A stretch of DNA of 64,000 nucleotides, from positions 622,927 through 686,926 of the forward strand of contig NZ_WTUY01000002.1 of NCBI RefSeq assembly GCF_009882945.1, read 5' to 3'. The position numbers and the translations under genes are program-made. The DNA comes from Alcanivorax sp. DP30 (GTDB taxonomy: Bacteria; Pseudomonadota; Gammaproteobacteria; Pseudomonadales; Alcanivoracaceae). Each line of letters begins with the position of its first letter. Position 1 is the first letter of the stretch. Under the pieces are notes generated by a model. That model had not been told where the DNA came from, did not search any database, and saw only the letters and a list, made by a program, of their open reading frames with translations. This document shows positions 1 through 64,000 of this stretch, piece by piece.

Positions 1-745
1 TCGCCCAGTCGTTCACTGGCATGCCGTCCAGGGTCAACACCAGATCACCCGCCTGCAGGCCTGCGCGTTCGGCGGCGCTATCCTCCACTACCTGACCGAT
101 AACGACGGCCTGGTTAATGCCCAGCGTCTGCAGAGGCGGGCTCTCGGGATCAGCAGACCAAAGGCCGATATCCAGCTGGCGAACCTGTTCCTCACCACGG
201 GCATCAACCACGGAGACCGCCAGCGGTTCCTCTTCACCAAGGTGGAGGATCATTTCGTTGTAGAACGGCCGCCAGCCTTCCAGCGCCACATCGCCCACCG
301 CCTGAATCTGGTCACCAGGGCGGAAGCCCGCCTGCTCGGCAGCCGTTTCCGGCGCAACCGGGCCAATTACCGCACGCATGCCTGACTGGCCATAGCTCGC
401 CAGCAGCGTCCAGTAAATGAGAAGTGCGAGAATAAAATTGAAAACCGGACCGGCCGCGTAGGTAATGACGCGCTGCCAGGCGGGTTTTGATGAAAATTCG
501 CCGGGATGCCCTTCTGCCGTTTCATCCTCACGGGCATCCAGCGGCTTGACATAGCCGCCCAGCGGGACCGCACTAATGGTCCAGAGAGTCCCTTTCTTGT
601 CCGTGAAGTTGAGCAGCTTGGGGCCGAAACCCACTGAGAACGTCAGCACACGAACGCCAAAGGCCCGCATGGCCAGGAAGTGACCCCACTCATGGAAGGC
701 CACAATAATGACGATGGTGACGACAAAAGCCAGAACCGTCAGCAT
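1..745 (-). CDS. rseP: RseP site-2 protease, C-terminal part beyond the window
   Basis: Inner-membrane zinc metalloprotease (M50 family) that cleaves anti-sigma factor RseA after DegS in the envelope stress pathway. The visible 248 residues begin with a membrane helix holding the HEWGH zinc motif at residues 18-22. A second membrane stretch (about 100-120) and a first PDZ domain (about 125-210) follow, and a second PDZ domain starts at the cut edge. The ATG at 745 overlaps the dxr stop by 7 bp (ATGCTGA), so the two are translationally coupled. The remaining third of the protein lies beyond position 1. Identity is firm from the zinc motif, PDZ order and the dxr-rseP neighbourhood, which is standard in gammaproteobacteria. 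Confidence 0.95.
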   Translation of the reverse strand, partial: MLTVLAFVVTIVIIVAFHEWGHFLAMRAFGVRVLTFSVGFGPKLLNFTDKKGTLWTISAVPLGGYVKPLDAREDETAEGHPGEFSSKPAWQRVITYAAGPVFNFILALLIYWTLLASYGQSGMRAVIGPVAPETAAEQAGFRPGDQIQAVGDVALEGWRPFYNEMILHLGEEEPLAVSVVDARGEEQVRQLDIGLWSADPESPPLQTLGINQAVVIGQVVEDSAAERAGLQAGDLVLTLDGMPVNDWA

Positions 746-1911
746 CCGCGCTCCTTGATCAGACGGCAGGCCAGATTCCGCGCCTGCCGGTCAATATCCA
801 TGACGGCATCCACATCCACGCATTGAGGCGCGTGCTGCTTAGCCAGTGTTTGTTCCACAACCGCCGGAATGCCCATGAAATCCAGCTTCCCGGCAAGGAA
901 TGCGGCCACCGCCTCTTCATTGGCGGCGTTGAGCACTGCTGTTGCAGTCCCCCCGGTTTCCATGGCGGCGCGAGCCAGTGCCAAACAGGGAAACCGTGAC
1001 GTATCAGGACGCTCGAAATTCAGCCCCGCCAGCTGGGAAAAATCCAGGCGCTGCGCGCCCGATTCTACCCGCTCCGGCCAGGAAAGGCCGCAGGCGATAG
1101 GGGTGCGCATGTCCGGTGTCCCCATTTGCGCCAGCACCGAGCCGTCCCGGTAGGCCACCATGGAATGCACCACACTCTGCGGATGCACCACCACATCAAT
1201 CTGGCTGGGAGCCACATCAAACAGCCAGCAGGCCTCGATGAATTCCAGGCCCTTGTTCATCAGGGTGGCAGAATCCACGGAAATCTTTGGTCCCATATCC
1301 CAGTTCGGATGTTTAACCGCCTGGGCCGGCGTCACCTGTTCCAGCTGAGCAGAAGTGAACTCCCGGAATGGACCACCGGATGCCGTCAACAGCAACTGTT
1401 CTACCCCGGCATTGACGCCTTCCGGGGGCAAGCACTGGAAAATGGCGTTGTGCTCTGAATCCAGCGGCAACAAGGTTGCGCCACTTTCATGGACCGCATC
1501 CATGAACAGGGCACCGGTTACCACCAGAGCTTCCTTGTTGGCCAGCAAAACACGTTTGGCCGCCTTTACCGCTGCCAGAGTGGGCCGTACACCTGCCGCC
1601 CCCACAATGGCCGCCACAACGGTATCAGCCTGTTCGTGAGCGGCCAGAAAAGACAGGGCGTCATGCCCTGCCAGCACCTCTGTTTCCGACCCGGCAGCGC
1701 GCAGATGGTTCCACAGTTTCTCTGCGGCCTGCTCGTCAGTCAGGGCCGCAAAGCGTGCCCCCGTGGCCAGGCACTGCTCAGCCAGCCGCTCCCAGCGGGA
1801 GCTGGCCGTAAGGGCAAAAATTTCATAACGATCCGGGTGGCGGGCAACCACATCCAGCGTCTGCTGGCCAATGCTTCCCGTTGCGCCCAGCACCGTGATC
1901 CGCTGTGTCAC
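739..1911 (-). CDS. dxr: 1-deoxy-D-xylulose 5-phosphate reductoisomerase
   Basis: Converts 1-deoxyxylulose 5-phosphate to 2-C-methylerythritol 4-phosphate with NADPH, the committed step of the MEP isoprenoid pathway, in the cytoplasm. The 390-residue length is normal for the family. Residues 9-15 (GATGSIG) form the NADPH-binding turn, LANKEAL lies near 122 and the metal-binding LDSEHNA block near 150. SGGPF and the NPNWDMG-like block (HPNWDMG) of the catalytic loop are also present. It overlaps cdsA by 4 bp and rseP by 7 bp, so it sits inside a tight operon whose products (isoprenoid units, UppS, CdsA) serve envelope synthesis. Confidence 0.98.
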   Translation of the reverse strand: MTQRITVLGATGSIGQQTLDVVARHPDRYEIFALTASSRWERLAEQCLATGARFAALTDEQAAEKLWNHLRAAGSETEVLAGHDALSFLAAHEQADTVVAAIVGAAGVRPTLAAVKAAKRVLLANKEALVVTGALFMDAVHESGATLLPLDSEHNAIFQCLPPEGVNAGVEQLLLTASGGPFREFTSAQLEQVTPAQAVKHPNWDMGPKISVDSATLMNKGLEFIEACWLFDVAPSQIDVVVHPQSVVHSMVAYRDGSVLAQMGTPDMRTPIACGLSWPERVESGAQRLDFSQLAGLNFERPDTSRFPCLALARAAMETGGTATAVLNAANEEAVAAFLAGKLDFMGIPAVVEQTLAKQHAPQCVDVDAVMDIDRQARNLACRLIKERGC

Positions 1912-2732
1912 AGGCTGCCTCCCGGCAGACCAAACCAGTTGAAGCCGGCCAGAGCAATAGGCATGGCCGCAGTGACACTGTCGATTCTGTCCAGCATGCC
2001 GCCATGCCCCGGCAAAATGGTGCCGCTATCCTTGAAGCCCCGCTGGCGCTTGACCATGCTTTCAAACAGGTCACCCAGGGCCGAAGCCAGTACAGTCATC
2101 AGGGCAACCAGCATCAGCGGCACCAGTGTTGCCTGCAGCACACCACTGGCGTAAACCCCCGCCACTACAACAAGAGCTAACAGGACACCACCCACCAGCC
2201 CCTCAATGGTCTTTCCTGGGCTGACCAAGGGCGCAAGCTTGTGCTTGCCAAGCGCCCGGCCCGCGAAGTAGGCACCGGTATCCGCTGCCCAAACCCATAG
2301 CAGGATAAACAGCAAGGCAAAGGGACCAGCGAGGCCAAGCGCCCCCTGATCCTGCAGCTGCACCACCGCCGCCCAGGATGGAACCAGCAGCAACAGGCCA
2401 ACCAGGCTCATCAGACCAGTGCGATACCAGACACTCGCATTACCCGGGTAGCCCACCACCAGCACCAGCGCCAGCAGCCACCAGGCAGGAATGGCATTCA
2501 GCAACCAGGCCGGCTGGAACAACTCGGCCAGCACCATGACTCCTGCCAGAACAACCGTCCACAGGATTCTGACCGCCTGGGACACCTTTCCCATCATGGC
2601 CGCCCATTCCCAACCGGCCAGCACAAAAAAGATGCCGGCAACGATAGCGAAGGGGGTGCGCTCAAGGCCAAACATGGCGCCCAGCACGATCGGCAGCAGC
2701 ACCAGTGCGGTTATCACCCGCAGTTTAAGCAT
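1908..2732 (-). CDS. cdsA: phosphatidate cytidylyltransferase
   Basis: Integral inner-membrane enzyme making CDP-diacylglycerol from phosphatidate and CTP, the branch point of phospholipid synthesis. The 274 residues are mostly hydrophobic with about eight membrane segments. The family signature is near the C-terminus (KRQRGFKDSG, then PGHGGMLDRID), which carries the metal-binding Asp residues. The gene starts 2 bp after the uppS stop and overlaps dxr by 4 bp. Synteny uppS-cdsA-dxr-rseP supports the call. Confidence 0.97.
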   Translation of the reverse strand: MLKLRVITALVLLPIVLGAMFGLERTPFAIVAGIFFVLAGWEWAAMMGKVSQAVRILWTVVLAGVMVLAELFQPAWLLNAIPAWWLLALVLVVGYPGNASVWYRTGLMSLVGLLLLVPSWAAVVQLQDQGALGLAGPFALLFILLWVWAADTGAYFAGRALGKHKLAPLVSPGKTIEGLVGGVLLALVVVAGVYASGVLQATLVPLMLVALMTVLASALGDLFESMVKRQRGFKDSGTILPGHGGMLDRIDSVTAAMPIALAGFNWFGLPGGSL

Positions 2733-2734
2733 TG

Positions 2735-3514
2735 TTATTCTCCTTTCAGGCTGGCCACTTCCTCTCCGGAGCGGCCAAATCGGCGCTGACGGCCGGCATA
2801 ATCCTGCAGCGCTTCATCGAAGGCTTCGGCACCAAAATCTGGCCACAGCAGTGCAGAGAAACATAATTCGCTGTAAGCCAACTGCCAAAGCAGGAAATTA
2901 CTGATCCGCTGGTCACCCCCAGTACGAATCAACAGGTCCGGCAGGGGAAGATCAGCCATGGCGATATAGGGTGCAAGGGTTTCGGCTGAGATCTGGTCCG
3001 GGCGAATTTGCCCTGCTGCTACCTGTTCCGCCAGCTGTCGCGCCGCATTGGCGATATCCCACTGACCACCATAATTCACCGCAATCACTACGGTCATACG
3101 ACGATTATTGGCAGTCAGAGCCTCGGCTTCCGACATGCCATCCTGCAGATCCTGACTAAACGCGGAGCGATCACCAATAAACCGAATGCTCACGCCCTTG
3201 GCATGCAGCTCTTCTACCCTACCCCCCAATGCCTTGAGAAACAGCGCCATCAGATGAGCGACTTCTTCTGGCGGGCGGCGCCAGTTTTCCGAGCTGAAGG
3301 CAAACAGAGTAAGGACATCAATGCCACGGGTCGCTGCCTGGCGGATAATGGTCTGTACCGCCTGCTCACCTGCACGGTGCCCCTCTTCTCCGGGCAAGCC
3401 GTGCTTGCGGGCCCAGCGGTTGTTGCCATCCATGATGATGGCCACATGACGGGGCAAAGCACCCTGATGAGAGTCGATATCCGGCGCACTGGAGCGAGGC
3501 TGGTCACTGGACAT
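2735..3514 (-). CDS. uppS: undecaprenyl diphosphate synthase
   Basis: Cis-prenyltransferase that extends farnesyl diphosphate with isopentenyl units to the C55 carrier lipid of cell-wall synthesis. The catalytic Asp is in IMDGNNRWA (D29 counted from the chosen start), and the C-terminal RTGGDQRISNFLLWQ block binds substrate. The ATG at 3514 was chosen over an in-frame ATG at 3550 because it has GGCGGAAG six bases upstream and because the earlier one lies inside the terminator hairpin after frr. This gives 259 residues, a usual length. Confidence 0.95.
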   Translation of the reverse strand: MSSDQPRSSAPDIDSHQGALPRHVAIIMDGNNRWARKHGLPGEEGHRAGEQAVQTIIRQAATRGIDVLTLFAFSSENWRRPPEEVAHLMALFLKALGGRVEELHAKGVSIRFIGDRSAFSQDLQDGMSEAEALTANNRRMTVVIAVNYGGQWDIANAARQLAEQVAAGQIRPDQISAETLAPYIAMADLPLPDLLIRTGGDQRISNFLLWQLAYSELCFSALLWPDFGAEAFDEALQDYAGRQRRFGRSGEEVASLKGE

Positions 3515-3532
3515 AATACTTCCGCCAATAAC

Positions 3533-3557
3533 AAAAGCGGGCTGGTTCACAGCCCGC
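3533..3557 (-). terminator. intrinsic terminator between frr and uppS
   Basis: On the minus strand an 8-bp perfect GC-rich stem (arms 3550-3557 and 3537-3544, loop of 5) is followed by TTTTG (3533-3536). It lies 30 bp after the frr stop and 19 bp before the uppS start, so it should end or attenuate transcription from rpsB-tsf-pyrH-frr. The uppS-rseP genes would then need readthrough or their own promoter. Confidence 0.75.
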
Positions 3558-3587
3558 CTGCATCGAAATTCGAAACCAACGACCGAA

Positions 3588-4145
3588 TCAGACGGTCATC
3601 AGCTCCTCTTCCTTTTCTTTGAGAACTTTTTCAACTTCAGCCACCATTTTGTCGGTCAGCTGCTGGATCAGTTCTTCACCGCGACGCTGTTCGTCTTCGG
3701 AGATTTCCTTTTCCTTGAGAAGCTCTTTCAGATCACCGTTGGCATCGCGACGGATACTGCGGATGGATACACGGGCCTGCTCGGCTTCGCCACGCACCAC
3801 TTTCACCAGATCCCGACGGGTCTCTTCTGTGAGCGGAGGCAGTGGCAGACGGATCAGGGTACCGGAGGTGGAAGGGTTGAGGCCCAGATCCGACGTCATG
3901 ATCGCTTTTTCAATCTGCGGAATCAGGCTCTTGTCGAACGGGGAAATGGTCAGTGTCCGGCCTTCTTCAACGGAAATATTACCCAACTGCTTGAGCGGTG
4001 TTTCGGAGCCGTAGTAATCCACGGTCACGTTGTCCAGCAGGCTGGGATGAGCACGGCCGGTACGGATGCGCTTCATGGCAGTGTCCAGCGCAGCCAGGCT
4101 TTTTTTCATGCGGGATTCCGCATCTTCACGAATATCGTCAATCAC
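3588..4145 (-). CDS. frr: ribosome recycling factor
   Basis: Cytoplasmic factor that splits the post-termination ribosome together with EF-G. The 185 residues match the family's length exactly. The N-terminal helix with the block near 28-34 ([11 protein letters not shown]) and the [20 protein letters not shown] helix are diagnostic. It lies 30 bp after pyrH, with a terminator just downstream, so pyrH-frr close the translation-factor part of the cluster. Confidence 0.98.
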
Positions 4146-4175
4146 CGTTATTCCTCACCATCTTTACAGGCGCGC

Positions 4176-4913
4176 TTATTGCGCAGCCTCTACCAGGGTG
4201 CCTTCGTTACCGCCCAGCATCAGGTTGAGCAACGCACCCTTCTTGTTCATATCAAATACGCGCAACGGCATGTTGTGGTCACGAACCAGACAGATTGCTG
4301 TCAGGTCCATTACGCCCAGTTTTTTATCCAGCACTTCGTCGTAGGTCAAGGTGTCATATTTGACCGCATCCGGATTCTTTTCCGGGTCATCATTATACAC
4401 ACCGTCTACTTTTGTGGCTTTCAGTACTACATCGGCACTGATCTCAATGCCACGCAGACAGGCCGCAGAATCCGTAGTAAAGAACGGATTACCCGTGCCT
4501 GCACAGAAAATGACGACCTCGCCATTCTTGAGGTGGCGGTTGGCATTACGATGGTCGTAATGCTCGACAACACCACTCATGGGGATCGCAGACATCAAGC
4601 GGGTGCGAATATTGGACCGCTCCAGCGCATCACGCAGGGCGAGACCGTTCATCACGGTTGCCAGCATGCCCATATGATCCCCGGCCACACGATCCAGGCC
4701 CGCACTCTGCAGAGCCGCACCGCGGAACAGGTTGCCACCGCCGACAACCAGACCAACCTGTACGCCGATACCAACCAGCTGACCGATTTCCAGGGAAATC
4801 GCATCCAGCACTTTGGGGTCAATACCAAATCCTTCGTCACCCGCCAACGCTTCACCGCTCAGCTTGAGCAGAATACGGTTATAGCGCGGCGAGCGCTCCT
4901 TGTTCGTCGGCAT
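4176..4913 (-). CDS. pyrH: UMP kinase
   Basis: Phosphorylates UMP to UDP for pyrimidine nucleotide supply; a hexameric cytoplasmic enzyme of the amino-acid kinase fold. Features are [11 protein letters not shown] near the N-terminus, the [10 protein letters not shown] nucleotide loop near 50 and the [13 protein letters not shown] block. The ATG at 4913 (245 residues, starting MPTNKERS) was preferred over one at 4934 because it has GGAGA nine bases upstream and matches the usual N-terminal length. The longer start also has a GGCGGG upstream and cannot be excluded. Confidence 0.97.
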
Positions 4914-5088
4914 GTCCAAGTCTCCGCCACTCATGAATACCCGCCATTATTCAATTGGTTGCCGTTTCCGGCCCGCACATCTGCCGGGGCACGTTCACAG
5001 TACCGCCAAGCACGATGGTTGCAAGCACTTTCCTCGTTTCGCCCACCGACATGCGGGAGTAATACAGCGTATCCCTCGTCAACAGGCG

Positions 5089-5122
5089 AAAAAAACGCCC
5101 TGCTGGTATCCCAGCAAGGCGT
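5089..5122 (-). terminator. intrinsic terminator after tsf
   Basis: Minus-strand hairpin with arms ACGCC-T-TGCTGG and CCAGCA-G-GGCGT (one mismatch, 4-base loop), followed by a run of seven T (5089-5095). It lies 23 bp after the tsf stop and separates rpsB-tsf from pyrH-frr. Confidence 0.9.
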
Positions 5123-5145
5123 CATTTTCTCATCGACAGGCAGCC

Positions 5146-6024
5146 TTAGCCTTTCGCCGCAGCTTGAACCTCAGCAGCAAAGTCGACTTCTTCTTTCTCA
5201 ATACCTTCGCCGACAACCAGACGCTCGAAAGCGACGATTTCAGCGCCAGCAGCCTTGACCAGGGCGCCGACAGTGGTATTGGGGTCCTTCACGAAGGGCT
5301 GATCCAGCAGGCTCACTTCTTTCAGGAACTTGTTGATACGACCACCGAGCATTTTCTCGACGATCTCAGCCGGCTTGCCTTCCATGTCAGGCTGGGCGCG
5401 GATGATCTCTTTCTCTTTTTCCAGCACTTCTGCCGGAACCTGATCACCACTTACAACCATCGGGTTAACAGCAGCCACATGCATGGCAACATCTTTGCCC
5501 AGCTCTGCATCGCCACCTTTCAGGGCAACCAGCACACCGATTTTGGCGCCGTGAACGTAGGCACCGATAGCGCCTTCGGCATTCAGCGTGGCAGCACGAC
5601 GGATCTGGATGTTCTCACCGATTTTCTGAACCAGCGCCTGACGGGCTTCCTCAACGGTAGAACCATCTTCCAGCTTCAGTTCGGCAATCTTGGCAGCGTC
5701 GGTTTCACCGGCAGCCAGGGCTGCTTCGGCAACCTTGTTGGCAAAGCCAAGGAAGTTGTCGTCGCGAGCAACGAAATCGGTCTCGGAGTTGATCTCAACC
5801 ATCACGGCAACAGTGTTGTCAGCGTTGGTTGCAATCACTGCCGCGCCTTCAGCAGCAGTACGACCGGCTTTCTTGGCCGCTTTGGCCTGACCGGACTTGC
5901 GCATGTCATCAATGGCTTTTTCGATATCGCCATCTGCCTCTACCAGCGCCTTCTTGCACTCCATCATGCCAAGACCGGTACGCTCGCGAAGCTCTTTAAC
6001 CATTGCAGCAGTTACAGCAGCCAT
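5146..6024 (-). CDS. tsf: translation elongation factor Ts
   Basis: Nucleotide exchange factor for EF-Tu. The 292 residues have the N-terminal UBA-like domain ([20 protein letters not shown]) and the signature [12 protein letters not shown] near residues 79-90, the Asp-Phe contact with EF-Tu. It lies 61 bp after rpsB, the classical rpsB-tsf operon, and ends at a strong terminator. Confidence 0.98.
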
Positions 6025-6085
6025 GATTATCCTCTCAAAACGGTTGGTTTCGGTAAAACGGGCAGGCGGTGCCTGCCCGAACAGA

Positions 6086-6844
6086 TCAGCCTTCGGCCTT
6101 CTCGCCTTCAGCTTCGCCTTCTACCTCGACGAATTCACTCTCACCACCGGTCTGGTTCTGGGCATACTGCTTGCCTTCCAGGATGGTGTCGGCTGCCGCT
6201 TGCACGTACAGCTGAATAGCACGGATCGCATCGTCGTTACCCGGGATCACGTAGTCCACGCCATCCGGGTTTGAGTTGGTATCAACAACCGCTACAACCG
6301 GAATACCCAGCTTGCGAGCTTCCTGCAGCGCGATGTCTTCGTGATCCACGTCGATCACGAACAGGGCATCAGGCAGACCGCCCATGTCCTTGATACCGCC
6401 GATGGAGCGCTCAAGCTTGTCCATCTCACGCTTGCGCATCAGCGCTTCTTTCTTGGTCAGCTTGTCGAAAGTGCCATCCTGGGCCTGTGCTTCCAGGTCA
6501 CGATAGCGCTTGATGGACTGACGGATCGTCTTCCAGTTGGTGAGCATGCCGCCCAACCAACGGTGATCCACGTAGGGCATCCCGGCACGGGTGGCTTCGT
6601 CACGGACAGCCTTCTGGGCAGCGCGCTTGGTGCCTACGAACAGAATCTTGTTGTTGCTGGCAGCCAGCTTGTTCAGGAACGCCATGGCGTCGTTGAACAG
6701 AGGCAGGGTCTTTTCCAGATTGATGATGTGAATCTTGTTACGGGCGCCAAAGATGTAAGCATTCATCTTCGGGTTCCAGTAACGGGTCTGGTGGCCGAAG
6801 TGCACGCCGGCCTTCAGCATATCGCGCATAGTTACGCTGGACAT
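6086..6844 (-). CDS. rpsB: 30S ribosomal protein S2
   Basis: Structural protein of the small subunit, needed for S1 binding. The product begins [20 protein letters not shown], with the family [13 protein letters not shown] block. The ATG at 6844 (GGAGAA eight bases upstream) was chosen over one at 6904, giving 252 residues. The C-terminal tail is acidic ([11 protein letters not shown]). A stringent-looking promoter lies about 190 bp upstream, leaving a leader of roughly 180 nt where autoregulation by S2 could act, as known in other bacteria. Confidence 0.98.
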
Positions 6845-7029
6845 TGGTATTTCTCCACTTTGGGTTAGGCCTCCACGCCCCCGCATAAACCCAACCCGGC
6901 TCACCTTATATAAGGAAGACAGGCACCCAGGGCAATGTGACGGGGCATGTGTGATTTCCTTCCCCTGCCTCGACGGTTACAATGCAGCACCATTGCCACA
7001 GAGCACACCGAGAGCGGGAAAGCGCGCGC

Positions 7030-7058
7030 TTTATACCACAGCACCCCGCCTCAGGCAA
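7030..7058 (-). promoter_or_regulatory. sigma-70 promoter of rpsB-tsf with GC-rich discriminator
   Basis: Reading the minus strand: -35 TTGCCT (7058-7053), a 17-bp spacer and -10 TATAAA (7035-7030), followed at once by GCGCGCGC. A GC-only discriminator is typical of ppGpp/DksA-controlled ribosomal promoters. It leaves a ~180-nt 5' leader before the rpsB ATG. Map starts divergently at 7141. Confidence 0.7.
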
Positions 7059-7140
7059 CGAAAAGTCGCCTTTTTTACGCTTCTGGACAGGCACAAGAAA
7101 CAGCCAAACCACTGAAATAGCTGGAGTTTCCTCGAGTCTC

Positions 7141-7917
7141 ATGAATGTCGTTATCAAAACCCCTGAACAGATCGCCAAAATGCGTGAGGCGGGCAAGCTG
7201 GCCGCCGAAGTCCTCGAAATGATCGGCGAGCACGTCAAACCCGGGGTGACCACCGAGGAACTGGACCGCATCTGCCACGACCATATCGTCAACCGCCAGC
7301 AGGCCATCCCCGCCTGTCTGGGCTACCGCGGCTTCCCGAAATCCATCTGCACCTCGGTCAATCACGTGGTATGCCACGGCATACCCAACGACAGCAAGGC
7401 CCTGAAAAAGGGCGACATCATCAATATCGATGTGACCGTTATCAAGGATGGCTGGCACGGCGATACCTCCAAGATGTTCTATGTCGGCGAGCCCTCTGTT
7501 CTGGCCAAGCGCCTGGTGGAAACCACCCGGGAATGCATGATGGCCGGCATCAGGATGGTCAAGCCCGGCGTCACCCTGGGAGATATCGGCCACCGTATCC
7601 AGAAAATGGCCGAAGGCGAGCGCTTCTCGGTAGTCCGTGAATACTGCGGCCACGGTATCGGCGAGGGGTTCCACGAAGAGCCCCAGGTACTTCATTACGG
7701 CAAACCAGGCACCGGCATGGCCCTGGAAGAAGGCATGGTGTTCACCATTGAGCCGATGATCAATGCCGGCAAGGCCGCCAACAAACTCCTGCCTGACGGC
7801 TGGACCGTGGTCACCAAGGACCGCAAGTTGTCCGCTCAATGGGAGCACACCATTGCTGTCACCGCTGACGGCTATGAGGTCCTCACCGCCCGCGGCGAAG
7901 AAAACGACCTGTACTGA
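7141..7917 (+). CDS. map: methionine aminopeptidase type I
   Basis: Removes the N-terminal Met of nascent proteins using two metal ions. The 258-residue product has the five ligands in the usual order: Asp in NIDVTV, Asp in GWHGDTS, His in GHGIGEGFHEEP, Glu in IEPMIN and Glu in WEHTIAV. The start MNVVIKTPEQI at 7141 fits the family; an upstream in-frame ATG at 6982 would add a sequence unlike it. The start has only a distant GGAG. The gene is divergent from rpsB, a common arrangement. Confidence 0.97.
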   Translation: MNVVIKTPEQIAKMREAGKLAAEVLEMIGEHVKPGVTTEELDRICHDHIVNRQQAIPACLGYRGFPKSICTSVNHVVCHGIPNDSKALKKGDIINIDVTVIKDGWHGDTSKMFYVGEPSVLAKRLVETTRECMMAGIRMVKPGVTLGDIGHRIQKMAEGERFSVVREYCGHGIGEGFHEEPQVLHYGKPGTGMALEEGMVFTIEPMINAGKAANKLLPDGWTVVTKDRKLSAQWEHTIAVTADGYEVLTARGEENDLY

Positions 7918-7997
7918 TACATCCCGCTGATGACTGGCGCGCGTCCTGCATGGAAAGGTCGTCCGCTGTCATACAGCCTCACCATCACAGGATCCCA

Positions 7998-10670
7998 ATG
8001 CAGCTCACCCCCACGCTTACCCAGCAAGCCCTCCTCGACGCCATGCAGGAGAGCCCCCAGCCAGGTCAATATGCCCGCCAGTATCTTGAGCAGGGACAGG
8101 AGCGCCTGAACCAGCTGTTTGAGGCCACCGACATCACCGACCTTGTTCACGCCCGCGCCGGCCTGGTGGACCAGGTCATGATTGCGGCCTGGAGCCTGTT
8201 CGGCCTTGCCGAACAGTCAGATACCGCGCTGGTGGCCGTGGGCGGTTATGGCCGCGGGGAGCTGCACCCAAGCTCCGACGTGGATCTGCTGGTGCTGCTG
8301 GCCAACGATCCACAAGCGGCCGTTTACGAGCGCCTGGAACGCTTTGTCGCCTTCCTCTGGGACATCGGACTTGAGATTGGCCATGCGGTCCGCACCCTGG
8401 ATGAATGTGTCGAGCTGGCCCGGGAAGACATCACCGTCGCGACCAACATCATGGAAGCCCGCACCCTGGCCGGGGACGACGAACTGCGCATCAGACTGGA
8501 AGAGCGCACCGGCCCCGAACACATGTGGGATTCCGCAGCCTTTTTTGCCGCCAAGTGGCAGGAACAGGTGACCCGCCACAAACGCTTCAATGACACCGAA
8601 TACAATCTTGAGCCGGATATCAAGAATGCCCCCGGTGGTCTTCGTGATGTGCAGATGATCGCATGGGTGGCCAAGCGCCATTTCAATGCCGACAGCCTGG
8701 AAGCCCTTGTCGATGCCGGCTTCCTGACCAAGGAGGAGTACTCGGTACTGCGCAAGTGCCTGGACTATCTATGGGAAGTCCGCTGGCAGCTGCACACCCT
8801 CACTGGCCGCAACGAAAATCGCCTGCTGTTTGATCATCAGCGCCAGCTGGCCTCCCGACTGGGCCATGAGGACTCCAGCACCAATCTGGCAGTGGAAGTG
8901 TTCATGAAGGGCTTCTACCGGGTCGCCCTGGCCCTGTCCGTTCTCAATGAAATGCTGCTGCAGCTGTTCGACGAAGCCATTCTCGGCAGTGATGAACCGG
9001 AAAAGGTGCGTCCGCTGAACCGGCGCTTCCAGGTGCGCAACGAATATCTTGAAATTACTCACCCGGAGGTGTTCAGCGAGCACCCCTCTGCCCTGCTGGA
9101 AACCTTCGTACTGATGGCGCAGAACCCGGACCTCAAGGGCATACGTGCCGCCACCGTCCGGGCGCTGATTTACAACCGCCGCCAGATCGACGATGCCTTC
9201 CGGGCCAACCCGGAAAACAACGCACTGTTCATGCAGTTGCTACGCAGCCCGCACGCGCTCTTTACCCAGCTGCGTCGCATGAAGCGCTACGGCATCCTCG
9301 GCAAATACCTGCCGGAATTTGGCGCCATCATCGGCATGATGCAGTACGACCTGTTCCATATTTATACCGTGGACGCCCACACCCTGCTGGTACTGAAGAA
9401 CATGCGCCGGCTTCGCTATGAAGACATGCGCGAAGAATTCCCGCTGGCCACTGAAGTGTTCTATCGGCTGCCCAAGCCTGAACTGCTTTACGCGGCGGCT
9501 CTGTACCACGATATCGCCAAAGGCCGTGGTGGTGACCACTCCGCACTTGGCGAAGTGGATGCGCTGAATTTCTGTCAGCGACATGGACTCAGTGCATGGG
9601 ACGGCAAACTGGTGGCCTGGCTGGTGAAGAATCACCTGGTCATGAGCGTTACCGCCCAGCGAAAGGATATCTCCGATCCAGACGTGGTCTACGAATTCGC
9701 CCGCAAAGTCGGCGACCTTGTGCACCTGGATTACCTCTACGTGCTTACCGTGGCTGACATCAATGCCACCAACCCAACCCTCTGGAATTCCTGGCGTGCA
9801 TCTCTGCTGCGCCAGCTGTATACCGAGACCAAGCGGGCGCTACGCCGTGGTCTGAACAACCCGGTGGACAAGCAGGACTGGATTGATGAAACCCGCGATG
9901 AAGCCATGAAGCTGCTCACCGGGCAGGATCACAATGCCGCTGAAATCGAAGCGCTATGGGCCAACATCGGCGACGAGTACTTTCTGCGTGAAACCCCGCG
10001 GGATATTGCCTGGCATACCGAGGCCATGCTCGACCGGGAAGACCCGAACGATCCGCTGGTGCTGATCGGTGAAACCAGCCAGACCTCCATCGCCGGCGGC
10101 TCGCAGATCTTCATCTACACGCCGGACACCCGTAACCTGTTCAGTGCCACCGTGAACGCCCTGGACACGCTGGGCCTGACCATCATGGACGCCCGCATTA
10201 TCACCAGCGTTGATGGCTTCAGCCTGGATACCTATATTGTGCTGGATGAGCAGGGTACCCCCATCGGGGAAGACTGGGCGCGCATTGAACAGATCCGCAA
10301 GACCCTCACTGAAACCCTCAAACATCCCGAGCGGTTTTCCACCACCGTCAGCCGGCGCATGCCGCGCCGCAACAAGCACTTCGACGTGCCCACCCAGGTG
10401 GTGATCAGCAACGATATCGTCAATGACCGCACTGCGGTGGATATCCAGACCCTGGACCGTCCCGGCCTGCTGGCACACATCGGCCGCATTTTCATGCGTT
10501 TTGAACTGCTGGTGCAGAATGCCCGCATTGCCACCCTGGGCGAGCGCGCCGAGGACGTCTTCTTCATTACCGATCTCGATGGTGAGCCGGTTTCCGACCC
10601 TGCCCTGTGCCAGGAGCTCCAGGAAACGCTCAGACAAGAGCTCGACGACAAGAACAACGGAAACAAGTAA
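7998..10670 (+). CDS. glnD: PII uridylyltransferase / uridylyl-removing enzyme
   Basis: Sensor of glutamine that uridylylates or deuridylylates PII proteins such as the GlnK in this window. Domains in order: nucleotidyltransferase with GGYGRGELHPSSDVD (about 75-90), a helical linker, the HD domain with LYHDIAKGRGGDHS (about 500-515), and two ACT domains near 695-770 and 805-880 that bind glutamine. The ATG at 7998 (GGAT seven bases upstream) was preferred to the one at 7950, giving 890 residues, the usual size. It ends 3 bp before dapC, so the two are probably co-transcribed. Confidence 0.97.
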   Translation: MQLTPTLTQQALLDAMQESPQPGQYARQYLEQGQERLNQLFEATDITDLVHARAGLVDQVMIAAWSLFGLAEQSDTALVAVGGYGRGELHPSSDVDLLVLLANDPQAAVYERLERFVAFLWDIGLEIGHAVRTLDECVELAREDITVATNIMEARTLAGDDELRIRLEERTGPEHMWDSAAFFAAKWQEQVTRHKRFNDTEYNLEPDIKNAPGGLRDVQMIAWVAKRHFNADSLEALVDAGFLTKEEYSVLRKCLDYLWEVRWQLHTLTGRNENRLLFDHQRQLASRLGHEDSSTNLAVEVFMKGFYRVALALSVLNEMLLQLFDEAILGSDEPEKVRPLNRRFQVRNEYLEITHPEVFSEHPSALLETFVLMAQNPDLKGIRAATVRALIYNRRQIDDAFRANPENNALFMQLLRSPHALFTQLRRMKRYGILGKYLPEFGAIIGMMQYDLFHIYTVDAHTLLVLKNMRRLRYEDMREEFPLATEVFYRLPKPELLYAAALYHDIAKGRGGDHSALGEVDALNFCQRHGLSAWDGKLVAWLVKNHLVMSVTAQRKDISDPDVVYEFARKVGDLVHLDYLYVLTVADINATNPTLWNSWRASLLRQLYTETKRALRRGLNNPVDKQDWIDETRDEAMKLLTGQDHNAAEIEALWANIGDEYFLRETPRDIAWHTEAMLDREDPNDPLVLIGETSQTSIAGGSQIFIYTPDTRNLFSATVNALDTLGLTIMDARIITSVDGFSLDTYIVLDEQGTPIGEDWARIEQIRKTLTETLKHPERFSTTVSRRMPRRNKHFDVPTQVVISNDIVNDRTAVDIQTLDRPGLLAHIGRIFMRFELLVQNARIATLGERAEDVFFITDLDGEPVSDPALCQELQETLRQELDDKNNGNK

Positions 10671-10673
10671 CCC

Positions 10674-11855
10674 ATGAATCCAGACCTGGAACGGCTGCAC
10701 CCCTACCCGTTTGAGAAACTCAAAGCGCTTTTCAGTGGCCTGCCGACCTCTGACAAGTCACCGATCGCCCTGTCCATTGGCGAGCCCAAACATCCATCCC
10801 CGGACTTTGTGCAGCAGGTGATCAAGGACAATACCGCAAGGCTGTCCAACTACCCCACTACCGCCGGCATTCCCGAACTGAGTGAATCCATCGCCCAGTG
10901 GCTAAAGCGTCGCTTCCACCTTAGCAGCATTGATGCCGCCAGCCAGGTACTGCCTGTCAACGGTACCCGCGAAGCCCTGTTTGCCTTTACCCAGGCCGTT
11001 ATCGACCGCCAACGCCAACCGCTGGTGCTGATGCCCAATCCGTTCTACCAAATCTATGAAGGCGCCAGCCTGCTGGCCGGCGGCGAACCCATGTACCTGC
11101 CCTGTACGGACAGCACCGGATTGCAGCCGGATTTCGATGCCGTCAGTGAAGATACCTGGATCCGCACCCAGCTGCTGTTTATCTGTACCCCGGGCAACCC
11201 CACCGGAGCAACGCTGAGCAAGCCCCAGCTCAAGGCGCTGATTGAGCTGGCCGACAAGTACGATTTCGTGATTGCATCCGATGAATGTTACTCGGAAATT
11301 TATCGCGACAAGCCACCTGCCGGTCTGCTGGAAGCCTGCGCCGAAATGGGCCGTCATGATTACCGCCGCTGCGTAGTCTTCCATTCGCTATCCAAGCGCT
11401 CCAACCTGCCCGGCCTGCGATCAGGCTTTGCCGCCGGAGACAGCGAAGTACTCAAGCGTTTCCTGCGCTACCGCACCTACCACGGCTGCGCCATGCCCAT
11501 TCACCACCAGCTGGCCAGCATCGCTGCCTGGAGTGATGAGACCCATGTAGAGAACAACCGCGCTCTGTACCGGCAAAAATTTGATGCTGTGCTGGACATT
11601 CTCGGTGGCCCCCTTAAGGTATCCGCCCCGGCAGCGGGCTTCTATCTGTGGCCCAAAACGCCTATCAGTGATGAAGAATTCGCCAAACGCCTTCAGGCCG
11701 AGCAGAACGTCACCGTCCTCCCCGGCCGCTACCTGTCGCGAACTGTGGACGGCAAGAACCCAGGCGAAAAACGGATAAGAATGGCGCTGGTGGCACCGCT
11801 GGAAGAATGTATTGAAGGTGCACAGCGGATCAAGGCGTTGCTGGATACGTTGTGA
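10674..11855 (+). CDS. dapC: succinyldiaminopimelate aminotransferase
   Basis: PLP-dependent class I/II aminotransferase that converts N-succinyl-2-amino-6-ketopimelate to N-succinyl-diaminopimelate in the lysine/peptidoglycan pathway. The 393 residues contain CTPGNPTGAT, the ASDECYSEIY block and the PLP lysine in HSLSKRSNLPGLRSG. The assignment to DapC rather than another aminotransferase rests on the neighbours: dapD and dapE follow, as in Pseudomonas. Confidence 0.93.
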   Translation: MNPDLERLHPYPFEKLKALFSGLPTSDKSPIALSIGEPKHPSPDFVQQVIKDNTARLSNYPTTAGIPELSESIAQWLKRRFHLSSIDAASQVLPVNGTREALFAFTQAVIDRQRQPLVLMPNPFYQIYEGASLLAGGEPMYLPCTDSTGLQPDFDAVSEDTWIRTQLLFICTPGNPTGATLSKPQLKALIELADKYDFVIASDECYSEIYRDKPPAGLLEACAEMGRHDYRRCVVFHSLSKRSNLPGLRSGFAAGDSEVLKRFLRYRTYHGCAMPIHHQLASIAAWSDETHVENNRALYRQKFDAVLDILGGPLKVSAPAAGFYLWPKTPISDEEFAKRLQAEQNVTVLPGRYLSRTVDGKNPGEKRIRMALVAPLEECIEGAQRIKALLDTL

Positions 11856-11860
11856 CATCA

Positions 11861-12034
11861 CCGTAGGAGCGTCGCTCGCGGCGCGATTCAAAACCAGGAC
11901 CAAGTACAATTTCACCACAGAGCACACAGAGGCACAGAGAAAACCCATTGTTTTATCTCAGTGAACTCTGTGGCCTCTGTGGTAAAACCGCTTTTAAATA
12001 ACGGGTTATCGCGCCGCGAGCGACGCTCCTACGG
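11861..12034. repeat. REPIN-like element with a second inverted repeat nested inside
   Basis: The outer arms 11861-11887 and 12008-12034 are a perfect 27-bp inverted repeat starting with GTAGGAGCG and ending in GCGCGAT, each arm able to fold alone. Inside, 11914-11940 and 11957-11983 form a second, imperfect inverted repeat built on ACCACAGAG. The GTAGGAGC start and inverted pairing match Pseudomonas-type REP pairs (REPINs). The element fills the gap between dapC (6 bp before it) and the ArsC-like gene. No transposase is nearby. Confidence 0.85.
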
Positions 12035-12056
12035 AAAGATTTCGAAAGGAAAGAAC

Positions 12057-12404
12057 ATGGACCTGACAATCTTCGGTATCAAGAACTGCGATACCATGAA
12101 GAAAGCCATGAAATGGCTGGATGACAACGGCATTGCCTACCACTTCCACGACTACAAGAAGGAAGGCGTGCCGGAAGCGTCGCTCAAGCAGTGGCTGGAT
12201 GCGCTGGGCTGGGAAACCGTGATCAACAAGCGCGGCACCACCTGGAAAAAACTGGACGACACTACAAAAGAGACCATGGATGCCAGCAAGGCTGTCACCG
12301 TGGCCCTGGAGAATCCGTCTATCATAAAGCGGCCGATTCTGCAGAACGACACCATTCTCACCGCCGGCTTCAAAGCCGATGAGTGGCAAGAGCTTTTGAA
12401 ATAA
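12057..12404 (+). CDS. ArsC/Spx-family protein, YffB-like
   Basis: Thioredoxin-fold protein of 115 residues (ArsC/YffB family) with a single N-terminal cysteine in FGIKNCDTMKKA, the position of the redox cysteine in arsenate reductases, and the C-terminal KRPIL block. True arsenate reductases usually sit in ars operons; this one lies between dapC and dapD. YffB homologues next to dapE are known in enterobacteria, and their substrate is not established. The ATG at 12057 has AAAGGAAAG just upstream. A real reductase activity is possible but not shown. Confidence 0.9.
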   Translation: MDLTIFGIKNCDTMKKAMKWLDDNGIAYHFHDYKKEGVPEASLKQWLDALGWETVINKRGTTWKKLDDTTKETMDASKAVTVALENPSIIKRPILQNDTILTAGFKADEWQELLK

Positions 12405-12444
12405 GCGCTCAGAAGCGCAATTTGATTTCACCAGAGAGGATCTC

Positions 12445-13479
12445 ATGAGCAACTATTTCGCCATCGCACTGGGCTGCGGCACCAAGAACCGCAACGACAA
12501 CTGGCTGGAAGTGTACTACCCGGATCCGGCCATCAACCCGGACAACAAGCTGGTTGAAGTCATTCGTGAAGAGCTGGGTTATGAAGGCGGTAACGCGGCA
12601 ATCGAACTGACGCATCGACAGATCCAGCACATTGCCCGCGAATGGCGTGAAGCCGGCTTCGAGCACGAAGCCAGCTACGCTGTGGCGTTCCAGGAATCCG
12701 AAAGCCCGGTAGTACTGACCGTACTGGAAACCGATGCCGAACCCGCTTCCACCCCCGAGGCCTACCTGAAGCTGCACCTGATTTCCCACCGCCTGGTGAA
12801 GCCCCATGGCGTCAATCTGTCCGGCATGTTCCCGCTACTGCCCAACGTGGCCTGGACCAACGAAGGCGCCGTTGATCTGGAAGAACTGCAGGAACGTCAG
12901 CTGATGGCGCGTCTGAATGGCAAAGTCCTGTCCGTGAACAGCGTGGACAAGTTCCCCAAGATGACCGACTACGTGGTACCCGCCGGCGTGCGCATCGCCG
13001 ACACCTCCCGTGTGCGTCTGGGCGCCTACGTGGGCGAAGGCACCACCATCATGCACGAAGGCTTTATCAACTTTAATGCGGGCACCGAAGGCCCGGGCAT
13101 GATCGAAGGTCGCATCTCTGCCGGCGTTTTCGTGGGCAAGGGTTCCGACATCGGCGGTGGCGCCTCCACCATGGGCACCCTGTCCGGCGGTGGCAACATC
13201 ATCATCTCCCTGGGTGAAGGCTGCCTGCTTGGCGCCAACGCGGGCACCGGTATTCCGCTGGGTGACCGCTGCACCATCGAAGCCGGCCTTTACATCACTG
13301 CCGGCTCCAAGGTCCAGCTCATGGACGACAAGGGCGAGGTTGTCGAAACCGTAAAGGCCCGCGACCTGGCCGGCAAATCCGACCTGCTGTTCCGTCGCAA
13401 CACCACCAACGGTGCCGTGCAATGCCTCACCAACAAGAGCGCCATTGCACTGAACGAAGAACTGCACAAGCATAATTAA
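12445..13479 (+). CDS. dapD: tetrahydrodipicolinate N-succinyltransferase
   Basis: Transfers succinyl from succinyl-CoA to tetrahydrodipicolinate, the step before DapC. The 344-residue form is the longer Pseudomonas/actinobacterial type rather than the ~275-residue E. coli type. The central part is a left-handed beta-helix with hexapeptide repeats (about residues 180-290), including GAYVGEGTTIMHEGFINFNA and IGGGASTMGTLSGGG. It starts 40 bp after the ArsC-like gene with AGAGGAT upstream. Confidence 0.96.
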   Translation: MSNYFAIALGCGTKNRNDNWLEVYYPDPAINPDNKLVEVIREELGYEGGNAAIELTHRQIQHIAREWREAGFEHEASYAVAFQESESPVVLTVLETDAEPASTPEAYLKLHLISHRLVKPHGVNLSGMFPLLPNVAWTNEGAVDLEELQERQLMARLNGKVLSVNSVDKFPKMTDYVVPAGVRIADTSRVRLGAYVGEGTTIMHEGFINFNAGTEGPGMIEGRISAGVFVGKGSDIGGGASTMGTLSGGGNIIISLGEGCLLGANAGTGIPLGDRCTIEAGLYITAGSKVQLMDDKGEVVETVKARDLAGKSDLLFRRNTTNGAVQCLTNKSAIALNEELHKHN

Positions 13480-13530
13480 CGCAACACGCGGCACGCTTCA
13501 CGCAACATGCTGGCGTGCCGCCTATTTTCT

Positions 13531-13606
13531 GTAGGAGCACCTCTTGAGGTGCGAACAAGGCCGGGTTGAACCTCGGGCGGGTTCGCACCTCGAGAGGTGC
13601 TCCTGC
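13531..13606. repeat. REPIN-like inverted repeat between dapD and dapE
   Basis: Arms 13531-13556 and 13581-13606 are 26-bp inverted repeats (two mismatches) starting GTAGGAGCACCTC, each with its own small stem (CACCTC/GAGGTG). This is the same GTAGGAGC family as at 11861. A single half-copy of this subtype (GTTCGCACCTCAAGAG) lies at 18224-18239, after the aaeB-like gene. Confidence 0.85.
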
Positions 13607-13638
13607 AGCTGCCCTGAACCACCGCTACTGGAAGATTC

Positions 13639-14778
13639 ATGTCCCGCACTCTCGACTACACCAAGGAACTCATTCGCCGCGCGTCCGTGACTCCCGAGGA
13701 CGAAGGCTGTCAGGACTGGATGATCGAAAAGCTGGAAGCCCTGGGCTTTCAGTGTGAAACCCTGTGGTTCGAGGAAGTGCGTAACCTGTGGGCCCGACGT
13801 GGCACCGAAGGGCCGGTGTTTGCCTTTGCCGGTCACACCGATGTGGTGCCCACTGGAGATATATCTGCCTGGAAGTACGATCCCTTTACTCCCACCGAGG
13901 AAGGCGATCTGCTGTACGGCCGCGGCACTGCGGACATGAAAGGTTCCATCGCCGCCATGATGGTGGCCATCGAGGACTTTGTGGCCGCCAACCCGGATCA
14001 TCCCGGCAGCCTGGCCCTGCTGATCACCGCCGATGAAGAAGGCCCGTCCGTGAACGGTACTGTCAAGGTAGTGGAGACCCTGCAGGCGCGCAACGAGCAC
14101 ATCGACTACTGTCTGGTGGGCGAACCCTCCTCTACCGACACCGTAGGCGACGTGATCAAGAATGGTCGTCGTGGTTCACTGGGCGCCAAGCTGGTGGTCA
14201 AGGGGATCCAGGGCCATGTGGCCTACCCCCACCTGGCCCGCAACCCGGTGCACGATGCCGCTCCGGCACTGGCTGAACTGGCCGCTGCTGAATGGGATCA
14301 GGGCAACGAATTCTTCCCCGCCACCAGCTTCCAGATCTCCAACATCAACGCCGGCACCGGCGCTACCAACGTGATTCCCGGCACCTGCGAAGTAATTTTC
14401 AACTTCCGTTTTTCCACCGAGCTCACTGACGCCATCCTGCGCGAGCGCACCGAGGCGATCCTCCAAAAGCACGGGCTGGATTACGACTTGACCTGGACCC
14501 TGTCCGGCCAACCGTTCCTCACCGACCGTGGCGCCCTGGTAGATGCCACCGTGGACGCCATCCGTGACGTCACCGGCAAGGAAACGGAGCTTTCCACTGC
14601 CGGGGGTACCAGCGACGGTCGCTTCATTGCGCCCACCGGCAGCCAGGTGGTTGAACTCGGCCCTACCAATGCCACCATCCACAAGGTGGACGAACACACC
14701 AGCATCAGCGAACTGGAGACCCTGACGAAGATCTACAGCCGACTGCTGGAAAATTTGATGGGAACAACTCACGCCTGA
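13639..14778 (+). CDS. dapE: succinyl-diaminopimelate desuccinylase
   Basis: Di-zinc M20 hydrolase that releases succinate from N-succinyl-LL-diaminopimelate, giving LL-DAP for lysine and peptidoglycan. The 379 residues carry the metal-binding [11 protein letters not shown] (about 65-75), [10 protein letters not shown] and the catalytic ITADEEGPS block, and a C-terminal TSDGRFIA segment. It completes the dapC-dapD-dapE set, though a REPIN separates it from dapD. Confidence 0.97.
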
Positions 14779-14821
14779 CGCAAGAAAGCCCGCCCGGTGA
14801 TCCAGGCGACTGCGAGGCAGG

Positions 14822-15034
14822 AATTTCGAGTTGCGAGAAACGAGTTTCGAAAGGCAAAACCTCAAACCTCGTGCCGGGTTGTTGTTTTGGGATTCTGGAA
14901 ACTCGTGACTCGCAACTCGCTTCTGTAATCCTTACCTCGCCAAGGCTCGGATCGCGAGCAGGCTCGTTATTCGCTTCGCTCACCCTTCGGGCCAGCCTTC
15001 GGCTGTTACCTCCGTTACACTCCGGTTCCTACAG
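14822..15034. repeat. dispersed inverted-repeat element (TCGAGTTGCGAG family)
   Basis: Arms 14827-14848 and 14898-14919 form a 22-bp inverted repeat with two mismatches (CGAGTTGCGAG..ACGAGTTTC). A tail follows (14933-14995: CTCGCCAAGGCTCGGATCGC, then TTATTCGCTTCGCTCACCC). The same arm recurs at 36594 and 55500, and the tail recurs at 55444-55497 in the opposite orientation. Short reading frames through it look alike between copies because the DNA is repeated, not because of a protein family. Confidence 0.8.
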
Positions 15035-15086
15035 CCACATCCAAATATCCGCTACCATGTCTGGACGTTATTAACCGGGAACTACA

Positions 15087-15287
15087 ATGTGGCTCCATGA
15101 AATTCCCGTTGGCGGGTTGCTGGTCAGTCCCATGGTGCTGTTTGTGCTGGTGGCTCTGACATGCACGGCGGCCAGCGGGTTGCTGCTGCGGCAACTGGGC
15201 TGGCATCGGGCCATCTGGAAAGGCCCCTGGTTTTATCTCTCACTTTTTGTCTGCTACCTGGCCCTGACGCTGGGCCTGATGAGCTGA
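15087..15287 (+). CDS. DUF1656 small membrane protein, AaeX-like
   Basis: A 66-residue protein with two membrane helices (about 12-32 and 46-64) and the N-terminal EIPVGGLLVSP typical of the DUF1656 family. Such proteins precede or follow the periplasmic adaptor of aromatic-acid efflux pumps; their exact role is unknown. It lies 13 bp before the adaptor gene, giving the same order as enterobacterial aaeX-aaeA-aaeB. Confidence 0.88.
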   Translation: MWLHEIPVGGLLVSPMVLFVLVALTCTAASGLLLRQLGWHRAIWKGPWFYLSLFVCYLALTLGLMS

Positions 15288-15300
15288 GGACCCACGGACC

Positions 15301-16134
15301 ATGTCACAACCCCTTCGCATTCTGCTCACCGTAGCCGTAGTGGTACTGGCCATCATCGCTGGCAACTGGATCTGGAATTACTATCTCTACGCACCCTGGA
15401 CCCGCGACGGCAAGGTGCGCGCGCAGATCATTACCCTGTCGCCGGATGTCTCTGGCTGGATTTCCGAACTGCCGGTCCACGACAATCAGGCCGTAAGCAG
15501 TGACAGCCTGTTGCTGCGAATCGACCCACAGCGCTATCAGGCCGCGGCGTCCCAGGCCCGTGCCAGATTGGAAGTAGCCCAGACCCGCCTCGCCATGGCA
15601 GAACTGCAGCGTGAAAAGGCTTCCGGCGAAACCCGGCAGCAAGCTTCGCTGGAAGTAAAACTGGCCAGCGCCGATCTGGACATGGCCCGCGCCGAACTCA
15701 CCACCGCAGAACTGGATTTGCAGCGCACGGAAGTGCGTGCCCCGGCCGACGGTACGGTGGTCAATCTAACACTCCAGAAGGGCAATTTTGCCGAGCGTGG
15801 CATCCCGGTACTCTCCATGGTCAAGGCAGGGAGCTTCTACGTTACCGGCTATTTTGAAGAAACCAAGCTGCCGTTGGTGCACATCGGCCAACGCGCTACC
15901 GTGGTACTGATGAACGGCGCCCATAGCCTGCAGGGGAAGGTCACCAGCGTGGGCCAGGCTATCGCCAACGCCAACACCCGGACTGATCAGCAGTTGCTCC
16001 CGGAAGTGCAGCAGACTTTCAACTGGGTGCGGCTGGCACAGCGCATCCCCGTGCATATCGAGCTGGACAGTATTCCGGATGACATTCTTCTGGCCGCCGG
16101 CATGACTGCCACCGTCCGCCTGCATGACGATTAA
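15301..16134 (+). CDS. HlyD-family periplasmic adaptor, AaeA-like
   Basis: Periplasmic adaptor of an efflux pump, anchored by one N-terminal helix (about 5-25). It has the barrel-lipoyl half motifs (GWISELPVHDNQAVSSDSLL and VRAPADGTVVNLTLQKGNF) around a coiled-coil hairpin (about 80-135) rich in Ala, Gln and Arg. Its 277 residues are at the short end of the family. It overlaps the FUSC gene by 11 bp, so pump parts are made together. The substrate is unknown; aromatic carboxylic acids are the guess from AaeAB. Confidence 0.9.
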   Translation: MSQPLRILLTVAVVVLAIIAGNWIWNYYLYAPWTRDGKVRAQIITLSPDVSGWISELPVHDNQAVSSDSLLLRIDPQRYQAAASQARARLEVAQTRLAMAELQREKASGETRQQASLEVKLASADLDMARAELTTAELDLQRTEVRAPADGTVVNLTLQKGNFAERGIPVLSMVKAGSFYVTGYFEETKLPLVHIGQRATVVLMNGAHSLQGKVTSVGQAIANANTRTDQQLLPEVQQTFNWVRLAQRIPVHIELDSIPDDILLAAGMTATVRLHDD

Positions 16135-18220
16135 CCCGAAACTCGCCGCTATCCTGACCCCGGACAGACGTTCGGTAATCTTCGCCTGCAAGGGTATTCT
16201 CAGCATGGCGCTGGCCCTGTTTCTGGCCATGCATCTGCAGCTGGAACGCCCCTACTGGGCCTTGATTTCAGCGGTATTCCTGCAGATACGTCCGGAAACC
16301 GGACTGGTGATTGAAAAAGGAATTTGCCAGATCGGTGGCACCCTCATCGGGGGGGCTGTCGGCCTGCTTATTCTGGCCTGGCTTCTCCCCTACCCGGTGC
16401 TGGCCATTGCCGCCCTGACACTGTGGATCGGCCTGAACGCCGGTGCCTCAGCCTGGGTACGGCAGGCCAATTTTATCTATGGCTTCGCCATGGCCGGGGT
16501 CACCGCCACATTGATTGTGGTGATCCCTATTGCCAACCCTGATGCAACTTCCAGCATCGGCATTTTTCATGTGGCCACGGCACGGGTCAGTGAAATCATC
16601 CTCGGCGCCGTGTGCGCTACCCTGGTCAGCAATCTGCTCTGGCCTGCTCGTGTCGAAGGCCTGCTGCGCAGCCATGCCCGTAATGCGCTCAATCAGACCC
16701 TCGCCTATCTGGAACTGGAGCTGGACCCTACCGGCACCCATCACCGCCGACACAGTCAGGTGGACAGCCTGCTTCAGGACATCTTCGCTCTCAGCGATGA
16801 CAGCTCCGCCGTGACCTACGAAGGGAGCCAGGGGCCTGGCCGCGCCCGCGCAGCCACCCTGATTTGCCACAAGACCCTGTCACTGGTGGCGCGCATCAGA
16901 GTGATCGGCCGGCTGATGCGCTACCACGATGACCTGATGACCGATGAAATGCGCAAATTGTTGGCGGTATTGCGCACTGCCTTCACTGCCATGCGCGAGA
17001 CCACTTCCGCCGAGCAGGCCATGCAGGAAGCCCAGGCCCTGCGCCGCTACCTGAAACAGGCACGCCAGGAACAGTCCGAGGATGCAGCGCCGCTGCAACG
17101 GCGCCTCTTCCTTGTCGCCCGCAATCTCACCAGTGATCTGATTCTCGCCCTGGAGGCCAACCGGGCGCTTTATTCCGTAGAGGAGATGCAGCTGCGAGCC
17201 CCCACCCTGAAGCCCTATCGAGACTGGCAGGTGGCCACCGCCGTGGGCCTTCGCAGCGCCCTGGTATTTGTCATCGCCAGCACCCTCTGGATTGGCACCG
17301 CCAGCCCGATGGCGATCATGCTGATGGTCATGCCGGTGATCTTTACCATCATGTTTGCCCGGCTTGCGGAGCCGGATAAAGTGCTCAAACGCGCCACCAT
17401 CACCTCGACACTGGCGGGCCCGGTGGCGCTGTTTCTGACTTTGCCGCTGCTTTCCATGGCCAACCACAATTTTCTGTTGCTGATTCTCGGACTAGCCGGG
17501 CCCATCTTTGTGGCACTGCTGGCCATCAGCAAGCGAGAAACGCTGCCCTATGGTCTTGGCTTCTGCACGCCATTCATCATTCTGGTTCAACCAGGCACCC
17601 AGATGGACTTCGACATCACCCGGGTGGCCAGCAATGCCCTTGCCATCACCCTCGGGCTCTTCCTGGCCTTCATGATGTTCCGTCTGATCACGCCTCCCAA
17701 CGGCCCCGGCCTTCGGCGCCGGCTGGTGCGCGACACCGCCATCGACCTGCATACCCTGCTGGGCCGACCTGCCAACCTTCGCGAAGAATGGCTCAACTCG
17801 CGCATGGCGGACCGGCTGCGCTGGCTCACGGTCTGTGACAAGGCTTTGCCTGAATCACGCCGCCACTACACGGATCTTGGGCTTACCGGCCTGAATCTGG
17901 GGCAGGTGTCGCTGTGGATACACAGTCGTATTCCGGCCCAGCCCACGGATGCCTTGCGCTCTGCCGCTGCAGACTGGCAGCACGCCCTGGCCTCGGCTTA
18001 TCAATTGTCTGCCTTCGGCGCCACGGACCTGCGCTTTGAGCAGGCATCCAACGCCCTGCTCGCCGCCATGGAAGGCACCCCTTCCATCACTTACCGTCAA
18101 CGCCAACAAATCGCCGGTGCACTGGAACGCATCAACCTGACCTTCCCGCGGCTGGCGGAACGCCTGGGTGCTGACTGGCAGCCCGAAGAAGTGCCCACAG
18201 CTTCGGACCTGACCTCCTGA
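16124..18220 (+). CDS. FUSC-family inner-membrane efflux transporter, AaeB-like
   Basis: Inner-membrane transporter of 698 residues with the two-block FUSC layout: six helices near the N-terminus (about 20-180) and a second cluster near 370-525, each followed by a cytoplasmic helical region. PYWALISAVFLQIRPETG near the start is typical. With the DUF1656 protein and the HlyD adaptor it makes an AaeXAB-type system. No aaeR-like regulator is adjacent; the upstream gap holds only repeat DNA. Confidence 0.9.
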   Translation: MTINPKLAAILTPDRRSVIFACKGILSMALALFLAMHLQLERPYWALISAVFLQIRPETGLVIEKGICQIGGTLIGGAVGLLILAWLLPYPVLAIAALTLWIGLNAGASAWVRQANFIYGFAMAGVTATLIVVIPIANPDATSSIGIFHVATARVSEIILGAVCATLVSNLLWPARVEGLLRSHARNALNQTLAYLELELDPTGTHHRRHSQVDSLLQDIFALSDDSSAVTYEGSQGPGRARAATLICHKTLSLVARIRVIGRLMRYHDDLMTDEMRKLLAVLRTAFTAMRETTSAEQAMQEAQALRRYLKQARQEQSEDAAPLQRRLFLVARNLTSDLILALEANRALYSVEEMQLRAPTLKPYRDWQVATAVGLRSALVFVIASTLWIGTASPMAIMLMVMPVIFTIMFARLAEPDKVLKRATITSTLAGPVALFLTLPLLSMANHNFLLLILGLAGPIFVALLAISKRETLPYGLGFCTPFIILVQPGTQMDFDITRVASNALAITLGLFLAFMMFRLITPPNGPGLRRRLVRDTAIDLHTLLGRPANLREEWLNSRMADRLRWLTVCDKALPESRRHYTDLGLTGLNLGQVSLWIHSRIPAQPTDALRSAAADWQHALASAYQLSAFGATDLRFEQASNALLAAMEGTPSITYRQRQQIAGALERINLTFPRLAERLGADWQPEEVPTASDLTS

Positions 18221-18223
18221 GCG

Positions 18224-18376
18224 GTTCGCACCTCAAGAGGGACTTCCCGGCTTGCCCAAGTGACGCCCGAAACGGCCCAAACAGCCCTAGCCATAGTGTC
18301 TACTCTATGGTCTTCTAGGTGCATTCCGGGCGACAGCCCGACCCGATCCCCCCCAACAGGCCACTGAGTGGCCTGT
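18224..18376. promoter_or_regulatory. intergenic region with half REP and inverted repeats before the aldehyde dehydrogenase
   Basis: Contains a half REP (18224-18239), an inverted repeat CCATAG-N8-CTATGG (18291-18310) flanked by CTAG on both sides, and a hairpin ACAGGCCA..TGGCCTGT (18356-18376) just before the dehydrogenase. The CCATAG repeat could be an operator. The hairpin lacks a T-run and so is a poor terminator for the pump operon. Functions are inferred only. Confidence 0.45.
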
Positions 18377-18395
18377 CGTTATGGAGCCAACCCCC

Positions 18396-19994
18396 ATGAC
18401 TGTTCAGGAACAGATTCAGACTGGTGTCGTCGTGGACACCAACCCGGCCACAGGATCCGCCGTGGCAGAATTGAGCGAGACCGATCTCAACCAGTTACCC
18501 GGAATTTTCGAGCAGGCCCGTCAGGCGCAAGCCGTCTGGGCGGCGAAATCATTCAAGGAGCGGGCCCGTCATATCCAGCTCATGCGTGAGTACATCGTAG
18601 ATCGTGCCGATGACCTGGCTCGCACTGTGAGCGAGAGCAATGGCAAGACCCTCACCGATGCCCTGGCGACCGAAGTGCTGCCCTGCGCACTGGCCTGCAA
18701 GTGGTACGCGTCGAATGCCGAAAAATACCTGAAAGGACACAACCGTCCCGGTGGAAGTATCCTGTTCTTCAACAAACGCACCCATGTGATGCGCGTGCCG
18801 TTGGGCGTGGTGGGCATCATCAGCCCCTGGAACTACCCCCTGTCGATTCCCTTTGGGGAGATTGTCATGGGCCTGATGGCCGGCAATGCCATCATCCTGA
18901 AAGTGGCTGCCGCGACACCTGCGGTTGGCCGCGCCATCGAAAACATTCTTGCTGCCGGCGAATTACCGGAAGGCCTGTTTCATCATGTGGTGGGCTCCGG
19001 TGCCAAAGTGGCCACTGGCATGTTTGAAAACGGCGTGGACAAGCTGTTCTTCACCGGTAGCGTGCCCGCAGGCAAAACGCTCATGGCGCAGGCCGCAGAG
19101 ACCCTGACACCGGTTTCCCTGGAGCTGGGCGGCAACGACCCCATGCTGGTGCTGGAAGATGCGGACCTTGAGCGGGCCACGAACGGCGCTGCCTGGGCAG
19201 GTTTCCAGAATGCCGGGCAAAGCTGTGGCGGCGTTGAACGTATCTACGTGGTGGATGCGGTCTATGATGAATTCGTCGATTTGCTGGCCCGCAAGACCCG
19301 TCAACTACGCCACGGCGTGGGCTGCAAGGGCTTCGATGTGGATATCGGCAGCCTGACCACCGCCGGCCAGCTACGCACCGTACAACAGCACGTGGAAGAT
19401 GCCCTCAACAAGGGTGCCCGTATAGAAGCGCAATCCCGCCCGGTGGGTGATGTTGAGAGCGGTTTTTTCTTCCCCGCCACGGTGCTGACCCAGGTCACCG
19501 AAGACATGCTCACTGTCTGCGACGAGACCTTTGGCCCTGTTGTCGCCGTGCAGCGCGTTGCCAACGAGGAAGAAGCCATCCAGAAAGCCAACGCTTCGCA
19601 CCTGGCACTGACGTCTTCCGTCTGGACCCGCAACAACAAGCGTGGCCGCGCCATTGCAGCCCGACTGCAGTCCGGCGTCACCACCGTCAACGATCACCTT
19701 TACACCCACGGCCTCTCAGAGACCCCATGGGGCGGCGGGAAGCAATCCGGTATCGGCCGAACCCACGGCCCTGAAGGCCTGGAAGAGATGACCCAGGCCA
19801 AGGCCATCAACTGGGATATCCTGCCCTCCAAACGCAATATCTTCTGGTACCCGTTCGACGAAGCCACCTATAACGGCCTCAAGAACGCCCTGCATTTCGT
19901 GTTCCCGAAAGGCATCGGCCAGATGCTGAGTGCATCCCTGAAACTTACGCCTTTCCTGCTGAAGAAAATGTTTACCCGCTGGAAGACAGACTGA
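18396..19994 (+). CDS. aldehyde dehydrogenase with C-terminal extension
   Basis: NAD(P)-dependent oxidation of an aldehyde to the acid. The catalytic residues are Glu243 (LELGGNDP) and Cys277 (NAGQSCGGVE). The NAD-binding fold and the SPWNYPLSIPF block lie near 140-155. After the usual end of the domain about 50 residues follow (from NIFWYPFDEATYNG to a basic, hydrophobic tail LTPFLLKKMFTRWKTD), which may bind membranes as in long-chain fatty aldehyde dehydrogenases. That is inference; succinate-semialdehyde or betaine aldehyde are other possible substrates. The ATG at 18396 has GGAG nine bases upstream; the one at 18381 has none. Confidence 0.88.
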   Translation: MTVQEQIQTGVVVDTNPATGSAVAELSETDLNQLPGIFEQARQAQAVWAAKSFKERARHIQLMREYIVDRADDLARTVSESNGKTLTDALATEVLPCALACKWYASNAEKYLKGHNRPGGSILFFNKRTHVMRVPLGVVGIISPWNYPLSIPFGEIVMGLMAGNAIILKVAAATPAVGRAIENILAAGELPEGLFHHVVGSGAKVATGMFENGVDKLFFTGSVPAGKTLMAQAAETLTPVSLELGGNDPMLVLEDADLERATNGAAWAGFQNAGQSCGGVERIYVVDAVYDEFVDLLARKTRQLRHGVGCKGFDVDIGSLTTAGQLRTVQQHVEDALNKGARIEAQSRPVGDVESGFFFPATVLTQVTEDMLTVCDETFGPVVAVQRVANEEEAIQKANASHLALTSSVWTRNNKRGRAIAARLQSGVTTVNDHLYTHGLSETPWGGGKQSGIGRTHGPEGLEEMTQAKAINWDILPSKRNIFWYPFDEATYNGLKNALHFVFPKGIGQMLSASLKLTPFLLKKMFTRWKTD

Positions 19995-19999
19995 AGAGG

Positions 20000-20090
20000 C
20001 AGTTGATAGTGAACAGTGACAGCGCACGAGCTTCGCTCGGGTCCGCTGAACGAATAGAGGCCGCGCCCATGTGATGGGCGCGGTCTCTTT
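20000..20090 (+). repeat. hairpin repeat, copy 1; also terminator of the aldehyde dehydrogenase
   Basis: Begins with CAGTTGATAGTGAACAGTG (20000-20018) six bases after the dehydrogenase stop and ends in a strong hairpin with 14-bp arms (20057-20070 and 20074-20087, GAGGCCGCGCCCAT type) followed by TTT. An inverted second copy lies at 20376-20465. The hairpin probably terminates transcription of the dehydrogenase and, read the other way, of the small gene at 20106-20234. Confidence 0.75.
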
Positions 20091-20105
20091 GGTTTGAAAG
20101 GCGAA

Positions 20106-20234
20106 TTACTTCTGGTTGCCGGGTTCTTCGTCGTTGGCGGCATCCAGCCAGATGAAGAGGGCGAAACAGCCGGCAAAAAGAAAAACCCCGCCAATTACTG
20201 CCAAGCTGGCAATCACCATTGTATCGGTATACAT
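20106..20234 (-). CDS. 42-residue single-pass membrane protein, CcoM-like
   Basis: Begins MYTDTMVIASLAVIGG, has one membrane helix (about 6-29) ending FALFIWLDA, and a short acidic tail. A strong ribosome site (GGAGGGACA) precedes the ATG at 20234. The pattern of an N-terminal M-x-x-D, small residues in the helix and FIW-x-D at its end resembles CcoM, the tiny extra subunit of cbb3 cytochrome oxidase known from Pseudomonas. This is from memory and tentative. No cbb3 gene is in the window. It is flanked on both sides by copies of one hairpin repeat. Confidence 0.65.
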   Translation of the reverse strand: MYTDTMVIASLAVIGGVFLFAGCFALFIWLDAANDEEPGNQK

Positions 20235-20375
20235 CACTGTCCCTCCTCTATCCTGATACCCCCAGAATAGGCCTACCGGCAAGCTGAGTCATGACCTGCA
20301 TCAAGGTCGAGGATAGAAGATGCGATTTTGCCTGCAGGCAGGCTCCCAAAGTTCAATCCTGGTATTCTTGAACGC

Positions 20376-20465
20376 AAGAGGCCGCACCCAATGACTGGGC
20401 GCGGCCTCTTGTCTTCCAGCAAGCGCGAACGAGACCCGCGCGCTGCCACTGTCCACTATCAACTG
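20376..20465 (-). repeat. hairpin repeat, copy 2 (inverted); terminator of the DyP gene
   Basis: Inverse copy of the element at 20000-20090: the 27-bp block (20439-20465) differs from copy 1 at only three positions, and the hairpin AAGAGGCCGC..GCGGCCTCTT spans 20377-20412. It starts directly after the DyP stop codon at 20466, so it likely serves as that gene's terminator. The sequence between the hairpin and the block is less conserved. Confidence 0.75.
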
Positions 20466-21341
20466 TTAACTGATGCTGTCGAGCCAGTCCTGCGTCGGCA
20501 CATACCACCACGAGCTCATCACCGGGCGGGAAAACTCCAGCAAGCGATCCTTGATGGAGTCATCTGCAATTCCGTACATGCGTCGCAGCAGGTAATCGTG
20601 ACGGTCAAGCTCGCAGGCAAAGGACACGAAATAGAGGCCGTGCTCAGTGGTGTCACCGAACGGTACGGAACGTCGCCACATCTTCTGGGGGACGCCATCC
20701 CGGTCCACATCCGTGCGGCCCACATGTGAATTCGGCGGCATCTTGTCCTCATCAAACTCAATCGCATCCGCCTTGGTGCGGCCAAACACCCTCTCCTGCT
20801 CATCCACCGGCAACGCATTGAATGCCTTGAGGTCATGCACCCATTTCTGGGTCAGCAACCAGCTGCCGCCCGCACCGGGGTGCGAATCCGGAATGAAAGT
20901 GGCCAGTTCCGCCTTTTCGCCGGTGGGGTTGCCAATACCATCCACGAATCCGGTCAGGTCACGCATGTCATGATAGACAAAGCCGCTGAGCTCCAGCTGC
21001 ACAGCCAGATCATCCCCCACGGCATCCCGCACCTGCATGGCCGTATCGAACACATCGCTACGACTCTTGCCCTGGACCCAGATCCACAGGTCGCCCTGGG
21101 TCGCGGGAACGTGGCCTTCCAGCGAAAATGGCGGGAACGAAAAACGCTTGTCCAGGCGCGCCCACAGATTGGGGCCAAACGCCAACATCACTGGCGTTCC
21201 AGCCTGTTTCAGTGCATTTACCCGGTGTACCAGATCGCACACCGCACTATCTGACAGGCCACTGGTCAGGCAAAACTCGAAAAAGAGGTGATACTGAAAA
21301 CTGCGGTCAAAGATTCCCGCTTGCGGTGTCGACACCTGCAA
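20466..21341 (-). CDS. DyP-type haem peroxidase
   Basis: Haem peroxidase of the dye-decolorising family, 291 residues, without a Tat or Sec signal, so cytoplasmic or encapsulated. The hallmark GFVDGIGNPTG holds the distal catalytic Asp, and a conserved His lies in TTEHGLYFVSFA, probably near the proximal haem side. The YfeX-like small type fits the length best. Physiological substrate is unknown. No encapsulin gene is adjacent. Upstream (21342-21550) only the divergent plsB promoter region is found. Confidence 0.93.
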   Translation of the reverse strand: MQVSTPQAGIFDRSFQYHLFFEFCLTSGLSDSAVCDLVHRVNALKQAGTPVMLAFGPNLWARLDKRFSFPPFSLEGHVPATQGDLWIWVQGKSRSDVFDTAMQVRDAVGDDLAVQLELSGFVYHDMRDLTGFVDGIGNPTGEKAELATFIPDSHPGAGGSWLLTQKWVHDLKAFNALPVDEQERVFGRTKADAIEFDEDKMPPNSHVGRTDVDRDGVPQKMWRRSVPFGDTTEHGLYFVSFACELDRHDYLLRRMYGIADDSIKDRLLEFSRPVMSSWWYVPTQDWLDSIS

Positions 21342-21550
21342 CTCCTTATTCGTCTGATCCCTGGTTCAAGTGTAGCAGCCCAAAACACGATTGCCCTGCA
21401 ATTATATCCGGTATTTGACCGGCTCCTGCCAAGCTGGATCAACAGGGAATGTAAATTCCTGCTCTCTTGAAACAAAATGAAATATCCATTGGTGTCCTGC
21501 CAGCGGTGCATCCGATAAGATTGGCACACATTGGTTAACTGATACCCGAT

Positions 21551-24022
21551 ATGAATCCCTGGTTTGGTTTGGATCGTCTGGCCTTCTTCCTGATCCGTAT
21601 TTTTCTTCGGCTGTGTACACGTGCTAACGCTCTGCCCGGCAATCCGGCGGATCTGCAGCTCAAGCCCAACACGCCGGTCGTCTATGTGTTGCGCGATCGT
21701 TCCGCCTCGGATGCAGCGGCCGCGGACCAATCCGCCCGGCAACTTGGCCTGTCATCTGCTCTGGGCGGACTGACATTGGGTAAAACCCGGCTCAGACACA
21801 GCTACTTTCAGCTGTATCGTCGTCAGTTCAGTAACCGCCGGGAGAGTGCACCGATCTCCCCGCCGCGGCTTGAGAAGATGGTCAGCGCTCTGCGTGAAAA
21901 CCCGGATGCCGATGTGCAGCTGGTCCCGGTATCCGTGTTCTGGGGACGACGCCCGGAAAAGGAAAGTTCTTTCTGGCGGATTCTGTTCTCTGATAACTGG
22001 TCCCCGGCCGGCTTCATCAAGAAGTTTTTCATTATTGTCACCCAGGGCCGTCAGCTTTATGTGAAGTTCAATCAGCCCATGTCCCTGCGCACTCTGGTAG
22101 ACCAGTGCCAGACTGACGAGCAGGCTGTGCGCAAGGCGTCGCGCATACTTCGAGTCCACTTCCGACGCCAGCGCGAAGCCGCCATTGGCCCCGACCTCTC
22201 ACATCGCAGGACATTGGCCACCACGGTGGTGGAATCCCCGTCTGTTCAGGAAACCATCCGTGAGGAGGCCAAACGCCAGGAAACCAGCCCGGAAAAACTG
22301 GAAGCCAAGGCGCGCAGCTATGTCATGGAGATTGCGGCGGACTACTCGCACACAGTGATCCGTTTCCTGGAACTGTTCCTGAACTGGGTGTGGAACCGTC
22401 TGTATGGCGGGCTACGGATCTACAACATGGATAACCTCACCAGCGTAGCTGAGGATCATGAGGTGATCTATGTACCCTGCCACCGCAGCCATATCGACTA
22501 TCTGCTACTGTCATTCCTGGTATATCGCAACGGTCTTGTGCCGCCTCATATTGCCGCCGGCATCAACCTGAACCTGCCGGTGGTGGGCACCATCCTGCGC
22601 CGCGGTGGGGCCTTCTTCATGCGCCGAAGCTTCCGCGACAATCCTCTCTACGCCAGTGTTTTCAGCGAATACCTGCACACCATCACCGCCCGCGGATTCT
22701 CCATTGAGTATTTTGTTGAAGGTGGCCGTAGTCGCAGTGGCCGCATGCTCAAGCCCCGTACCGGCATGCTAGCCATGACGCTACGCAGCTTCCTGCGCGA
22801 TTCCCGCAAGCCTATTGCCTTTGTGCCGGTGTATATCGGCTATGAAAAGGTTATTGAAGCCGGATCGTATATCGGCGAGTTGCACGGCGAGAAAAAACAG
22901 AAGGAATCCGTTGGCGGGCTGATGAAATCCCTGGCCGTGCTGCGCAGTTATTTCGGCCAGGTACATGTAAATTTCGGTGAGCCTATCAAGCTGGTGGATT
23001 TCCTTGATGAGCACCACAACAATTGGCGCCAGGAAGCCCCGATTGCCGGTGAAACGCCGCCGTGGTTCAAGCATGTTGTCGATGAACTGGGCCAGCAGGT
23101 GGTGGAATCCATCAATGCCGCGGCCGTTGCAAACCCGGTTAACCTGCTTAGCCTGGCGCTGCTGGCATCGCCCAAGCACACCATGGATATCGCCCAGTTG
23201 CGGGAACAGCTTAACCTGTACATCTCTCTGCTGAAGAAAGCGCCCTACAGCCGCTGTGCTGCCATCGCCAATGAAGACGCTCAGGCCCTGATCGATTATG
23301 GCCTGGAAAACGATTTCCTTGATCGTATCCAGCACAAGCTCGGTGACGTCGTCACAACCGATGAAAAGACCGCACTGCAGATGGCCTATGTGCGCAACAA
23401 CAGCGTCCACCTGTTCATTCTGCCAGGCTTGATCTGTTCTCTGGTGATGAATGCCAGGGCTATACCCCTGCAAGCCTTGAAAAGCATGGTGCAGTTGATC
23501 TATCCCTTCCTGCGCAATGAATATTTCCTGCACTGGCGGGAGGGAGAAGAACTGGCAAAGGCCGTGGATGAAATGGTTGCCGTGCTTGAAGAAAAGCAGC
23601 TGATCAGCCGTGAAGGTGACAACCTGGTCGGTGCGGCTCTGCATACCCATGAAGCGGACATGCTGGAACATCTGGGCCAGACAGTGATGCCTTCTCTGGA
23701 GCGTTACTACCTGACGATCCGGCTATTGGTCCAGTACGGTTCCGGCATGCTCAGCGCCGAACAGCTTGGTGAGCTGGCGCATCAGACCGCCCAACGCCTG
23801 TCCCTGCTGTACGAATTCAACTCACCGGAATTCTTCGACAAGGTCGTGCTCAAGAACTTCATCAGTCAGCTGTTTAGTACTGGCCTGGTCACCACTGACG
23901 GTGCGGGTGCTCTGGTGTTTGACCGTAAACTGGAATCTCTGGACGATGAAGCCAATCGGATTCTCAGCCCCGATATCAGTGACGCCATTCAACGCGTTAC
24001 CCGCGTTGCCAGTCACATCTGA
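21551..24022 (+). CDS. plsB: glycerol-3-phosphate acyltransferase
   Basis: Inner-membrane enzyme acylating glycerol 3-phosphate with acyl-CoA or acyl-ACP, the first step of phospholipid synthesis. The 823 residues match the large PlsB type. Acyltransferase motifs in order: PCHRSHIDYLL (HX4D, about 310), GGAFFMRRSF (about 355), YFVEGGRSRSGR (about 390) and FVPVYIGYE (about 420). The ATG at 21551 follows a GATACCCGAT stretch with no good ribosome site, but the N-terminus fits the family. Confidence 0.97.
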   Translation: MNPWFGLDRLAFFLIRIFLRLCTRANALPGNPADLQLKPNTPVVYVLRDRSASDAAAADQSARQLGLSSALGGLTLGKTRLRHSYFQLYRRQFSNRRESAPISPPRLEKMVSALRENPDADVQLVPVSVFWGRRPEKESSFWRILFSDNWSPAGFIKKFFIIVTQGRQLYVKFNQPMSLRTLVDQCQTDEQAVRKASRILRVHFRRQREAAIGPDLSHRRTLATTVVESPSVQETIREEAKRQETSPEKLEAKARSYVMEIAADYSHTVIRFLELFLNWVWNRLYGGLRIYNMDNLTSVAEDHEVIYVPCHRSHIDYLLLSFLVYRNGLVPPHIAAGINLNLPVVGTILRRGGAFFMRRSFRDNPLYASVFSEYLHTITARGFSIEYFVEGGRSRSGRMLKPRTGMLAMTLRSFLRDSRKPIAFVPVYIGYEKVIEAGSYIGELHGEKKQKESVGGLMKSLAVLRSYFGQVHVNFGEPIKLVDFLDEHHNNWRQEAPIAGETPPWFKHVVDELGQQVVESINAAAVANPVNLLSLALLASPKHTMDIAQLREQLNLYISLLKKAPYSRCAAIANEDAQALIDYGLENDFLDRIQHKLGDVVTTDEKTALQMAYVRNNSVHLFILPGLICSLVMNARAIPLQALKSMVQLIYPFLRNEYFLHWREGEELAKAVDEMVAVLEEKQLISREGDNLVGAALHTHEADMLEHLGQTVMPSLERYYLTIRLLVQYGSGMLSAEQLGELAHQTAQRLSLLYEFNSPEFFDKVVLKNFISQLFSTGLVTTDGAGALVFDRKLESLDDEANRILSPDISDAIQRVTRVASHI

Positions 24023-24035
24023 TCTCTGACACAGC

Positions 24036-24056
24036 TCCGGGCCAGCCAGGCCCGGA
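24036..24056. other. GC-rich hairpin between convergent plsB and barrel genes
   Basis: Arms TCCGGGCC and GGCCCGGA with a 5-base loop, placed 13 bp after plsB and 18 bp after the convergent gene's stop. There is no T-run on either strand, so a role as a bidirectional transcript end is only plausible. Confidence 0.4.
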
Positions 24057-24074
24057 AGCCCCTCGACAATATGC

Positions 24075-24770
24075 TCAGAACTGATACAACAAAGCCAGCC
24101 CGTAATTAAAGCTTTCCAGATCCAGGTCCATCCCTTCGGCAAACGGCACCGAAACGCCTTTCAGAAACGCCCGGTCTTCTGTGGTCACCGACCCGGCGTC
24201 GGTATAGGCAATGGACAGATCGGCACTCAGGTTGTCAGTCACCCAGTACATTAACCCGCCACCCAGCTTGAACGCCCAGTCGGTATCATCACTGTCGTTA
24301 ATGGTGGCACTGGTGGTTGGAATCCGGCTGCTCACACTCTCAAAGCGGTTCACCGCAAGACCAATGCCGCCACCCATGTAGGGGTCAAACCGACCTGCGC
24401 CCCGCTCACCATTGAAATGAAAATAGCCATTGACCATAAAAAGCCGGCTATAGGCTTCCGCAGTCACTTCACCTGTCACGGAAGTCCCGCGGCTGTAGGT
24501 AACACGGTCGGTATTTTCACCAGCCAGCCCCATATCCAGCGCAAGTTCCACGCGAAAATGCGGGCTGACAAAATACCCCGCGCTGAACAACACCTGATCC
24601 GCCGAACCGGGATCGTAGTTGCTCAAGGTAATTTCAGGATAACCGTCGTGCTTGATCGACATGTCCTGACTTCGAAAATCAGAATAGCCATAGCCCAGAC
24701 GAATGAAAGGTCCGGCGATCAACTGACCGGACAGTATCAACAAGCCGCACATCAACGCAAAAGCCTTCAT
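24075..24770 (-). CDS. outer-membrane beta-barrel protein
   Basis: A 231-residue protein with a Sec signal peptide (MKAFALMCGLLILSGQLIAG) and alternating hydrophobic strands ending in a C-terminal aromatic (LLYQF), the signature recognised by BamA. GYGYSDFRSQDMS near the N-terminus and the GGGIGLAVNRF strand suggest an eight-stranded barrel of the OmpA-N/OmpW-like kind. No specific function can be read. The ATG at 24770 (GGAGCGGGAA just upstream) marks the true start; the frame extends to 24818. Confidence 0.8.
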   Translation of the reverse strand: MKAFALMCGLLILSGQLIAGPFIRLGYGYSDFRSQDMSIKHDGYPEITLSNYDPGSADQVLFSAGYFVSPHFRVELALDMGLAGENTDRVTYSRGTSVTGEVTAEAYSRLFMVNGYFHFNGERGAGRFDPYMGGGIGLAVNRFESVSSRIPTTSATINDSDDTDWAFKLGGGLMYWVTDNLSADLSIAYTDAGSVTTEDRAFLKGVSVPFAEGMDLDLESFNYGLALLYQF

Positions 24771-24885
24771 TTCCCGCTCCTTGAGAAAAGTGACGCCGTT
24801 AACAAAACAAAGCCCCATTCAAACTATGGGAATGCACGGAAAGCCTGAACATTAGCCAATGGAAGGTTTTTGCTAGAGAGGCATA

Positions 24886-25611
24886 CTAACCAAGTGGGTA
24901 GACATCAAAGCGAACCGCCTTACCTTTTTGGCTAAATCCCGGGGTCTGCCCCCCCAGATAAGGCGCCTTGGCGGGGCGTTTTACCACTATACGGTGTGGA
25001 GATTGAGCCCTCGCCCAATCCAGCATGGCCTGTTCTTCCTCCCGCTCCGGATAGTCATTCAGCCACTGCAACCAAAGCAGGTCTTTCTTAACGGCCGCAC
25101 TTTTCTCACGGGAGGGGAACATGGGGTCCAGATAGACCGCATGCAAATCGACTTCTCTTGTTTCACGGCTGTCCTGGCAGGGCAACAGACACATACGCCC
25201 AGCCAGTGCGGCAGGCGCCCGGGAAAGGCCATCAGCAAGCAGGGCATGGACCAGTGGTGAGCGCTCGATAAGCAGCACCTGAAAACCCGCCTGGGCGATC
25301 AATGCTGCATCGCGACCCAGACCCGCTGTGGCATCCAGTACGCGCCAACGATCATCACGGGGTTTGCCCAGCGCCTTGATCAGGCGCTCATGACGGACCC
25401 GCTCAGGATCCAGGCGATAGCCTTGCTTGCCATGGTTGAAATCCACCGACAGCGGCGTCTCAGGCCCTTGCGGTATCCAAATACTCAGGCGCTCCTCATG
25501 GAACCCCATGACCAGCTTGCAGCCCGCCGCTTGTGCCTGGGCTTCACTCCCTACCGGATGCCCCGGCAAGCCCGCCGGGCAATCAGGAAGCAGCCCCACC
25601 ACGGCACTCAT
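24886..25611 (-). CDS. rsmJ: 16S rRNA m2G1516 methyltransferase
   Basis: SAM-dependent methyltransferase acting on guanine 1516 of 16S rRNA (RsmJ/YhiQ family). The SAM loop is VLDATAGLGRDA (about 92-103), followed by LIERSPLVHALL and the catalytic-region YLDPMFP block. The 241-residue length fits. It starts 3 bp after uppP and is the last gene of a five-gene operon starting at the DinG-like helicase. Confidence 0.93.
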   Translation of the reverse strand: MSAVVGLLPDCPAGLPGHPVGSEAQAQAAGCKLVMGFHEERLSIWIPQGPETPLSVDFNHGKQGYRLDPERVRHERLIKALGKPRDDRWRVLDATAGLGRDAALIAQAGFQVLLIERSPLVHALLADGLSRAPAALAGRMCLLPCQDSRETREVDLHAVYLDPMFPSREKSAAVKKDLLWLQWLNDYPEREEEQAMLDWARAQSPHRIVVKRPAKAPYLGGQTPGFSQKGKAVRFDVYPLG

Positions 25612-25614
25612 GGT

Positions 25615-26412
25615 TCAGGCCATCCACGCCAGCAGAGCCACACCCAGTACCAGGCGGTAAATCACGAAAGGCAGCATGCCCAGACGCTCAAGCAAACGAA
25701 TAAAGAACACGATAGTCAGGTAGGCTGTAACCGCACTCACCACGGCGCCCAGTGCCATCAATCCCCAATCCACAGGGACCTGAAGCTCAAGAAGGTCTTT
25801 GGTTTTCAGTAGACCGGCGCCAAGAATCACCGGGATCGACATCAGAAAGGAAAAACGGGCGGCCTCGTCTCGCCGAAATCCCAGCGCCAACGCGGCGGTA
25901 ATGGTAATACCACTGCGGGAGGTCCCGGGAATCAATGCTACTGCCTGGGCAAAGCCAACCAGCAAGGCACCGGCAAAGCCCAGCTGGGCCAATGTCCGGG
26001 AACGGGAACCGAAGGCGTCTGCCAGCCACAACAGTCCGCCAAACACCAGTGTGGTGATGGCAATGACCAGGGCGGAGCGCAACTCGCGCTCAATGAAATC
26101 ATCACCCCAAAAGCCGAACACCACAGCAGGAATAGTAGCCAATACCACCAGCAAACCCAGCCGAAGATCTTCATTCATACGGCGCTGCACCACCGCTTGC
26201 CCTGCTCCGCCAATCATGGCGCCAATATCCCTGCGGTAATAAGCCATGACCGCCATCAAGGTGCCCAGATGCACAGCCACATCAAAGGCCAGCCCCTGGT
26301 CAGGCCAACCGAGCACTTCCGACGGCAGAATAAGGTGTGCCGAGCTGGAGATCGGCAGGAATTCTGTGAGTCCCTGAATCAGCGCCAGTATGAGCGCCTG
26401 AAACCAGTCCAT
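25615..26412 (-). CDS. uppP: undecaprenyl-diphosphate phosphatase
   Basis: Membrane phosphatase recycling the C55 carrier lipid (BacA family). The 265 residues have about eight helices and both family motifs: LIQGLTEFLPISSSAHL near 13-29 and the IPGTSRSG loop near 165. It works with UppS, encoded at 2735-3514. It lies 32 bp after the thioesterase gene and 3 bp before rsmJ. Confidence 0.96.
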   Translation of the reverse strand: MDWFQALILALIQGLTEFLPISSSAHLILPSEVLGWPDQGLAFDVAVHLGTLMAVMAYYRRDIGAMIGGAGQAVVQRRMNEDLRLGLLVVLATIPAVVFGFWGDDFIERELRSALVIAITTLVFGGLLWLADAFGSRSRTLAQLGFAGALLVGFAQAVALIPGTSRSGITITAALALGFRRDEAARFSFLMSIPVILGAGLLKTKDLLELQVPVDWGLMALGAVVSAVTAYLTIVFFIRLLERLGMLPFVIYRLVLGVALLAWMA

Positions 26413-26444
26413 GGGTGTTCCTTGCAGCTAGAGATGAAAACGGG

Positions 26445-26879
26445 CTACGCCTCGGAGGCGGTTACCTGATAACCCTTGATGAATTCCGCAGGCATGCGCC
26501 TGGGCTTGCCGGAATCCAGCGCCACGCAAACCCAGTGGGTACGCCCGCGCAACAATGTCAGGCCATCCGACTCGCGGATGATTTGGTAGCGACGGGTAAT
26601 ACTGATCCGCTCGTCGTTCTCCACGATCCAGGTACCGATGAGTAACTTCTCACCCTCAAATGCCGGCGCCAGATAATCGACTTCGGTGCGACGGGCCACC
26701 ATGGCGCGGTTGAGCTTCTGGTAAAGATCCCACCCCAATCCAAGCTCGGTGGTGTGATGCCAGGCAATCTGCTCCATGAAGCGCAAATATTCGGTGTTGT
26801 TCACATGCCCCATCACATCGATGGATTCGGCAGGAACAGTCACTTCCAGCACATGGACGTTGGCAAGGTCCCAGTTCAT
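26445..26879 (-). CDS. acyl-CoA thioesterase, 4HBT hot-dog family
   Basis: A 144-residue hot-dog protein with the YbgC/FadM-type active-site block VMGHVNNTEYLRF, in which the Asp just before (SIDVMGH) is the likely catalytic residue. It would hydrolyse acyl-CoA in the cytoplasm; chain length cannot be told. It overlaps tsaB by 4 bp (ATGA), so it is co-translated with it. Confidence 0.87.
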   Translation of the reverse strand: MNWDLANVHVLEVTVPAESIDVMGHVNNTEYLRFMEQIAWHHTTELGLGWDLYQKLNRAMVARRTEVDYLAPAFEGEKLLIGTWIVENDERISITRRYQIIRESDGLTLLRGRTHWVCVALDSGKPRRMPAEFIKGYQVTASEA

Positions 26880-27562
26880 CGCACAGCTCCCTGAATCACT
26901 TGGTCGCGAAGATAGACAGGCTGCGCCTGCTCGGCACTGACAGCCTCTCCACGCTGGAATGCCAATAATGCCAGCTGGGCCACCGCATGCGCATGGGGGT
27001 GGGCGTCAGGCACACAGGCGCTTGCGTCATAGACTGCGGTAAGTGCTTCCTGATACACCAGCCCGGAACCGGCAATCAGCCACTGGCCATCCAGCGCCGG
27101 CAGTGCATCTGGCTTGAACAGGCCATCCGCCAGCGCTGTATCCAGCTGGTTGCCATGCACCCGATAGGCTCCCAGGTAAACTTCGCCCATGCGGGCATCA
27201 AAGCAGGCAATCACCTGCCCCGATGACTCCGGCAAAGGAACGCTGAGCGCGCAGGCCGCCAGTGTCGATACTCCCACCACTGGGAGATCGGCAGAAAAGG
27301 CCAACCCCTGGGCCACCGCTGCGGCAACACGGACACCGGTGAACGCACCAGGCCCATGACCGAAAGCGATACAGTCCATATCTTTTAGCGTAAGACCTGC
27401 CTCGCCCAGCATCGACTCCACCATCGGCAATGCCAATTCGGTTTGCTTGCGCGGCGCGATTTCAAAAGTTTCCCGGATTTGTTGCCCGGTTGGCAGGCTA
27501 TCATCCAGCAACGCCACCGAGCAGGATTCACCTGCCGTTTCCAGTGCGAGAATTCTGGTCAT
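26876..27562 (-). CDS. tsaB: tRNA threonylcarbamoyladenosine protein TsaB
   Basis: Partner of TsaD in forming t6A37 in ANN-decoding tRNAs. The 228 residues are of ASKHA fold: ILALETAGESCSVAL at the N-terminus and the AFGHGPGAFTGVRVAAA block near 70-85 are diagnostic. It lacks the metal-binding His pair of TsaD, as expected. It overlaps the upstream helicase gene and the downstream thioesterase gene by 4 bp each. Confidence 0.96.
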   Translation of the reverse strand: MTRILALETAGESCSVALLDDSLPTGQQIRETFEIAPRKQTELALPMVESMLGEAGLTLKDMDCIAFGHGPGAFTGVRVAAAVAQGLAFSADLPVVGVSTLAACALSVPLPESSGQVIACFDARMGEVYLGAYRVHGNQLDTALADGLFKPDALPALDGQWLIAGSGLVYQEALTAVYDASACVPDAHPHAHAVAQLALLAFQRGEAVSAEQAQPVYLRDQVIQGAVR

Positions 27563-29571
27563 GCTTCGCGTTGTCCTGTTGACGATCCTGTGGAGATTTC
27601 AGCGTGGGAGTCTGCCGCAGAACGCTGTTCGGGCTGTTGCTGTTCACTGCCCTGCCGGGCCAGATAGGCAAAAAACCGTTGTACCACATCCAGCTTCCGC
27701 GTACGCGTCATATTGGGCAGACTGTTTACAAACAGCTTGCCATAGCTCTTGGTCAGTAATCGCGGATCCGCCACCACCAACAAACCGGTATCCTGCGGAT
27801 CCCGGATCAGACGCCCGGCTCCCTGGCGAAGGGCCAACACCGCCTGAGGTAACTGATAATCACGAAAGGCATTACCGCCATTACGGTTAATATGCTCGAT
27901 GCGGGCCGCCGCCACAGGGTCACCCGGTGAGCCAAATGGCAGCTTGTCGATGATGACACAGCTCAGCGCTTCCCCACGCACATCAATACCTTCCCAAAAA
28001 CTGCTGGTGCCCAACAGCACTGCATTGCCTTTGTCCCTGAAACTGTCCAGGAGTTCACGACGGCCCGACTCTCCCTGCACCAGCAATGGATAATCCACCG
28101 CAGTGCGTAGTATTTTGGCGGCCTCACGGAGCGCCCGGTGACTGGTAAACAGAAAAAAGGTGCGCCCCCCAGCCGCTTCAATGACAGGCACCATCTGTTC
28201 AGTCAACTGACGGGTGTAATCGGGATCATTTGGCTGCGGCAGACCTTCTGGGGCGTAAAAGACAGCCTGCTTCTTGAAATCGAACGGGCTTTCCAGGCGC
28301 AAGGTATCTGAACTGTCCAGGCCAAGACGCTTCTGGATATGTTCAAAACGACCGCCCACGGACAAGGTGGCAGAGGTCAGAATCCAGCTGCAGGGATTGC
28401 GCTCGCGCTGAGCGCGAAGCTGTGCGGACACCGACAGCGGTGTACTGTGCAGCACCACCGTGCGCTTGAAGGTTTCAAACCAGTACACCCGGTTTGGCTG
28501 ATCGCCCTTCAGGTAGGCCGCCAGGCAATCGACATGTTCGCTGGCTCGGCGGGAACAGGCTTCCATGCCACGGCTGGCCTTGCCCAATGGGCCAAGGAAA
28601 ATATCCAGCTGGCGAAGGGCCTCCAGCAGGTCGTCGCCGGCCTTCATCACCGCCTCGTTGTCACACACTTCCGACCAGGGTGCACGTCGCTCCATCTCGC
28701 CGAGGCTGAGGCGAAAATCCATGCAGCCTTTCTCGACGCTGGCAATCAGCTGATTGAGCGTGGCCAGATCAGCGGTGGTCTGCCCGGCCTCAGACAAGCT
28801 GTCGCGTCCCAGTTCCTGAACCTGCCGGGTACTCAAAGTGTCACCGAAAAACGCGGCAGCAATCTCGGGGAGTTGATGAGCCTCGTCGAAGATCACCGTG
28901 TTGGCGCTGGGAAGCAGTTCCATACCGGCACCACTGCCCCGCAAGGCGGCATCGGCAAAGAAGAGATGATGGTTCACCACCACCAGATCCGCTTCCTGAG
29001 CTTCCTTGCGGGCGTTCATGAGCGGACATTCCTGATAGCTGGGGCAATCCGTACCCAGGCAGTTATCCGCTGTGCTGGTCACCCAGGGCCAGACCGGCGC
29101 ATCTTCAGGTAGCTGTTGGAGTTCTGCGATATCACCGGTGCGAGTGCGCCCGGCCCAGTGGGCCACGATCTGCATCTGCTCCGCGGTCTCCCGGGTCAGA
29201 AACCGGGCCTCTTCCTGATGCAATTCCAGCCGGTAGGGGCATAGATAGTTGGCGCGGCCTTTGAGCAGGGCTACCTTGCGCGGCAGACCGAGAGCCTTGC
29301 GCACCATGGGCAGATCCTTGAAAAAAAGCTGGTCCTGCAGGCTCTTGGTACCGGTGGAGACCAGTGTTGGCCCTTCTGACAATAGCGCCGGCACCAGATA
29401 AGCCAGGGTCTTGCCGGTGCCAGTTTCAGCTTCCACCATGAGCGTGCCGCCACTACGTATGGCCTTTTCCACGGCATCCGCCATTTCCAGCTGGGGCTCA
29501 CGGGGCTGGTAGCCTGGCAGCAGCGGCGCAAAGCGCGTCAAGTCGGTAAGATGGGATCGGGCACTGGTCAC
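27559..29571 (-). CDS. DinG/YoaA-type ATP-dependent helicase
   Basis: Superfamily 2, XPD-like 5'-3' DNA helicase. It has Walker A AETGTGKT near residue 45, four cysteines of an iron-sulfur cluster (CPYRLEL, CLGTDC, ECPLM) between about 105 and 190, the DEAH box IFDEAHQLPE near 215 and a late QGAGRLIRDPQDTG motif VI. A GTG at 29571 with AGGA six bases upstream is preferred to the ATG at 29625, giving 670 residues. The shape fits YoaA better than the longer DinG. It leads the operon to rsmJ. Confidence 0.9.
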   Translation of the reverse strand: MTSARSHLTDLTRFAPLLPGYQPREPQLEMADAVEKAIRSGGTLMVEAETGTGKTLAYLVPALLSEGPTLVSTGTKSLQDQLFFKDLPMVRKALGLPRKVALLKGRANYLCPYRLELHQEEARFLTRETAEQMQIVAHWAGRTRTGDIAELQQLPEDAPVWPWVTSTADNCLGTDCPSYQECPLMNARKEAQEADLVVVNHHLFFADAALRGSGAGMELLPSANTVIFDEAHQLPEIAAAFFGDTLSTRQVQELGRDSLSEAGQTTADLATLNQLIASVEKGCMDFRLSLGEMERRAPWSEVCDNEAVMKAGDDLLEALRQLDIFLGPLGKASRGMEACSRRASEHVDCLAAYLKGDQPNRVYWFETFKRTVVLHSTPLSVSAQLRAQRERNPCSWILTSATLSVGGRFEHIQKRLGLDSSDTLRLESPFDFKKQAVFYAPEGLPQPNDPDYTRQLTEQMVPVIEAAGGRTFFLFTSHRALREAAKILRTAVDYPLLVQGESGRRELLDSFRDKGNAVLLGTSSFWEGIDVRGEALSCVIIDKLPFGSPGDPVAAARIEHINRNGGNAFRDYQLPQAVLALRQGAGRLIRDPQDTGLLVVADPRLLTKSYGKLFVNSLPNMTRTRKLDVVQRFFAYLARQGSEQQQPEQRSAADSHAEISTGSSTGQREA

Positions 29572-29658
29572 AACATATCCTGAATCAATAAACGCCGTCT
29601 TGCGGCGCCGGAGAGGATAGCCCATTCACTGCAGGAACCCAACGCAAGCAGGCATCCA

Positions 29659-30201
29659 ATGAACGACTATACCCTGATCATTCTGGCCGGCGGCAAAGGC
29701 TCCAGGATGGGTGGCGCCGACAAAGGGCTCACCGAACTGGACGGGAAAGCACTGGTGGCGCATCTGCTGGATCACCTTCACCCCCGCCCCGCCCGTATTG
29801 TCATCAGCGCCAATCGCAACCAGACGACCTACCGCCACTGGGCAGATCGGGTGATTGAGGATCAGCGACCCGGGTTTCCCGGCCCCATGGCCGGTCTTGA
29901 GGCAGCCCTGTCTGTTTCGTCAGGTCTTTGCGTCTGCCTTCCCTGCGATCTTGTTCAGCCACCGTCTACCCTGGTGACCGATCTGCTGCACAAATCCTCC
30001 CCAGAGCACATTACCGTTGCCCGCGACCCCATTCGCCGCCAACCGCTGTGCCTGGCCTTGCATGCCGAGTCCTGGCTGGCCAGCCTCACTAACTATCTGG
30101 ACAACAAAGGCCGCAGCGCTTACGGCTGGCTCGAGCAGACAACTGTACAGGAAGTTGCCGTCGCCACCCCGATCCAGAATCTGAACCACGCCGAGCATTA
30201 A
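29659..30201 (+). CDS. mobA: molybdenum cofactor guanylyltransferase
   Basis: Attaches GMP to molybdopterin to make the bis-MGD cofactor. The 180-residue product has the nucleotidyltransferase signature LAGGKGSRMGGADKGL (9-24) and the metal-binding CLPCDLV block near 95. It is transcribed alone and ends at a strong terminator. Confidence 0.94.
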   Translation: MNDYTLIILAGGKGSRMGGADKGLTELDGKALVAHLLDHLHPRPARIVISANRNQTTYRHWADRVIEDQRPGFPGPMAGLEAALSVSSGLCVCLPCDLVQPPSTLVTDLLHKSSPEHITVARDPIRRQPLCLALHAESWLASLTNYLDNKGRSAYGWLEQTTVQEVAVATPIQNLNHAEH

Positions 30202-30206
30202 GCGCT

Positions 30207-30256
30207 GGACACAAAAAAAGCCCGCCAGGAAATCCGGGCGGGCTTTTTTGTGTCCA
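30207..30256. terminator. bidirectional terminator between mobA and the SCP2 gene
   Basis: GGACAC and an A-run on the left, then GCCCGCC (30220-30226), a 10-base loop, GGCGGGC (30237-30243), a T-run (30244-30249) and GTGTCC. It is symmetrical and serves both convergent genes. Confidence 0.92.
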
Positions 30257-30305
30257 GACAGTCAAAGCGTCGGGCTTCGAACATCCAGCACCAGGCCTAC
30301 TACTC

Positions 30306-30692
30306 TCAGGCAGTCAGTTCCTGGATCTGCTTCATCAGGGCAACCTGATCAGCAGATGGCTGTGCAGTCTGCAGCACCATCAGCTTGCTCATGTCACCTT
30401 CGATGCGGATCTGGCCGCTCATGAAACCCTGCATACCGGCAGACTGGTCACCTTCAATGAAGATGCGCTTGGCCAGATCAGCAGGAAGGATCATGGTGGT
30501 TTCAGCATCACCGTGATGACCTTCTTCGATCATGCCGGCAACCAGCGCGAGCTGCTTTTCGCCGTCGTCACCGGAAACGGTGATATTGATTACCAGGTCA
30601 GCCAGGGCAGCTGGTGCCTCGATGTTACCTGCTGCATCACGCAGTTCCTTAACCTTCGCAAACCACTCGCCAGACAGAAATTCCAGACTCAT
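30306..30692 (-). CDS. SCP2 sterol-carrier-like lipid-binding protein
   Basis: A 128-residue protein of the SCP2 fold, beginning MSLEFLSGEWF, with the typical late GDMSKLMVLQ block. SCP2 domains bind lipids or acyl-CoA in a hydrophobic tunnel; no catalytic residues are expected. The ATG at 30692 has AAGGAGATAATA upstream, a very strong site. It is a single gene, separated from amtB by a terminator. A role in lipid or hydrocarbon handling is inference. Confidence 0.88.
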   Translation of the reverse strand: MSLEFLSGEWFAKVKELRDAAGNIEAPAALADLVINITVSGDDGEKQLALVAGMIEEGHHGDAETTMILPADLAKRIFIEGDQSAGMQGFMSGQIRIEGDMSKLMVLQTAQPSADQVALMKQIQELTA

Positions 30693-30836
30693 TATTATCT
30701 CCTTAACTATCGTTATGGCTTCGACGCCCCCTCGCAGGAGGCCATGGGGCCAATTCAAACGAGCGTTCGAAACATACCCGTACCTTATAGAAACCCCCCG
30801 AGGGTGGCAATAGTGTGAAACGGGTCGCTCACGGAC

Positions 30837-30860
30837 AAAAAACCCGGCACCAGGCCGGGT
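30837..30860 (-). terminator. intrinsic terminator after amtB
   Basis: Minus-strand stem ACCCGGC..GCCGGGT followed by TTTTTT (30842-30837), 27 bp after the amtB stop. It ends the glnK-amtB transcript. Confidence 0.88.
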
Positions 30861-30886
30861 CTTTGCTAACGCTTCAGATTCCAGGA

Positions 30887-32173
30887 TTAGAGGTCGTAGC
30901 CTCGCTCCTCATGCAGGGCAATATCCAGCCCCTGCGTCTCTTCATCGCCATCCACACGCAAAGTGGCGAACAGGCCAACCAGTTTGAGCAGCACCCAGGT
31001 AATCAGGGCGGTGTAGATAAAGGTGGAGACCACACCCAACGCCTGAACACCCAACTGGTCCAGCATGGTGTATTCCGGTTTGGCGAAGCCGTAGCCGGAA
31101 AACAGGCCAAGTTCTGTGGATGCGAAAATGCCAGCGAACAAGGTGCCGAGAATACCGCCCACCCCGTGTACCGGGAATACATCCAGAGAATCGTCAATCT
31201 GCAGCTTGTGCTTAATGAAGATCACCGCATAGAAGCACACCACACCCGCAGTCAGACCAATCACCAGCGCAGCCGCCGGACCGACAAACCCGGAAGCCGG
31301 AGTGATGGTACCCAGGCCCGCCACCATGCCCGTGGCGATGCCCAGCGCAGAAGGCTTACCGAACTTCTTCCACTCCATGGTGATCCACGCCAGTGACCCT
31401 GCCGCCGCAGAAATGTGCGTCACCAGCATGGCCATGGCAGCATCCCCGTTCGCAGCCAGCGCTGAACCACCATTAAAACCGAACCAGCCAACCCACAGCA
31501 TGCCCGCCCCTGTCACGGTCATGGTCATGTTGTGCGGCATCATCCCCTGGGTCGGGAACCCCTTGCGGTTACCCAGCACCTTGGCCGCCACCAGCGCAGC
31601 CACACCGGCCGTGATGTGCACCACGATACCGCCTGCAAAGTCATACACACCCAGCTGCGCCAACCAGCCGCCACCCCACACCCAGTGACACACCGGAATG
31701 TAGACCGCCAGCAACCAGAGCACAGAGAACGCCAGCATGGGGCCAAAGCGCATACGCTCGGCAAAAGCACCGATGATCAGTGCCGGCGTGATAATCGCGA
31801 ACGTCATCTGGAACAGGCCATGCAGGCTTTTCGGCAAAGTGCCTTCCAGGGTTTCACGGGTGATACCGTCAAAGAACACATGCTGCAGACCGCCGATCCA
31901 GGCATTCATGCTGCCCCCATCGGAGAAGGCCAGTGAATAACCGGCAATCAGCCAAACCAGAGATACCGCGCAGGTAATAGCAAAACACTGCATCAGCACG
32001 GACAGAACATTCTTGCTCCGCACCAGGCCTCCGTAGAACAGGCTCAAACCCGGCAGGGTCATGAACAGTACCAACGCGGTGGCGGTAAGAATCCAGGCGC
32101 TGTCACCGGTATCCAGACCGTCCGCCAGCGCCAGGGAAGGCAACATCAACAATGCAACAAGAAACTTTTTCAT
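30887..32173 (-). CDS. amtB: ammonium transporter
   Basis: Inner-membrane ammonium channel of 428 residues with a cleaved signal peptide (MKKFLVALLMLPSLALA) and eleven helices. The twin pore histidines are in AGGIVVHITAG and DVFPVHGVGG. A PII protein is encoded just upstream, and GlnK plugging of AmtB is the known control. The ATG at 32173 has GGGG at a good distance; the ATG at 32179 sits too close to it. It starts 11 bp after the glnK stop. Confidence 0.97.
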   Translation of the reverse strand: MKKFLVALLMLPSLALADGLDTGDSAWILTATALVLFMTLPGLSLFYGGLVRSKNVLSVLMQCFAITCAVSLVWLIAGYSLAFSDGGSMNAWIGGLQHVFFDGITRETLEGTLPKSLHGLFQMTFAIITPALIIGAFAERMRFGPMLAFSVLWLLAVYIPVCHWVWGGGWLAQLGVYDFAGGIVVHITAGVAALVAAKVLGNRKGFPTQGMMPHNMTMTVTGAGMLWVGWFGFNGGSALAANGDAAMAMLVTHISAAAGSLAWITMEWKKFGKPSALGIATGMVAGLGTITPASGFVGPAAALVIGLTAGVVCFYAVIFIKHKLQIDDSLDVFPVHGVGGILGTLFAGIFASTELGLFSGYGFAKPEYTMLDQLGVQALGVVSTFIYTALITWVLLKLVGLFATLRVDGDEETQGLDIALHEERGYDL

Positions 32174-32184
32174 GAACATGCCCC

Positions 32185-32710
<526 letters not shown>

Positions 32711-32896
32711 TTTTTAGGCCTGATTTAGCGCCTCCCCACGGAACATAGTGGTGCAGCAAAAAAGAGAGAAGGACATCAGCACAGAGCCACCCAAACAGGC
32801 GCACCAACTAATGGCAGACAGCTGCCCGTCGGGTTTGCGGTTCAGGGCGGGCACTCGCGAAATGCTGAATGGGCAGAATCAGGAAAACGAAACACC

Positions 32897-32936
32897 AAAA
32901 GAGGTGCCTGACATTCCCGATGGGGAATCAGGCACC
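32897..32936 (-). terminator. intrinsic terminator after the cnoX-like gene
   Basis: Minus-strand stem GGTGCCTGA..TCAGGCACC (9 bp) extended by GGGAA/TTCCC after a 2-base bulge, followed by TCTTTTGG. It lies 30 bp after the stop at 32966. Confidence 0.75.
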
Positions 32937-32965
32937 AGTCGCGAAGCAGGAAAAGGCGGGGAAAT

Positions 32966-33835
32966 TCAGTAGAGGTAATTAAACATCTTGCGACGGTATT
33001 CGCTGGCCAGGGGCTCGCCCTTGGGCAGGCATTCAAACACTTCCAACAAAGCGCTGCGGGCTACGCCTTCTTTGTAATCACGGTGATCACGGAGCAGCAC
33101 CAGCAGGGATTCCAGCCCTTCCCGGAACTGGCCCGCGGCGGCCGCCTGGAGCCCGTGGGCGTAAAGATCTTCGGGGGTCGGTGACTCGCTGATACGAGAC
33201 TCCAGCTCTTTGAGGCTCTGCCCTGCCCCCTCCAGTTTATCCAGCAAGGCAAAACGGGCACGGAACGGACGCAGGGGTTCTGCATCCTCAGTCACTTCCG
33301 CCAGCACCGATTGCGCTTCGTCCAATTGCCCCTGTCCCAGCAAGTACTCCACCAGAACGGCGCGAATGGCATGTTTATCCGGGCTTTGCTGCAAGGTCTG
33401 GCGAAGTGCAGCTTCTGCCTGTTCACCATGGCCTGCCTCGATGGCCATGCGCACCTGTTCGATAAACCCCTCTTCCTGCTGGGCCTCGGCGGCTTCAGGA
33501 TCAACAACGGGCGCGAGCCACTGTCTTAGACTGGCCTCTGTCTGGGGACCATCAAGCTCATTGGCCAGCTGCCCCTGCACCACCAGTTTAAGACTGGGTA
33601 ACGCTTGTAGACCAAACTGGCTGGCCAGCATTTGTTGCTCATCGGCATTGACCCTGGCCAGCAACAGCTTGCCCTGATACTCATTCACCAGGCGCGCAAG
33701 CACCGGGGCCATGTCCAGGCTGGCCTGACTCCGGCTGGACCAGAACTCCACCAGCACAGGGATCTGCCGGGATTGTTCCAGCACCTGTTGGATGTTTTGC
33801 TCGGTGGCTTCAATGATGTAGCTGTTCGGTTGCAC
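32966..33835 (-). CDS. cnoX: thioredoxin-domain co-chaperone, CnoX/YbbN-like
   Basis: Thioredoxin-like domain (about 5-110) followed by TPR-like repeats (about 115-289), the layout of CnoX/YbbN, a holdase that passes clients to GroEL and DnaK. At the place of the WCxxC motif it reads FWSSRSQAS, with no cysteine at all, so a redox role through that site is excluded; E. coli CnoX also lacks CxxC but keeps one cysteine there. A GTG start at 33835 is chosen because AGGAG lies seven bases upstream; the ATG at 33880 has no ribosome site. Length 289 residues. Confidence 0.9.
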   Translation of the reverse strand: MQPNSYIIEATEQNIQQVLEQSRQIPVLVEFWSSRSQASLDMAPVLARLVNEYQGKLLLARVNADEQQMLASQFGLQALPSLKLVVQGQLANELDGPQTEASLRQWLAPVVDPEAAEAQQEEGFIEQVRMAIEAGHGEQAEAALRQTLQQSPDKHAIRAVLVEYLLGQGQLDEAQSVLAEVTEDAEPLRPFRARFALLDKLEGAGQSLKELESRISESPTPEDLYAHGLQAAAAGQFREGLESLLVLLRDHRDYKEGVARSALLEVFECLPKGEPLASEYRRKMFNYLY

Positions 33836-33933
33836 TGACGCACTCCTGACTGTTTGTCTTTGCGCGCAATTGTAAGGCATGCAGTGAACAAAATCCGATG
33901 CAGACGTGTCTCAGGGATCGCCTGTCCGCATTT

Positions 33934-33955
33934 ACCGGTTTGTGTGCAAGCCGGT
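33934..33955. promoter_or_regulatory. dyad between cnoX and fadE, possible operator
   Basis: ACCGGTTTG-TGTG-CAAGCCGGT, 9-bp arms with one mismatch, 127 bp before fadE and 99 bp before the divergent cnoX start. A TetR-type regulator of fatty-acid degradation could bind here, but the arm order differs from the PsrA-like site near etfB. Function unproven. Confidence 0.4.
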
Positions 33956-34081
33956 GAACAGACAGGTTAGACTGAAACCGCGCCCTCACAGCAGCAATCT
34001 GTCATGCAGACCGGTTTCACGCTGTCTGCATGGCCGCTGAGTACGCTGGATAAAGTATTCATTCAGGCAAAGGAGACCGCC

Positions 34082-36538
34082 ATGCTTAGCCTTCTGGCTA
34101 TTGTAGTGTTGATTGCCACCCTCATGACCCTGTTCTATCAACAGGTCTCTCGAGGTATCGGTAGTGTTGTATTCGTCGTCATCTGGCTATTGAGCGCTTT
34201 TCTCGCGCCTTGGCTGATCAACCCCCTCGCCCTTATTGTGCTGGCTGCAGGTGTCACACTGCTTAACCACGTGGATCTTCGTCAGAAGTTCATCTCCCGG
34301 CCGGTCTACGGTGCCCTTGGCAAAGTGATGCCCGCTATCGGTGACACGGAGCGAGAAGCGATTGAAGCCGGTACCACCTGGTTCGAGGCAGACCTTTTCT
34401 CGGGCCGCCCGGACTGGGAAAACTTTTCCCATATTCAGTTTTCCACGCTCTCCGATGAAGAGCAGGCGTTTCTGGACAATGAAGTCCAGGAGCTGTGTGA
34501 CATGCTGGACGAGTGGAAAATCTTCCACGATCTGAAGGATCTTCCTCCGGAAGTCTGGGACTTTCTCAAACACAAAGGCTTTTTCAGCCTGATCATCCCG
34601 AAAGAATACGGCGGCAAGGCATTCACGCCCTATGCGCAGAGCCGCATCATGAGCAAGATTGCCACCCGGTCACTCACCGCAGCGGTTACCGCCATGGTGC
34701 CCAACTCACTGGGGCCAGGTGAATTGCTGGCCGAATACGGTACCGATGAACAAAAAGATCGCTGGCTACCCGGGCTCGCCAAAGGGGATGAAATTCCCTG
34801 CTTTGGCCTCACGGGTCCCGAAGCTGGCTCCGACGCCGGCGCCATTCCTGATACCGGTGTGATCTGCAAAGGCAAGATTGATGGCAAGGAAGTGCTGGGC
34901 ATGCGCCTCAACTTCGCCAAACGCTGGATCACCCTGGCCCCTGTTGCCACCGTTGTTGGCCTGGCATTCAAGCTGTACGACCCGGATCACCTGCTTGGTG
35001 ATGAGGAAGAGCTGGGCATCACCTGTGCGCTGATTCCCGCGGACACCAAGGGGGTGGAAATTGGCCGTCGCCATTATCCCGGCTCCCCGTTCATGAATGG
35101 CCCCATCAACGGCAAGGATGTGTTCGTGCCGCTGGACGCCATCATTGGTGGTCCCGACATGGCCGGCAAGGGCTGGCGCATGCTGATCGAATGTCTCGGC
35201 GCTGGGCGCGGTGTATCCCTTCCGGCGCTGGCCACGGCCAGTGGCGAAATGGGTTACCGCATGACCGGCGCCTTCGGTCGTATTCGTCGCCAGTTCAATA
35301 CCGCAGTCGGTGATTTCGAAGGCGTGCAGGAAGCCTCTGCCGAAGTGGCGGCCATTGCCTACACGCTGGAAGCCTATCGTCATCTGGTTACCCGCTCTCT
35401 GGAAGATGGCGCGCCCTCCGTGGTGACTGCCATGGCCAAGTACCATTCCACTGAAATGATGCGCGAGCTGATCAACCACGGTATGGACATTGCGGGTGGT
35501 CGCGGTATCCAGCTGGGTCCGCGTAACTTCCTCGCCCTGCCCTATCAGTCCACCCCCATTGCCATCACGGTGGAAGGCGCCAATATTCTCACCCGTTCCC
35601 TGATGATCTTTGGTCAAGGGGCCATGCGCTGTCACCCGTATCTCTATGAGGAGCTCCAGGCAATCCAGGCAGAGGACAAGGAAAAAGGCCTGCAGGACTT
35701 CGATGCTCTGTTCTTCACTCATGCCGGCCATACCCTGGGTAACGTGAGTAGTGCCATCGCCCAGGCGCTGGCGGGGCCCTATCTGTCTGATGCCCCGGCC
35801 AATGCGGACGCGTTCAGTGCACCCTGGTACCGGCTTGCAAGCCGCTACAGCGCGGTACTGGCAAGCACCTCTGACATGGCCCTGGCTTTGCTCGGCGGTG
35901 ACCTGAAGCGACGTGAGCTGCTTTCAGCTCGACTGGGCGATGTACACAGTCAATTGTTGATTGCCTGTGCCATCCTCAAGTATCACGCCACATTGCCACG
36001 GGATGAAGCTAACGACGCCCATGCCAGTTACGCTCTGCGGCGTGCGTTCAGCCGTGCCCATGACTCGCTGGAGGCGTTCTACCGCAACTTTGGCTTCTAT
36101 GGCATCGGCCATCTGCTCAAGGGCCTGTTCTTCCCGTTCGGGCGCCCGTGCAATGCTCAGGCCCCCAGTGATGACCAGATCCGCCAGCTGGGCGAAATGA
36201 TCATGCAGCCCAGCTCGGTGCGTGACGCCCTGGCAGAACCGGCCTATATCTCCCAGGATCCCGAGGATGCCATTGGGCGCGTGGAAGCCACCTATAACAA
36301 GCTGCTGGAGGTGGAGCCTGCCTGGCTGGCGTTCCTGAAAGCCGATGGCAAGGGTCAGCTGGAAGGCAAGAGCGTACTCGACAAGCTCAAGGATGCGGCT
36401 GCCAAGGGCATCATCAGCGAATCCCAGGTGGATGCCGTCAACGAGTACGACGCCATGCGCTACGACTGCCTGCTCACCGACGCTTTCGACAAGAATCTGA
36501 AGAAGGTGAAAGTGCACGCAGAACGTCCGGTGATGTAG
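34082..36538 (+). CDS. fadE: acyl-CoA dehydrogenase
   Basis: Flavoprotein catalysing the first step of beta-oxidation and passing electrons to ETF. The 818 residues are the large membrane-linked FadE type (E. coli 814), with two N-terminal hydrophobic helices (about 1-60) before the dehydrogenase domains. Blocks seen are CFGLTGPEAGSDAG and the flavin-region GGRGIQLGPRNFL. The ATG at 34082 has AAAGGAGACC upstream; an upstream in-frame ATG at 34004 is not needed. Partners EtfAB and ETF-QO are encoded at 55758-59597. Confidence 0.95.
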   Translation: MLSLLAIVVLIATLMTLFYQQVSRGIGSVVFVVIWLLSAFLAPWLINPLALIVLAAGVTLLNHVDLRQKFISRPVYGALGKVMPAIGDTEREAIEAGTTWFEADLFSGRPDWENFSHIQFSTLSDEEQAFLDNEVQELCDMLDEWKIFHDLKDLPPEVWDFLKHKGFFSLIIPKEYGGKAFTPYAQSRIMSKIATRSLTAAVTAMVPNSLGPGELLAEYGTDEQKDRWLPGLAKGDEIPCFGLTGPEAGSDAGAIPDTGVICKGKIDGKEVLGMRLNFAKRWITLAPVATVVGLAFKLYDPDHLLGDEEELGITCALIPADTKGVEIGRRHYPGSPFMNGPINGKDVFVPLDAIIGGPDMAGKGWRMLIECLGAGRGVSLPALATASGEMGYRMTGAFGRIRRQFNTAVGDFEGVQEASAEVAAIAYTLEAYRHLVTRSLEDGAPSVVTAMAKYHSTEMMRELINHGMDIAGGRGIQLGPRNFLALPYQSTPIAITVEGANILTRSLMIFGQGAMRCHPYLYEELQAIQAEDKEKGLQDFDALFFTHAGHTLGNVSSAIAQALAGPYLSDAPANADAFSAPWYRLASRYSAVLASTSDMALALLGGDLKRRELLSARLGDVHSQLLIACAILKYHATLPRDEANDAHASYALRRAFSRAHDSLEAFYRNFGFYGIGHLLKGLFFPFGRPCNAQAPSDDQIRQLGEMIMQPSSVRDALAEPAYISQDPEDAIGRVEATYNKLLEVEPAWLAFLKADGKGQLEGKSVLDKLKDAAAKGIISESQVDAVNEYDAMRYDCLLTDAFDKNLKKVKVHAERPVM

Positions 36539-36548
36539 CCTCGATTTT

Positions 36549-36581
36549 GGCGGAGCACGGTAGTGCTCCGCCTCAGCTTTT
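36549..36581 (+). terminator. intrinsic terminator after fadE
   Basis: Perfect 10-bp stem GGCGGAGCAC/GTGCTCCGCC with loop GGTA (36549-36572), followed by TCAGCTTTTC. It begins 11 bp after the fadE stop. Confidence 0.82.
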
Positions 36582-36593
36582 CTAGCTCACAAG

Positions 36594-36692
36594 TTTCGAG
36601 TAGCGAGAAGCGAGTTTCGAAGAGCAATACCTTTGGCCCCTCAGGCTTTCTAGATTTAGCAACTCGAAACTCGTCCCTCGCGACTTCAATGC
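36594..36692. repeat. second copy of the TCGAGTTGCGAG-type inverted repeat
   Basis: 36594-36622 (TTTCGAGTAGCGAGAAGCG and on) matches the left arm of the element at 14822 with few changes, and 36660-36685 (GCAACTCGAAACTCG) is its inverted partner. It lies between fadE and minC. The rest of the gap (36693-36926) is AT-rich around 36720-36810 and probably holds the minC promoter, but no clear -35/-10 was assigned. Confidence 0.7.
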
Positions 36693-36926
36693 TCGAATTC
36701 CAGCCAGCTCACAGTTCAACAAAAAGAAAAAATGATCGTTTTTTAATCAAATGCTGTTTTTTCCAGCAGTTGAATCAACGTCACTCCCCGCACATGAAGA
36801 TTTAACATTTTTATCACCCTTTTGGCGCTTTCCCGCGCCCTCTCTTTGGTCTACGCTTTGCCAAAATTCTGCCCCTCCGGGTTTTTCCCGCGCTCGCAGC
36901 GCCTCGCCCAGCTACACAGGTCAGGA

Positions 36927-37655
36927 ATGACAGCAGTCGTAGAAGAAAAATCTGTACTCGAATTCAAGGGCCGCATGCTGATGATGACGGTCCTGCAGCT
37001 CAATACTCTCGATGCGCACCAGCTACATCTGGAAATCAGCCAGCGGCTGGAGGACGCAGCGGAATGGCTGCAGCATGCCCCCGTGGTAATCGACATTCCC
37101 GATACTGTGGAGATCGACACCGCCGACCTGATGCCCGCCGTGGATACCCTGCGCAATCTGGGTGTGAATCTGGTGGCTCTGGCTCGCAACGAGCGTATCG
37201 ATGAAGCCACAGCCTCCATGGTCGGCCTTGGCACGCTGAGCCTTAGCGGCGGGCGCGATATCCCCCGCCGTGCGGAAGCCCCCCGCCAGGAAAATACCGC
37301 GGACAATACCCCCAGCCCTGCCGAGCAGGTGGAAACCCTGGTGGTAGAACAGCCAGTGCGTTCCGGCCAGCAGGTCTACAGCCGCGGGGACATGATTGTG
37401 CTTGCTCCGGTCAGTACCGGCGCGGAACTCATGGCAGAAGGTAACATCCATGTTTATAGCAACCTGCGCGGCCGTGCCATGGCCGGCGTGCGGGGCGATA
37501 CCGGTGCCCGGATTTTCTGTCAGCAGCTCAATGCCGAGCTGGTGTCGATCGCCGGGCATTATCGGGTGGCTGAAGATCTTCCCGAGGCACACCGAAACCA
37601 GCCTGTGCACCTGTCCCTGCAGGGCGAGGCAATGCATTTTACCGCGCTTAAATAG
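36927..37655 (+). CDS. minC: septum site-determining protein MinC
   Basis: Inhibitor of FtsZ assembly away from mid-cell. The 242 residues have the variable N-terminal MinC_N domain (about 1-105), a Pro/Glu-rich linker and the C-terminal beta-helix (about 135-235; YSRGDMIVLAPVSTGAEL, IHVYSNLRGRAMAGV) that binds MinD. The ATG at 36927 (AGGTCAGGA just upstream) begins MTAVVEEKSVLEFKG; the longer frame from 36822 is not protein-like. It heads minCDE. Confidence 0.96.
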   Translation: MTAVVEEKSVLEFKGRMLMMTVLQLNTLDAHQLHLEISQRLEDAAEWLQHAPVVIDIPDTVEIDTADLMPAVDTLRNLGVNLVALARNERIDEATASMVGLGTLSLSGGRDIPRRAEAPRQENTADNTPSPAEQVETLVVEQPVRSGQQVYSRGDMIVLAPVSTGAELMAEGNIHVYSNLRGRAMAGVRGDTGARIFCQQLNAELVSIAGHYRVAEDLPEAHRNQPVHLSLQGEAMHFTALK

Positions 37656-37687
37656 CGCTCAGGGACTGAGAAGGTAAGGAGAAGAGC

Positions 37688-38503
37688 GTGACAAAGATCG
37701 TGGTCGTGACATCCGGCAAGGGTGGCGTCGGCAAAACCACAACCAGTGCAGCACTGGCGACGGGACTTGCCCTGCGCGGTTTTAAAACCACCGTTATTGA
37801 TTTTGATGTGGGCCTGCGCAACCTGGATTTGATCATGGGCTGTGAACGCCGTGTGGTCTACGACCTGGTGAATGTGATCAATGGCGATGCCAACATCAAA
37901 CAGGCGCTGATCAAGGACAAGAAGGTGGACAACCTGTTCATCCTCCCGGCCTCCCAGACCCGCGACAAGGACGCCCTCACCCAGGAAGGGGTGGAAGGCG
38001 TGTTCAACGCCCTGCGGAATGACATGCAGATGGATTACATCATCTGTGACAGTCCGGCCGGTATCGAAAAAGGTGCACTGATGGCGGCCTACTTTGCCGA
38101 CGAAGCCGTGGTTGTCACCAACCCGGAAGTGTCCAGTGTTCGCGATTCCGACCGCATGATCGGCATCCTGGCCAGCAAGACACGTCATGCCGAACAGGGC
38201 GAAGGCGATATTCCCGCCCGCCTGCTACTGACCCGCTACTCCCCGGAACGGGTGGAAAAGGGCGAAATGCTGTCAGTGGAAGATGTGCAGGAAATCCTCG
38301 CTATCGAACTGCTTGGCGTCGTCCCGGAATCCCAGGCCGTATTGAACGCCAGCAACGCTGGTAGCCCGGTTATTCTGGATATCGACTCTGATGCCGGCCA
38401 GGCCTACAGCGACGCCGTTGCCCGCTTCCTTGGCGACAATATCCCCCATCGTTTCACCACCGTTAACAAGAAAGGTCTACTGGGCCGGCTGTTTGGAGGC
38501 TAA
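37688..38503 (+). CDS. minD: septum site-determining ATPase MinD
   Basis: Membrane-binding ParA-family ATPase that recruits MinC and oscillates with MinE. The 271 residues have the deviant Walker [11 protein letters not shown] (9-18), the ICDSPAGIE block and a C-terminal amphipathic helix ([12 protein letters not shown]) that binds the membrane. It starts with GTG at 37688, preceded by AAGGAGAAGA. It lies 32 bp after minC and 2 bp before minE. Confidence 0.98.
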
Positions 38504-38505
38504 GG

Positions 38506-38757
38506 ATGAGCATCTTCAGTTATCTGCTGCCGAAAAAGCAGTCTACTGCCTCTGTTGCCAAGGAAAGGCTGCAGATCATTGTCGCCCGGGAACGCTCCAC
38601 CCGTGGCGGCCCGGATTATCTGCCCCAGCTGCAGGAAGAACTATTGCAGGTGGTCCGCAAGTACGTCCCGGTTGACCAGGACGCCGTTAACATTCAGCTG
38701 GATCGTGAATCCGGTTGTGAGATCCTGGAGCTCAACATTACCCTCCCCGAGGGCTGA
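38506..38757 (+). CDS. minE: cell division topological specificity factor MinE
   Basis: Activates MinD ATPase and drives the Min oscillation. The 83 residues have the N-terminal amphipathic, MinD-contacting helix ([15 protein letters not shown]) and the C-terminal dimer domain. It starts 2 bp after the minD stop, so translation is coupled. Confidence 0.97.
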
Positions 38758-38770
38758 CTCCTGCTGTTGC

Positions 38771-38796
38771 AGAGGGCTTCGGCCCTCTCTTCAGTT
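38771..38796 (+). terminator. hairpin after minE, probable terminator
   Basis: AGAGGGC-TTCG-GCCCTCT (38771-38788) with a stable UUCG-type loop, followed by CTCTTCAGTT, a weak T-run. It lies 13 bp after the minE stop. The remaining gap to the kinase (38797-39081) shows no clear feature. Confidence 0.65.
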
Positions 38797-39081
38797 CACC
38801 GCCCTACCCGTAATGCCCAGATCATTCCGTCACGACACCTGATTCCCAATACCGCCTGACAACACCAGTGCCCGTTCGGTAGATTGGCTTTGCCTGTGCC
38901 AGTATTCGGGACTATTCTGAACAAGGATCTCACGTCTCGCCGGCTGCAAATTCAGTCATATAACGAGATCAGAAAGCAAACAACAATAACGAAATCAGCC
39001 GCTGATCCATGCGATGTTGTTACCTGGACAACAACACTTCGCAACCATGATCCGGACCAGATTTGGCAAAGGGAGATGCCG

Positions 39082-41436
39082 ATGCCCGCCAGAGCAATGT
39101 TGCAGTCTCTGCTTATGGCAAACCTGCTATTGCTTGCGTCATCCTTAATGGCACAGGACGCGCTACCCCTGTCACTGCAGGAACCGGTTGAAACCCTTCA
39201 GCTTGGCCCGTCCATGCAAATCTGGTGTGATGATGACGGTTCTGCGACCCTTGACCAGGCCAGAACCGCAGACTTCCAGCCCCTTGTTCGCAAGCAGATA
39301 AACCTGGGCTATCGCAAGGACGCCTGCTGGTTTCGTGTCAACCTTGAGAACACCTCAACACAAACACTGCCTCTTTGGTTGCAGGTCGACTACGCCATCC
39401 TTGATGAAGTCGACTTTTTTCTGGTTGATGAACAGGGGGTCGAAGCCTGGCACATGGGCGACACCCAGCCTTTCTCCGATCGACCGGTCCATCTTCGCAA
39501 CTTCATCGTTCCCTTTACCCTGAAACCGACCAGCGAAAGAACGCTTTACCTGCGGGTATTTTCCCTCAGCAGTTCCATGACCGTGCCCGTAAGCCTCAGC
39601 GGCCGCGACGCCTTTATTGAGCAGCAGAGTAACAACGAATGGTTAATGGGCGGCTTTTACGGCATTGCACTGGGATTGTTCTTCTATCACCTGGTGCTAT
39701 GGTTGCGCGGCCGGGAAAAAACCAGCCGCTTCTATGTCCTTAACGTGGCATCCGCCACCCTCTATGTCGCCAGCCTTCAGGGGCTGGTACAGCGTTACTG
39801 GTTTGAAGACTATATTCTGCCGCAAAGCGCCAATCATCTTTTCGGTTACCTCGCCCTGCTATCCGGCCTCCTTTTCGCCAGGGATTATCTTCGTACTCGC
39901 CAGTGGCCATGGCTGGATAGATTGCTGGCCGGCGTCGCAGCCATTCAAGGCATCATTATTACCACCCTTATTCTCACCCCCCCAGGCACCATTGCTTCAC
40001 TGCAGGGAGTGGTTGCCCTAGTCTCGCTGGCATTACTGCTAATCTCGGGCCTGTTCTGTCTGTTTCAGGGACGCCCGGAAGCGAGAATATTTGTCCTGGC
40101 CTGGAGTATGTTCCTGCTAACCGTCACCCTGCTGGCGCTCAGCGCTTATGGGCTTATCACTCTTCCCGGCACCATGAACGTTGTGGGTGTACAACTTGGG
40201 CTTGTGATGCAGCAGGTGCTGTTGTCATTTGGGCTTGCTGGCAGATTGCGGCATCTCAAGCGACAAACCCTTCATAAAGAGCAGGAAGTGGCCCGGGCCA
40301 AAGCCGAGAATGAAGCCAAGAGCGATTTCCTTGCCAAGATGAGTCACGAGATCCGCACCCCCATGAATGCCGTGCTGGGACTCGCAGAATTGATGCGCGG
40401 CACGCCACTCGACGGCACCCAGCGCAACTATGTGGATACTATCTATCGTGCTGGTGAAAGCCTCTTGAACGTCATCAACGACATTCTCGACTTTTCCAAG
40501 ATTAGTTCCGGCAAGCTGCAGCTGGAAGTCAGTAGCTTTAACCTGCAACGTCTGCTGGAAGACTGTCTGATGATCTTCCATGCCAACGCCGAGCAGAAAG
40601 ATATCCGGTTGGTGAGTGACTGGAAGGAAAGCCTGCCGGAATGGGTCGAAGGAGATCAGACCCGTCTGCGCCAAATTCTGCTCAATTTGCTTTCCAATGC
40701 AGTCAAGTTTACAGAGCACGGCACTGTCACATTGAAGGTCGAGGCGTTTCAGACGCGAGAACCGGACGTTTTACTGCTGCGCTGCCAGGTCATTGATCAG
40801 GGCATCGGCATGAACGCCGACGAAATGGGCATGCTGTTCCAGTCTTTTCAGCAAGCCGACAGCTCAACCTCACGGAAGTATGGAGGATCCGGCCTGGGCC
40901 TTGCGATTTCGCGGCAGCTTGCCGAACTGATGAACGGGCGACTGGAAGCCAGTAGCGAACCAGGTGCAGGTTCCGTTTTCACGCTCGATATTCCCCTGCA
41001 GCGCAGTAAAGCCGCGCCAGACAGCGAGGCCAGGCCTACCCAGCTAGGCACCGAGTCACTAAACGTGCTGGTCGTCGAAGACAACGCGGTGAACCAGATG
41101 GTCATCGGCGCCCTACTCAAGAAACTGTCGATCACAACCACTCTGACAAGTAGCGGCACCGAAGCCTTGGCACTGCTGGACTCAGCGCAAGACAGGCCCG
41201 ACATTATCCTGATGGATTGTGAAATGCCGGACATCGACGGCTACCAGACCACCCGCATGATTCGTGAGCTGGAAAAGCGACGGCAGCTACCGCGGATACC
41301 GATCCTCGCCCTGACGGCCCATGCATCCACTGAATATCGGAAACGCTGTATCGCAAGCGGGATGGATGATCACGTGCCCAAGCCGGTGACGCTGGATCAG
41401 CTCAGGGAAAAACTGCTAGCCTGGGCGCCCCGCTAG
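39082..41436 (+). CDS. hybrid sensor histidine kinase with 7TMR-DISM input
   Basis: Order: signal sequence (about 1-25), periplasmic DISMED2-type beta-sandwich (about 35-185), seven membrane helices (about 190-385), HisKA with phospho-acceptor His near residue 421 (KMSHEIRTPMN), HATPase_c (DQGIGMN, GGSGLGLAIS) and a receiver with Asp near 711 (ILMDCEMPDIDG). DISM input domains are thought to sense carbohydrates or other small ligands. No HPt or separate regulator is adjacent. The ATG at 39082 has GGGAG six bases upstream; the ATG at 39076 is a close alternative, and the frame extends to 38884 without a start signal. Confidence 0.93.
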   Translation: MPARAMLQSLLMANLLLLASSLMAQDALPLSLQEPVETLQLGPSMQIWCDDDGSATLDQARTADFQPLVRKQINLGYRKDACWFRVNLENTSTQTLPLWLQVDYAILDEVDFFLVDEQGVEAWHMGDTQPFSDRPVHLRNFIVPFTLKPTSERTLYLRVFSLSSSMTVPVSLSGRDAFIEQQSNNEWLMGGFYGIALGLFFYHLVLWLRGREKTSRFYVLNVASATLYVASLQGLVQRYWFEDYILPQSANHLFGYLALLSGLLFARDYLRTRQWPWLDRLLAGVAAIQGIIITTLILTPPGTIASLQGVVALVSLALLLISGLFCLFQGRPEARIFVLAWSMFLLTVTLLALSAYGLITLPGTMNVVGVQLGLVMQQVLLSFGLAGRLRHLKRQTLHKEQEVARAKAENEAKSDFLAKMSHEIRTPMNAVLGLAELMRGTPLDGTQRNYVDTIYRAGESLLNVINDILDFSKISSGKLQLEVSSFNLQRLLEDCLMIFHANAEQKDIRLVSDWKESLPEWVEGDQTRLRQILLNLLSNAVKFTEHGTVTLKVEAFQTREPDVLLLRCQVIDQGIGMNADEMGMLFQSFQQADSSTSRKYGGSGLGLAISRQLAELMNGRLEASSEPGAGSVFTLDIPLQRSKAAPDSEARPTQLGTESLNVLVVEDNAVNQMVIGALLKKLSITTTLTSSGTEALALLDSAQDRPDIILMDCEMPDIDGYQTTRMIRELEKRRQLPRIPILALTAHASTEYRKRCIASGMDDHVPKPVTLDQLREKLLAWAPR

Positions 41437-41744
41437 CGCGGGGGCAGTACCTGCCATTCTGGCTCGTCATACTCTCCAATCACCGTTACGGACACCACTT
41501 CAGCATGCCTTGCGAGAATCGAGCGGACTTTTTCACTGCGGGAATCATCCTTGGCATCCCGATGTGCCTTGCTATCCCAGTGAGCAATGGCCAGCACCGT
41601 ATCCCGACACCCTATCTTGCGATGTAAAAAAGTACCGCGTGCCCCTGCAGACTGCTGGATGATTTCACTGGCTTCCAGCCAGCCGCTGGCGTACTCCTCC
41701 ACTGTAAAACCCGGCTTCATGGTCACCTCGAAAATATATTTCAT
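41433..41744 (-). CDS. ABM-fold (antibiotic biosynthesis monooxygenase-like) protein
   Basis: A 103-residue ferredoxin-like dimer-type protein. The pattern MKYIFEVTMKPGF..YASGWLEASEIIQQ and AIAHWDSKAHRDA resembles ABM-superfamily proteins. Function is unknown; members range from haem oxygenase-like enzymes to stress proteins. It overlaps mtfA by 4 bp upstream and the convergent kinase gene by 4 bp downstream. Confidence 0.75.
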   Translation of the reverse strand: MKYIFEVTMKPGFTVEEYASGWLEASEIIQQSAGARGTFLHRKIGCRDTVLAIAHWDSKAHRDAKDDSRSEKVRSILARHAEVVSVTVIGEYDEPEWQVLPPR

Positions 41745-42496
41745 GGCGTCCTTTCTCCCTGTCGATAGAACCGGGCCAGCAACAGATACAGGTCCGGCCA
41801 GTCATGAAACAGTTGATCCGGAGATTCAAAGAAAGCCTCACTGCAAACCGCAAAGAATTCTCCAGGGCCGGTCAGCGCATAGGCATCCACAGGCATATGA
41901 CGATGGCGTCGATAATCTTCCTGCAAGTCGCTAAAAGCCTGCGAGAAGGTGTCATGCCACTGCTGCGGGCTCATCCCCTGATGCAATGGTGGTGCACCGT
42001 TGGCACCTTGATATCGCATATCCAGCTTGTGAGACATCTCGTGTATCACCACATTGCTGGCACCGCCGGACTTGCACACAGCGTCCCAGGACAGTATTAC
42101 GGGCCCATTCTGCCAGGCCTCACCGGCCAGCAACGGCCCTCGCGCATGGACAACCCCATCGGCGGTGCGATGCGCCCGGTTGGGAATAAAAGCCTCTTCA
42201 TACAGGATCACGGTATACCAGCCGTTGTACCAATCGATTCCCAACTTCAGGATCGGCACACAAGCCATGGTCGCCACTCTCAGGCACATGGCATCGGTGA
42301 TCGCAAATCCGCCCCCTGGCACCATGCTCTTGCGGGCCAGAAAGCGGAATGTCAGCGCCATTAACGCCTTTCGCTCAGCACCTTGATAGCGGGACATCAC
42401 CGGCCAGTCTGCCACCGCCGACTCCCATTGACTGGCAGTAAAGCCCATCTTTTTGACACGGCGCCTATCACGCCAATTCCTCCAAGCTGCCAGCAT
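41741..42496 (-). CDS. mtfA: zinc-dependent peptidase of the MtfA family
   Basis: A 251-residue soluble zinc peptidase. The HEXXH motif is in VIHEMSHKLD, and EFFAVCSEAFFE supplies the third ligand Glu. In E. coli MtfA binds the repressor Mlc and affects glucose uptake; whether that applies here is unknown, since no Mlc target is in view. It is co-transcribed with the ABM-fold gene. Confidence 0.9.
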   Translation of the reverse strand: MLAAWRNWRDRRRVKKMGFTASQWESAVADWPVMSRYQGAERKALMALTFRFLARKSMVPGGGFAITDAMCLRVATMACVPILKLGIDWYNGWYTVILYEEAFIPNRAHRTADGVVHARGPLLAGEAWQNGPVILSWDAVCKSGGASNVVIHEMSHKLDMRYQGANGAPPLHQGMSPQQWHDTFSQAFSDLQEDYRRHRHMPVDAYALTGPGEFFAVCSEAFFESPDQLFHDWPDLYLLLARFYRQGERTP

Positions 42497-42658
42497 GCAA
42501 TCTCCCTGAAATGGTCTTCATTAGCGGCCTTGGTCGGCCGGTTTTGCCCCTAGGAAGCCCCATGGCGGGATTCGCCATGGTTATGGCGCCGATAGAATCC
42601 TGCCACTCACAGGCCCCATGCTACCATTCGCTCCAATTTCCCATGGAAGCGTCTCGCA

Positions 42659-43594
42659 GTGCCCATCCGTCAAGCGCACAAAGCCGATTTACTGCTACTG
42701 CTCGTCACTTTACTGGCGGCTATCAGCTGGATGTTCTCCCGAGAGGCAGTGCTGGCGATGCCCCCGCTGTTATTCATGTCGCTGCGATTTCTACTCGCAT
42801 CATTTTTGCTGAGTCTGCTGGCATTTCCCCAGCTGGCACGGCTGGATAGCACTCAGCTTTGGCGCTGCATCCGGGTAGGCCTGGTGTTTGGCATCGCCAT
42901 GAGCTTCTGGGTACTCGGACTGGCCTTTGCCAGCCATGTCGGCGAAGGTGCCTTTCTCACCAGCCTGGGTGTGGTACTGGTCCCTGTTATCGCCCGCGTG
43001 GTGTTCCGCGAATCGGTACCCGGCAGCACCTGGCTGGCACTACCTGTGGCCGTGGCCGGCCTTGCGCTATTGTCGCTGGAGCAGGGGTTGCATCTGGAAG
43101 CCGGGCAACTCCTGTTCATGACGGCTGCTGCCATTTTCGCACTGTACTTCAACCTCAATACCCGTGCTGCCAATACCCTCGCCATTCGCCGGAGCAATGG
43201 CGAAATGGTGCAACAGCCCCGGATTCCCGCGCTGGCCCTCACCACCGTGGTGCTGGCCGTGGTGGGAGCGGTAACCGGGGCCTTGTCGCTGTGGTTTGAA
43301 CCCTGGCAAACAACCCTTGCCAACATGTCCGGAACGCTGGTTATGTGGATTGTGCTCAGTGCCACCGTGGGTACCGCCATGCGCTTTCTGGTCCAGACCT
43401 ACGCGCAGAGCCTGTCATTGCAGAGCCACGGTGTGGTTATCATGGTACTCGAGCCCATGTGGACAGCCCTGATGGCTGCCGTCTGGTTTGGCGAGAAGAT
43501 GAGCCTTTTACAAGTCTGTGGCTGTGGCCTGATTTTCCTGTCGTTGCTGGTCAATCGCTGGCGGGCAGTGCGCAAAATCATTCGTCTCGGATAA
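42659..43594 (+). CDS. EamA/DMT-family permease
   Basis: Ten-helix permease of 311 residues made of two EamA repeats (about 12-140 and 150-300), with a second-repeat motif (VVIMVLEPMWTALMAA) near the end of the sequence. Substrate unknown; the family exports amino acids, nucleosides and other metabolites. The start is a GTG at 42659 with GGAAG upstream; no ATG fits better. Confidence 0.88.
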   Translation: MPIRQAHKADLLLLLVTLLAAISWMFSREAVLAMPPLLFMSLRFLLASFLLSLLAFPQLARLDSTQLWRCIRVGLVFGIAMSFWVLGLAFASHVGEGAFLTSLGVVLVPVIARVVFRESVPGSTWLALPVAVAGLALLSLEQGLHLEAGQLLFMTAAAIFALYFNLNTRAANTLAIRRSNGEMVQQPRIPALALTTVVLAVVGAVTGALSLWFEPWQTTLANMSGTLVMWIVLSATVGTAMRFLVQTYAQSLSLQSHGVVIMVLEPMWTALMAAVWFGEKMSLLQVCGCGLIFLSLLVNRWRAVRKIIRLG

Positions 43595-43804
43595 GCGCAT
43601 TACCGGGCATCTAAGCCTATTACCCCAGAGAAAAAAGTTGTTCACAGCAGTTGGAACCAGGTTTCTCATCGCCGGCCACCTACCCAGGTAGCAATATTCA
43701 AAACGCTGTACATCACGGGGCAAACAATGTGATCCAGTTCCTTTTCTTGGCCATGACATAGCGCACCATCAGCAAATCAAAAACCACAATAAAATTGCTG
43801 AGCC

Positions 43805-45001
43805 ATGGATGCGAAAAGACTGCCAATCAAAAGTCTGATAACCGCCCTGCTGGTGACCATAAGCTATAGCCACGCCAGCACCTGCGAAGACGGCACACAG
43901 ACCTCCGTGATGCTCCCCAATGCCGACCGGAATCTGGTCAGTCTGCTTGATCAGCCCGCTACTGACCGGCAAGCCCCGATGCTCCTGGAGTACAACAGCC
44001 AAGCCCAGAGCATCAACAAGCCGATTCTGGGGAACTATGCCCGGTTACGCCTTGCTGCTCTCGCTTTGCAGGACGGTGATACCCATTTTGCGCGGCAGCA
44101 ACTCAGCCAGATTGAACAAAACAGTCCTGCAGCGGTAGATGCGGCCCTGTTACTGGCCGAGAGCTACCGCAAGGATGGCGACCGGGAACGGGCTCGAGCC
44201 TGGTTCCTGCGCATCGCCGCACGCTTTCCTGGTAATCCCAGAGCGGTATCGGGCCTGGTTCTGGCCGGTGACGACTGGCGAAAACAGGGCGCGGTTGAAC
44301 AGGCCTTGCCGGTCTACAACCTGGCACTGACCAAGGCCTCGGAAAACATGAAGGCTCTGGAAGAGCTGGAGAATAACCCCGATCGACTCTATCGCGCCCT
44401 GACCAACAGTGTTGCGGGCAACAGCACCACCGTGATGGACCAGCTGGTTCTGGCTCTGGTTCGTGACAGTGACAGCCGGGTACTGGATTCAACCCGGCAA
44501 TTGATTGCCGCGAAGAATCAGATGCGCTGCCTGCAGGCAGCGCAAAAGACCCTCGACAATGCCATCGAGCACGCGTCTGCTCGCGACCTGTCCAACGGAG
44601 CATTCCGTCAGGCAGCGAAAATGGAGAAGAAAGCGACGGAGCAGGAAATTGCCGATCTGGAACGTATTCTGGTCAATGCTCCGAAGATGGTAGAGCTGCA
44701 ACAACGACTCGACGATGCGCAAGGCAGGCTCACACGGCTTGAGCAACGGCTCGACTCACTGGGATCAACCGCATTGCCCCCTGAACTGGAGCAGCGAAAA
44801 CAGCAAATGGATGCGAACAAGGCCGCCCTCAATCAAGCGATTCTTGTTGCCCGGGACCAAGTGCGATCGGCCCTTGAAGAGGAATTGCCCGTGCTCAAGC
44901 GTTTCTATCGCAACCTGGCCGGGGAAGCGCAACTGGGCATCGCCCAGTTGCTGCAGAACAGTGAAGGCCGAGCGCAATCATCCCTTGTGGGATACAATTA
45001 G
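43805..45001 (+). CDS. exported TPR/coiled-coil protein of unknown function
   Basis: Not recognised beyond its architecture. It has 398 residues, a signal peptide (about 1-25, SLITALLVTISYSHA), TPR-like helices (about 75-180; ARLRLAALALQDGDTHFARQ, DAALLLAESYRKDGDRERA) and a long coiled coil (about 265-370) with Glu/Gln/Leu heptads. A periplasmic scaffold or envelope role is plausible. The last 24 bp overlap the convergent acyl-CoA-binding protein gene. The upstream gap 43595-43804 shows nothing recognisable. Confidence 0.72.
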   Translation: MDAKRLPIKSLITALLVTISYSHASTCEDGTQTSVMLPNADRNLVSLLDQPATDRQAPMLLEYNSQAQSINKPILGNYARLRLAALALQDGDTHFARQQLSQIEQNSPAAVDAALLLAESYRKDGDRERARAWFLRIAARFPGNPRAVSGLVLAGDDWRKQGAVEQALPVYNLALTKASENMKALEELENNPDRLYRALTNSVAGNSTTVMDQLVLALVRDSDSRVLDSTRQLIAAKNQMRCLQAAQKTLDNAIEHASARDLSNGAFRQAAKMEKKATEQEIADLERILVNAPKMVELQQRLDDAQGRLTRLEQRLDSLGSTALPPELEQRKQQMDANKAALNQAILVARDQVRSALEEELPVLKRFYRNLAGEAQLGIAQLLQNSEGRAQSSLVGYN

Positions 45002-45244
45002 CGCGTCGACTTTCTCGATATATTTCTGCTTGGCGGCATCTGCCCCCATCCCTTTCAATTTTGCCCAGGCGTCATACTTGGCACGCTTCACCATATCCAG
45101 CATGCCTGGACGCTTGCCGCTCACATCCCCTTCGCTGCCCTGTTTGAAATGGGCATACAGGAACAGTAGATCATCATTGGAAGGCTTGCGGTCCAGGGTC
45201 TGAACGTCTTTTTGGGCTTGTTCAAAACGAGCGGTATCAGTCAT
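44978..45244 (-). CDS. acyl-CoA-binding protein
   Basis: Small four-helix protein (88 residues) that binds long-chain acyl-CoA in the cytoplasm. The ACBP signature is clear: YAHFKQGSEGD (about 30-40), KRPGMLD and KRAKYDAWAKLKG, which hold the CoA-contacting Lys and Tyr residues. ACBP is near-universal in eukaryotes but patchy in bacteria. It lies beside acyltransferase and thioesterase genes, fitting an acyl-CoA buffer. Its 3' end overlaps the TPR gene by 24 bp on the other strand. Confidence 0.94.
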   Translation of the reverse strand: MTDTARFEQAQKDVQTLDRKPSNDDLLFLYAHFKQGSEGDVSGKRPGMLDMVKRAKYDAWAKLKGMGADAAKQKYIEKVDALIVSHKG

Positions 45245-45381
45245 GGTGATTCCTGTTATTGTCTGTCATCGGGATCATCGGCATTCACGATGGTCGTGCC
45301 TGCCTTTTGCAGAAATAGTGCGCGGTGTCTTGCCTATAATCAACTTGCAGAAAAAAACACCACACATCCTTAACGCTTCCG

Positions 45382-46014
45382 CTACGGATGGTGCATGGTC
45401 TTGAACGGCGCAGACAGCAATTCGGGGTGGCGCGGAACAATATCCCCTAGCATTTCCACCATCTTTGCAAGATCGGCGTCCATGTCACCACTGGGCGTGA
45501 CGCTGCCCATCACCCGAACCTGACGCCGCCGGTAACAGAAGCCCAGCACCACAATGGGAATACTCTGCGCCTCGGCAATTCTGTAGAACCCCGTTTTCCA
45601 ACGATCAGCTCCCTTCCGGGTTCCTTCCGGCGCAATTCCGAGCCAGCAGGGCGCCTGCTGCATGGCATGGGCGGTCTGCTCCACAAGATCATGGGCGTTA
45701 TCACGGTTCACGGGAATGCCACCCAGCCAGAACATGAACCGGCCGAGGCGTCCTTCAAAAAGGGTGTGTTTGGCCATGAAACGCACATGAACCCTTAGCG
45801 CCTGAATAGCACTAAGGCCGATGACACCATCAATGTTGGACGTATGGGGGGCCACCGCAAGCACCGCTCGATCCACATTGGGCAAGGTGCCGACGATGCG
45901 CCAGCCCATCATTTTCAGGATCAAACGCCCTAGCCCTGCCAGAAACCAGTGGCCTCGGCGGGGCACTGCGGGCCCCGGCGTTGCAGGTGTAATTGCCGGC
46001 AATTCCCGTTTCAT
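45382..46014 (-). CDS. lysophospholipid acyltransferase-like protein, PlsC family
   Basis: A 210-residue acyltransferase with the HX4D motif HTSNID near residue 55, a KHTLFEGRLGRFMFW block and IAPEGTRKGA. It acylates a lysophosphatidate or similar acceptor; the short form and exact acceptor make the assignment to PlsC itself uncertain. The ATG at 46014 overlaps the upstream thioesterase stop (ATGA); an in-frame ATG at 46134 lies deep inside that gene. Confidence 0.87.
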   Translation of the reverse strand: MKRELPAITPATPGPAVPRRGHWFLAGLGRLILKMMGWRIVGTLPNVDRAVLAVAPHTSNIDGVIGLSAIQALRVHVRFMAKHTLFEGRLGRFMFWLGGIPVNRDNAHDLVEQTAHAMQQAPCWLGIAPEGTRKGADRWKTGFYRIAEAQSIPIVVLGFCYRRRQVRVMGSVTPSGDMDADLAKMVEMLGDIVPRHPELLSAPFKTMHHP

Positions 46015-46796
46015 GCAAATACCGTAAAGGTCTGGCGGCTCAGAGCCACTGCCTTTCCCTCCGCATCCCAGATTGTCGCCTGACTCTGGCCATAGCCATC
46101 GCTGCACTGATCCGTATGAACCTGATAACGCCACAGGGTATCGGCAGGACGGCTGGCAGGGTCATTCAGCAGCTCCATGGTCCAGGTCAGCGAGCTGGCC
46201 GGGGCCGGCGTCTTGAGCATGGATAGCACCGAAGGTGGCCAGGTATCCACCAGCGCGATCAAGGCGGCCGTGCTCATGGTTGAAGGAGGCTCCCGGAAGC
46301 CCATGTAACCGGTAAAGTTGGCATCATCACTGCCACAGTAAGGAGGCTTGCCCTCGGCATAGCGCAAATCAAAGAACTCAAGAAAATCCGGGGTGACACC
46401 CTTGATAGTAGGTAGCACCAGACTGTCTTGCGGTGCCTTCATGCCTGGCATGTTCGGCGCAGGTACTGTTACCGACGATTCCCTGGCGGCCCCCATGCTC
46501 GCCAGCATGGCAGCCACCACCTGCCCCTCCTGACGCGCCGTCACCATGGCCTGCATGACCGATTTGCCTTCCCGAAAGACCTCACTGGTCAGAGATACGG
46601 GCCCCGGCACCGCCGGAGCCACAAAAGACAGCGAGAAACTGCGCAACACCCGACCTGGCGCCACACTCTTTTGAAGATGATCAAAAAGCACCGCGCCCAC
46701 CAGACCACCAAACAGGGCACGGCCCTGCCCCCAACCCTCGGGCAGCAGACCATTTCCCTTGCCATCTACGGTGGATAGTATTTCATCAAATGTCAT
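46011..46796 (-). CDS. acyl-CoA thioesterase, TesB-like double hot-dog
   Basis: A 261-residue protein with two hot-dog halves: an N-terminal one with GGLVGAVLFDHL and a C-terminal one with RYQVHTDQCSDGYG. This is the acyl-CoA thioesterase II-like pattern of tandem domains. It should hydrolyse acyl-CoA in the cytoplasm. The ATG at 46796 is preferred to a TTG at 46808. It is translationally coupled to the PlsC-like gene. Confidence 0.86.
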   Translation of the reverse strand: MTFDEILSTVDGKGNGLLPEGWGQGRALFGGLVGAVLFDHLQKSVAPGRVLRSFSLSFVAPAVPGPVSLTSEVFREGKSVMQAMVTARQEGQVVAAMLASMGAARESSVTVPAPNMPGMKAPQDSLVLPTIKGVTPDFLEFFDLRYAEGKPPYCGSDDANFTGYMGFREPPSTMSTAALIALVDTWPPSVLSMLKTPAPASSLTWTMELLNDPASRPADTLWRYQVHTDQCSDGYGQSQATIWDAEGKAVALSRQTFTVFA

Positions 46797-46983
46797 CGCT
46801 CGATCCAACTGCTTGATTGTGCAAGATTAATAGCATTACGAAGGGCAACGATAAAGGCGTAATCGGGACAAACCCGAGGCAATCTGCGACGTATTGCCTG
46901 CCACCGTGATTTTGCCATGCGCAGCGTCCCGCTAAACGGTAGCATAGGCGCCAATTTTACTGATTCGCCAGCTGGAGACAAAA

Positions 46984-49020
46984 ATGACCTGGTTGAAATC
47001 CCGCCGCTTGCAGTACCTGTTGGCCATCACCGCCTTGTTTTTCGGGCTGATGGTTATACTGCGCGCGACCTTTTACTTTGGCTTTTCTGAAGTTCCCTCC
47101 TCGCCTGAAGTGGATCAGGAAGCCGTAAACGCGGCCCTTGGAGTAGGCCTTCGCTTCGACCTTCGCCTCGCCTTGCTGATGATGCTGCCGTTGGCTGCAC
47201 TGGCTTATCTGCCTCGCATAAACCTGCTGACCAGCGGCTTCATGCGCTTCCTGGCACACAGCTATCTGATCATTGCGCTGGTGCTGCTGGGACTCAGCTA
47301 TATTTTCGATTTTGGCCACTACGCCTACCTGGGTGAACGCCTGAATGTCACGGCGTTGCGCTTCCTGCAGGACACCCGCGATTCCACCCTGATGGTATGG
47401 GAAAGTTATCCTGTCATCTGGATCACTCTGGGGCTGATACTGACGGTTGCGCTGAGTGTCTGGCTTGCCCGGGTGATCGAGCGAAAGACGCTGCTACGCG
47501 CCCCCGCTGGCATTTCCCTGCTTCAGACCACCATCGGTTTTGTGGTTTGCTTTGCCCTGTTTTTCTTTGCCATTCTGGGCCGGGTCACCAACATCAACAT
47601 CCTGAACCCAATCCCCCTGCGCTGGAGCGAAGCCTTCGTTTCCGGCGACCGGGCCATCGGTGCACTGGGCCTGAACCCGGTACTTTATTTCCGCGACACC
47701 CTCCTGATTCCGGTCTCACCCTTTGACAAGCAACAGGTCGCCAACTATTACCCGCTCATGGCCGAGCACCTGGGCATTCCCGACGATCAACAACGGGATC
47801 TTAACTTTGTCCGCACGGTGGATGAGCAGGGCCACAAACTGGACTACGATCGCGCACCCAATGTGGTAGTGGTCATGCTGGAGTCCCTCGGCGCCAGCCG
47901 GGTCAGCAGCTACGGACTCCCCATCGAAAGCACCCCCAATCTGGATCGTCTCGGTCGTGAAGGCTGGTTCTTCAGGAATTTCTATGTACCAGTCACCGGC
48001 ACCGCCAAAACCATCTGGGCAACCTTTACCGGTATCCCCGATGTTGCACCCACGGAAAGCGCAAGCCGCAACCCGTTGACCAGCCATCAGCGCATGGTCC
48101 TCAACGAATTTGAAGGCTACCGCAAGTTCTACTTCATTGGTGGTAACGCCGGCTGGGCCAACCTGGATGGTCTGGTGCAACAGAGCATCGATGGCCTTGA
48201 TCTACGCCAGGAAGGCGACTGGCAGTCTCCGGATGTGGATGTCTGGGGCATCTCCGATCTAAACCTTTTCCGCGAGAGCAATCAGATCCTTAATGATCTG
48301 GACAATGACAAACCCTTTTTTGCCTTTATCCAGACTGCCGGCAACCACCGGCCGTTCACGATTCCGGACAACAACGGCGATTTCACGCCGCGTAACGACC
48401 TTTCAGAGGAAGAGCTGGCAAAACACGGCTTCCGGAGTAACGCCCAGTACAACGCGGTGCGTCTGCTGGACTACAACGTGGGCGAATACATGAAATGGGC
48501 CAGGGAAAGCGATTACTTCGACAACACGATTTTCGTGTTCTTTGGCGATCACAACAATCGCATCACCTCACTGCCCCATATGCCGGCCATGGACGCCCTT
48601 GGCCTGGAAAGCAACCATGTGCCACATATCATCTATAGTCCCCACTACCTCAAGCCACGGGTGATTGATGACGCGGTTGGCCTGGTAGATGTGATGCCCA
48701 CCGTAGCTGGCCTGCTGGGCCTCAACTACCGCAACACGACCCTGGGCCGGGATATACAGATGTCTGCACCGGAAGGTGAGCGCGCCAACTTTGTGGTGTT
48801 ACTGGAAGGCCCTCACCCGGTCTATGGCATGGTCACCAAGGATTACTTTGTCCGCATGAACGACGACGGCAGCAATGCTACCCTGCATGACCTGCATAGC
48901 AAGACGCCCAAACAGGACGTGTCAGAGCAGCACCCTGACGTCTTTAAGCAGTTGTTCGATCTGGCGCGCGCCCAATACGAAACAGCTCGTTACATGATGT
49001 ACGACAACGTGGATGATTGA
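46984..49020 (+). CDS. LtaS-family phosphoglycerol transferase-like sulfatase-fold protein
   Basis: Membrane protein of 678 residues: five helices (about 10-210) and a periplasmic sulfatase-fold domain (about 290-640). Metal and nucleophile blocks are VVVMLESLGASR, the VTGTAKT turn (about 337-343) carrying the Thr nucleophile, and VFFGDHNNR. The fold is that of lipoteichoic acid synthase and of Gram-negative MdoB-type phosphoglycerol transferases, so decoration of periplasmic glucans or other glycans with phosphoglycerol is likely. The substrate cannot be read. Confidence 0.9.
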   Translation: MTWLKSRRLQYLLAITALFFGLMVILRATFYFGFSEVPSSPEVDQEAVNAALGVGLRFDLRLALLMMLPLAALAYLPRINLLTSGFMRFLAHSYLIIALVLLGLSYIFDFGHYAYLGERLNVTALRFLQDTRDSTLMVWESYPVIWITLGLILTVALSVWLARVIERKTLLRAPAGISLLQTTIGFVVCFALFFFAILGRVTNINILNPIPLRWSEAFVSGDRAIGALGLNPVLYFRDTLLIPVSPFDKQQVANYYPLMAEHLGIPDDQQRDLNFVRTVDEQGHKLDYDRAPNVVVVMLESLGASRVSSYGLPIESTPNLDRLGREGWFFRNFYVPVTGTAKTIWATFTGIPDVAPTESASRNPLTSHQRMVLNEFEGYRKFYFIGGNAGWANLDGLVQQSIDGLDLRQEGDWQSPDVDVWGISDLNLFRESNQILNDLDNDKPFFAFIQTAGNHRPFTIPDNNGDFTPRNDLSEEELAKHGFRSNAQYNAVRLLDYNVGEYMKWARESDYFDNTIFVFFGDHNNRITSLPHMPAMDALGLESNHVPHIIYSPHYLKPRVIDDAVGLVDVMPTVAGLLGLNYRNTTLGRDIQMSAPEGERANFVVLLEGPHPVYGMVTKDYFVRMNDDGSNATLHDLHSKTPKQDVSEQHPDVFKQLFDLARAQYETARYMMYDNVDD

Positions 49021-49086
49021 TTCATCGCACCTGCCAGTTCACTTGATGCAACAACGCAGATAACGTTCTCCTTCGAGACAGCCCAT

Positions 49087-49119
49087 AAGGCCGCACCCAG
49101 ACTTTGGATGCGGCCTTTT
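49087..49119 (+). terminator. intrinsic terminator after the LtaS-like gene
   Basis: AAGGCCGCA (49087-49095) pairs with TGCGGCCTT (49109-49117), with a partial CCA/TGG extension inward, then TTTTC. It lies 67 bp after the stop. Confidence 0.82.
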
Positions 49120-49202
49120 CATTGAGCCTTGACGGACTAGCAGTAAAGCCATATCGCTTTCGGAGCACAGAGGAGACACTAATCCCGCCAAGGAGACGAG
49201 AC

Positions 49203-49262
49203 ATGTTGAAACGCTTTCTCGCCTCTTCCATTTTCCTTCAAGGCACTGTTTCAGGGGAGTAG
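49203..49262 (+). other. 19-codon reading frame with strong ribosome site, possible gene remnant
   Basis: ATG at 49203 follows AAGGAGACGAGAC, an unusually good ribosome site, but the frame (MLKRFLASSIFLQGTVSGE) stops after 19 codons at TAG. It looks like the start of a signal peptide. It may be the first bit of a lost exported protein or a leader. The rest of 49263-49381 shows nothing clear. Confidence 0.35.
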
Positions 49263-49381
49263 ATTTGGGAACGCGATTCCGGCGTGATCTGACGGTGCGT
49301 GTAGAGACTCAATCTCCGTCGAAAGAATAGGTTCCCGTTCAACGGAGGTATGACGTTACGGGTAATGCCCACAGTGTTTTT

Positions 49382-50101
49382 TTACCATTCAACATCGGGT
49401 AACTGTGCGAATGCATCACGCAACCCCTTGGACCAGGCGTCTCCCAAAGCACGGAAATTTGTGTCTTCATTGGTCACATCATGGTGGTTGGACAGATCAA
49501 AACTATTACTGCGGTAGATCAATACATCCAGCGGCAGGCCAACCGAAAGATTGGAACGGATCGTGGAGTCCAGACTGATCAAGGCACATTTCGCTGCATC
49601 CTTGAGAGGCAACTGGTAATCCACTACCCGGTCCAGAATGGGCTTGCCGTATTTGATTTCACCAATCTGGAAGTACGGTGTGTCCGGGGTGCTCTCGATG
49701 AAATTACCTTCCGGATAAATTTGGAAAAGACGGTGGCTCTCACCATGAAGTTGTCCGCCAACAATAAAGCTGCTGCCAAAGTCCACATTACCCTGGCTCT
49801 GACCCGCATCGCGGCGAATGACTTCGCGGCAGGTACTGCCCACGATCGTGGCAACCTCATACATGGAACGAGCCCCGAACAAATTGGGCTGGTCACTATT
49901 GAGACGCATGTTAAGCAGACTGATCACACTCTGGGTAGTCGCCAGATTCCCTGCACTGAGAATGACGATCGCTCGCTCGCCGTCAATCATGAACTTGTGC
50001 AATTTCCGGAAGGTAGCAATCTGGTCTACTCCGGCATTGGTGCGCGAGTCCGCCGCAAATACCACCCCTTTTTCCAGGGACATGGCGACGCAATAGGTCA
50101 T
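49382..50101 (-). CDS. Anbu proteasome-like peptidase
   Basis: A 239-residue Ntn-hydrolase of the Anbu (ancestral beta-subunit, BPH) family, related to HslV and the 20S proteasome. The Met is followed by the nucleophile Thr2 (MTYCVAMSLE); FAADSRTNAG and FRKLHKF carry the Asp and Lys of the active site. Known Anbu proteins form open helical assemblies and their substrates are undefined. It is the last gene of a four-gene set with ATP-grasp, alpha-E and transglutaminase-like proteins, 31 bp after the last. Confidence 0.95.
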   Translation of the reverse strand: MTYCVAMSLEKGVVFAADSRTNAGVDQIATFRKLHKFMIDGERAIVILSAGNLATTQSVISLLNMRLNSDQPNLFGARSMYEVATIVGSTCREVIRRDAGQSQGNVDFGSSFIVGGQLHGESHRLFQIYPEGNFIESTPDTPYFQIGEIKYGKPILDRVVDYQLPLKDAAKCALISLDSTIRSNLSVGLPLDVLIYRSNSFDLSNHHDVTNEDTNFRALGDAWSKGLRDAFAQLPDVEW

Positions 50102-50132
50102 TCCTGGCTACTCCTGTGATTATCCATGCCGA

Positions 50133-50927
50133 TCACTGCATGCGTTCGGACACAGTACGGTTGACCTGTGCCACTGCCTCCAGCGACTCGACGCCACCGC
50201 CGAAGCGTACACCACGGACCGGACAGGCATCCATATAATCCATCCCCACCGCCAGCTTCAAATGGTGCCGAGGGCGACAGGTCTGATTGGTGATATCGAA
50301 GGTCTTCCAGCTGTCATCCTGCCAGACTTCCGCCCAGGCATGACTGGCCACATGTTCGGAGTCCTTGCTGTACAGATAACCACTCACATAGCGGGCTGGC
50401 ATGCCCAGCGCCCGGCAGCAAGCCAGGAACACATGGGTATGGTCCTGACATACCCCCTTACCCAGTTTCCAGGCTTCCCGAGCGTTACTGGCTACACTGG
50501 TGATTCCTGGCGTATAGGGCATTCCCTGCAGGATAGACTCACTCAGGCGTTCCAGTTGCATCCCGCCGGCCCCATCATGTCGATGGGCCAGCTCATCCAG
50601 GGATTCATTGGACTCGGTGAGAACGGTCGGCCGCGTGAACACCAGCGGCGACAAACGATGATCGCTGTCCTCACCGTCTTCATCGGTGATTTCCACAACT
50701 CCCCTCACTGTAAGAGCAATCTGCTGATGAGGCTTGTCCAGCGTCAGAACGTGAAGGATGTTGTTGTAGCCATCCGATCCCTCATCTGCTTGTTCCGGCA
50801 AATCCAGTTCCCAGCTTAGTACCCGTTGCCGAGCAGAAGGTCGTGGCGTAAGTCGCAGATACTGGGTGCTATGTTTTACCCGCTCTGAATAGCGGTATTC
50901 CGTGCTGTGTTCGATGGACAGTTTCAT
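50133..50927 (-). CDS. transglutaminase-like cysteine protein
   Basis: A 264-residue protein with an N-terminal transglutaminase N domain (about 1-85; EHSTEYRYSERVKHSTQYLR) and a core domain. The catalytic triad is Cys in GKGVCQDHTH (about 160), His in HAWAEVW (about 205) and Asp in FDITN (about 220). Such proteins may act as peptidases or amide-forming enzymes; the context suggests peptide ligation or removal. It overlaps the alpha-E gene by 4 bp. Confidence 0.93.
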   Translation of the reverse strand: MKLSIEHSTEYRYSERVKHSTQYLRLTPRPSARQRVLSWELDLPEQADEGSDGYNNILHVLTLDKPHQQIALTVRGVVEITDEDGEDSDHRLSPLVFTRPTVLTESNESLDELAHRHDGAGGMQLERLSESILQGMPYTPGITSVASNAREAWKLGKGVCQDHTHVFLACCRALGMPARYVSGYLYSKDSEHVASHAWAEVWQDDSWKTFDITNQTCRPRHHLKLAVGMDYMDACPVRGVRFGGGVESLEAVAQVNRTVSERMQ

Positions 50928-51853
50928 ACCAGCTCCAGATATTCGCTTTGAATGGTGTCCGCCAGCTCATTGATGCGGCGGAGGAAGTCCGTCAGATAAT
51001 CGTGCAGACCAATATCGAGAATATGCTCCATGTCGCCGTACTGGAGTCGGGCCAGCTGTACGGCAGCCAGCCGCTTCGACTGCAACCCCGCATCGCCCTC
51101 AATGGCCGGTAACAACTCACACAGCATTTGCAGACAGGACAACAGCGAGCGCGGTACTTCTGGACGCAGGATCAGCATTTCTGCCACGCGCTCGCCATTG
51201 ATGGTTTCACTGAACATTTCCCGGAATGCTTCATAGGCCCCCACCGAACGCAACAGCGCATGCCAGCGGTAATAGTCCAGCGTGGTATTGGATTCGAGCT
51301 GGCCCTCGCTGTGCTTCACATCCAGAATCCGCGCAGTGTTGTCGGCCCTTTCAATAAAAGTTCCCAGACGCAGAAAACGGAAGGTATCGCTTCGCATCAG
51401 CGTACCGTAGGTGGCCCCCCGGAAAAGATGCGAGCGATTCTTTACCCACTCGAAGAACGCGGTTTCCCCGTAGGCCTGAAGCCCGGTCTGGCTAATTTCC
51501 TTTAGTTCCAGCCAGGTGCTATTGATGCTTTCCCACATCTCGCCGGTGATCTTGCCACGCACCGCATGGGCGCTGGCGCGGGCCTGACGCAGGCAGGAAT
51601 AGATGCTTGCAGGACTGTCCGGGTCCAGCGTAAAGAAGAAAAGTACATTCTGAACGGTGACCTTTCCGTAGCGAGAACCGTAGTGATCGCCGGTACCGGT
51701 AATGGCCAGCGGTGCCGCAATTTCCGCCTGAATATCCACTGCAAAGCGGATCAGCGACAGGTTCCATACCACGTCCAGCATTCGCGCTGTGTTTTCCGCG
51801 CGTTCGAAATTACGGGATAGCCAGTAAAGGTCAGAAGCGGTACGACTCAGCAT
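50924..51853 (-). CDS. alpha-E domain protein
   Basis: All-helical protein of 309 residues (DUF403), beginning MLSRTASDLYWLSRNFERAENTAR, the family's hallmark. It has no known enzymatic residues. Alpha-E proteins occur with the circularly permuted ATP-grasp as a fixed pair. It overlaps that gene by 7 bp and the transglutaminase gene by 4 bp. Confidence 0.94.
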   Translation of the reverse strand: MLSRTASDLYWLSRNFERAENTARMLDVVWNLSLIRFAVDIQAEIAAPLAITGTGDHYGSRYGKVTVQNVLFFFTLDPDSPASIYSCLRQARASAHAVRGKITGEMWESINSTWLELKEISQTGLQAYGETAFFEWVKNRSHLFRGATYGTLMRSDTFRFLRLGTFIERADNTARILDVKHSEGQLESNTTLDYYRWHALLRSVGAYEAFREMFSETINGERVAEMLILRPEVPRSLLSCLQMLCELLPAIEGDAGLQSKRLAAVQLARLQYGDMEHILDIGLHDYLTDFLRRINELADTIQSEYLELV

Positions 51854-53292
51854 GGACAGTCCTCCCCGCTTTCCAGCACCCAGGTATCCTTGGTGCCACC
51901 ACCCTGGGAAGAGTTCACCACCAGGGACCCGGATTTCATGGCCACCCGCGTCAGTCCGCCGGGCACCACTCTGGTATCGTTGCCGCTCAACACAAAGGGC
52001 CGCAGATCAATGTGACGGGGCGCAATGCCCTCTTCTACAAAGATCGGGCAGGAGGACAGGGAAAGCGTGGGTTGGGCGATATAATTACCCGGATTCGCCA
52101 GCAGGCGAGCCCGGAACATGTCGATCTCCGCCTGACTGGCCGCAGGTCCCACCAGCATGCCGTAACCTCCAGCACCGTGAACCTCCTTGACCACCAGCTT
52201 CGGCAATTGATTCAGCACCTCTTTCAGGTCATCAGGCTTTCGGCATTGCCAGGTGGGCACGTTATGCAGAATGGGCTCTTCATCGAGATAGAAACGGATC
52301 ATGTCCGGCACATAGGGATAGATGGACTTGTCATCGCCCACCCCGGTGCCCACCGCGTTGGCCAGCACAACATTACCCTGCCGATACACTGACAAGAGCC
52401 CTGGCACGCCGAGCATGGAATCGGAACGGAACGCCAGCGGATCGAGAAAATCATCATCAATACGCCGATAGATCACATCCACACGCTGCGGCCCGGCCGT
52501 GGTTCGCATATAAACGAAGCCGTCTTTCACAAACAGGTCTGCCCCTTCCACCAGTTCAATACCCATCTGCTGGGCCAGGAAGGCATGCTCGAAGTAGGCA
52601 CTGTTGAACTGTCCCGGCGTCAGCAACACTACCGTGGGGTTGGCGTAACTGGCGCTCTGCTGCAAGGTTTCCAGCAGCAGGCTGGGATAATGCTCCACCG
52701 GCGCCACGGTCTGTTCCGCAAATAGCTCCGGGAAAAGCCGCATCATCATTCGCCGATTTTCGATCATGTAACTCACCCCGGAGGGGGTGCGAAGATTATC
52801 TTCCAGTACATACCAGTCGCCCTCTCCGTCACGGATCAGATCCACGCCACTGATATGGGAATACACCTGATTGTGCAGATCCACATCCTGCATACAGGGC
52901 TGATACTGGCTGTTGCCGAAGATCTGTTCGGCGGGGATGCGACCATCACGGATGATATTCTGGTCGTGGTAGATATCGTGGAGAAAAAGATTGAGCGCGT
53001 TGACGCGCTGGATTGTGCCACGTTCCAGCAAGTCCCATTCGCTGGCAGGGATCACCCGAGGCAGGGTATCAAACGGAATCAGCCGCTCGGTGCCGCTGTC
53101 TTCACCGTAAACATTAAAGGTGATTCCTACCCGATGAAACTGTAGTTCTGCTTCCTTTCGCTTGCGTTGTAACAGGCTTCGGTCCTGTCGCAGCAACCAG
53201 TCATGATAACTCCTGTAGTGAGGCCGCACCCCACCGCCGGGCGCTATCATTTCGTCGAAACCGGACACCGCCGGCAACTTTAATGACCGCAT
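51847..53292 (-). CDS. circularly permuted ATP-grasp protein
   Basis: A 481-residue protein of the DUF404/DUF407 type with a circularly permuted ATP-grasp fold. GVDLIRDGEGDWYVLEDNLR and PSGVSYMIENRRMM hold the nucleotide- and metal-binding residues expected of an amide/peptide ligase. The acceptor and donor are unknown. The ATG at 53292 (AAGGA seven bases upstream) is preferred over 53328. It is the first gene of the cluster, about 180 bp from the divergent decayed FAD gene. Confidence 0.93.
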   Translation of the reverse strand: MRSLKLPAVSGFDEMIAPGGGVRPHYRSYHDWLLRQDRSLLQRKRKEAELQFHRVGITFNVYGEDSGTERLIPFDTLPRVIPASEWDLLERGTIQRVNALNLFLHDIYHDQNIIRDGRIPAEQIFGNSQYQPCMQDVDLHNQVYSHISGVDLIRDGEGDWYVLEDNLRTPSGVSYMIENRRMMMRLFPELFAEQTVAPVEHYPSLLLETLQQSASYANPTVVLLTPGQFNSAYFEHAFLAQQMGIELVEGADLFVKDGFVYMRTTAGPQRVDVIYRRIDDDFLDPLAFRSDSMLGVPGLLSVYRQGNVVLANAVGTGVGDDKSIYPYVPDMIRFYLDEEPILHNVPTWQCRKPDDLKEVLNQLPKLVVKEVHGAGGYGMLVGPAASQAEIDMFRARLLANPGNYIAQPTLSLSSCPIFVEEGIAPRHIDLRPFVLSGNDTRVVPGGLTRVAMKSGSLVVNSSQGGGTKDTWVLESGEDCPC

Positions 53293-53470
53293 GGCGTATT
53301 CCTTGGTCCTGAAGCACACTACAGGCATGCCCCTGTAAGCACTTCAGCAAGTCCTGTGCCAGAATGAGCATAGCGACAATGCCATTTGAGCCGTGGCACG
53401 AACCGCAAAGTTCCAAAACAGGGCATAACCAGATACATGGGGCTGAATACGCCCAAATCCGGGCAGAGAA

Positions 53471-54434
53471 ATGGAATCCGTCGAGACTGTAATCATTGGC
53501 GCCGGTGTGGTCGGCCTGGCACTGGCCAGGGCACTCTCCCCCACCCGTTCGGTGGTGGTGCTGGAACAGGAGGCCCACACCGGCACACACCTCTCTTCAC
53601 GAAACAGCGAAGTCATTCATGCCGGCCTGTATTACCCGCCAGGCTCGCTCAAGGCCCGCCTGTGCCTGCAAGGCAGTCAAATACTGTATCGCTACTGTGA
53701 AAAGACAGGAGTCCCATTTCGACGCTGCGGCAAACTGCTGGTCGCCCAGGCAGGACAGGAAGCACAACTTGAGGCGCTGCATCTCAACGCAAATGCGAAC
53801 GGTGTGGAAGGTCTTGCCTGGTTGCCCCGCACACAATGGCAGCAGGATGAGCCGTGGCTGAATGCCAGCCAAGTGCTGCACAGCCCCCATACCGGTATCA
53901 TCGACAGCCATGGTCTGATGGTGCAACTGCAACGGGACGCGGAACAGAACGGCGCAGTGATCAGCCTGCGGCATCGCGTTAGCACCATTCACTGCGAACC
54001 CCGCCGCTTTACCCTCACTGTAATAGACAGTGAGGGCCAATCCTTTCCGCTGCGTAGTCAACAGCTGATCCTTGCCGGAGATCCACGGCCTCGGCATCCA
54101 TCTCACCGTGGATCTTGCAGGTCAGGCCCGCTTCGGCCCGGATGTGGAATGGATCAGCCACACTCTCCCTCCGGACTATCAGAGCAACAGAGATCGCAAG
54201 GCCGACTTCCTGGACGCTATCCGCCAGTACTGGCCCGATGTGGACGCCACACGCTTACACCCCAGCTACGCAGGCATAAGGCCCAAGCTTTATTACAATG
54301 GCAACCCGTTATCGGATTTCCTGATCCAGGGAGAAGACCATCATGGCCTCAAGGGGATGATCAATCTACTCGGCATAGAGTCGCCGGGACTCACCGCAGC
54401 ACTTGCCATTGCAGAAGACCTGCGGGCGCAATGA
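53471..54434 (+). pseudogene. FAD-dependent oxidoreductase (LhgO-like) with internal deletion and frameshift
   Basis: The first ~202 codons encode an FAD-binding domain (VIIGAGVVGLALARAL, EAHTGTHLSSRNSEVIHAGLYY) like L-2-hydroxyglutarate dehydrogenase/LhgO proteins. The frame then runs into a different sequence after LILA. The C-terminal part (from [16 protein letters not shown] to an end at 54434) continues in the +1 frame. About 45-60 residues usually between these blocks are missing. The junction has CTTGCCGGAG, suggesting a microhomology deletion. Without its middle the protein should be inactive. Confidence 0.85.
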
Positions 54435-54592
54435 GGTTAAAGAAATGTCTGTTGCGGTAGATGCTCATGCTTGCATGGACGATTAACGGCTTGAGCAAAA
54501 AATTGAAAGCGCAAACGCCCAGAGTTCGGGGCAAAATACTTGCAGGCTGCGCCAACCTTTCGTCGAGTTAAACGTTGAGCTTTCCCATTTTC

Positions 54593-55369
54593 CTATCTGT
54601 GGCGCCCCATCACCGCACCCGCCAGGCGAACCACCCAGGTGTCAGGAAGACAGCGCGTCAGCCCTGTCATGAAGCGGTATAGCATTCCAGGAACAACCAC
54701 AGACTGTCCTCTGGCCAGCCCCAGCAAACCGGCCCGCGCCACCGGCTCCACCGGCATCATGGCCTTCTCCAGCGAGGGGTCCATCTTTCCGCGGGCCTTG
54801 CAGGAGAACTCGGTACGGGTGCCTCCCGGACTCAGCGTGGTCACCGTGATGCCGGCGGGCTTGAGTTCTTCGTGCAAGGCCCGACTGAGGGTCTGCACAA
54901 AGGCCTTGCTAGCCGCATAGGTGGCCATGCCGGGAATGGGAAACCACGCCGACACGGAACTGACATTGAGAATCCAGCCCTCCCCACGCTCCACCATGGG
55001 CTGCGCAAACAGTCGAGTCAGAGCCAACAAGGCGCGATCATTCACATCCACCATACCCAGCTGCTCTTCCAGACTCATTGCCAGCAAGGGTTTCTGGAAG
55101 CCGAAGCCGGCGTTATTGATCAGTACATCCACCTTCAGGCCACGGCGGGCCACCTCATCAAACAGCCTTTGCGGCGCAAGGGGATCTGATAGATCCAAGG
55201 TGATCACCTGCACAGACACCTTTGATAGTTCTTCTGCCAACGCATCCAACCGTTCGGTCCGTCGTGCCACCAAAATCAGCTGGCAGCCCAGCGCAGCCAG
55301 CTGGCGCGCCATTTCTGCGCCAATGCCACTGGAGGCCCCGGTAATCAGTGCCGTTTTTCCTGAAAACAT
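54593..55369 (-). CDS. short-chain dehydrogenase/reductase
   Basis: NAD(P)-dependent oxidoreductase of the classical SDR type, 258 residues. It has GASSGIGAEMA (11-21) for the cofactor, NNAG (about 87), the Ser in ILNVSSVSAW and the YAASKAF catalytic Tyr/Lys (about 155). It resembles DltE/YqjQ-like SDRs; the substrate is unknown. A repeat-rich gap lies upstream. The interval 54435-54592 downstream shows nothing. Confidence 0.88.
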   Translation of the reverse strand: MFSGKTALITGASSGIGAEMARQLAALGCQLILVARRTERLDALAEELSKVSVQVITLDLSDPLAPQRLFDEVARRGLKVDVLINNAGFGFQKPLLAMSLEEQLGMVDVNDRALLALTRLFAQPMVERGEGWILNVSSVSAWFPIPGMATYAASKAFVQTLSRALHEELKPAGITVTTLSPGGTRTEFSCKARGKMDPSLEKAMMPVEPVARAGLLGLARGQSVVVPGMLYRFMTGLTRCLPDTWVVRLAGAVMGRHR

Positions 55370-55439
55370 GTTTTCTCCGTTTCAACAACGCCGCAGCAGG
55401 AACGTAGCGTAGCGCAGTAACGCCCAAAGTGCGGCCCTG

Positions 55440-55618
55440 AAAGGGTGAGCGAAGCGAATAACGTGCCTGCACGGGATCCGAGCCTTGGCGAGGAGAAGAA
55501 GTTTCGAGTTGCGAGAGCCCAAACCTCGCGGCCTCCCCTCGTTTTTGATCTTCGAAGCTCGCTTCTGGAACCCTTACCTCGCTTAGGCTCGGATCGCTTG
55601 CAGGCAAGCTCCTACAGC
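55440..55618. repeat. composite inverted repeat of the TCGAGTTGCGAG family plus a REP
   Basis: Left part 55444-55497 (GGTGAGCGAAGCGAATAACG, then CCGAGCCTTGGCGAG) is the inverse of the tail of the element at 14933-14995. The right part 55562-55590 (CTTCTGGAACCCTTACCTCG) repeats that tail directly. The last 25 bases, read backwards, are GTAGGAGCTTGCCTGCAAGC, a REP of the GTAGGAGC kind. The element fills the gap between the SDR gene and etfA. Confidence 0.8.
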
Positions 55619-55705
55619 GGCTTCGTAGAAATCACGTGACACGCGGAGCTTTTCGGCCCCTGCCATTCCAATCAAGCTTGCAGCTTGTAGCTCGTAGCTC
55701 AAAAA

Positions 55706-55736
55706 CAAAAAAACCCGGCACAAGGCCGGGTTTTTT
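55706..55736. terminator. intrinsic terminator after etfA
   Basis: Minus-strand stem AACCCGGC..GCCGGGTT with a 5-base loop and T-runs on either side in both directions (A-run 55706-55713, T-run 55731-55736). It lies 21 bp after the etfA stop. Confidence 0.9.
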
Positions 55737-55757
55737 ATGGTGCGGAAAGCAGGCTTT

Positions 55758-56687
55758 TTACAGCTTGCCGTCCAGCTCCGGTACTGCTTCAAACAGGTCA
55801 GCAACCAGACCGTAATCCGCCACCTGGAAGATCGGGGCTTCTTCGTCCTTGTTGATTGCAACGATGACCTTGGAGTCTTTCATACCGGCCAGATGCTGGA
55901 TGGCACCGGAGATGCCCACAGCAACGTACAGGTTCGGGGCAACGATCTTGCCAGTCTGACCCACCTGCATGTCGTTCGGTACGAAGCCTGCATCAACGGC
56001 AGCACGGGATGCACCCACGCCAGCGCCCAGCTTGTCAGCCAGTTTGTACAGGATTTCGAAGTTCTCGCCGTTACCCATGCCACGACCACCGGAGATCACG
56101 ATCTCGGCAGACGTCAGCTCAGGACGGTCGGACTTGGCCAGCTCTTCGCCCACGAAGGAGGAAGTGCCAGCGTCCTTGGCCACGTCGATGTTCTCAACGG
56201 CAGCAGAACCACCTTCAGCGGCAACGCCGTCGAAGGAAGTACCACGCACGGTGATCACTTTCTTGGCATCGGAGCTCTTCACGGTAGCGATGGCGTTACC
56301 GGCGTAGATCGGACGCTTGAATGTATCTGCGTCGATCACTTCAGAAATCTCGGAAACCTGGGCTACGTCCAGCAGCGCAGCAGCGCGCGGAGCGAAGTTC
56401 TTGCCAGTAGTCGTGGCGGCAGCCAGAACGTGGGTGTAATCGGCAGCCACTTCGGCAACCAGATCACCAACGTTTTCAGCCAGCTGATGCTCGTAGGCAT
56501 CGTTGTCAGCGCACAGTACCTTGGAAACGCCATCGATCTTGGCAGCTTCTTCAGCAACGGCGCCACAGCCCTTACCAGCAACCAGGACGGTGATATCACC
56601 ACCGATAGCCTTGGCAGCAGCAACTACGCTCAGGGTGACCTTGTTGAGCGCGGCGTTATCGTGTTCGGCGTAAACTAATACACTCAT
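55758..56687 (-). CDS. etfA: electron transfer flavoprotein alpha subunit
   Basis: FAD-carrying subunit of ETF, which takes electrons from acyl-CoA dehydrogenases such as FadE. The 309 residues have the C-terminal FAD domain with [12 protein letters not shown] (about 190) and the late block [18 protein letters not shown] (about 270-290). Its ATG shares one base with the etfB stop (TGATG), so the subunits are coupled in translation. Confidence 0.97.
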
Positions 56688-57436
56688 CAGATCACCTTCG
56701 CTTCGTTCTTCAGTTTCTCGACCAGCTCGTCAACGGAGCCAACGATGATGCCAGCCTGACGCTCGGCCGGTGCTTCAACACTTACAGTGGTCACACGCGG
56801 AGTCAGGTCAACGCCCAGATCAGCTGCGGTCTTGGTGTCCAGCGGCTTCTTCTTGGCTTTCATGATGTTCGGCAGAGACGCGTACCGCGGCTCGTTCAGA
56901 CGCAGGTCAGTGGTCACCACCGCCGGCAGGGTCAGCTCTACAGTCTGCAGACCGCCGTCGATTTCACGGGTCACTTTCACTTTGCCATCGGCAACATTCA
57001 CTTCAGAAGCGAAGGTACCCTGCGGCATACCGGTCAGAGCAGCCAGCATCTGGCCAGTCTGGTTGTTGTCACCGTCGATGGCCTGCTTACCCAGAATAAC
57101 CAGCTCAGGCTTCTCTTCATCAACGATGGCCTTCAGCGCCTTGGCAATGCCCAGCGGCTGAACGTCTTCGTCGGTTTCTACCAGGATGGAGCGATCAGCG
57201 CCCAGTGCCATGGCAGTACGCAGCTGTTCCTGAGCGGTCTTGGGACCGATGGAAACGGCAACGATTTCGGTAACCACACCCTTTTCTTTCAGACGCACCG
57301 CTTCTTCTACAGCGATTTCACAAAAGGGATTCATGGCCATTTTAACATTGGCGAGATCAACACCAGTGTTGTCAGCCTTCACGCGAACCTTGACGTTGTA
57401 ATCAACGACCCGCTTGATGGGTACAAGAACCTTCAT
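56687..57436 (-). CDS. etfB: electron transfer flavoprotein beta subunit
   Basis: AMP-binding subunit of ETF, 249 residues, beginning [19 protein letters not shown], with the [19 protein letters not shown] block near 125-145. The ATG at 57436 has AGGATCC upstream; an in-frame ATG at 57484 is not supported. It heads etfBA and sits divergent from etf-QO with a PsrA-like site between them. Confidence 0.97.
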
Positions 57437-57659
57437 AGGATCCTCGGAATGTTCCATTGGGTGACTTGTAGAAGGAGGCGACATGACGCCGTTGCCGGGT
57501 CCACCCCCGCGAAAGAGCCGCTATCTTGAACGCTCGGCCACAGCAGGTCAATAGGCCGAAAATCTGTAAGCAGATGATTTTGCTGCAAATAGGTCACTAC
57601 CGGCGTGACTTCCCGGTCGGCCATTTTCTTGAAAATCAAGCATCTAGCAAGAGATAATC

Positions 57660-57673
57660 CAAACGGTTGTTTG
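57660..57673. promoter_or_regulatory. PsrA-like operator upstream of etfBA
   Basis: CAAACGGTTGTTTG, a perfect dyad CAAAC-N4-GTTTG matching the (G/C)AAAC-N2-4-GTTT(G/C) motif of the fatty-acid-sensing repressor PsrA. It lies 224 bp before etfB and 269 bp before etf-QO. PsrA control of etf genes is known in pseudomonads and relatives. Other dyads in the gap are CTTGAAAATCAAG (57629-57641) and GCTTCT..AGAAGC (57706-57724). Confidence 0.6.
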
Positions 57674-57941
57674 AAAACGTCTCTGATCACGACGCTGTGA
57701 CACCGGCTTCTGCTATATAGAAGCTACCCATCCTGACAGAATCAGCGGTCAGCAGGGTCAATCAGAGAAACCCTGACAGTGGTGCGGATACTTCTATCTC
57801 TATATACTCCGCGCCACCCCAAGTCTGGCCACGGTCGGCTGCTGAGAAAGATTTTCTGCCAGCAAAGAGGTTTCTCCTCTCCAGAACGTCTTTCTCAGTG
57901 GCTTCCGGGCCGAAACGCAATCCGATAGCGAGGAGAAGGCT

Positions 57942-59597
57942 GTGGAACGCGAATCTATGGAAGTCGACGTAGTCATCGTCGGCGCCGGTCCTTCCGGTCT
58001 GGCAACTGCTTGCCGTCTGGGCCAGATCGCCCAGGAAACCGGTCAGGAAATCAGTGTTGTTGTTGTAGAGAAAGGCTCTGAAGTTGGCGCCCATATTCTC
58101 TCTGGTGCGGTCCTCGAGCCGCGCGCCCTGAACGAACTGTTCCCCAACTGGGAAGAGATGGGCGCCCCGGTGAACACCAAGGTAACCGGTGACGAGATCT
58201 TCTACCTGACAGGCCCGGAAAAAGCACAGAAAGTGCCCAACCTGTTCGTTCCCAAGACCATGCACAACGAAGGGAACTACATTATTTCCCTGGGTAACCT
58301 GTGCCGCTGGCTGGGCGAACAGGCTGAAGGTCTTGGCATCGAGATCTTCCCCGGCTTCGCTGCCAACGAGATCCTCTACAACGAAGACGGTTCCGTTAAG
58401 GGTATCGCTACCGGTGATTTCGGTATCGGCCACGATGGCGAGAAGAAAGATAGCTACATGCCGGGCATGGAGCTTCACGCCAAGTACACCATCTTCTCTG
58501 AAGGCTGCCGTGGTCAGCTCGGTAAAGAGCTGATGGAAAAGTACAGCCTGCGTGACGGCACCGATCCGCAGCATTACGGTATCGGCATCAAGGAACTGTG
58601 GGACATCGATCCGGCCAAGCACCAGGAAGGTCTGGTGGTACACACCGCTGGCTGGCCGCTGAGCGAGTCCGGCTCCCCGGGTGGTGCTTTCCTGTACCAC
58701 ATCGAGAACAACCAGGTTGCCCTGGGTCTGATCACCGATCTGGCCTACTCCAACCCGCACGTGTCTCCCTTTGACGAGATGCAGCGCTGGAAAACCAACC
58801 CGGAAATCAAGAAGCATCTGGAAGGCGGCAAGCGCGTTTCCTACGGCGCCCGTGCCATCGCCAAGGGCGGCCTGCAGTCCCTGCCGAAGATGACCTTCCC
58901 GGGTGGTCTGCTGGTAGGCTGTAACGCCGGCACCCTGAACTTCGCCAAGATCAAGGGCACACACACCGCCATGAAGTCCGGCATGATCGCCGCCGAGATT
59001 CTGGCTGAAGCCCTGAAAGGCGGCCGCGGCAGCGATGAGCTGACCGAGTACAAGGAAGCCTTCGACAAGAGCTGGGTTTACGAAGAGCTGCACGCGCAGC
59101 GTAACTTTGGTCCTGCCCAGCACAAGTTCGGCAACTTCATCGGCTCTGCCTTTGCCTTCGTGGACATCAACCTGTTCAACGGCAAGCTGCCGATCACCAT
59201 GCACGACACCACCCCGGACCATGACACCCTGAAGCCGGCGGACCAGTGCAAGAAGATCGACTACCCGAAGCCGGACGGCAAGATCACCTTCGCCAAGCTG
59301 GACAGCGTATTCCTGTCCAACACCAACCACGAAGAAGATCAGCCCTGTCACCTGACGCTGAAGGACCCGAGCGTACCGCTGCAGGTGAACCTGCCCAAGT
59401 GGGACGAGCCGGCCCAGCGTTACTGCCCGGCAGGCGTGTACGAAGTGGTCGAGGACGAGAACACTGGCGACAAGCGTTTCCAGATCAACGCCCAGAACTG
59501 CGTACACTGCAAGACCTGTGACATCAAGGACCCAACCCAGAACATCAACTGGGTGGCGCCGGAAGGTACTGGTGGCCCGAATTACCCGAACATGTAA
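57942..59597 (+). CDS. electron transfer flavoprotein-ubiquinone oxidoreductase
   Basis: Membrane-associated flavo-iron-sulfur protein that passes electrons from EtfAB to ubiquinone. The 551 residues begin with an FAD fold (VIVGAGPSG), and four Cys near the C-terminus (RYCPAGVYE, NCVHCKTCDIKD) bind the 4Fe-4S cluster. The start is GTG at 57942 with GAGGAGAAG upstream; an ATG at 57957 is a close alternative. It is divergent from etfBA, completing the FadE electron path. Confidence 0.97.
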   Translation: MERESMEVDVVIVGAGPSGLATACRLGQIAQETGQEISVVVVEKGSEVGAHILSGAVLEPRALNELFPNWEEMGAPVNTKVTGDEIFYLTGPEKAQKVPNLFVPKTMHNEGNYIISLGNLCRWLGEQAEGLGIEIFPGFAANEILYNEDGSVKGIATGDFGIGHDGEKKDSYMPGMELHAKYTIFSEGCRGQLGKELMEKYSLRDGTDPQHYGIGIKELWDIDPAKHQEGLVVHTAGWPLSESGSPGGAFLYHIENNQVALGLITDLAYSNPHVSPFDEMQRWKTNPEIKKHLEGGKRVSYGARAIAKGGLQSLPKMTFPGGLLVGCNAGTLNFAKIKGTHTAMKSGMIAAEILAEALKGGRGSDELTEYKEAFDKSWVYEELHAQRNFGPAQHKFGNFIGSAFAFVDINLFNGKLPITMHDTTPDHDTLKPADQCKKIDYPKPDGKITFAKLDSVFLSNTNHEEDQPCHLTLKDPSVPLQVNLPKWDEPAQRYCPAGVYEVVEDENTGDKRFQINAQNCVHCKTCDIKDPTQNINWVAPEGTGGPNYPNM

Positions 59598-59621
59598 TTC
59601 GAACCAACCTTCGTGTCACTG

Positions 59622-59649
59622 AAAAGGCGTCCTCCGGGACGCCTTTTTT
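59622..59649 (+). terminator. intrinsic terminator after ETF-QO
   Basis: AAAA, GGCGTCC (59626-59632), 4-base loop, GGACGCC (59637-59643) and TTTTTT. It lies 24 bp after the stop. Confidence 0.92.
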
Positions 59650-59947
59650 ATGATTGATGATTTAGCGGGATACAGACTGCTCCGAGATCTGACGTCACCC
59701 GCAGGAATATTGTCGCAGGAGAGTGCCTGCACGCGAAAAACGCCCCATTTCAATACTGACCTCTTAAACCTTTTTGCCAGAGCCCCGCGAATCCAGGCCA
59801 CACGTCAAAGCCGCTTCCCTCCCTGCCCTTACACTCCACGCTAAACCCGACTGACGAACAAGTTGCTGATACCAGCCCCATGCAATCAGCAAAATTCATG
59901 CACAATCGAACCAAATAGGCACACTTTCCTGTTCTTTCACTGATTTT

Positions 59948-59980
59948 TTGTCATGGGAAACAAATGATTTAATTTGTCTC
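59948..59980 (+). promoter_or_regulatory. promoter with overlapping operator upstream of the MpaB-family gene
   Basis: -35 TTGTCA (59948-59953), 16-bp spacer and -10 TAATTT (59970-59975). An inverted repeat GAAACAAAT-N6-ATTTGTCTC (59957-59980, one mismatch) covers the spacer and -10, as a repressor site would. The gap 59650-59947 shows nothing else clear. Both calls are inferred from sequence only. Confidence 0.55.
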
Positions 59981-60063
59981 ATTGTGTAATGGCGCCTTGC
60001 TGGATAGCATAAATGAAACGAGCGTATGACCGGCAGTTTGCCGGCCTTCGAGGAAGACCAATA

Positions 60064-60948
60064 ATGACTGCACAAGCCACTGCTTTCGATAACAAAACCC
60101 GGCTTGAGCATCAGTGGCCAACACCGCTGACTGCCAAAGAGCTGGACAAGAAATTCCCGGGCATCATGGATCTCACTGTGATCCTGTCGGCTGGTGCCAA
60201 TATCATCATGCAGCTCGCCCTGCCCCAGGTTGGGTATGGTGTTGCGGAGAGCCGCGTGAAAAGTGGCTCCATCATGCATCACCCGCTCAAGCGCACCCGT
60301 ACCACCTTCACCTATCTGGCGGTTGCCATGATGGGCACCAGCGATGAAAAGCTGGCCTATCGCCGTGCGGTAAACGGCGCACATAAACATGTGCATTCCA
60401 CCTCGGAATCTCCGGTGCAATACAATGCCTTCAATCCGGAGCTGCAACTGTGGGTCGCCGCTTGCCTGTATTGGGGGTTTGTGGATACCTACGAAAAAGT
60501 ACATCGGCCTCTGAGCCGCGCCGAACAGGAAGAGCTATATCAACTGTCGCATCCGCTGGGCACCACGCTGCAAGTGCGTCAGGACATGTGGCCAAAAGAC
60601 CTTGAAGCCTTTGAGGAATACTGGGAAAACGGCTTGAAGCAGCTGCATATTGACGACCGTATCCGTGAGTTTCTGATGGTCATTGCGGACCTGAAGTTTC
60701 TCAGCCCAATTACCCGGAAACTGATGGGCAATTTTAACCGGCTGATGACTGCCGGCTTCCTCCCCCCGGAGGTCCGCGAACAGATGCAGCTGGAATGGGA
60801 TGACGACAAGCAGCGCAAGTTCGACCGTAACCTGCGTTTCTTTGGCAAAAGCATGAAGTTTCTACCCCGTCCCATTCGACAGGCGGCCTATATCCTGCCA
60901 TTGCGCGACTTCCGTCGTCGCCTTGCCAAGGGCAAACCCCTGATCTAA
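60064..60948 (+). CDS. oxygenase MpaB family protein (DUF2236)
   Basis: A 294-residue protein of the MpaB/Lcp-like DUF2236 family, with HHPLKRTRTTFTYLAVAMMG, the HKHVHS His cluster (about 110-116) and GFVDTYEKVHRPLS. Related proteins are haem-dependent oxygenases (rubber oxygenase Lcp) or mycophenolic acid pathway enzymes. The substrate here is unknown; oxidation of a hydrocarbon or lipid is plausible given the genome content. The ATG at 60064 has GAGGAAGACC upstream. Confidence 0.83.
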   Translation: MTAQATAFDNKTRLEHQWPTPLTAKELDKKFPGIMDLTVILSAGANIIMQLALPQVGYGVAESRVKSGSIMHHPLKRTRTTFTYLAVAMMGTSDEKLAYRRAVNGAHKHVHSTSESPVQYNAFNPELQLWVAACLYWGFVDTYEKVHRPLSRAEQEELYQLSHPLGTTLQVRQDMWPKDLEAFEEYWENGLKQLHIDDRIREFLMVIADLKFLSPITRKLMGNFNRLMTAGFLPPEVREQMQLEWDDDKQRKFDRNLRFFGKSMKFLPRPIRQAAYILPLRDFRRRLAKGKPLI

Positions 60949-61655
60949 TCGGCGATGGTTTTCACCTCATGTTCCGTCAGCGCCCGGCATTCGCCGGGCG
61001 CGAGCGTTTCATCCAGCCTTACATTCCCCACCGCCAGCCGGTGCAAGGTTTTTACCTTGTTTCCCCGATGCGCGAACATGCGCCGAACCTGGTGGTAACG
61101 CCCCTCCTGCAGCCACACATCCGCCTGGTTCGAGCCGCGAATCACCAGCCGGGCTGGCCGCGTCACCAGGCCCTCGAATTCAAATCGCATACCTGCCGCG
61201 AAGGCCGCCACATCGCGCTGATCCAGAGCCTCTTCCAGCGTCACCCGGTAATGCTTCCAGACTCCGGTTTCCGGCTGACTGAGACGTCGTGACCAGGCAC
61301 CGTCGTTGGTCAAAATCACCAGGCCAGTGCTGTTGAAATCCAGCCTGCCCGCCAGATGCAGTTCGTCATTAAGCTCCGGCGGCACCAGATCCAGCACCGT
61401 GGTGTGCCTGTCGTCGCGGGTGGCACTGACCACCCCGGGCGGCTTGTTCAACATCAGATAACGGGGCTCCCGGTCCTGAAGAAGCCGCTCCCCCAGCTCG
61501 ATACGGTCAAACGGTCCCACACGGCGCTGACGATCCATCACCACCTCACCATTCACGCGCACGTTCCCCGCTGCCAGCAAAGGACGCAATGACTGGCGGC
61601 TTTGTTGCAGGGCGGCACTGAGAAAACGATCGAGTCGGCCATAGCGGGATGTCAT
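60945..61655 (-). CDS. pseudouridine synthase of the RsuA family
   Basis: A 236-residue rRNA-modifying enzyme with an N-terminal S4 RNA-binding domain (about 5-60; RLDRFLSAALQQSRQSLRPL) and the synthase domain. The catalytic Asp is in GRLDFNSTGL (about 104). The type could be RsuA (16S Psi516) or RluE/RluF-like. It overlaps the convergent MpaB-family gene by 4 bp. Confidence 0.88.
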   Translation of the reverse strand: MTSRYGRLDRFLSAALQQSRQSLRPLLAAGNVRVNGEVVMDRQRRVGPFDRIELGERLLQDREPRYLMLNKPPGVVSATRDDRHTTVLDLVPPELNDELHLAGRLDFNSTGLVILTNDGAWSRRLSQPETGVWKHYRVTLEEALDQRDVAAFAAGMRFEFEGLVTRPARLVIRGSNQADVWLQEGRYHQVRRMFAHRGNKVKTLHRLAVGNVRLDETLAPGECRALTEHEVKTIAD

Positions 61656-61795
61656 GGGCTCATCATACCTGAGAGCAACTCATCAATAATGCCTATGAAA
61701 CAGTCGTCATTGCCTATTACAAATATTATCGATACTGCCTTTCATTACGAATCGTATATTTATAATCATCTTCCCTGTTTCCTTGAGAGCCCCTC

Positions 61796-62040
61796 ATGAT
61801 GTCCCAGCTGCCTTTCCGTCTTGCCGCCCTCACCTTCCCTTCGCCTGCCTCTCGGCCTCGGTGACCCCGGCCGAATCACCCGGCACTGTTAACGAGCTGG
61901 AAACCATTACCGTTCAAAACAGCGCGGATGCCTCCAAAGAAGGCCTTAGGGAAGCTTAATCGGGGGTCAGGTCGCAGAAGGTGGCTCCCTGGGCATTCTC
62001 GGCAAACAGGATGTCATGAGTACCCCCTACAACACCCCAC
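61796..62040 (+). pseudogene. remnant of a TonB-dependent siderophore receptor, N-terminus only
   Basis: Read across two frameshifts: a signal peptide-like start (MMSQLPFRLAALT), then SPGTVNELETITVQNSADAS and GGQVAEGGSLGILGKQDVMS. This is the usual plug-domain entry of ferrisiderophore receptors (VARGGRVGILGNRDVMDTPF-like). The frame breaks near 61855 and 61960 (a TAA). After about 90 codons the receptor body is missing and the sequence joins the next gene's ribosome site. The stretch 61660-61790 upstream is AT-rich, as promoters of such genes are, but no clear Fur box was found. Confidence 0.75.
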
Positions 62041-62055
62041 AACAGGAGGAGCATT

Positions 62056-62201
62056 ATGGGCCGCATTTTCGCCCCGCCCCTGCTTATTGGCCTTACCAGC
62101 ACTGCGGGGCTGCTGGGCGATGGTATCTACGACGGTCTATCGTGGCTAGGCTTGGGCATCCTGTGGCCGCCGTGATTTACGCCTGCGCCAAACGACACTG
62201 A
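62056..62201 (+). pseudogene. small membrane protein gene with frameshift, companion of the lost receptor
   Basis: ATG at 62056 follows ACAGGAGGAGC. It reads MGRIFAPPLLIGLTSTAGLLGDGI, then LSWLGLG, a two-helix pattern of small proteins that often follow siderophore receptor and PepSY genes. A one-base loss near 62156 shifts it: the usual end (HPVAAVIYACAKRH) is in the +2 frame up to TGA at 62199-62201. The interval 62202-62340 shows only a weak hairpin. Confidence 0.6.
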
Positions 62202-62340
62202 ACGGCGCTCAATACGTTTGATTACGAAACCCCGGCTCACCCGAAGACTGATGGTTAACCCACGCCCCTTGAGGGTGGGCCACATTAAATGGCACCAGCA
62301 GAACACGTCCCGCCAACCGGATACCACAAAACCCCACCCA

Positions 62341-63807
62341 TCAGGTAAGCGTCACATCGAAGGTGACAAAGTCTCTTTTCGGCAGGTTGGCATCATCCCG
62401 ATCACGCACCCGCCAGGCATCGACCTTGAGGTTAACATCGCCCTGGCCATTGCGCTGGAACGCTGCTGTCATGAAATGCTCAGTGGTGCGGTCCCTGGGA
62501 TACGCCGACAGCAGCCAACCCTTGCGGATACTCACCGCCGCGGATTCAGAGCATTTCACTTCAGAGGGTGTCCAGCCGGGAATGGGGATGGATGAATGCG
62601 GGAATGGTCCGGGCTCCAACTCCGCCGTTGAGGTGGCCACCCCGTCCAGGTAGGTCAGGTTAGACAGTGGTGAAGCAATTACCTCTACCAGCTTGCCACC
62701 CTTTGGGCCGAGCATGGTGGTGGCGATCCTGCCAAAATGCACATCGCCGCTCATTACCACGATGTCATGGCCGGTGCTGCCCAGTGCCTCGAGCAGGCGT
62801 TTGTACTGACCCCGGTAACTCAGCAGATTTCGCTCCAGTGGATTGGGAGCCACGATCAGGGGCTGTGGAATTACTAACACACCCGGACCATTTAACCCCC
62901 GCGCCCAATCCGTCAGTTTCTTGAAATCAGCATCAGGGAGAAAGCGCTCATCGTCCCGATAGGAACGAAGATCCGCCATACAGAATGACAGCTCATCAAT
63001 ACTGAAGGTCTCAACCCGTGGGCTTTGCTGAATACGGCGAACACCATCTTCGGACGCCTTGGTCCAGGTTTCACGGACATCATCGATTTTCAAGGCAAGC
63101 AAGGTGGGAATAAGGGAATCGTAGAAGGGGTAATCGTTCCAGTACTCATGATCATCCGGCAACATCCAGGTGGCACCACGGCTGAGGACACTGCCCAGCA
63201 ACTGCCAATGCTGGGCATAATCATCGGCCACCCGCTCACGAATTTCGCTGCGCACAAAAGACAGGGAGTCAAAACCAATATCCAGATACACCTGGTCCCC
63301 AGTCAGGAAAGTCACATGGGGCCGGGCGTATTCAGGTCCTCGCTCATACAGTGCACGGTAAGAACCCGCCGCCTGCCCACCGTCACGGTGCGCATAAAAA
63401 CAGCTGCCGAGCGCCACAGTGAAGGGGCGCTCTCCCGCCACGGGCAAGCTGGCAGGCAACGTATCAAATTGCCCATGCCGAAGCACCTGCCACTCCTCAA
63501 TATCACGGTAGATAGAATCCGTTCGGCGGATAAATTCCACTTCGTAGTGAGTACCTGGCTCAAGATCCTCGAACTCAATGGTGGTGTAAAAGCGCTGATA
63601 GACGTACCGGAAGGGACGCTGCCAATCCTTGCTGCCGATATCCTTGCGGATACGTGTACCGTCTGGATGAATCAGCTCGACACAAGCCTGCTCCGGTTTC
63701 CTCAACGTATGGAACAGTGTCCCGACCCACACCTTTGCCGTGGTTTGTGAAACCCGCAGCACCGCTAAGGACCACATCCCCTTACTGGTATTCAAACTCA
63801 GTGTCAT
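62341..63807 (-). CDS. PhoD-like metallophosphatase
   Basis: Calcineurin-like phosphatase of the PhoD superfamily, 488 residues, without a Tat or Sec signal. Ligand blocks are ALGSCFYAHRDGG, FLTGDQVYLDIGFDS, MLPDDHEYWNDYP and VMSGDVHFGRI. An N-terminal fibronectin-like region (about 1-115) precedes the catalytic domain. Secreted alkaline phosphatase PhoD has a Tat signal, so an intracellular phosphodiesterase/phosphatase role is more likely. The ATG at 63807 (GAGG seven bases upstream) is preferred to 63837. Confidence 0.88.
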   Translation of the reverse strand: MTLSLNTSKGMWSLAVLRVSQTTAKVWVGTLFHTLRKPEQACVELIHPDGTRIRKDIGSKDWQRPFRYVYQRFYTTIEFEDLEPGTHYEVEFIRRTDSIYRDIEEWQVLRHGQFDTLPASLPVAGERPFTVALGSCFYAHRDGGQAAGSYRALYERGPEYARPHVTFLTGDQVYLDIGFDSLSFVRSEIRERVADDYAQHWQLLGSVLSRGATWMLPDDHEYWNDYPFYDSLIPTLLALKIDDVRETWTKASEDGVRRIQQSPRVETFSIDELSFCMADLRSYRDDERFLPDADFKKLTDWARGLNGPGVLVIPQPLIVAPNPLERNLLSYRGQYKRLLEALGSTGHDIVVMSGDVHFGRIATTMLGPKGGKLVEVIASPLSNLTYLDGVATSTAELEPGPFPHSSIPIPGWTPSEVKCSESAAVSIRKGWLLSAYPRDRTTEHFMTAAFQRNGQGDVNLKVDAWRVRDRDDANLPKRDFVTFDVTLT

Positions 63808-63975
63808 TCCCCACCTCTTCCCTGAAACGAACTTCATTTTTTATGTTTTATCAGGGAACAAGATTGCCCTGATCCCCAACAAGCTACAAGCAACCTGCTT
63901 GCAGGTTTAAAGGATATGGATATCACCCTCCAATCAGGCAACCACAAGGCATGCGTTTTGCCAATTTTCTACTAC

Positions 63976-64000
63976 TCCCGCAGGAGCATGCCTGCAGGCG
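63976..64000. repeat. REP-type half element at window end
   Basis: CCGCAGGAGCATGCCTGCAGGCG resembles the REP at 55592-55618 (GTAGGAGCTTGCCTGCAAGC). The element may continue past the window. Between 63838 and 63975 nothing recognisable was seen. Confidence 0.5.

Follow-up and report, generated by a model that had tools for sequence, protein, structure and literature searches.

What does an operon that places an ATP-grasp ligase beside a proteasome relative do for the cell, and when is it expressed? The question is raised by a locus in the window, the 64,000-nucleotide stretch of Alcanivorax sp. DP30 DNA that was analysed. The locus is a standard copy of the known Anbu operon, in which a ligase and its helical companion are encoded together with a proteasome relative and an enzyme resembling transglutaminases. 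All four ORFs are intact and lie on the minus strand, in the order ATP-grasp, Alpha-E, transglutaminase, Anbu:

51847..53292, minus strand: CP_ATPgrasp_2, circularly permuted ATP-grasp ligase, operon gene 1, 481 aa (ORF, Pfam, 3n6x match)
50924..51853, minus strand: Alpha-E protein, 309 aa, all-helical (Pfam, internal duplication, AlphaFold2 model)
50133..50927, minus strand: transglutaminase-like protein with C160/H196/D211 (Pfam, 3isr match, residue conservation)
49382..50101, minus strand: Anbu, proteasome-like Ntn-hydrolase with T2/D18/K33 (Pfam, solved relatives, residue conservation)

The identity of the four genes is virtually certain. Pfam recovered CP_ATPgrasp_2 (E 1.9e-167), Alpha-E (E 7.7e-92), Bact_transglu_N together with Transglut_core in the transglutaminase (E 1.6e-22 and 3.7e-19) and Proteasome in Anbu (E 1.7e-9). 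NCBIfam has no model matching the ATP-grasp, Alpha-E or transglutaminase proteins, and Anbu matched archaeal proteasome models alone, far under the cut-off. The ORF coordinates bear out the gene placement given in a preliminary description of this DNA, with overlaps of 7 and 4 bases followed by a 31-base gap; its four family assignments agree with Pfam, and it was right that comparative work had earlier linked these families. A short way upstream of the ATP-grasp start at 53292 lies AAGGA, and an alternative in-frame ATG at 53328 is possible. Alpha-E, CP-ATP-grasp and Anbu each have a single match in the 3.62 Mb genome.

The active sites described earlier, Thr2 in Anbu and a Cys/His/Asp triad in the transglutaminase, are indeed intact. 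Anbu begins MTYC..., and its precursor residues T2, D18 and K33 would correspond to T1, D17 and K32 of a mature form that has lost Met1; they are retained in 157/159 full-length rows, a set that includes two duplicated loci. Its solved relatives by sequence comprise five chains, the best being a designed Anbu (3e-89) and the best natural one scoring 5e-88. For the transglutaminase, the solved relative is 3isr (E 6e-11), and the triad is conserved at C160 (76/77), H196 (74/77) and D211 (77/77) among 77 sequences chosen by length, strand and >33% identity. A split-ring or lock-washer assembly is known for relatives (PMC5666114, PMC6376114). Excerpts of PMC5666114, PMC6376114 and PMC8665760 do not settle what Anbu does.

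Three of the closest known systems are gene clusters. As described in excerpts of PMC6376114 and PMC5666114, the Yersinia bercovieri/Pseudomonas Anbu operon has the same four families, gene order and Anbu active site, and the window Anbu is 53-59% identical to those of Pseudomonas loci L154, L165 and L174; the window differs in its host, an Alcanivorax-type genus, and we found no further difference. P. putida PP_2685-2688 is of the same operon type, and a promoter that responds to nitrogen precedes its ATP-grasp gene (PMC7801951, PMC8050072), whereas the window carries a perfect -24/-12 site and only a weak NtrC-like element, both known here from sequence. The B. cenocepacia NtrC/sigma-54 cluster I35_5080-5083 shares the DUF404/407 (ATP-grasp), DUF403 (Alpha-E) and transglutaminase genes but, in the excerpted description, differs by a large transglutaminase-domain protein (PMC5491218); the word "proteasome" is absent from the main text of that paper.

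The DNA upstream of the ATP-grasp gene contains the following elements:

53293..53470, no strand assigned: 178-bp region holding the promoter, common to a divergent broken L-2-hydroxyglutarate oxidase-like gene
53347..53361, minus strand: sigma-54 promoter element TGGCACAGGACTTGC, -24/-12, 10/10 consensus positions, position conserved in relatives
53409..53425, minus strand: NtrC-like element, weak, with the -24 box 64 bp downstream, window matrix score not significant

The promoter element, TGGCAC-N5-TTGC, is a perfect sigma-54 site; its end lies 54 bases upstream of the ATG of the ATP-grasp gene, and the 64 kb of the window contain no second exact match. Elsewhere in the genome, exact sites also precede rpoN and the genes for a NarK-type nitrate transporter, allophanate hydrolase and a putative urea ABC binding protein. 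Among the close in-line operons (L060-L082), all 23 reach 8 to 10 of 10. A site of at least 9/10 was found for 52/81 in-line Anbu operons versus 5/614 other upstream regions of the same loci (34/614 at a threshold of at least 8/10), and shuffling gave a mean of 0.88 and a maximum of 4 over 50 rounds against the count of 52. Counted by cluster, the figures were 34/59, 22/37 and 7/15, the last, at 70% clustering, being under half of the clusters. The 29/81 in-line operons without a 9/10 site include 6/7 of the named alphaproteobacterial ones, and where Anbu is divergent 5/26 operons have the site. The preliminary description does not mention this conserved promoter of nitrogen-starvation type, which offers the strongest hint of function at the locus.

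The evidence for an NtrC enhancer comes from the relatives. An NtrC-type dyad, GCAC-N7-GTGC, occurs upstream of 14/51 operons (shuffle mean 0.5, maximum 2), and none of the other spacings from N2 to N9 rose above 1; control windows gave 4/255. With the palindromic NtrC matrix CGCACCATAATGGTGCG, 23/37 held-out sequences reached p<0.05. The matrix yielded nothing significant in the window's own upstream DNA (top match p 0.175); the top match falls at the offset of 53409..53425 in L060, L061, L064, L065 and L066, but not in the window.

Nitrogen control of the Anbu operon has been reported before, in P. putida. PP_2685-2688 is described as NtrB/NtrC-controlled (PMC7801951), PP2685-2687 is up under nitrogen limitation (PMC3325844), and the promoter upstream of PP_2688 responds 3.7-fold to nitrogen depletion (PMC8050072); in an ntrC mutant, expression of the related cluster of B. 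cenocepacia falls 6.0- to 9.4-fold (PMC5491218). In an rpoN mutant, however, PP_2686-2688 were still induced 14- to 20-fold, as were the urt genes, evidence against sigma-54 being strictly required; in excerpts of the same report PP_2685 (Anbu) barely changed in the wild type (1.12; PMC7801951). The operon of the window is very probably controlled by nitrogen starvation. On exhaustion of ammonium, NtrC would activate sigma-54 RNA polymerase and the four genes would be transcribed from 53347-53361, a step supported by the sequence in the window and by experiment in P. putida. The conserved promoter makes nitrogen starvation the condition for experiments on the function of the operon.

As to what the operon does, we consider it reasonably probable that the standard Anbu operon is a nitrogen-starvation amide ligase/hydrolase module, and propose the order of its chemistry, ligase then hydrolase, more tentatively. 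The ATP-grasp protein, forming one unit with Alpha-E, would activate a carboxylate with ATP and join it to an amine or peptide; the Yersinia ATP-grasp protein frees phosphate from ATP (PMC6376114). Hydrolysis or transfer of that amide would then fall to the transglutaminase-like protein, a cysteine enzyme, and to the Anbu ring with its Thr nucleophile, nitrogenous material thereby being conjugated, processed and recycled. Co-occurrence points the same way: the genomes with Alpha-E are exactly those with CP-ATP-grasp (70/232), the two proteins are fused in L176, and Alpha-E was also found in 27/27, 58/60 and 113/115 Anbu genomes, in samples that overlap. Two genomes of one genus, G518 and G369, have a full-length Anbu without the ligase pair and are a clear exception; two genomes with partial Anbu matches also lack the pair. 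The chemistry proposed earlier, with the ligase product as the target of Anbu and the transglutaminase, is putative; it agrees with how seldom Anbu occurs without the pair. On the other side, excerpts of PMC6376114 (Piasecka et al.) report neither peptidase activity for the tested Anbu proteins nor a specific complex for the Yersinia operon, and Fuchs et al. 2017 prefer a role in proteolysis (PMC5666114). The regulation and ligase partnership of the Anbu operon are now better defined, and the system itself is of a known kind. The near-obligate partnership makes the ligase product the place to look for the substrate of Anbu.

A small-molecule route, in which an amine is conjugated by the ligase and set free again by the hydrolases for nitrogen scavenging or storage, appears unlikely. 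Models for it are gamma-glutamyl-amine pathways and glutathionylspermidine synthetase/amidase, an ATP-grasp amide ligase and amide hydrolase pair whose hydrolase families differ from those of the window. The window's likeness to the synthetase is the sequence match to 3n6x (E 9e-216); this nearest solved ATP-grasp structure is annotated as a putative glutathionylspermidine synthase, but the name is an annotation and not an assayed activity. The promoter type is common to nitrate and urea genes, and in marine metagenomes these domains are found clustered with those of urea metabolism (PMC3597751), yet the four genes include no oxidase or dehydrogenase.

It is less likely still that Anbu is a self-standing protease raising protein turnover at nitrogen shortage, with the ligase genes as neighbours that share its promoter and do a separate job. 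The proteasome fold family, the catalytic triad, the binding of proteasome inhibitors reported by Fuchs et al. (PMC5666114), the exceptional genomes G518 and G369 and a control that would suit turnover all favour it; that Anbu so rarely occurs without the ligase pair argues against it, as do the negative peptidase assays and the lack of an unfoldase among the four genes (Pfam). Protein tagging in the manner of ubiquitin or Pup, reported as a proposal in PMC6376114, would have the ligase add a peptide tag and Anbu either strip it or degrade the proteins that carry it. Such a cycle would suit the adjoining, co-occurring ligase and peptidase families and bulk recycling under starvation, but is improbable given the missing unfoldase, the undetected Yersinia complex and flanks in which the small peptide gene suggested as a search target in the preliminary description did not appear. 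There, small ORFs lying within 300 bp downstream of Anbu were compared by eye across the window and eight loci of the same genus, and none looked conserved; nor was anything conserved seen among those listed in the 178-bp upstream gap of the window.

A more specific version of the amide ligase/hydrolase module is speculative and somewhat doubtful: in beta- and gamma-proteobacteria the operon might be a dedicated NtrC-controlled conjugate-and-recycle system, in which a pseudo-symmetric Alpha-E with two ER motifs and the ATP-grasp ligase form one machine, Alpha-E presenting the amine or peptide, and Anbu exists to cleave the product of that ligase and not proteins generally. Alpha-E has no solved relative by sequence up to E 10; its AlphaFold2 model has a mean pLDDT of 92.7. 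The protein is an internal duplication of two diverged copies (residues 1-150 and 151-309), each with one ER(A)(E/D)NTAR motif (residues 17-24 and 168-175).

The locus in the window is the known Anbu operon. ORF placement and profile matches bore out the preliminary description of four minus-strand genes and of their families: an ATP-grasp ligase (CP_ATPgrasp_2, the first gene), an Alpha-E protein, a transglutaminase-like protein and the proteasome relative Anbu. The locus comprises the following features:

46984-49020, plus strand: LtaS/sulfatase-family gene, convergent with Anbu
49382-53292, minus strand: the four operon genes
53347-53361, minus strand: exact sigma-54 site, TGGCAC-N5-TTGC
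53409-53425: weak NtrC-like element
53471-54460, plus strand: divergent L-2-hydroxyglutarate oxidase-like gene, broken

The same four genes are described in PMC6376114 and PMC5666114, both of which, in the portions of text available, leave the role of the operon open; the former reports no peptidase activity for the Anbu proteins assayed and no specific complex among the Yersinia operon proteins. The catalytic residues, previously described as intact, are indeed present and conserved. Of 159 full-length Anbu rows, 157 retain T2/D18/K33; the exceptions (loci L086 and L087) are relatives of ~30% identity with a shifted lysine. C160, H196 and D211 of the transglutaminase are kept in 76/77, 74/77 and 77/77, respectively. 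The host belongs to an Alcanivorax-type genus, and the window Anbu shares 80% identity with its counterpart in Alcanivorax sp. DSM 26293 (locus L140). Sequence searches of solved structures gave close relatives of the ATP-grasp (3n6x) and of Anbu (5loy, a designed Anbu, 5nyw, 5lox, 5nyj and 5nyf). The relative of the transglutaminase (3isr) is more distant, and Alpha-E had no match.

Using a 10-position sigma-54 consensus chosen in advance from general knowledge of such promoters, we found the exact site ahead of the operon, separated by 54 bases from the ATG at 53292. All 23 in-line operons of the family and order (L060-L082), in which Anbu runs in the same direction as the ligase genes, carry the site at 8 to 10 of 10 positions, with varying spacer letters. 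In a wider set, a 9-of-10 site lies within 200 bp upstream of 52 of 81 in-line operons (25/30 near relatives and class genomes, window included, and 27/51 named genomes), as compared to a shuffle mean of 0.88 and to 5 of 614 control regions upstream of other ORFs of at least 200 aa within the same loci. Most of these sites (46/52) start 26-82 bp ahead of the predicted gene start. At 8 of 10, the counts were 65/81 operons versus 34/614 control regions. After clustering at 90, 80 and 70% ligase identity, 34/59, 22/37 and 7/15 clusters had the site in at least half of their members. Named carriers include Serratia, Pantoea, Erwinia, Aeromonas, Marinobacter, Roseateles, Paraburkholderia and Methylophilaceae, as well as three of the four Pseudomonas with a complete operon. 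A 9-of-10 site within 200 bp is present at one of the seven in-line loci from named alphaproteobacteria (Aquamicrobium, two Mesorhizobium, Nitratireductor, Pseudophaeobacter and two Hyphomicrobium) and in 5/26 operons with a divergently placed Anbu.

The 200 bp ahead of the sigma-54 site contained a GCAC-N7-GTGC dyad in 14 of 51 sequences versus 0.5 expected, each of the other spacings (N2-N6, N8, N9) occurring in 0 or 1 sequence; the dyad was found in 4/255 control windows. A palindromic matrix built from the dyads reads CGCACCATAATGGTGCG, which is the NtrC consensus. When each sequence was compared with shuffled versions of itself, the matrix matched 23 of the 37 sequences lacking a perfect dyad at p<0.05, some of the 37 being closely related to training sequences or to one another. 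The best match in the window (p 0.175) falls short of significance and lies elsewhere than the weak NtrC-like element, whose 64-bp offset is that of the best match in five same-genus relatives.

The genome of the window contains 15 exact sigma-54 sites, versus 6 for a reversed control pattern. Seven of the 15 stand 33-249 bp ahead of a same-strand gene start, some also lying within open frames that are antisense or short (L227, L228, L231).

Genes following exact sigma-54 sites; genes 2 to 6 are assigned from partial scans (first 300 residues) or general matches only, and gene 7 is the sole one scanned whole, above the curated cut-off.
1, Anbu operon of the window
2, NarK-type nitrate/nitrite transporter
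3, response regulator, NasT-like by eye
4, substrate-binding protein, nitrate-type by eye
5, rpoN
6, allophanate hydrolase
7, putative urea ABC substrate-binding protein

An eighth candidate (L220) lies inside an upstream frame, with a 225-aa ORF 125 bp on; another site (L232) is followed by a 79-aa ORF only, and the remaining six fall inside long open frames.

Nitrogen control is already known for single species; relevant reports concern P. putida, B. cenocepacia and Bradyrhizobium. PP_2685-2688 of P. putida are called likely NtrB/NtrC-controlled in PMC7801951, which cites Hervas 2009. In a table of that paper, PP_2686-2688 and the urt genes are still induced in an rpoN mutant, which speaks against a strict sigma-54 requirement, and PP_2685 is almost unchanged in the wild type (1.12). 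Of the two columns in PMC3325844, the first shows 6.6- to 11.1-fold increases for PP2685-2687. According to PMC8050072, PP_2688 and PP_2685 are up on nitrate (log2 3.99 and 4.44), the PP_2688 promoter is induced 3.7-fold on nitrogen depletion, and the PP_2685 and glnK promoters behave as constitutive. The B. cenocepacia NtrC regulon includes a related cluster (PMC5491218), and a table in PMC13207237 places a predicted RpoN site ahead of a Bradyrhizobium CP_ATPgrasp gene. In the accessible portions of the literature searched, we found no statement of nitrogen control conserved across beta- and gamma-proteobacterial Anbu operons.

Among 232 class genomes, the 70 that have Alpha-E are the same 70 that have CP-ATP-grasp; Anbu occurs in 60, with Alpha-E alongside in 58, the other two (G076 and G207, of one genus) having partial Anbu matches without either ligase gene. 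Alpha-E accompanies Anbu in 27/27 Anbu genomes among 57 relatives and in 113/115 among 299 phylum genomes, where 58 have Alpha-E without Anbu; the three samples share some genomes. The ligase pair can therefore exist without Anbu, and Anbu rarely without the pair. Two genomes of one genus (G369, G518) do encode a full-length Anbu with both ligase genes absent, and in G518 it (L235, 4258-5001) adjoins genes resembling the folate pathway by eye. Within the genus of the window, 9/17 genomes have both Anbu and Alpha-E and 8/17 neither, as if the patchy operon were gained or lost as a unit. Locus L176, a Comamonadaceae cluster (6617-16638), encodes a natural single-chain CP-ATP-grasp/Alpha-E fusion of 852 aa. 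In the same row, the fusion adjoins in-line genes for ATP-grasp, Alpha-E and Anbu, together with a transglutaminase-DUF2126 amidoligase and another transglutaminase.

Alpha-E is internally duplicated. Its halves align over 136 columns in a single profile comparison (probability 99%, E 3.4e-18), match as single sequences (E 7e-5) and both contain ER(A)(E/D)NTAR. The AlphaFold2 model is all-helical (mean pLDDT 92.7), with the motif helices at residues 3-33 and 156-184; fold comparison yielded no convincing relative. A literature search, whose reach did not extend to the primary family paper (Iyer 2009), found no description of this duplication. In five Acinetobacter loci (L173, L204, L206, L209, L212), tblastn gave no Alpha-E match; the Alpha-E slot of L206 holds a short 212-aa protein (7564-8202) with the ER motif lost by eye.

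Nitrogen induction in P. putida and phosphate release by the Yersinia ATP-grasp are known from the work of others. We suggest that ATP-grasp and Alpha-E together make an amide, which the transglutaminase and Anbu would then process for nitrogen recycling; rival explanations are that Anbu is a stand-alone protease, that the operon runs a tagging cycle, or that it serves a small-molecule route. The finding makes the long-standing question of the Anbu operon testable under a defined condition.

As for the flanking genes, the LtaS/sulfatase-family gene is found in 7/8 same-genus loci (L060-L067), the contig of L062 ending there. The L-2-hydroxyglutarate oxidase-like gene changes frame past residue ~200 and lacks a stretch of its sequence; in L061, the gene is intact as a single 377-aa frame (7079-8212).
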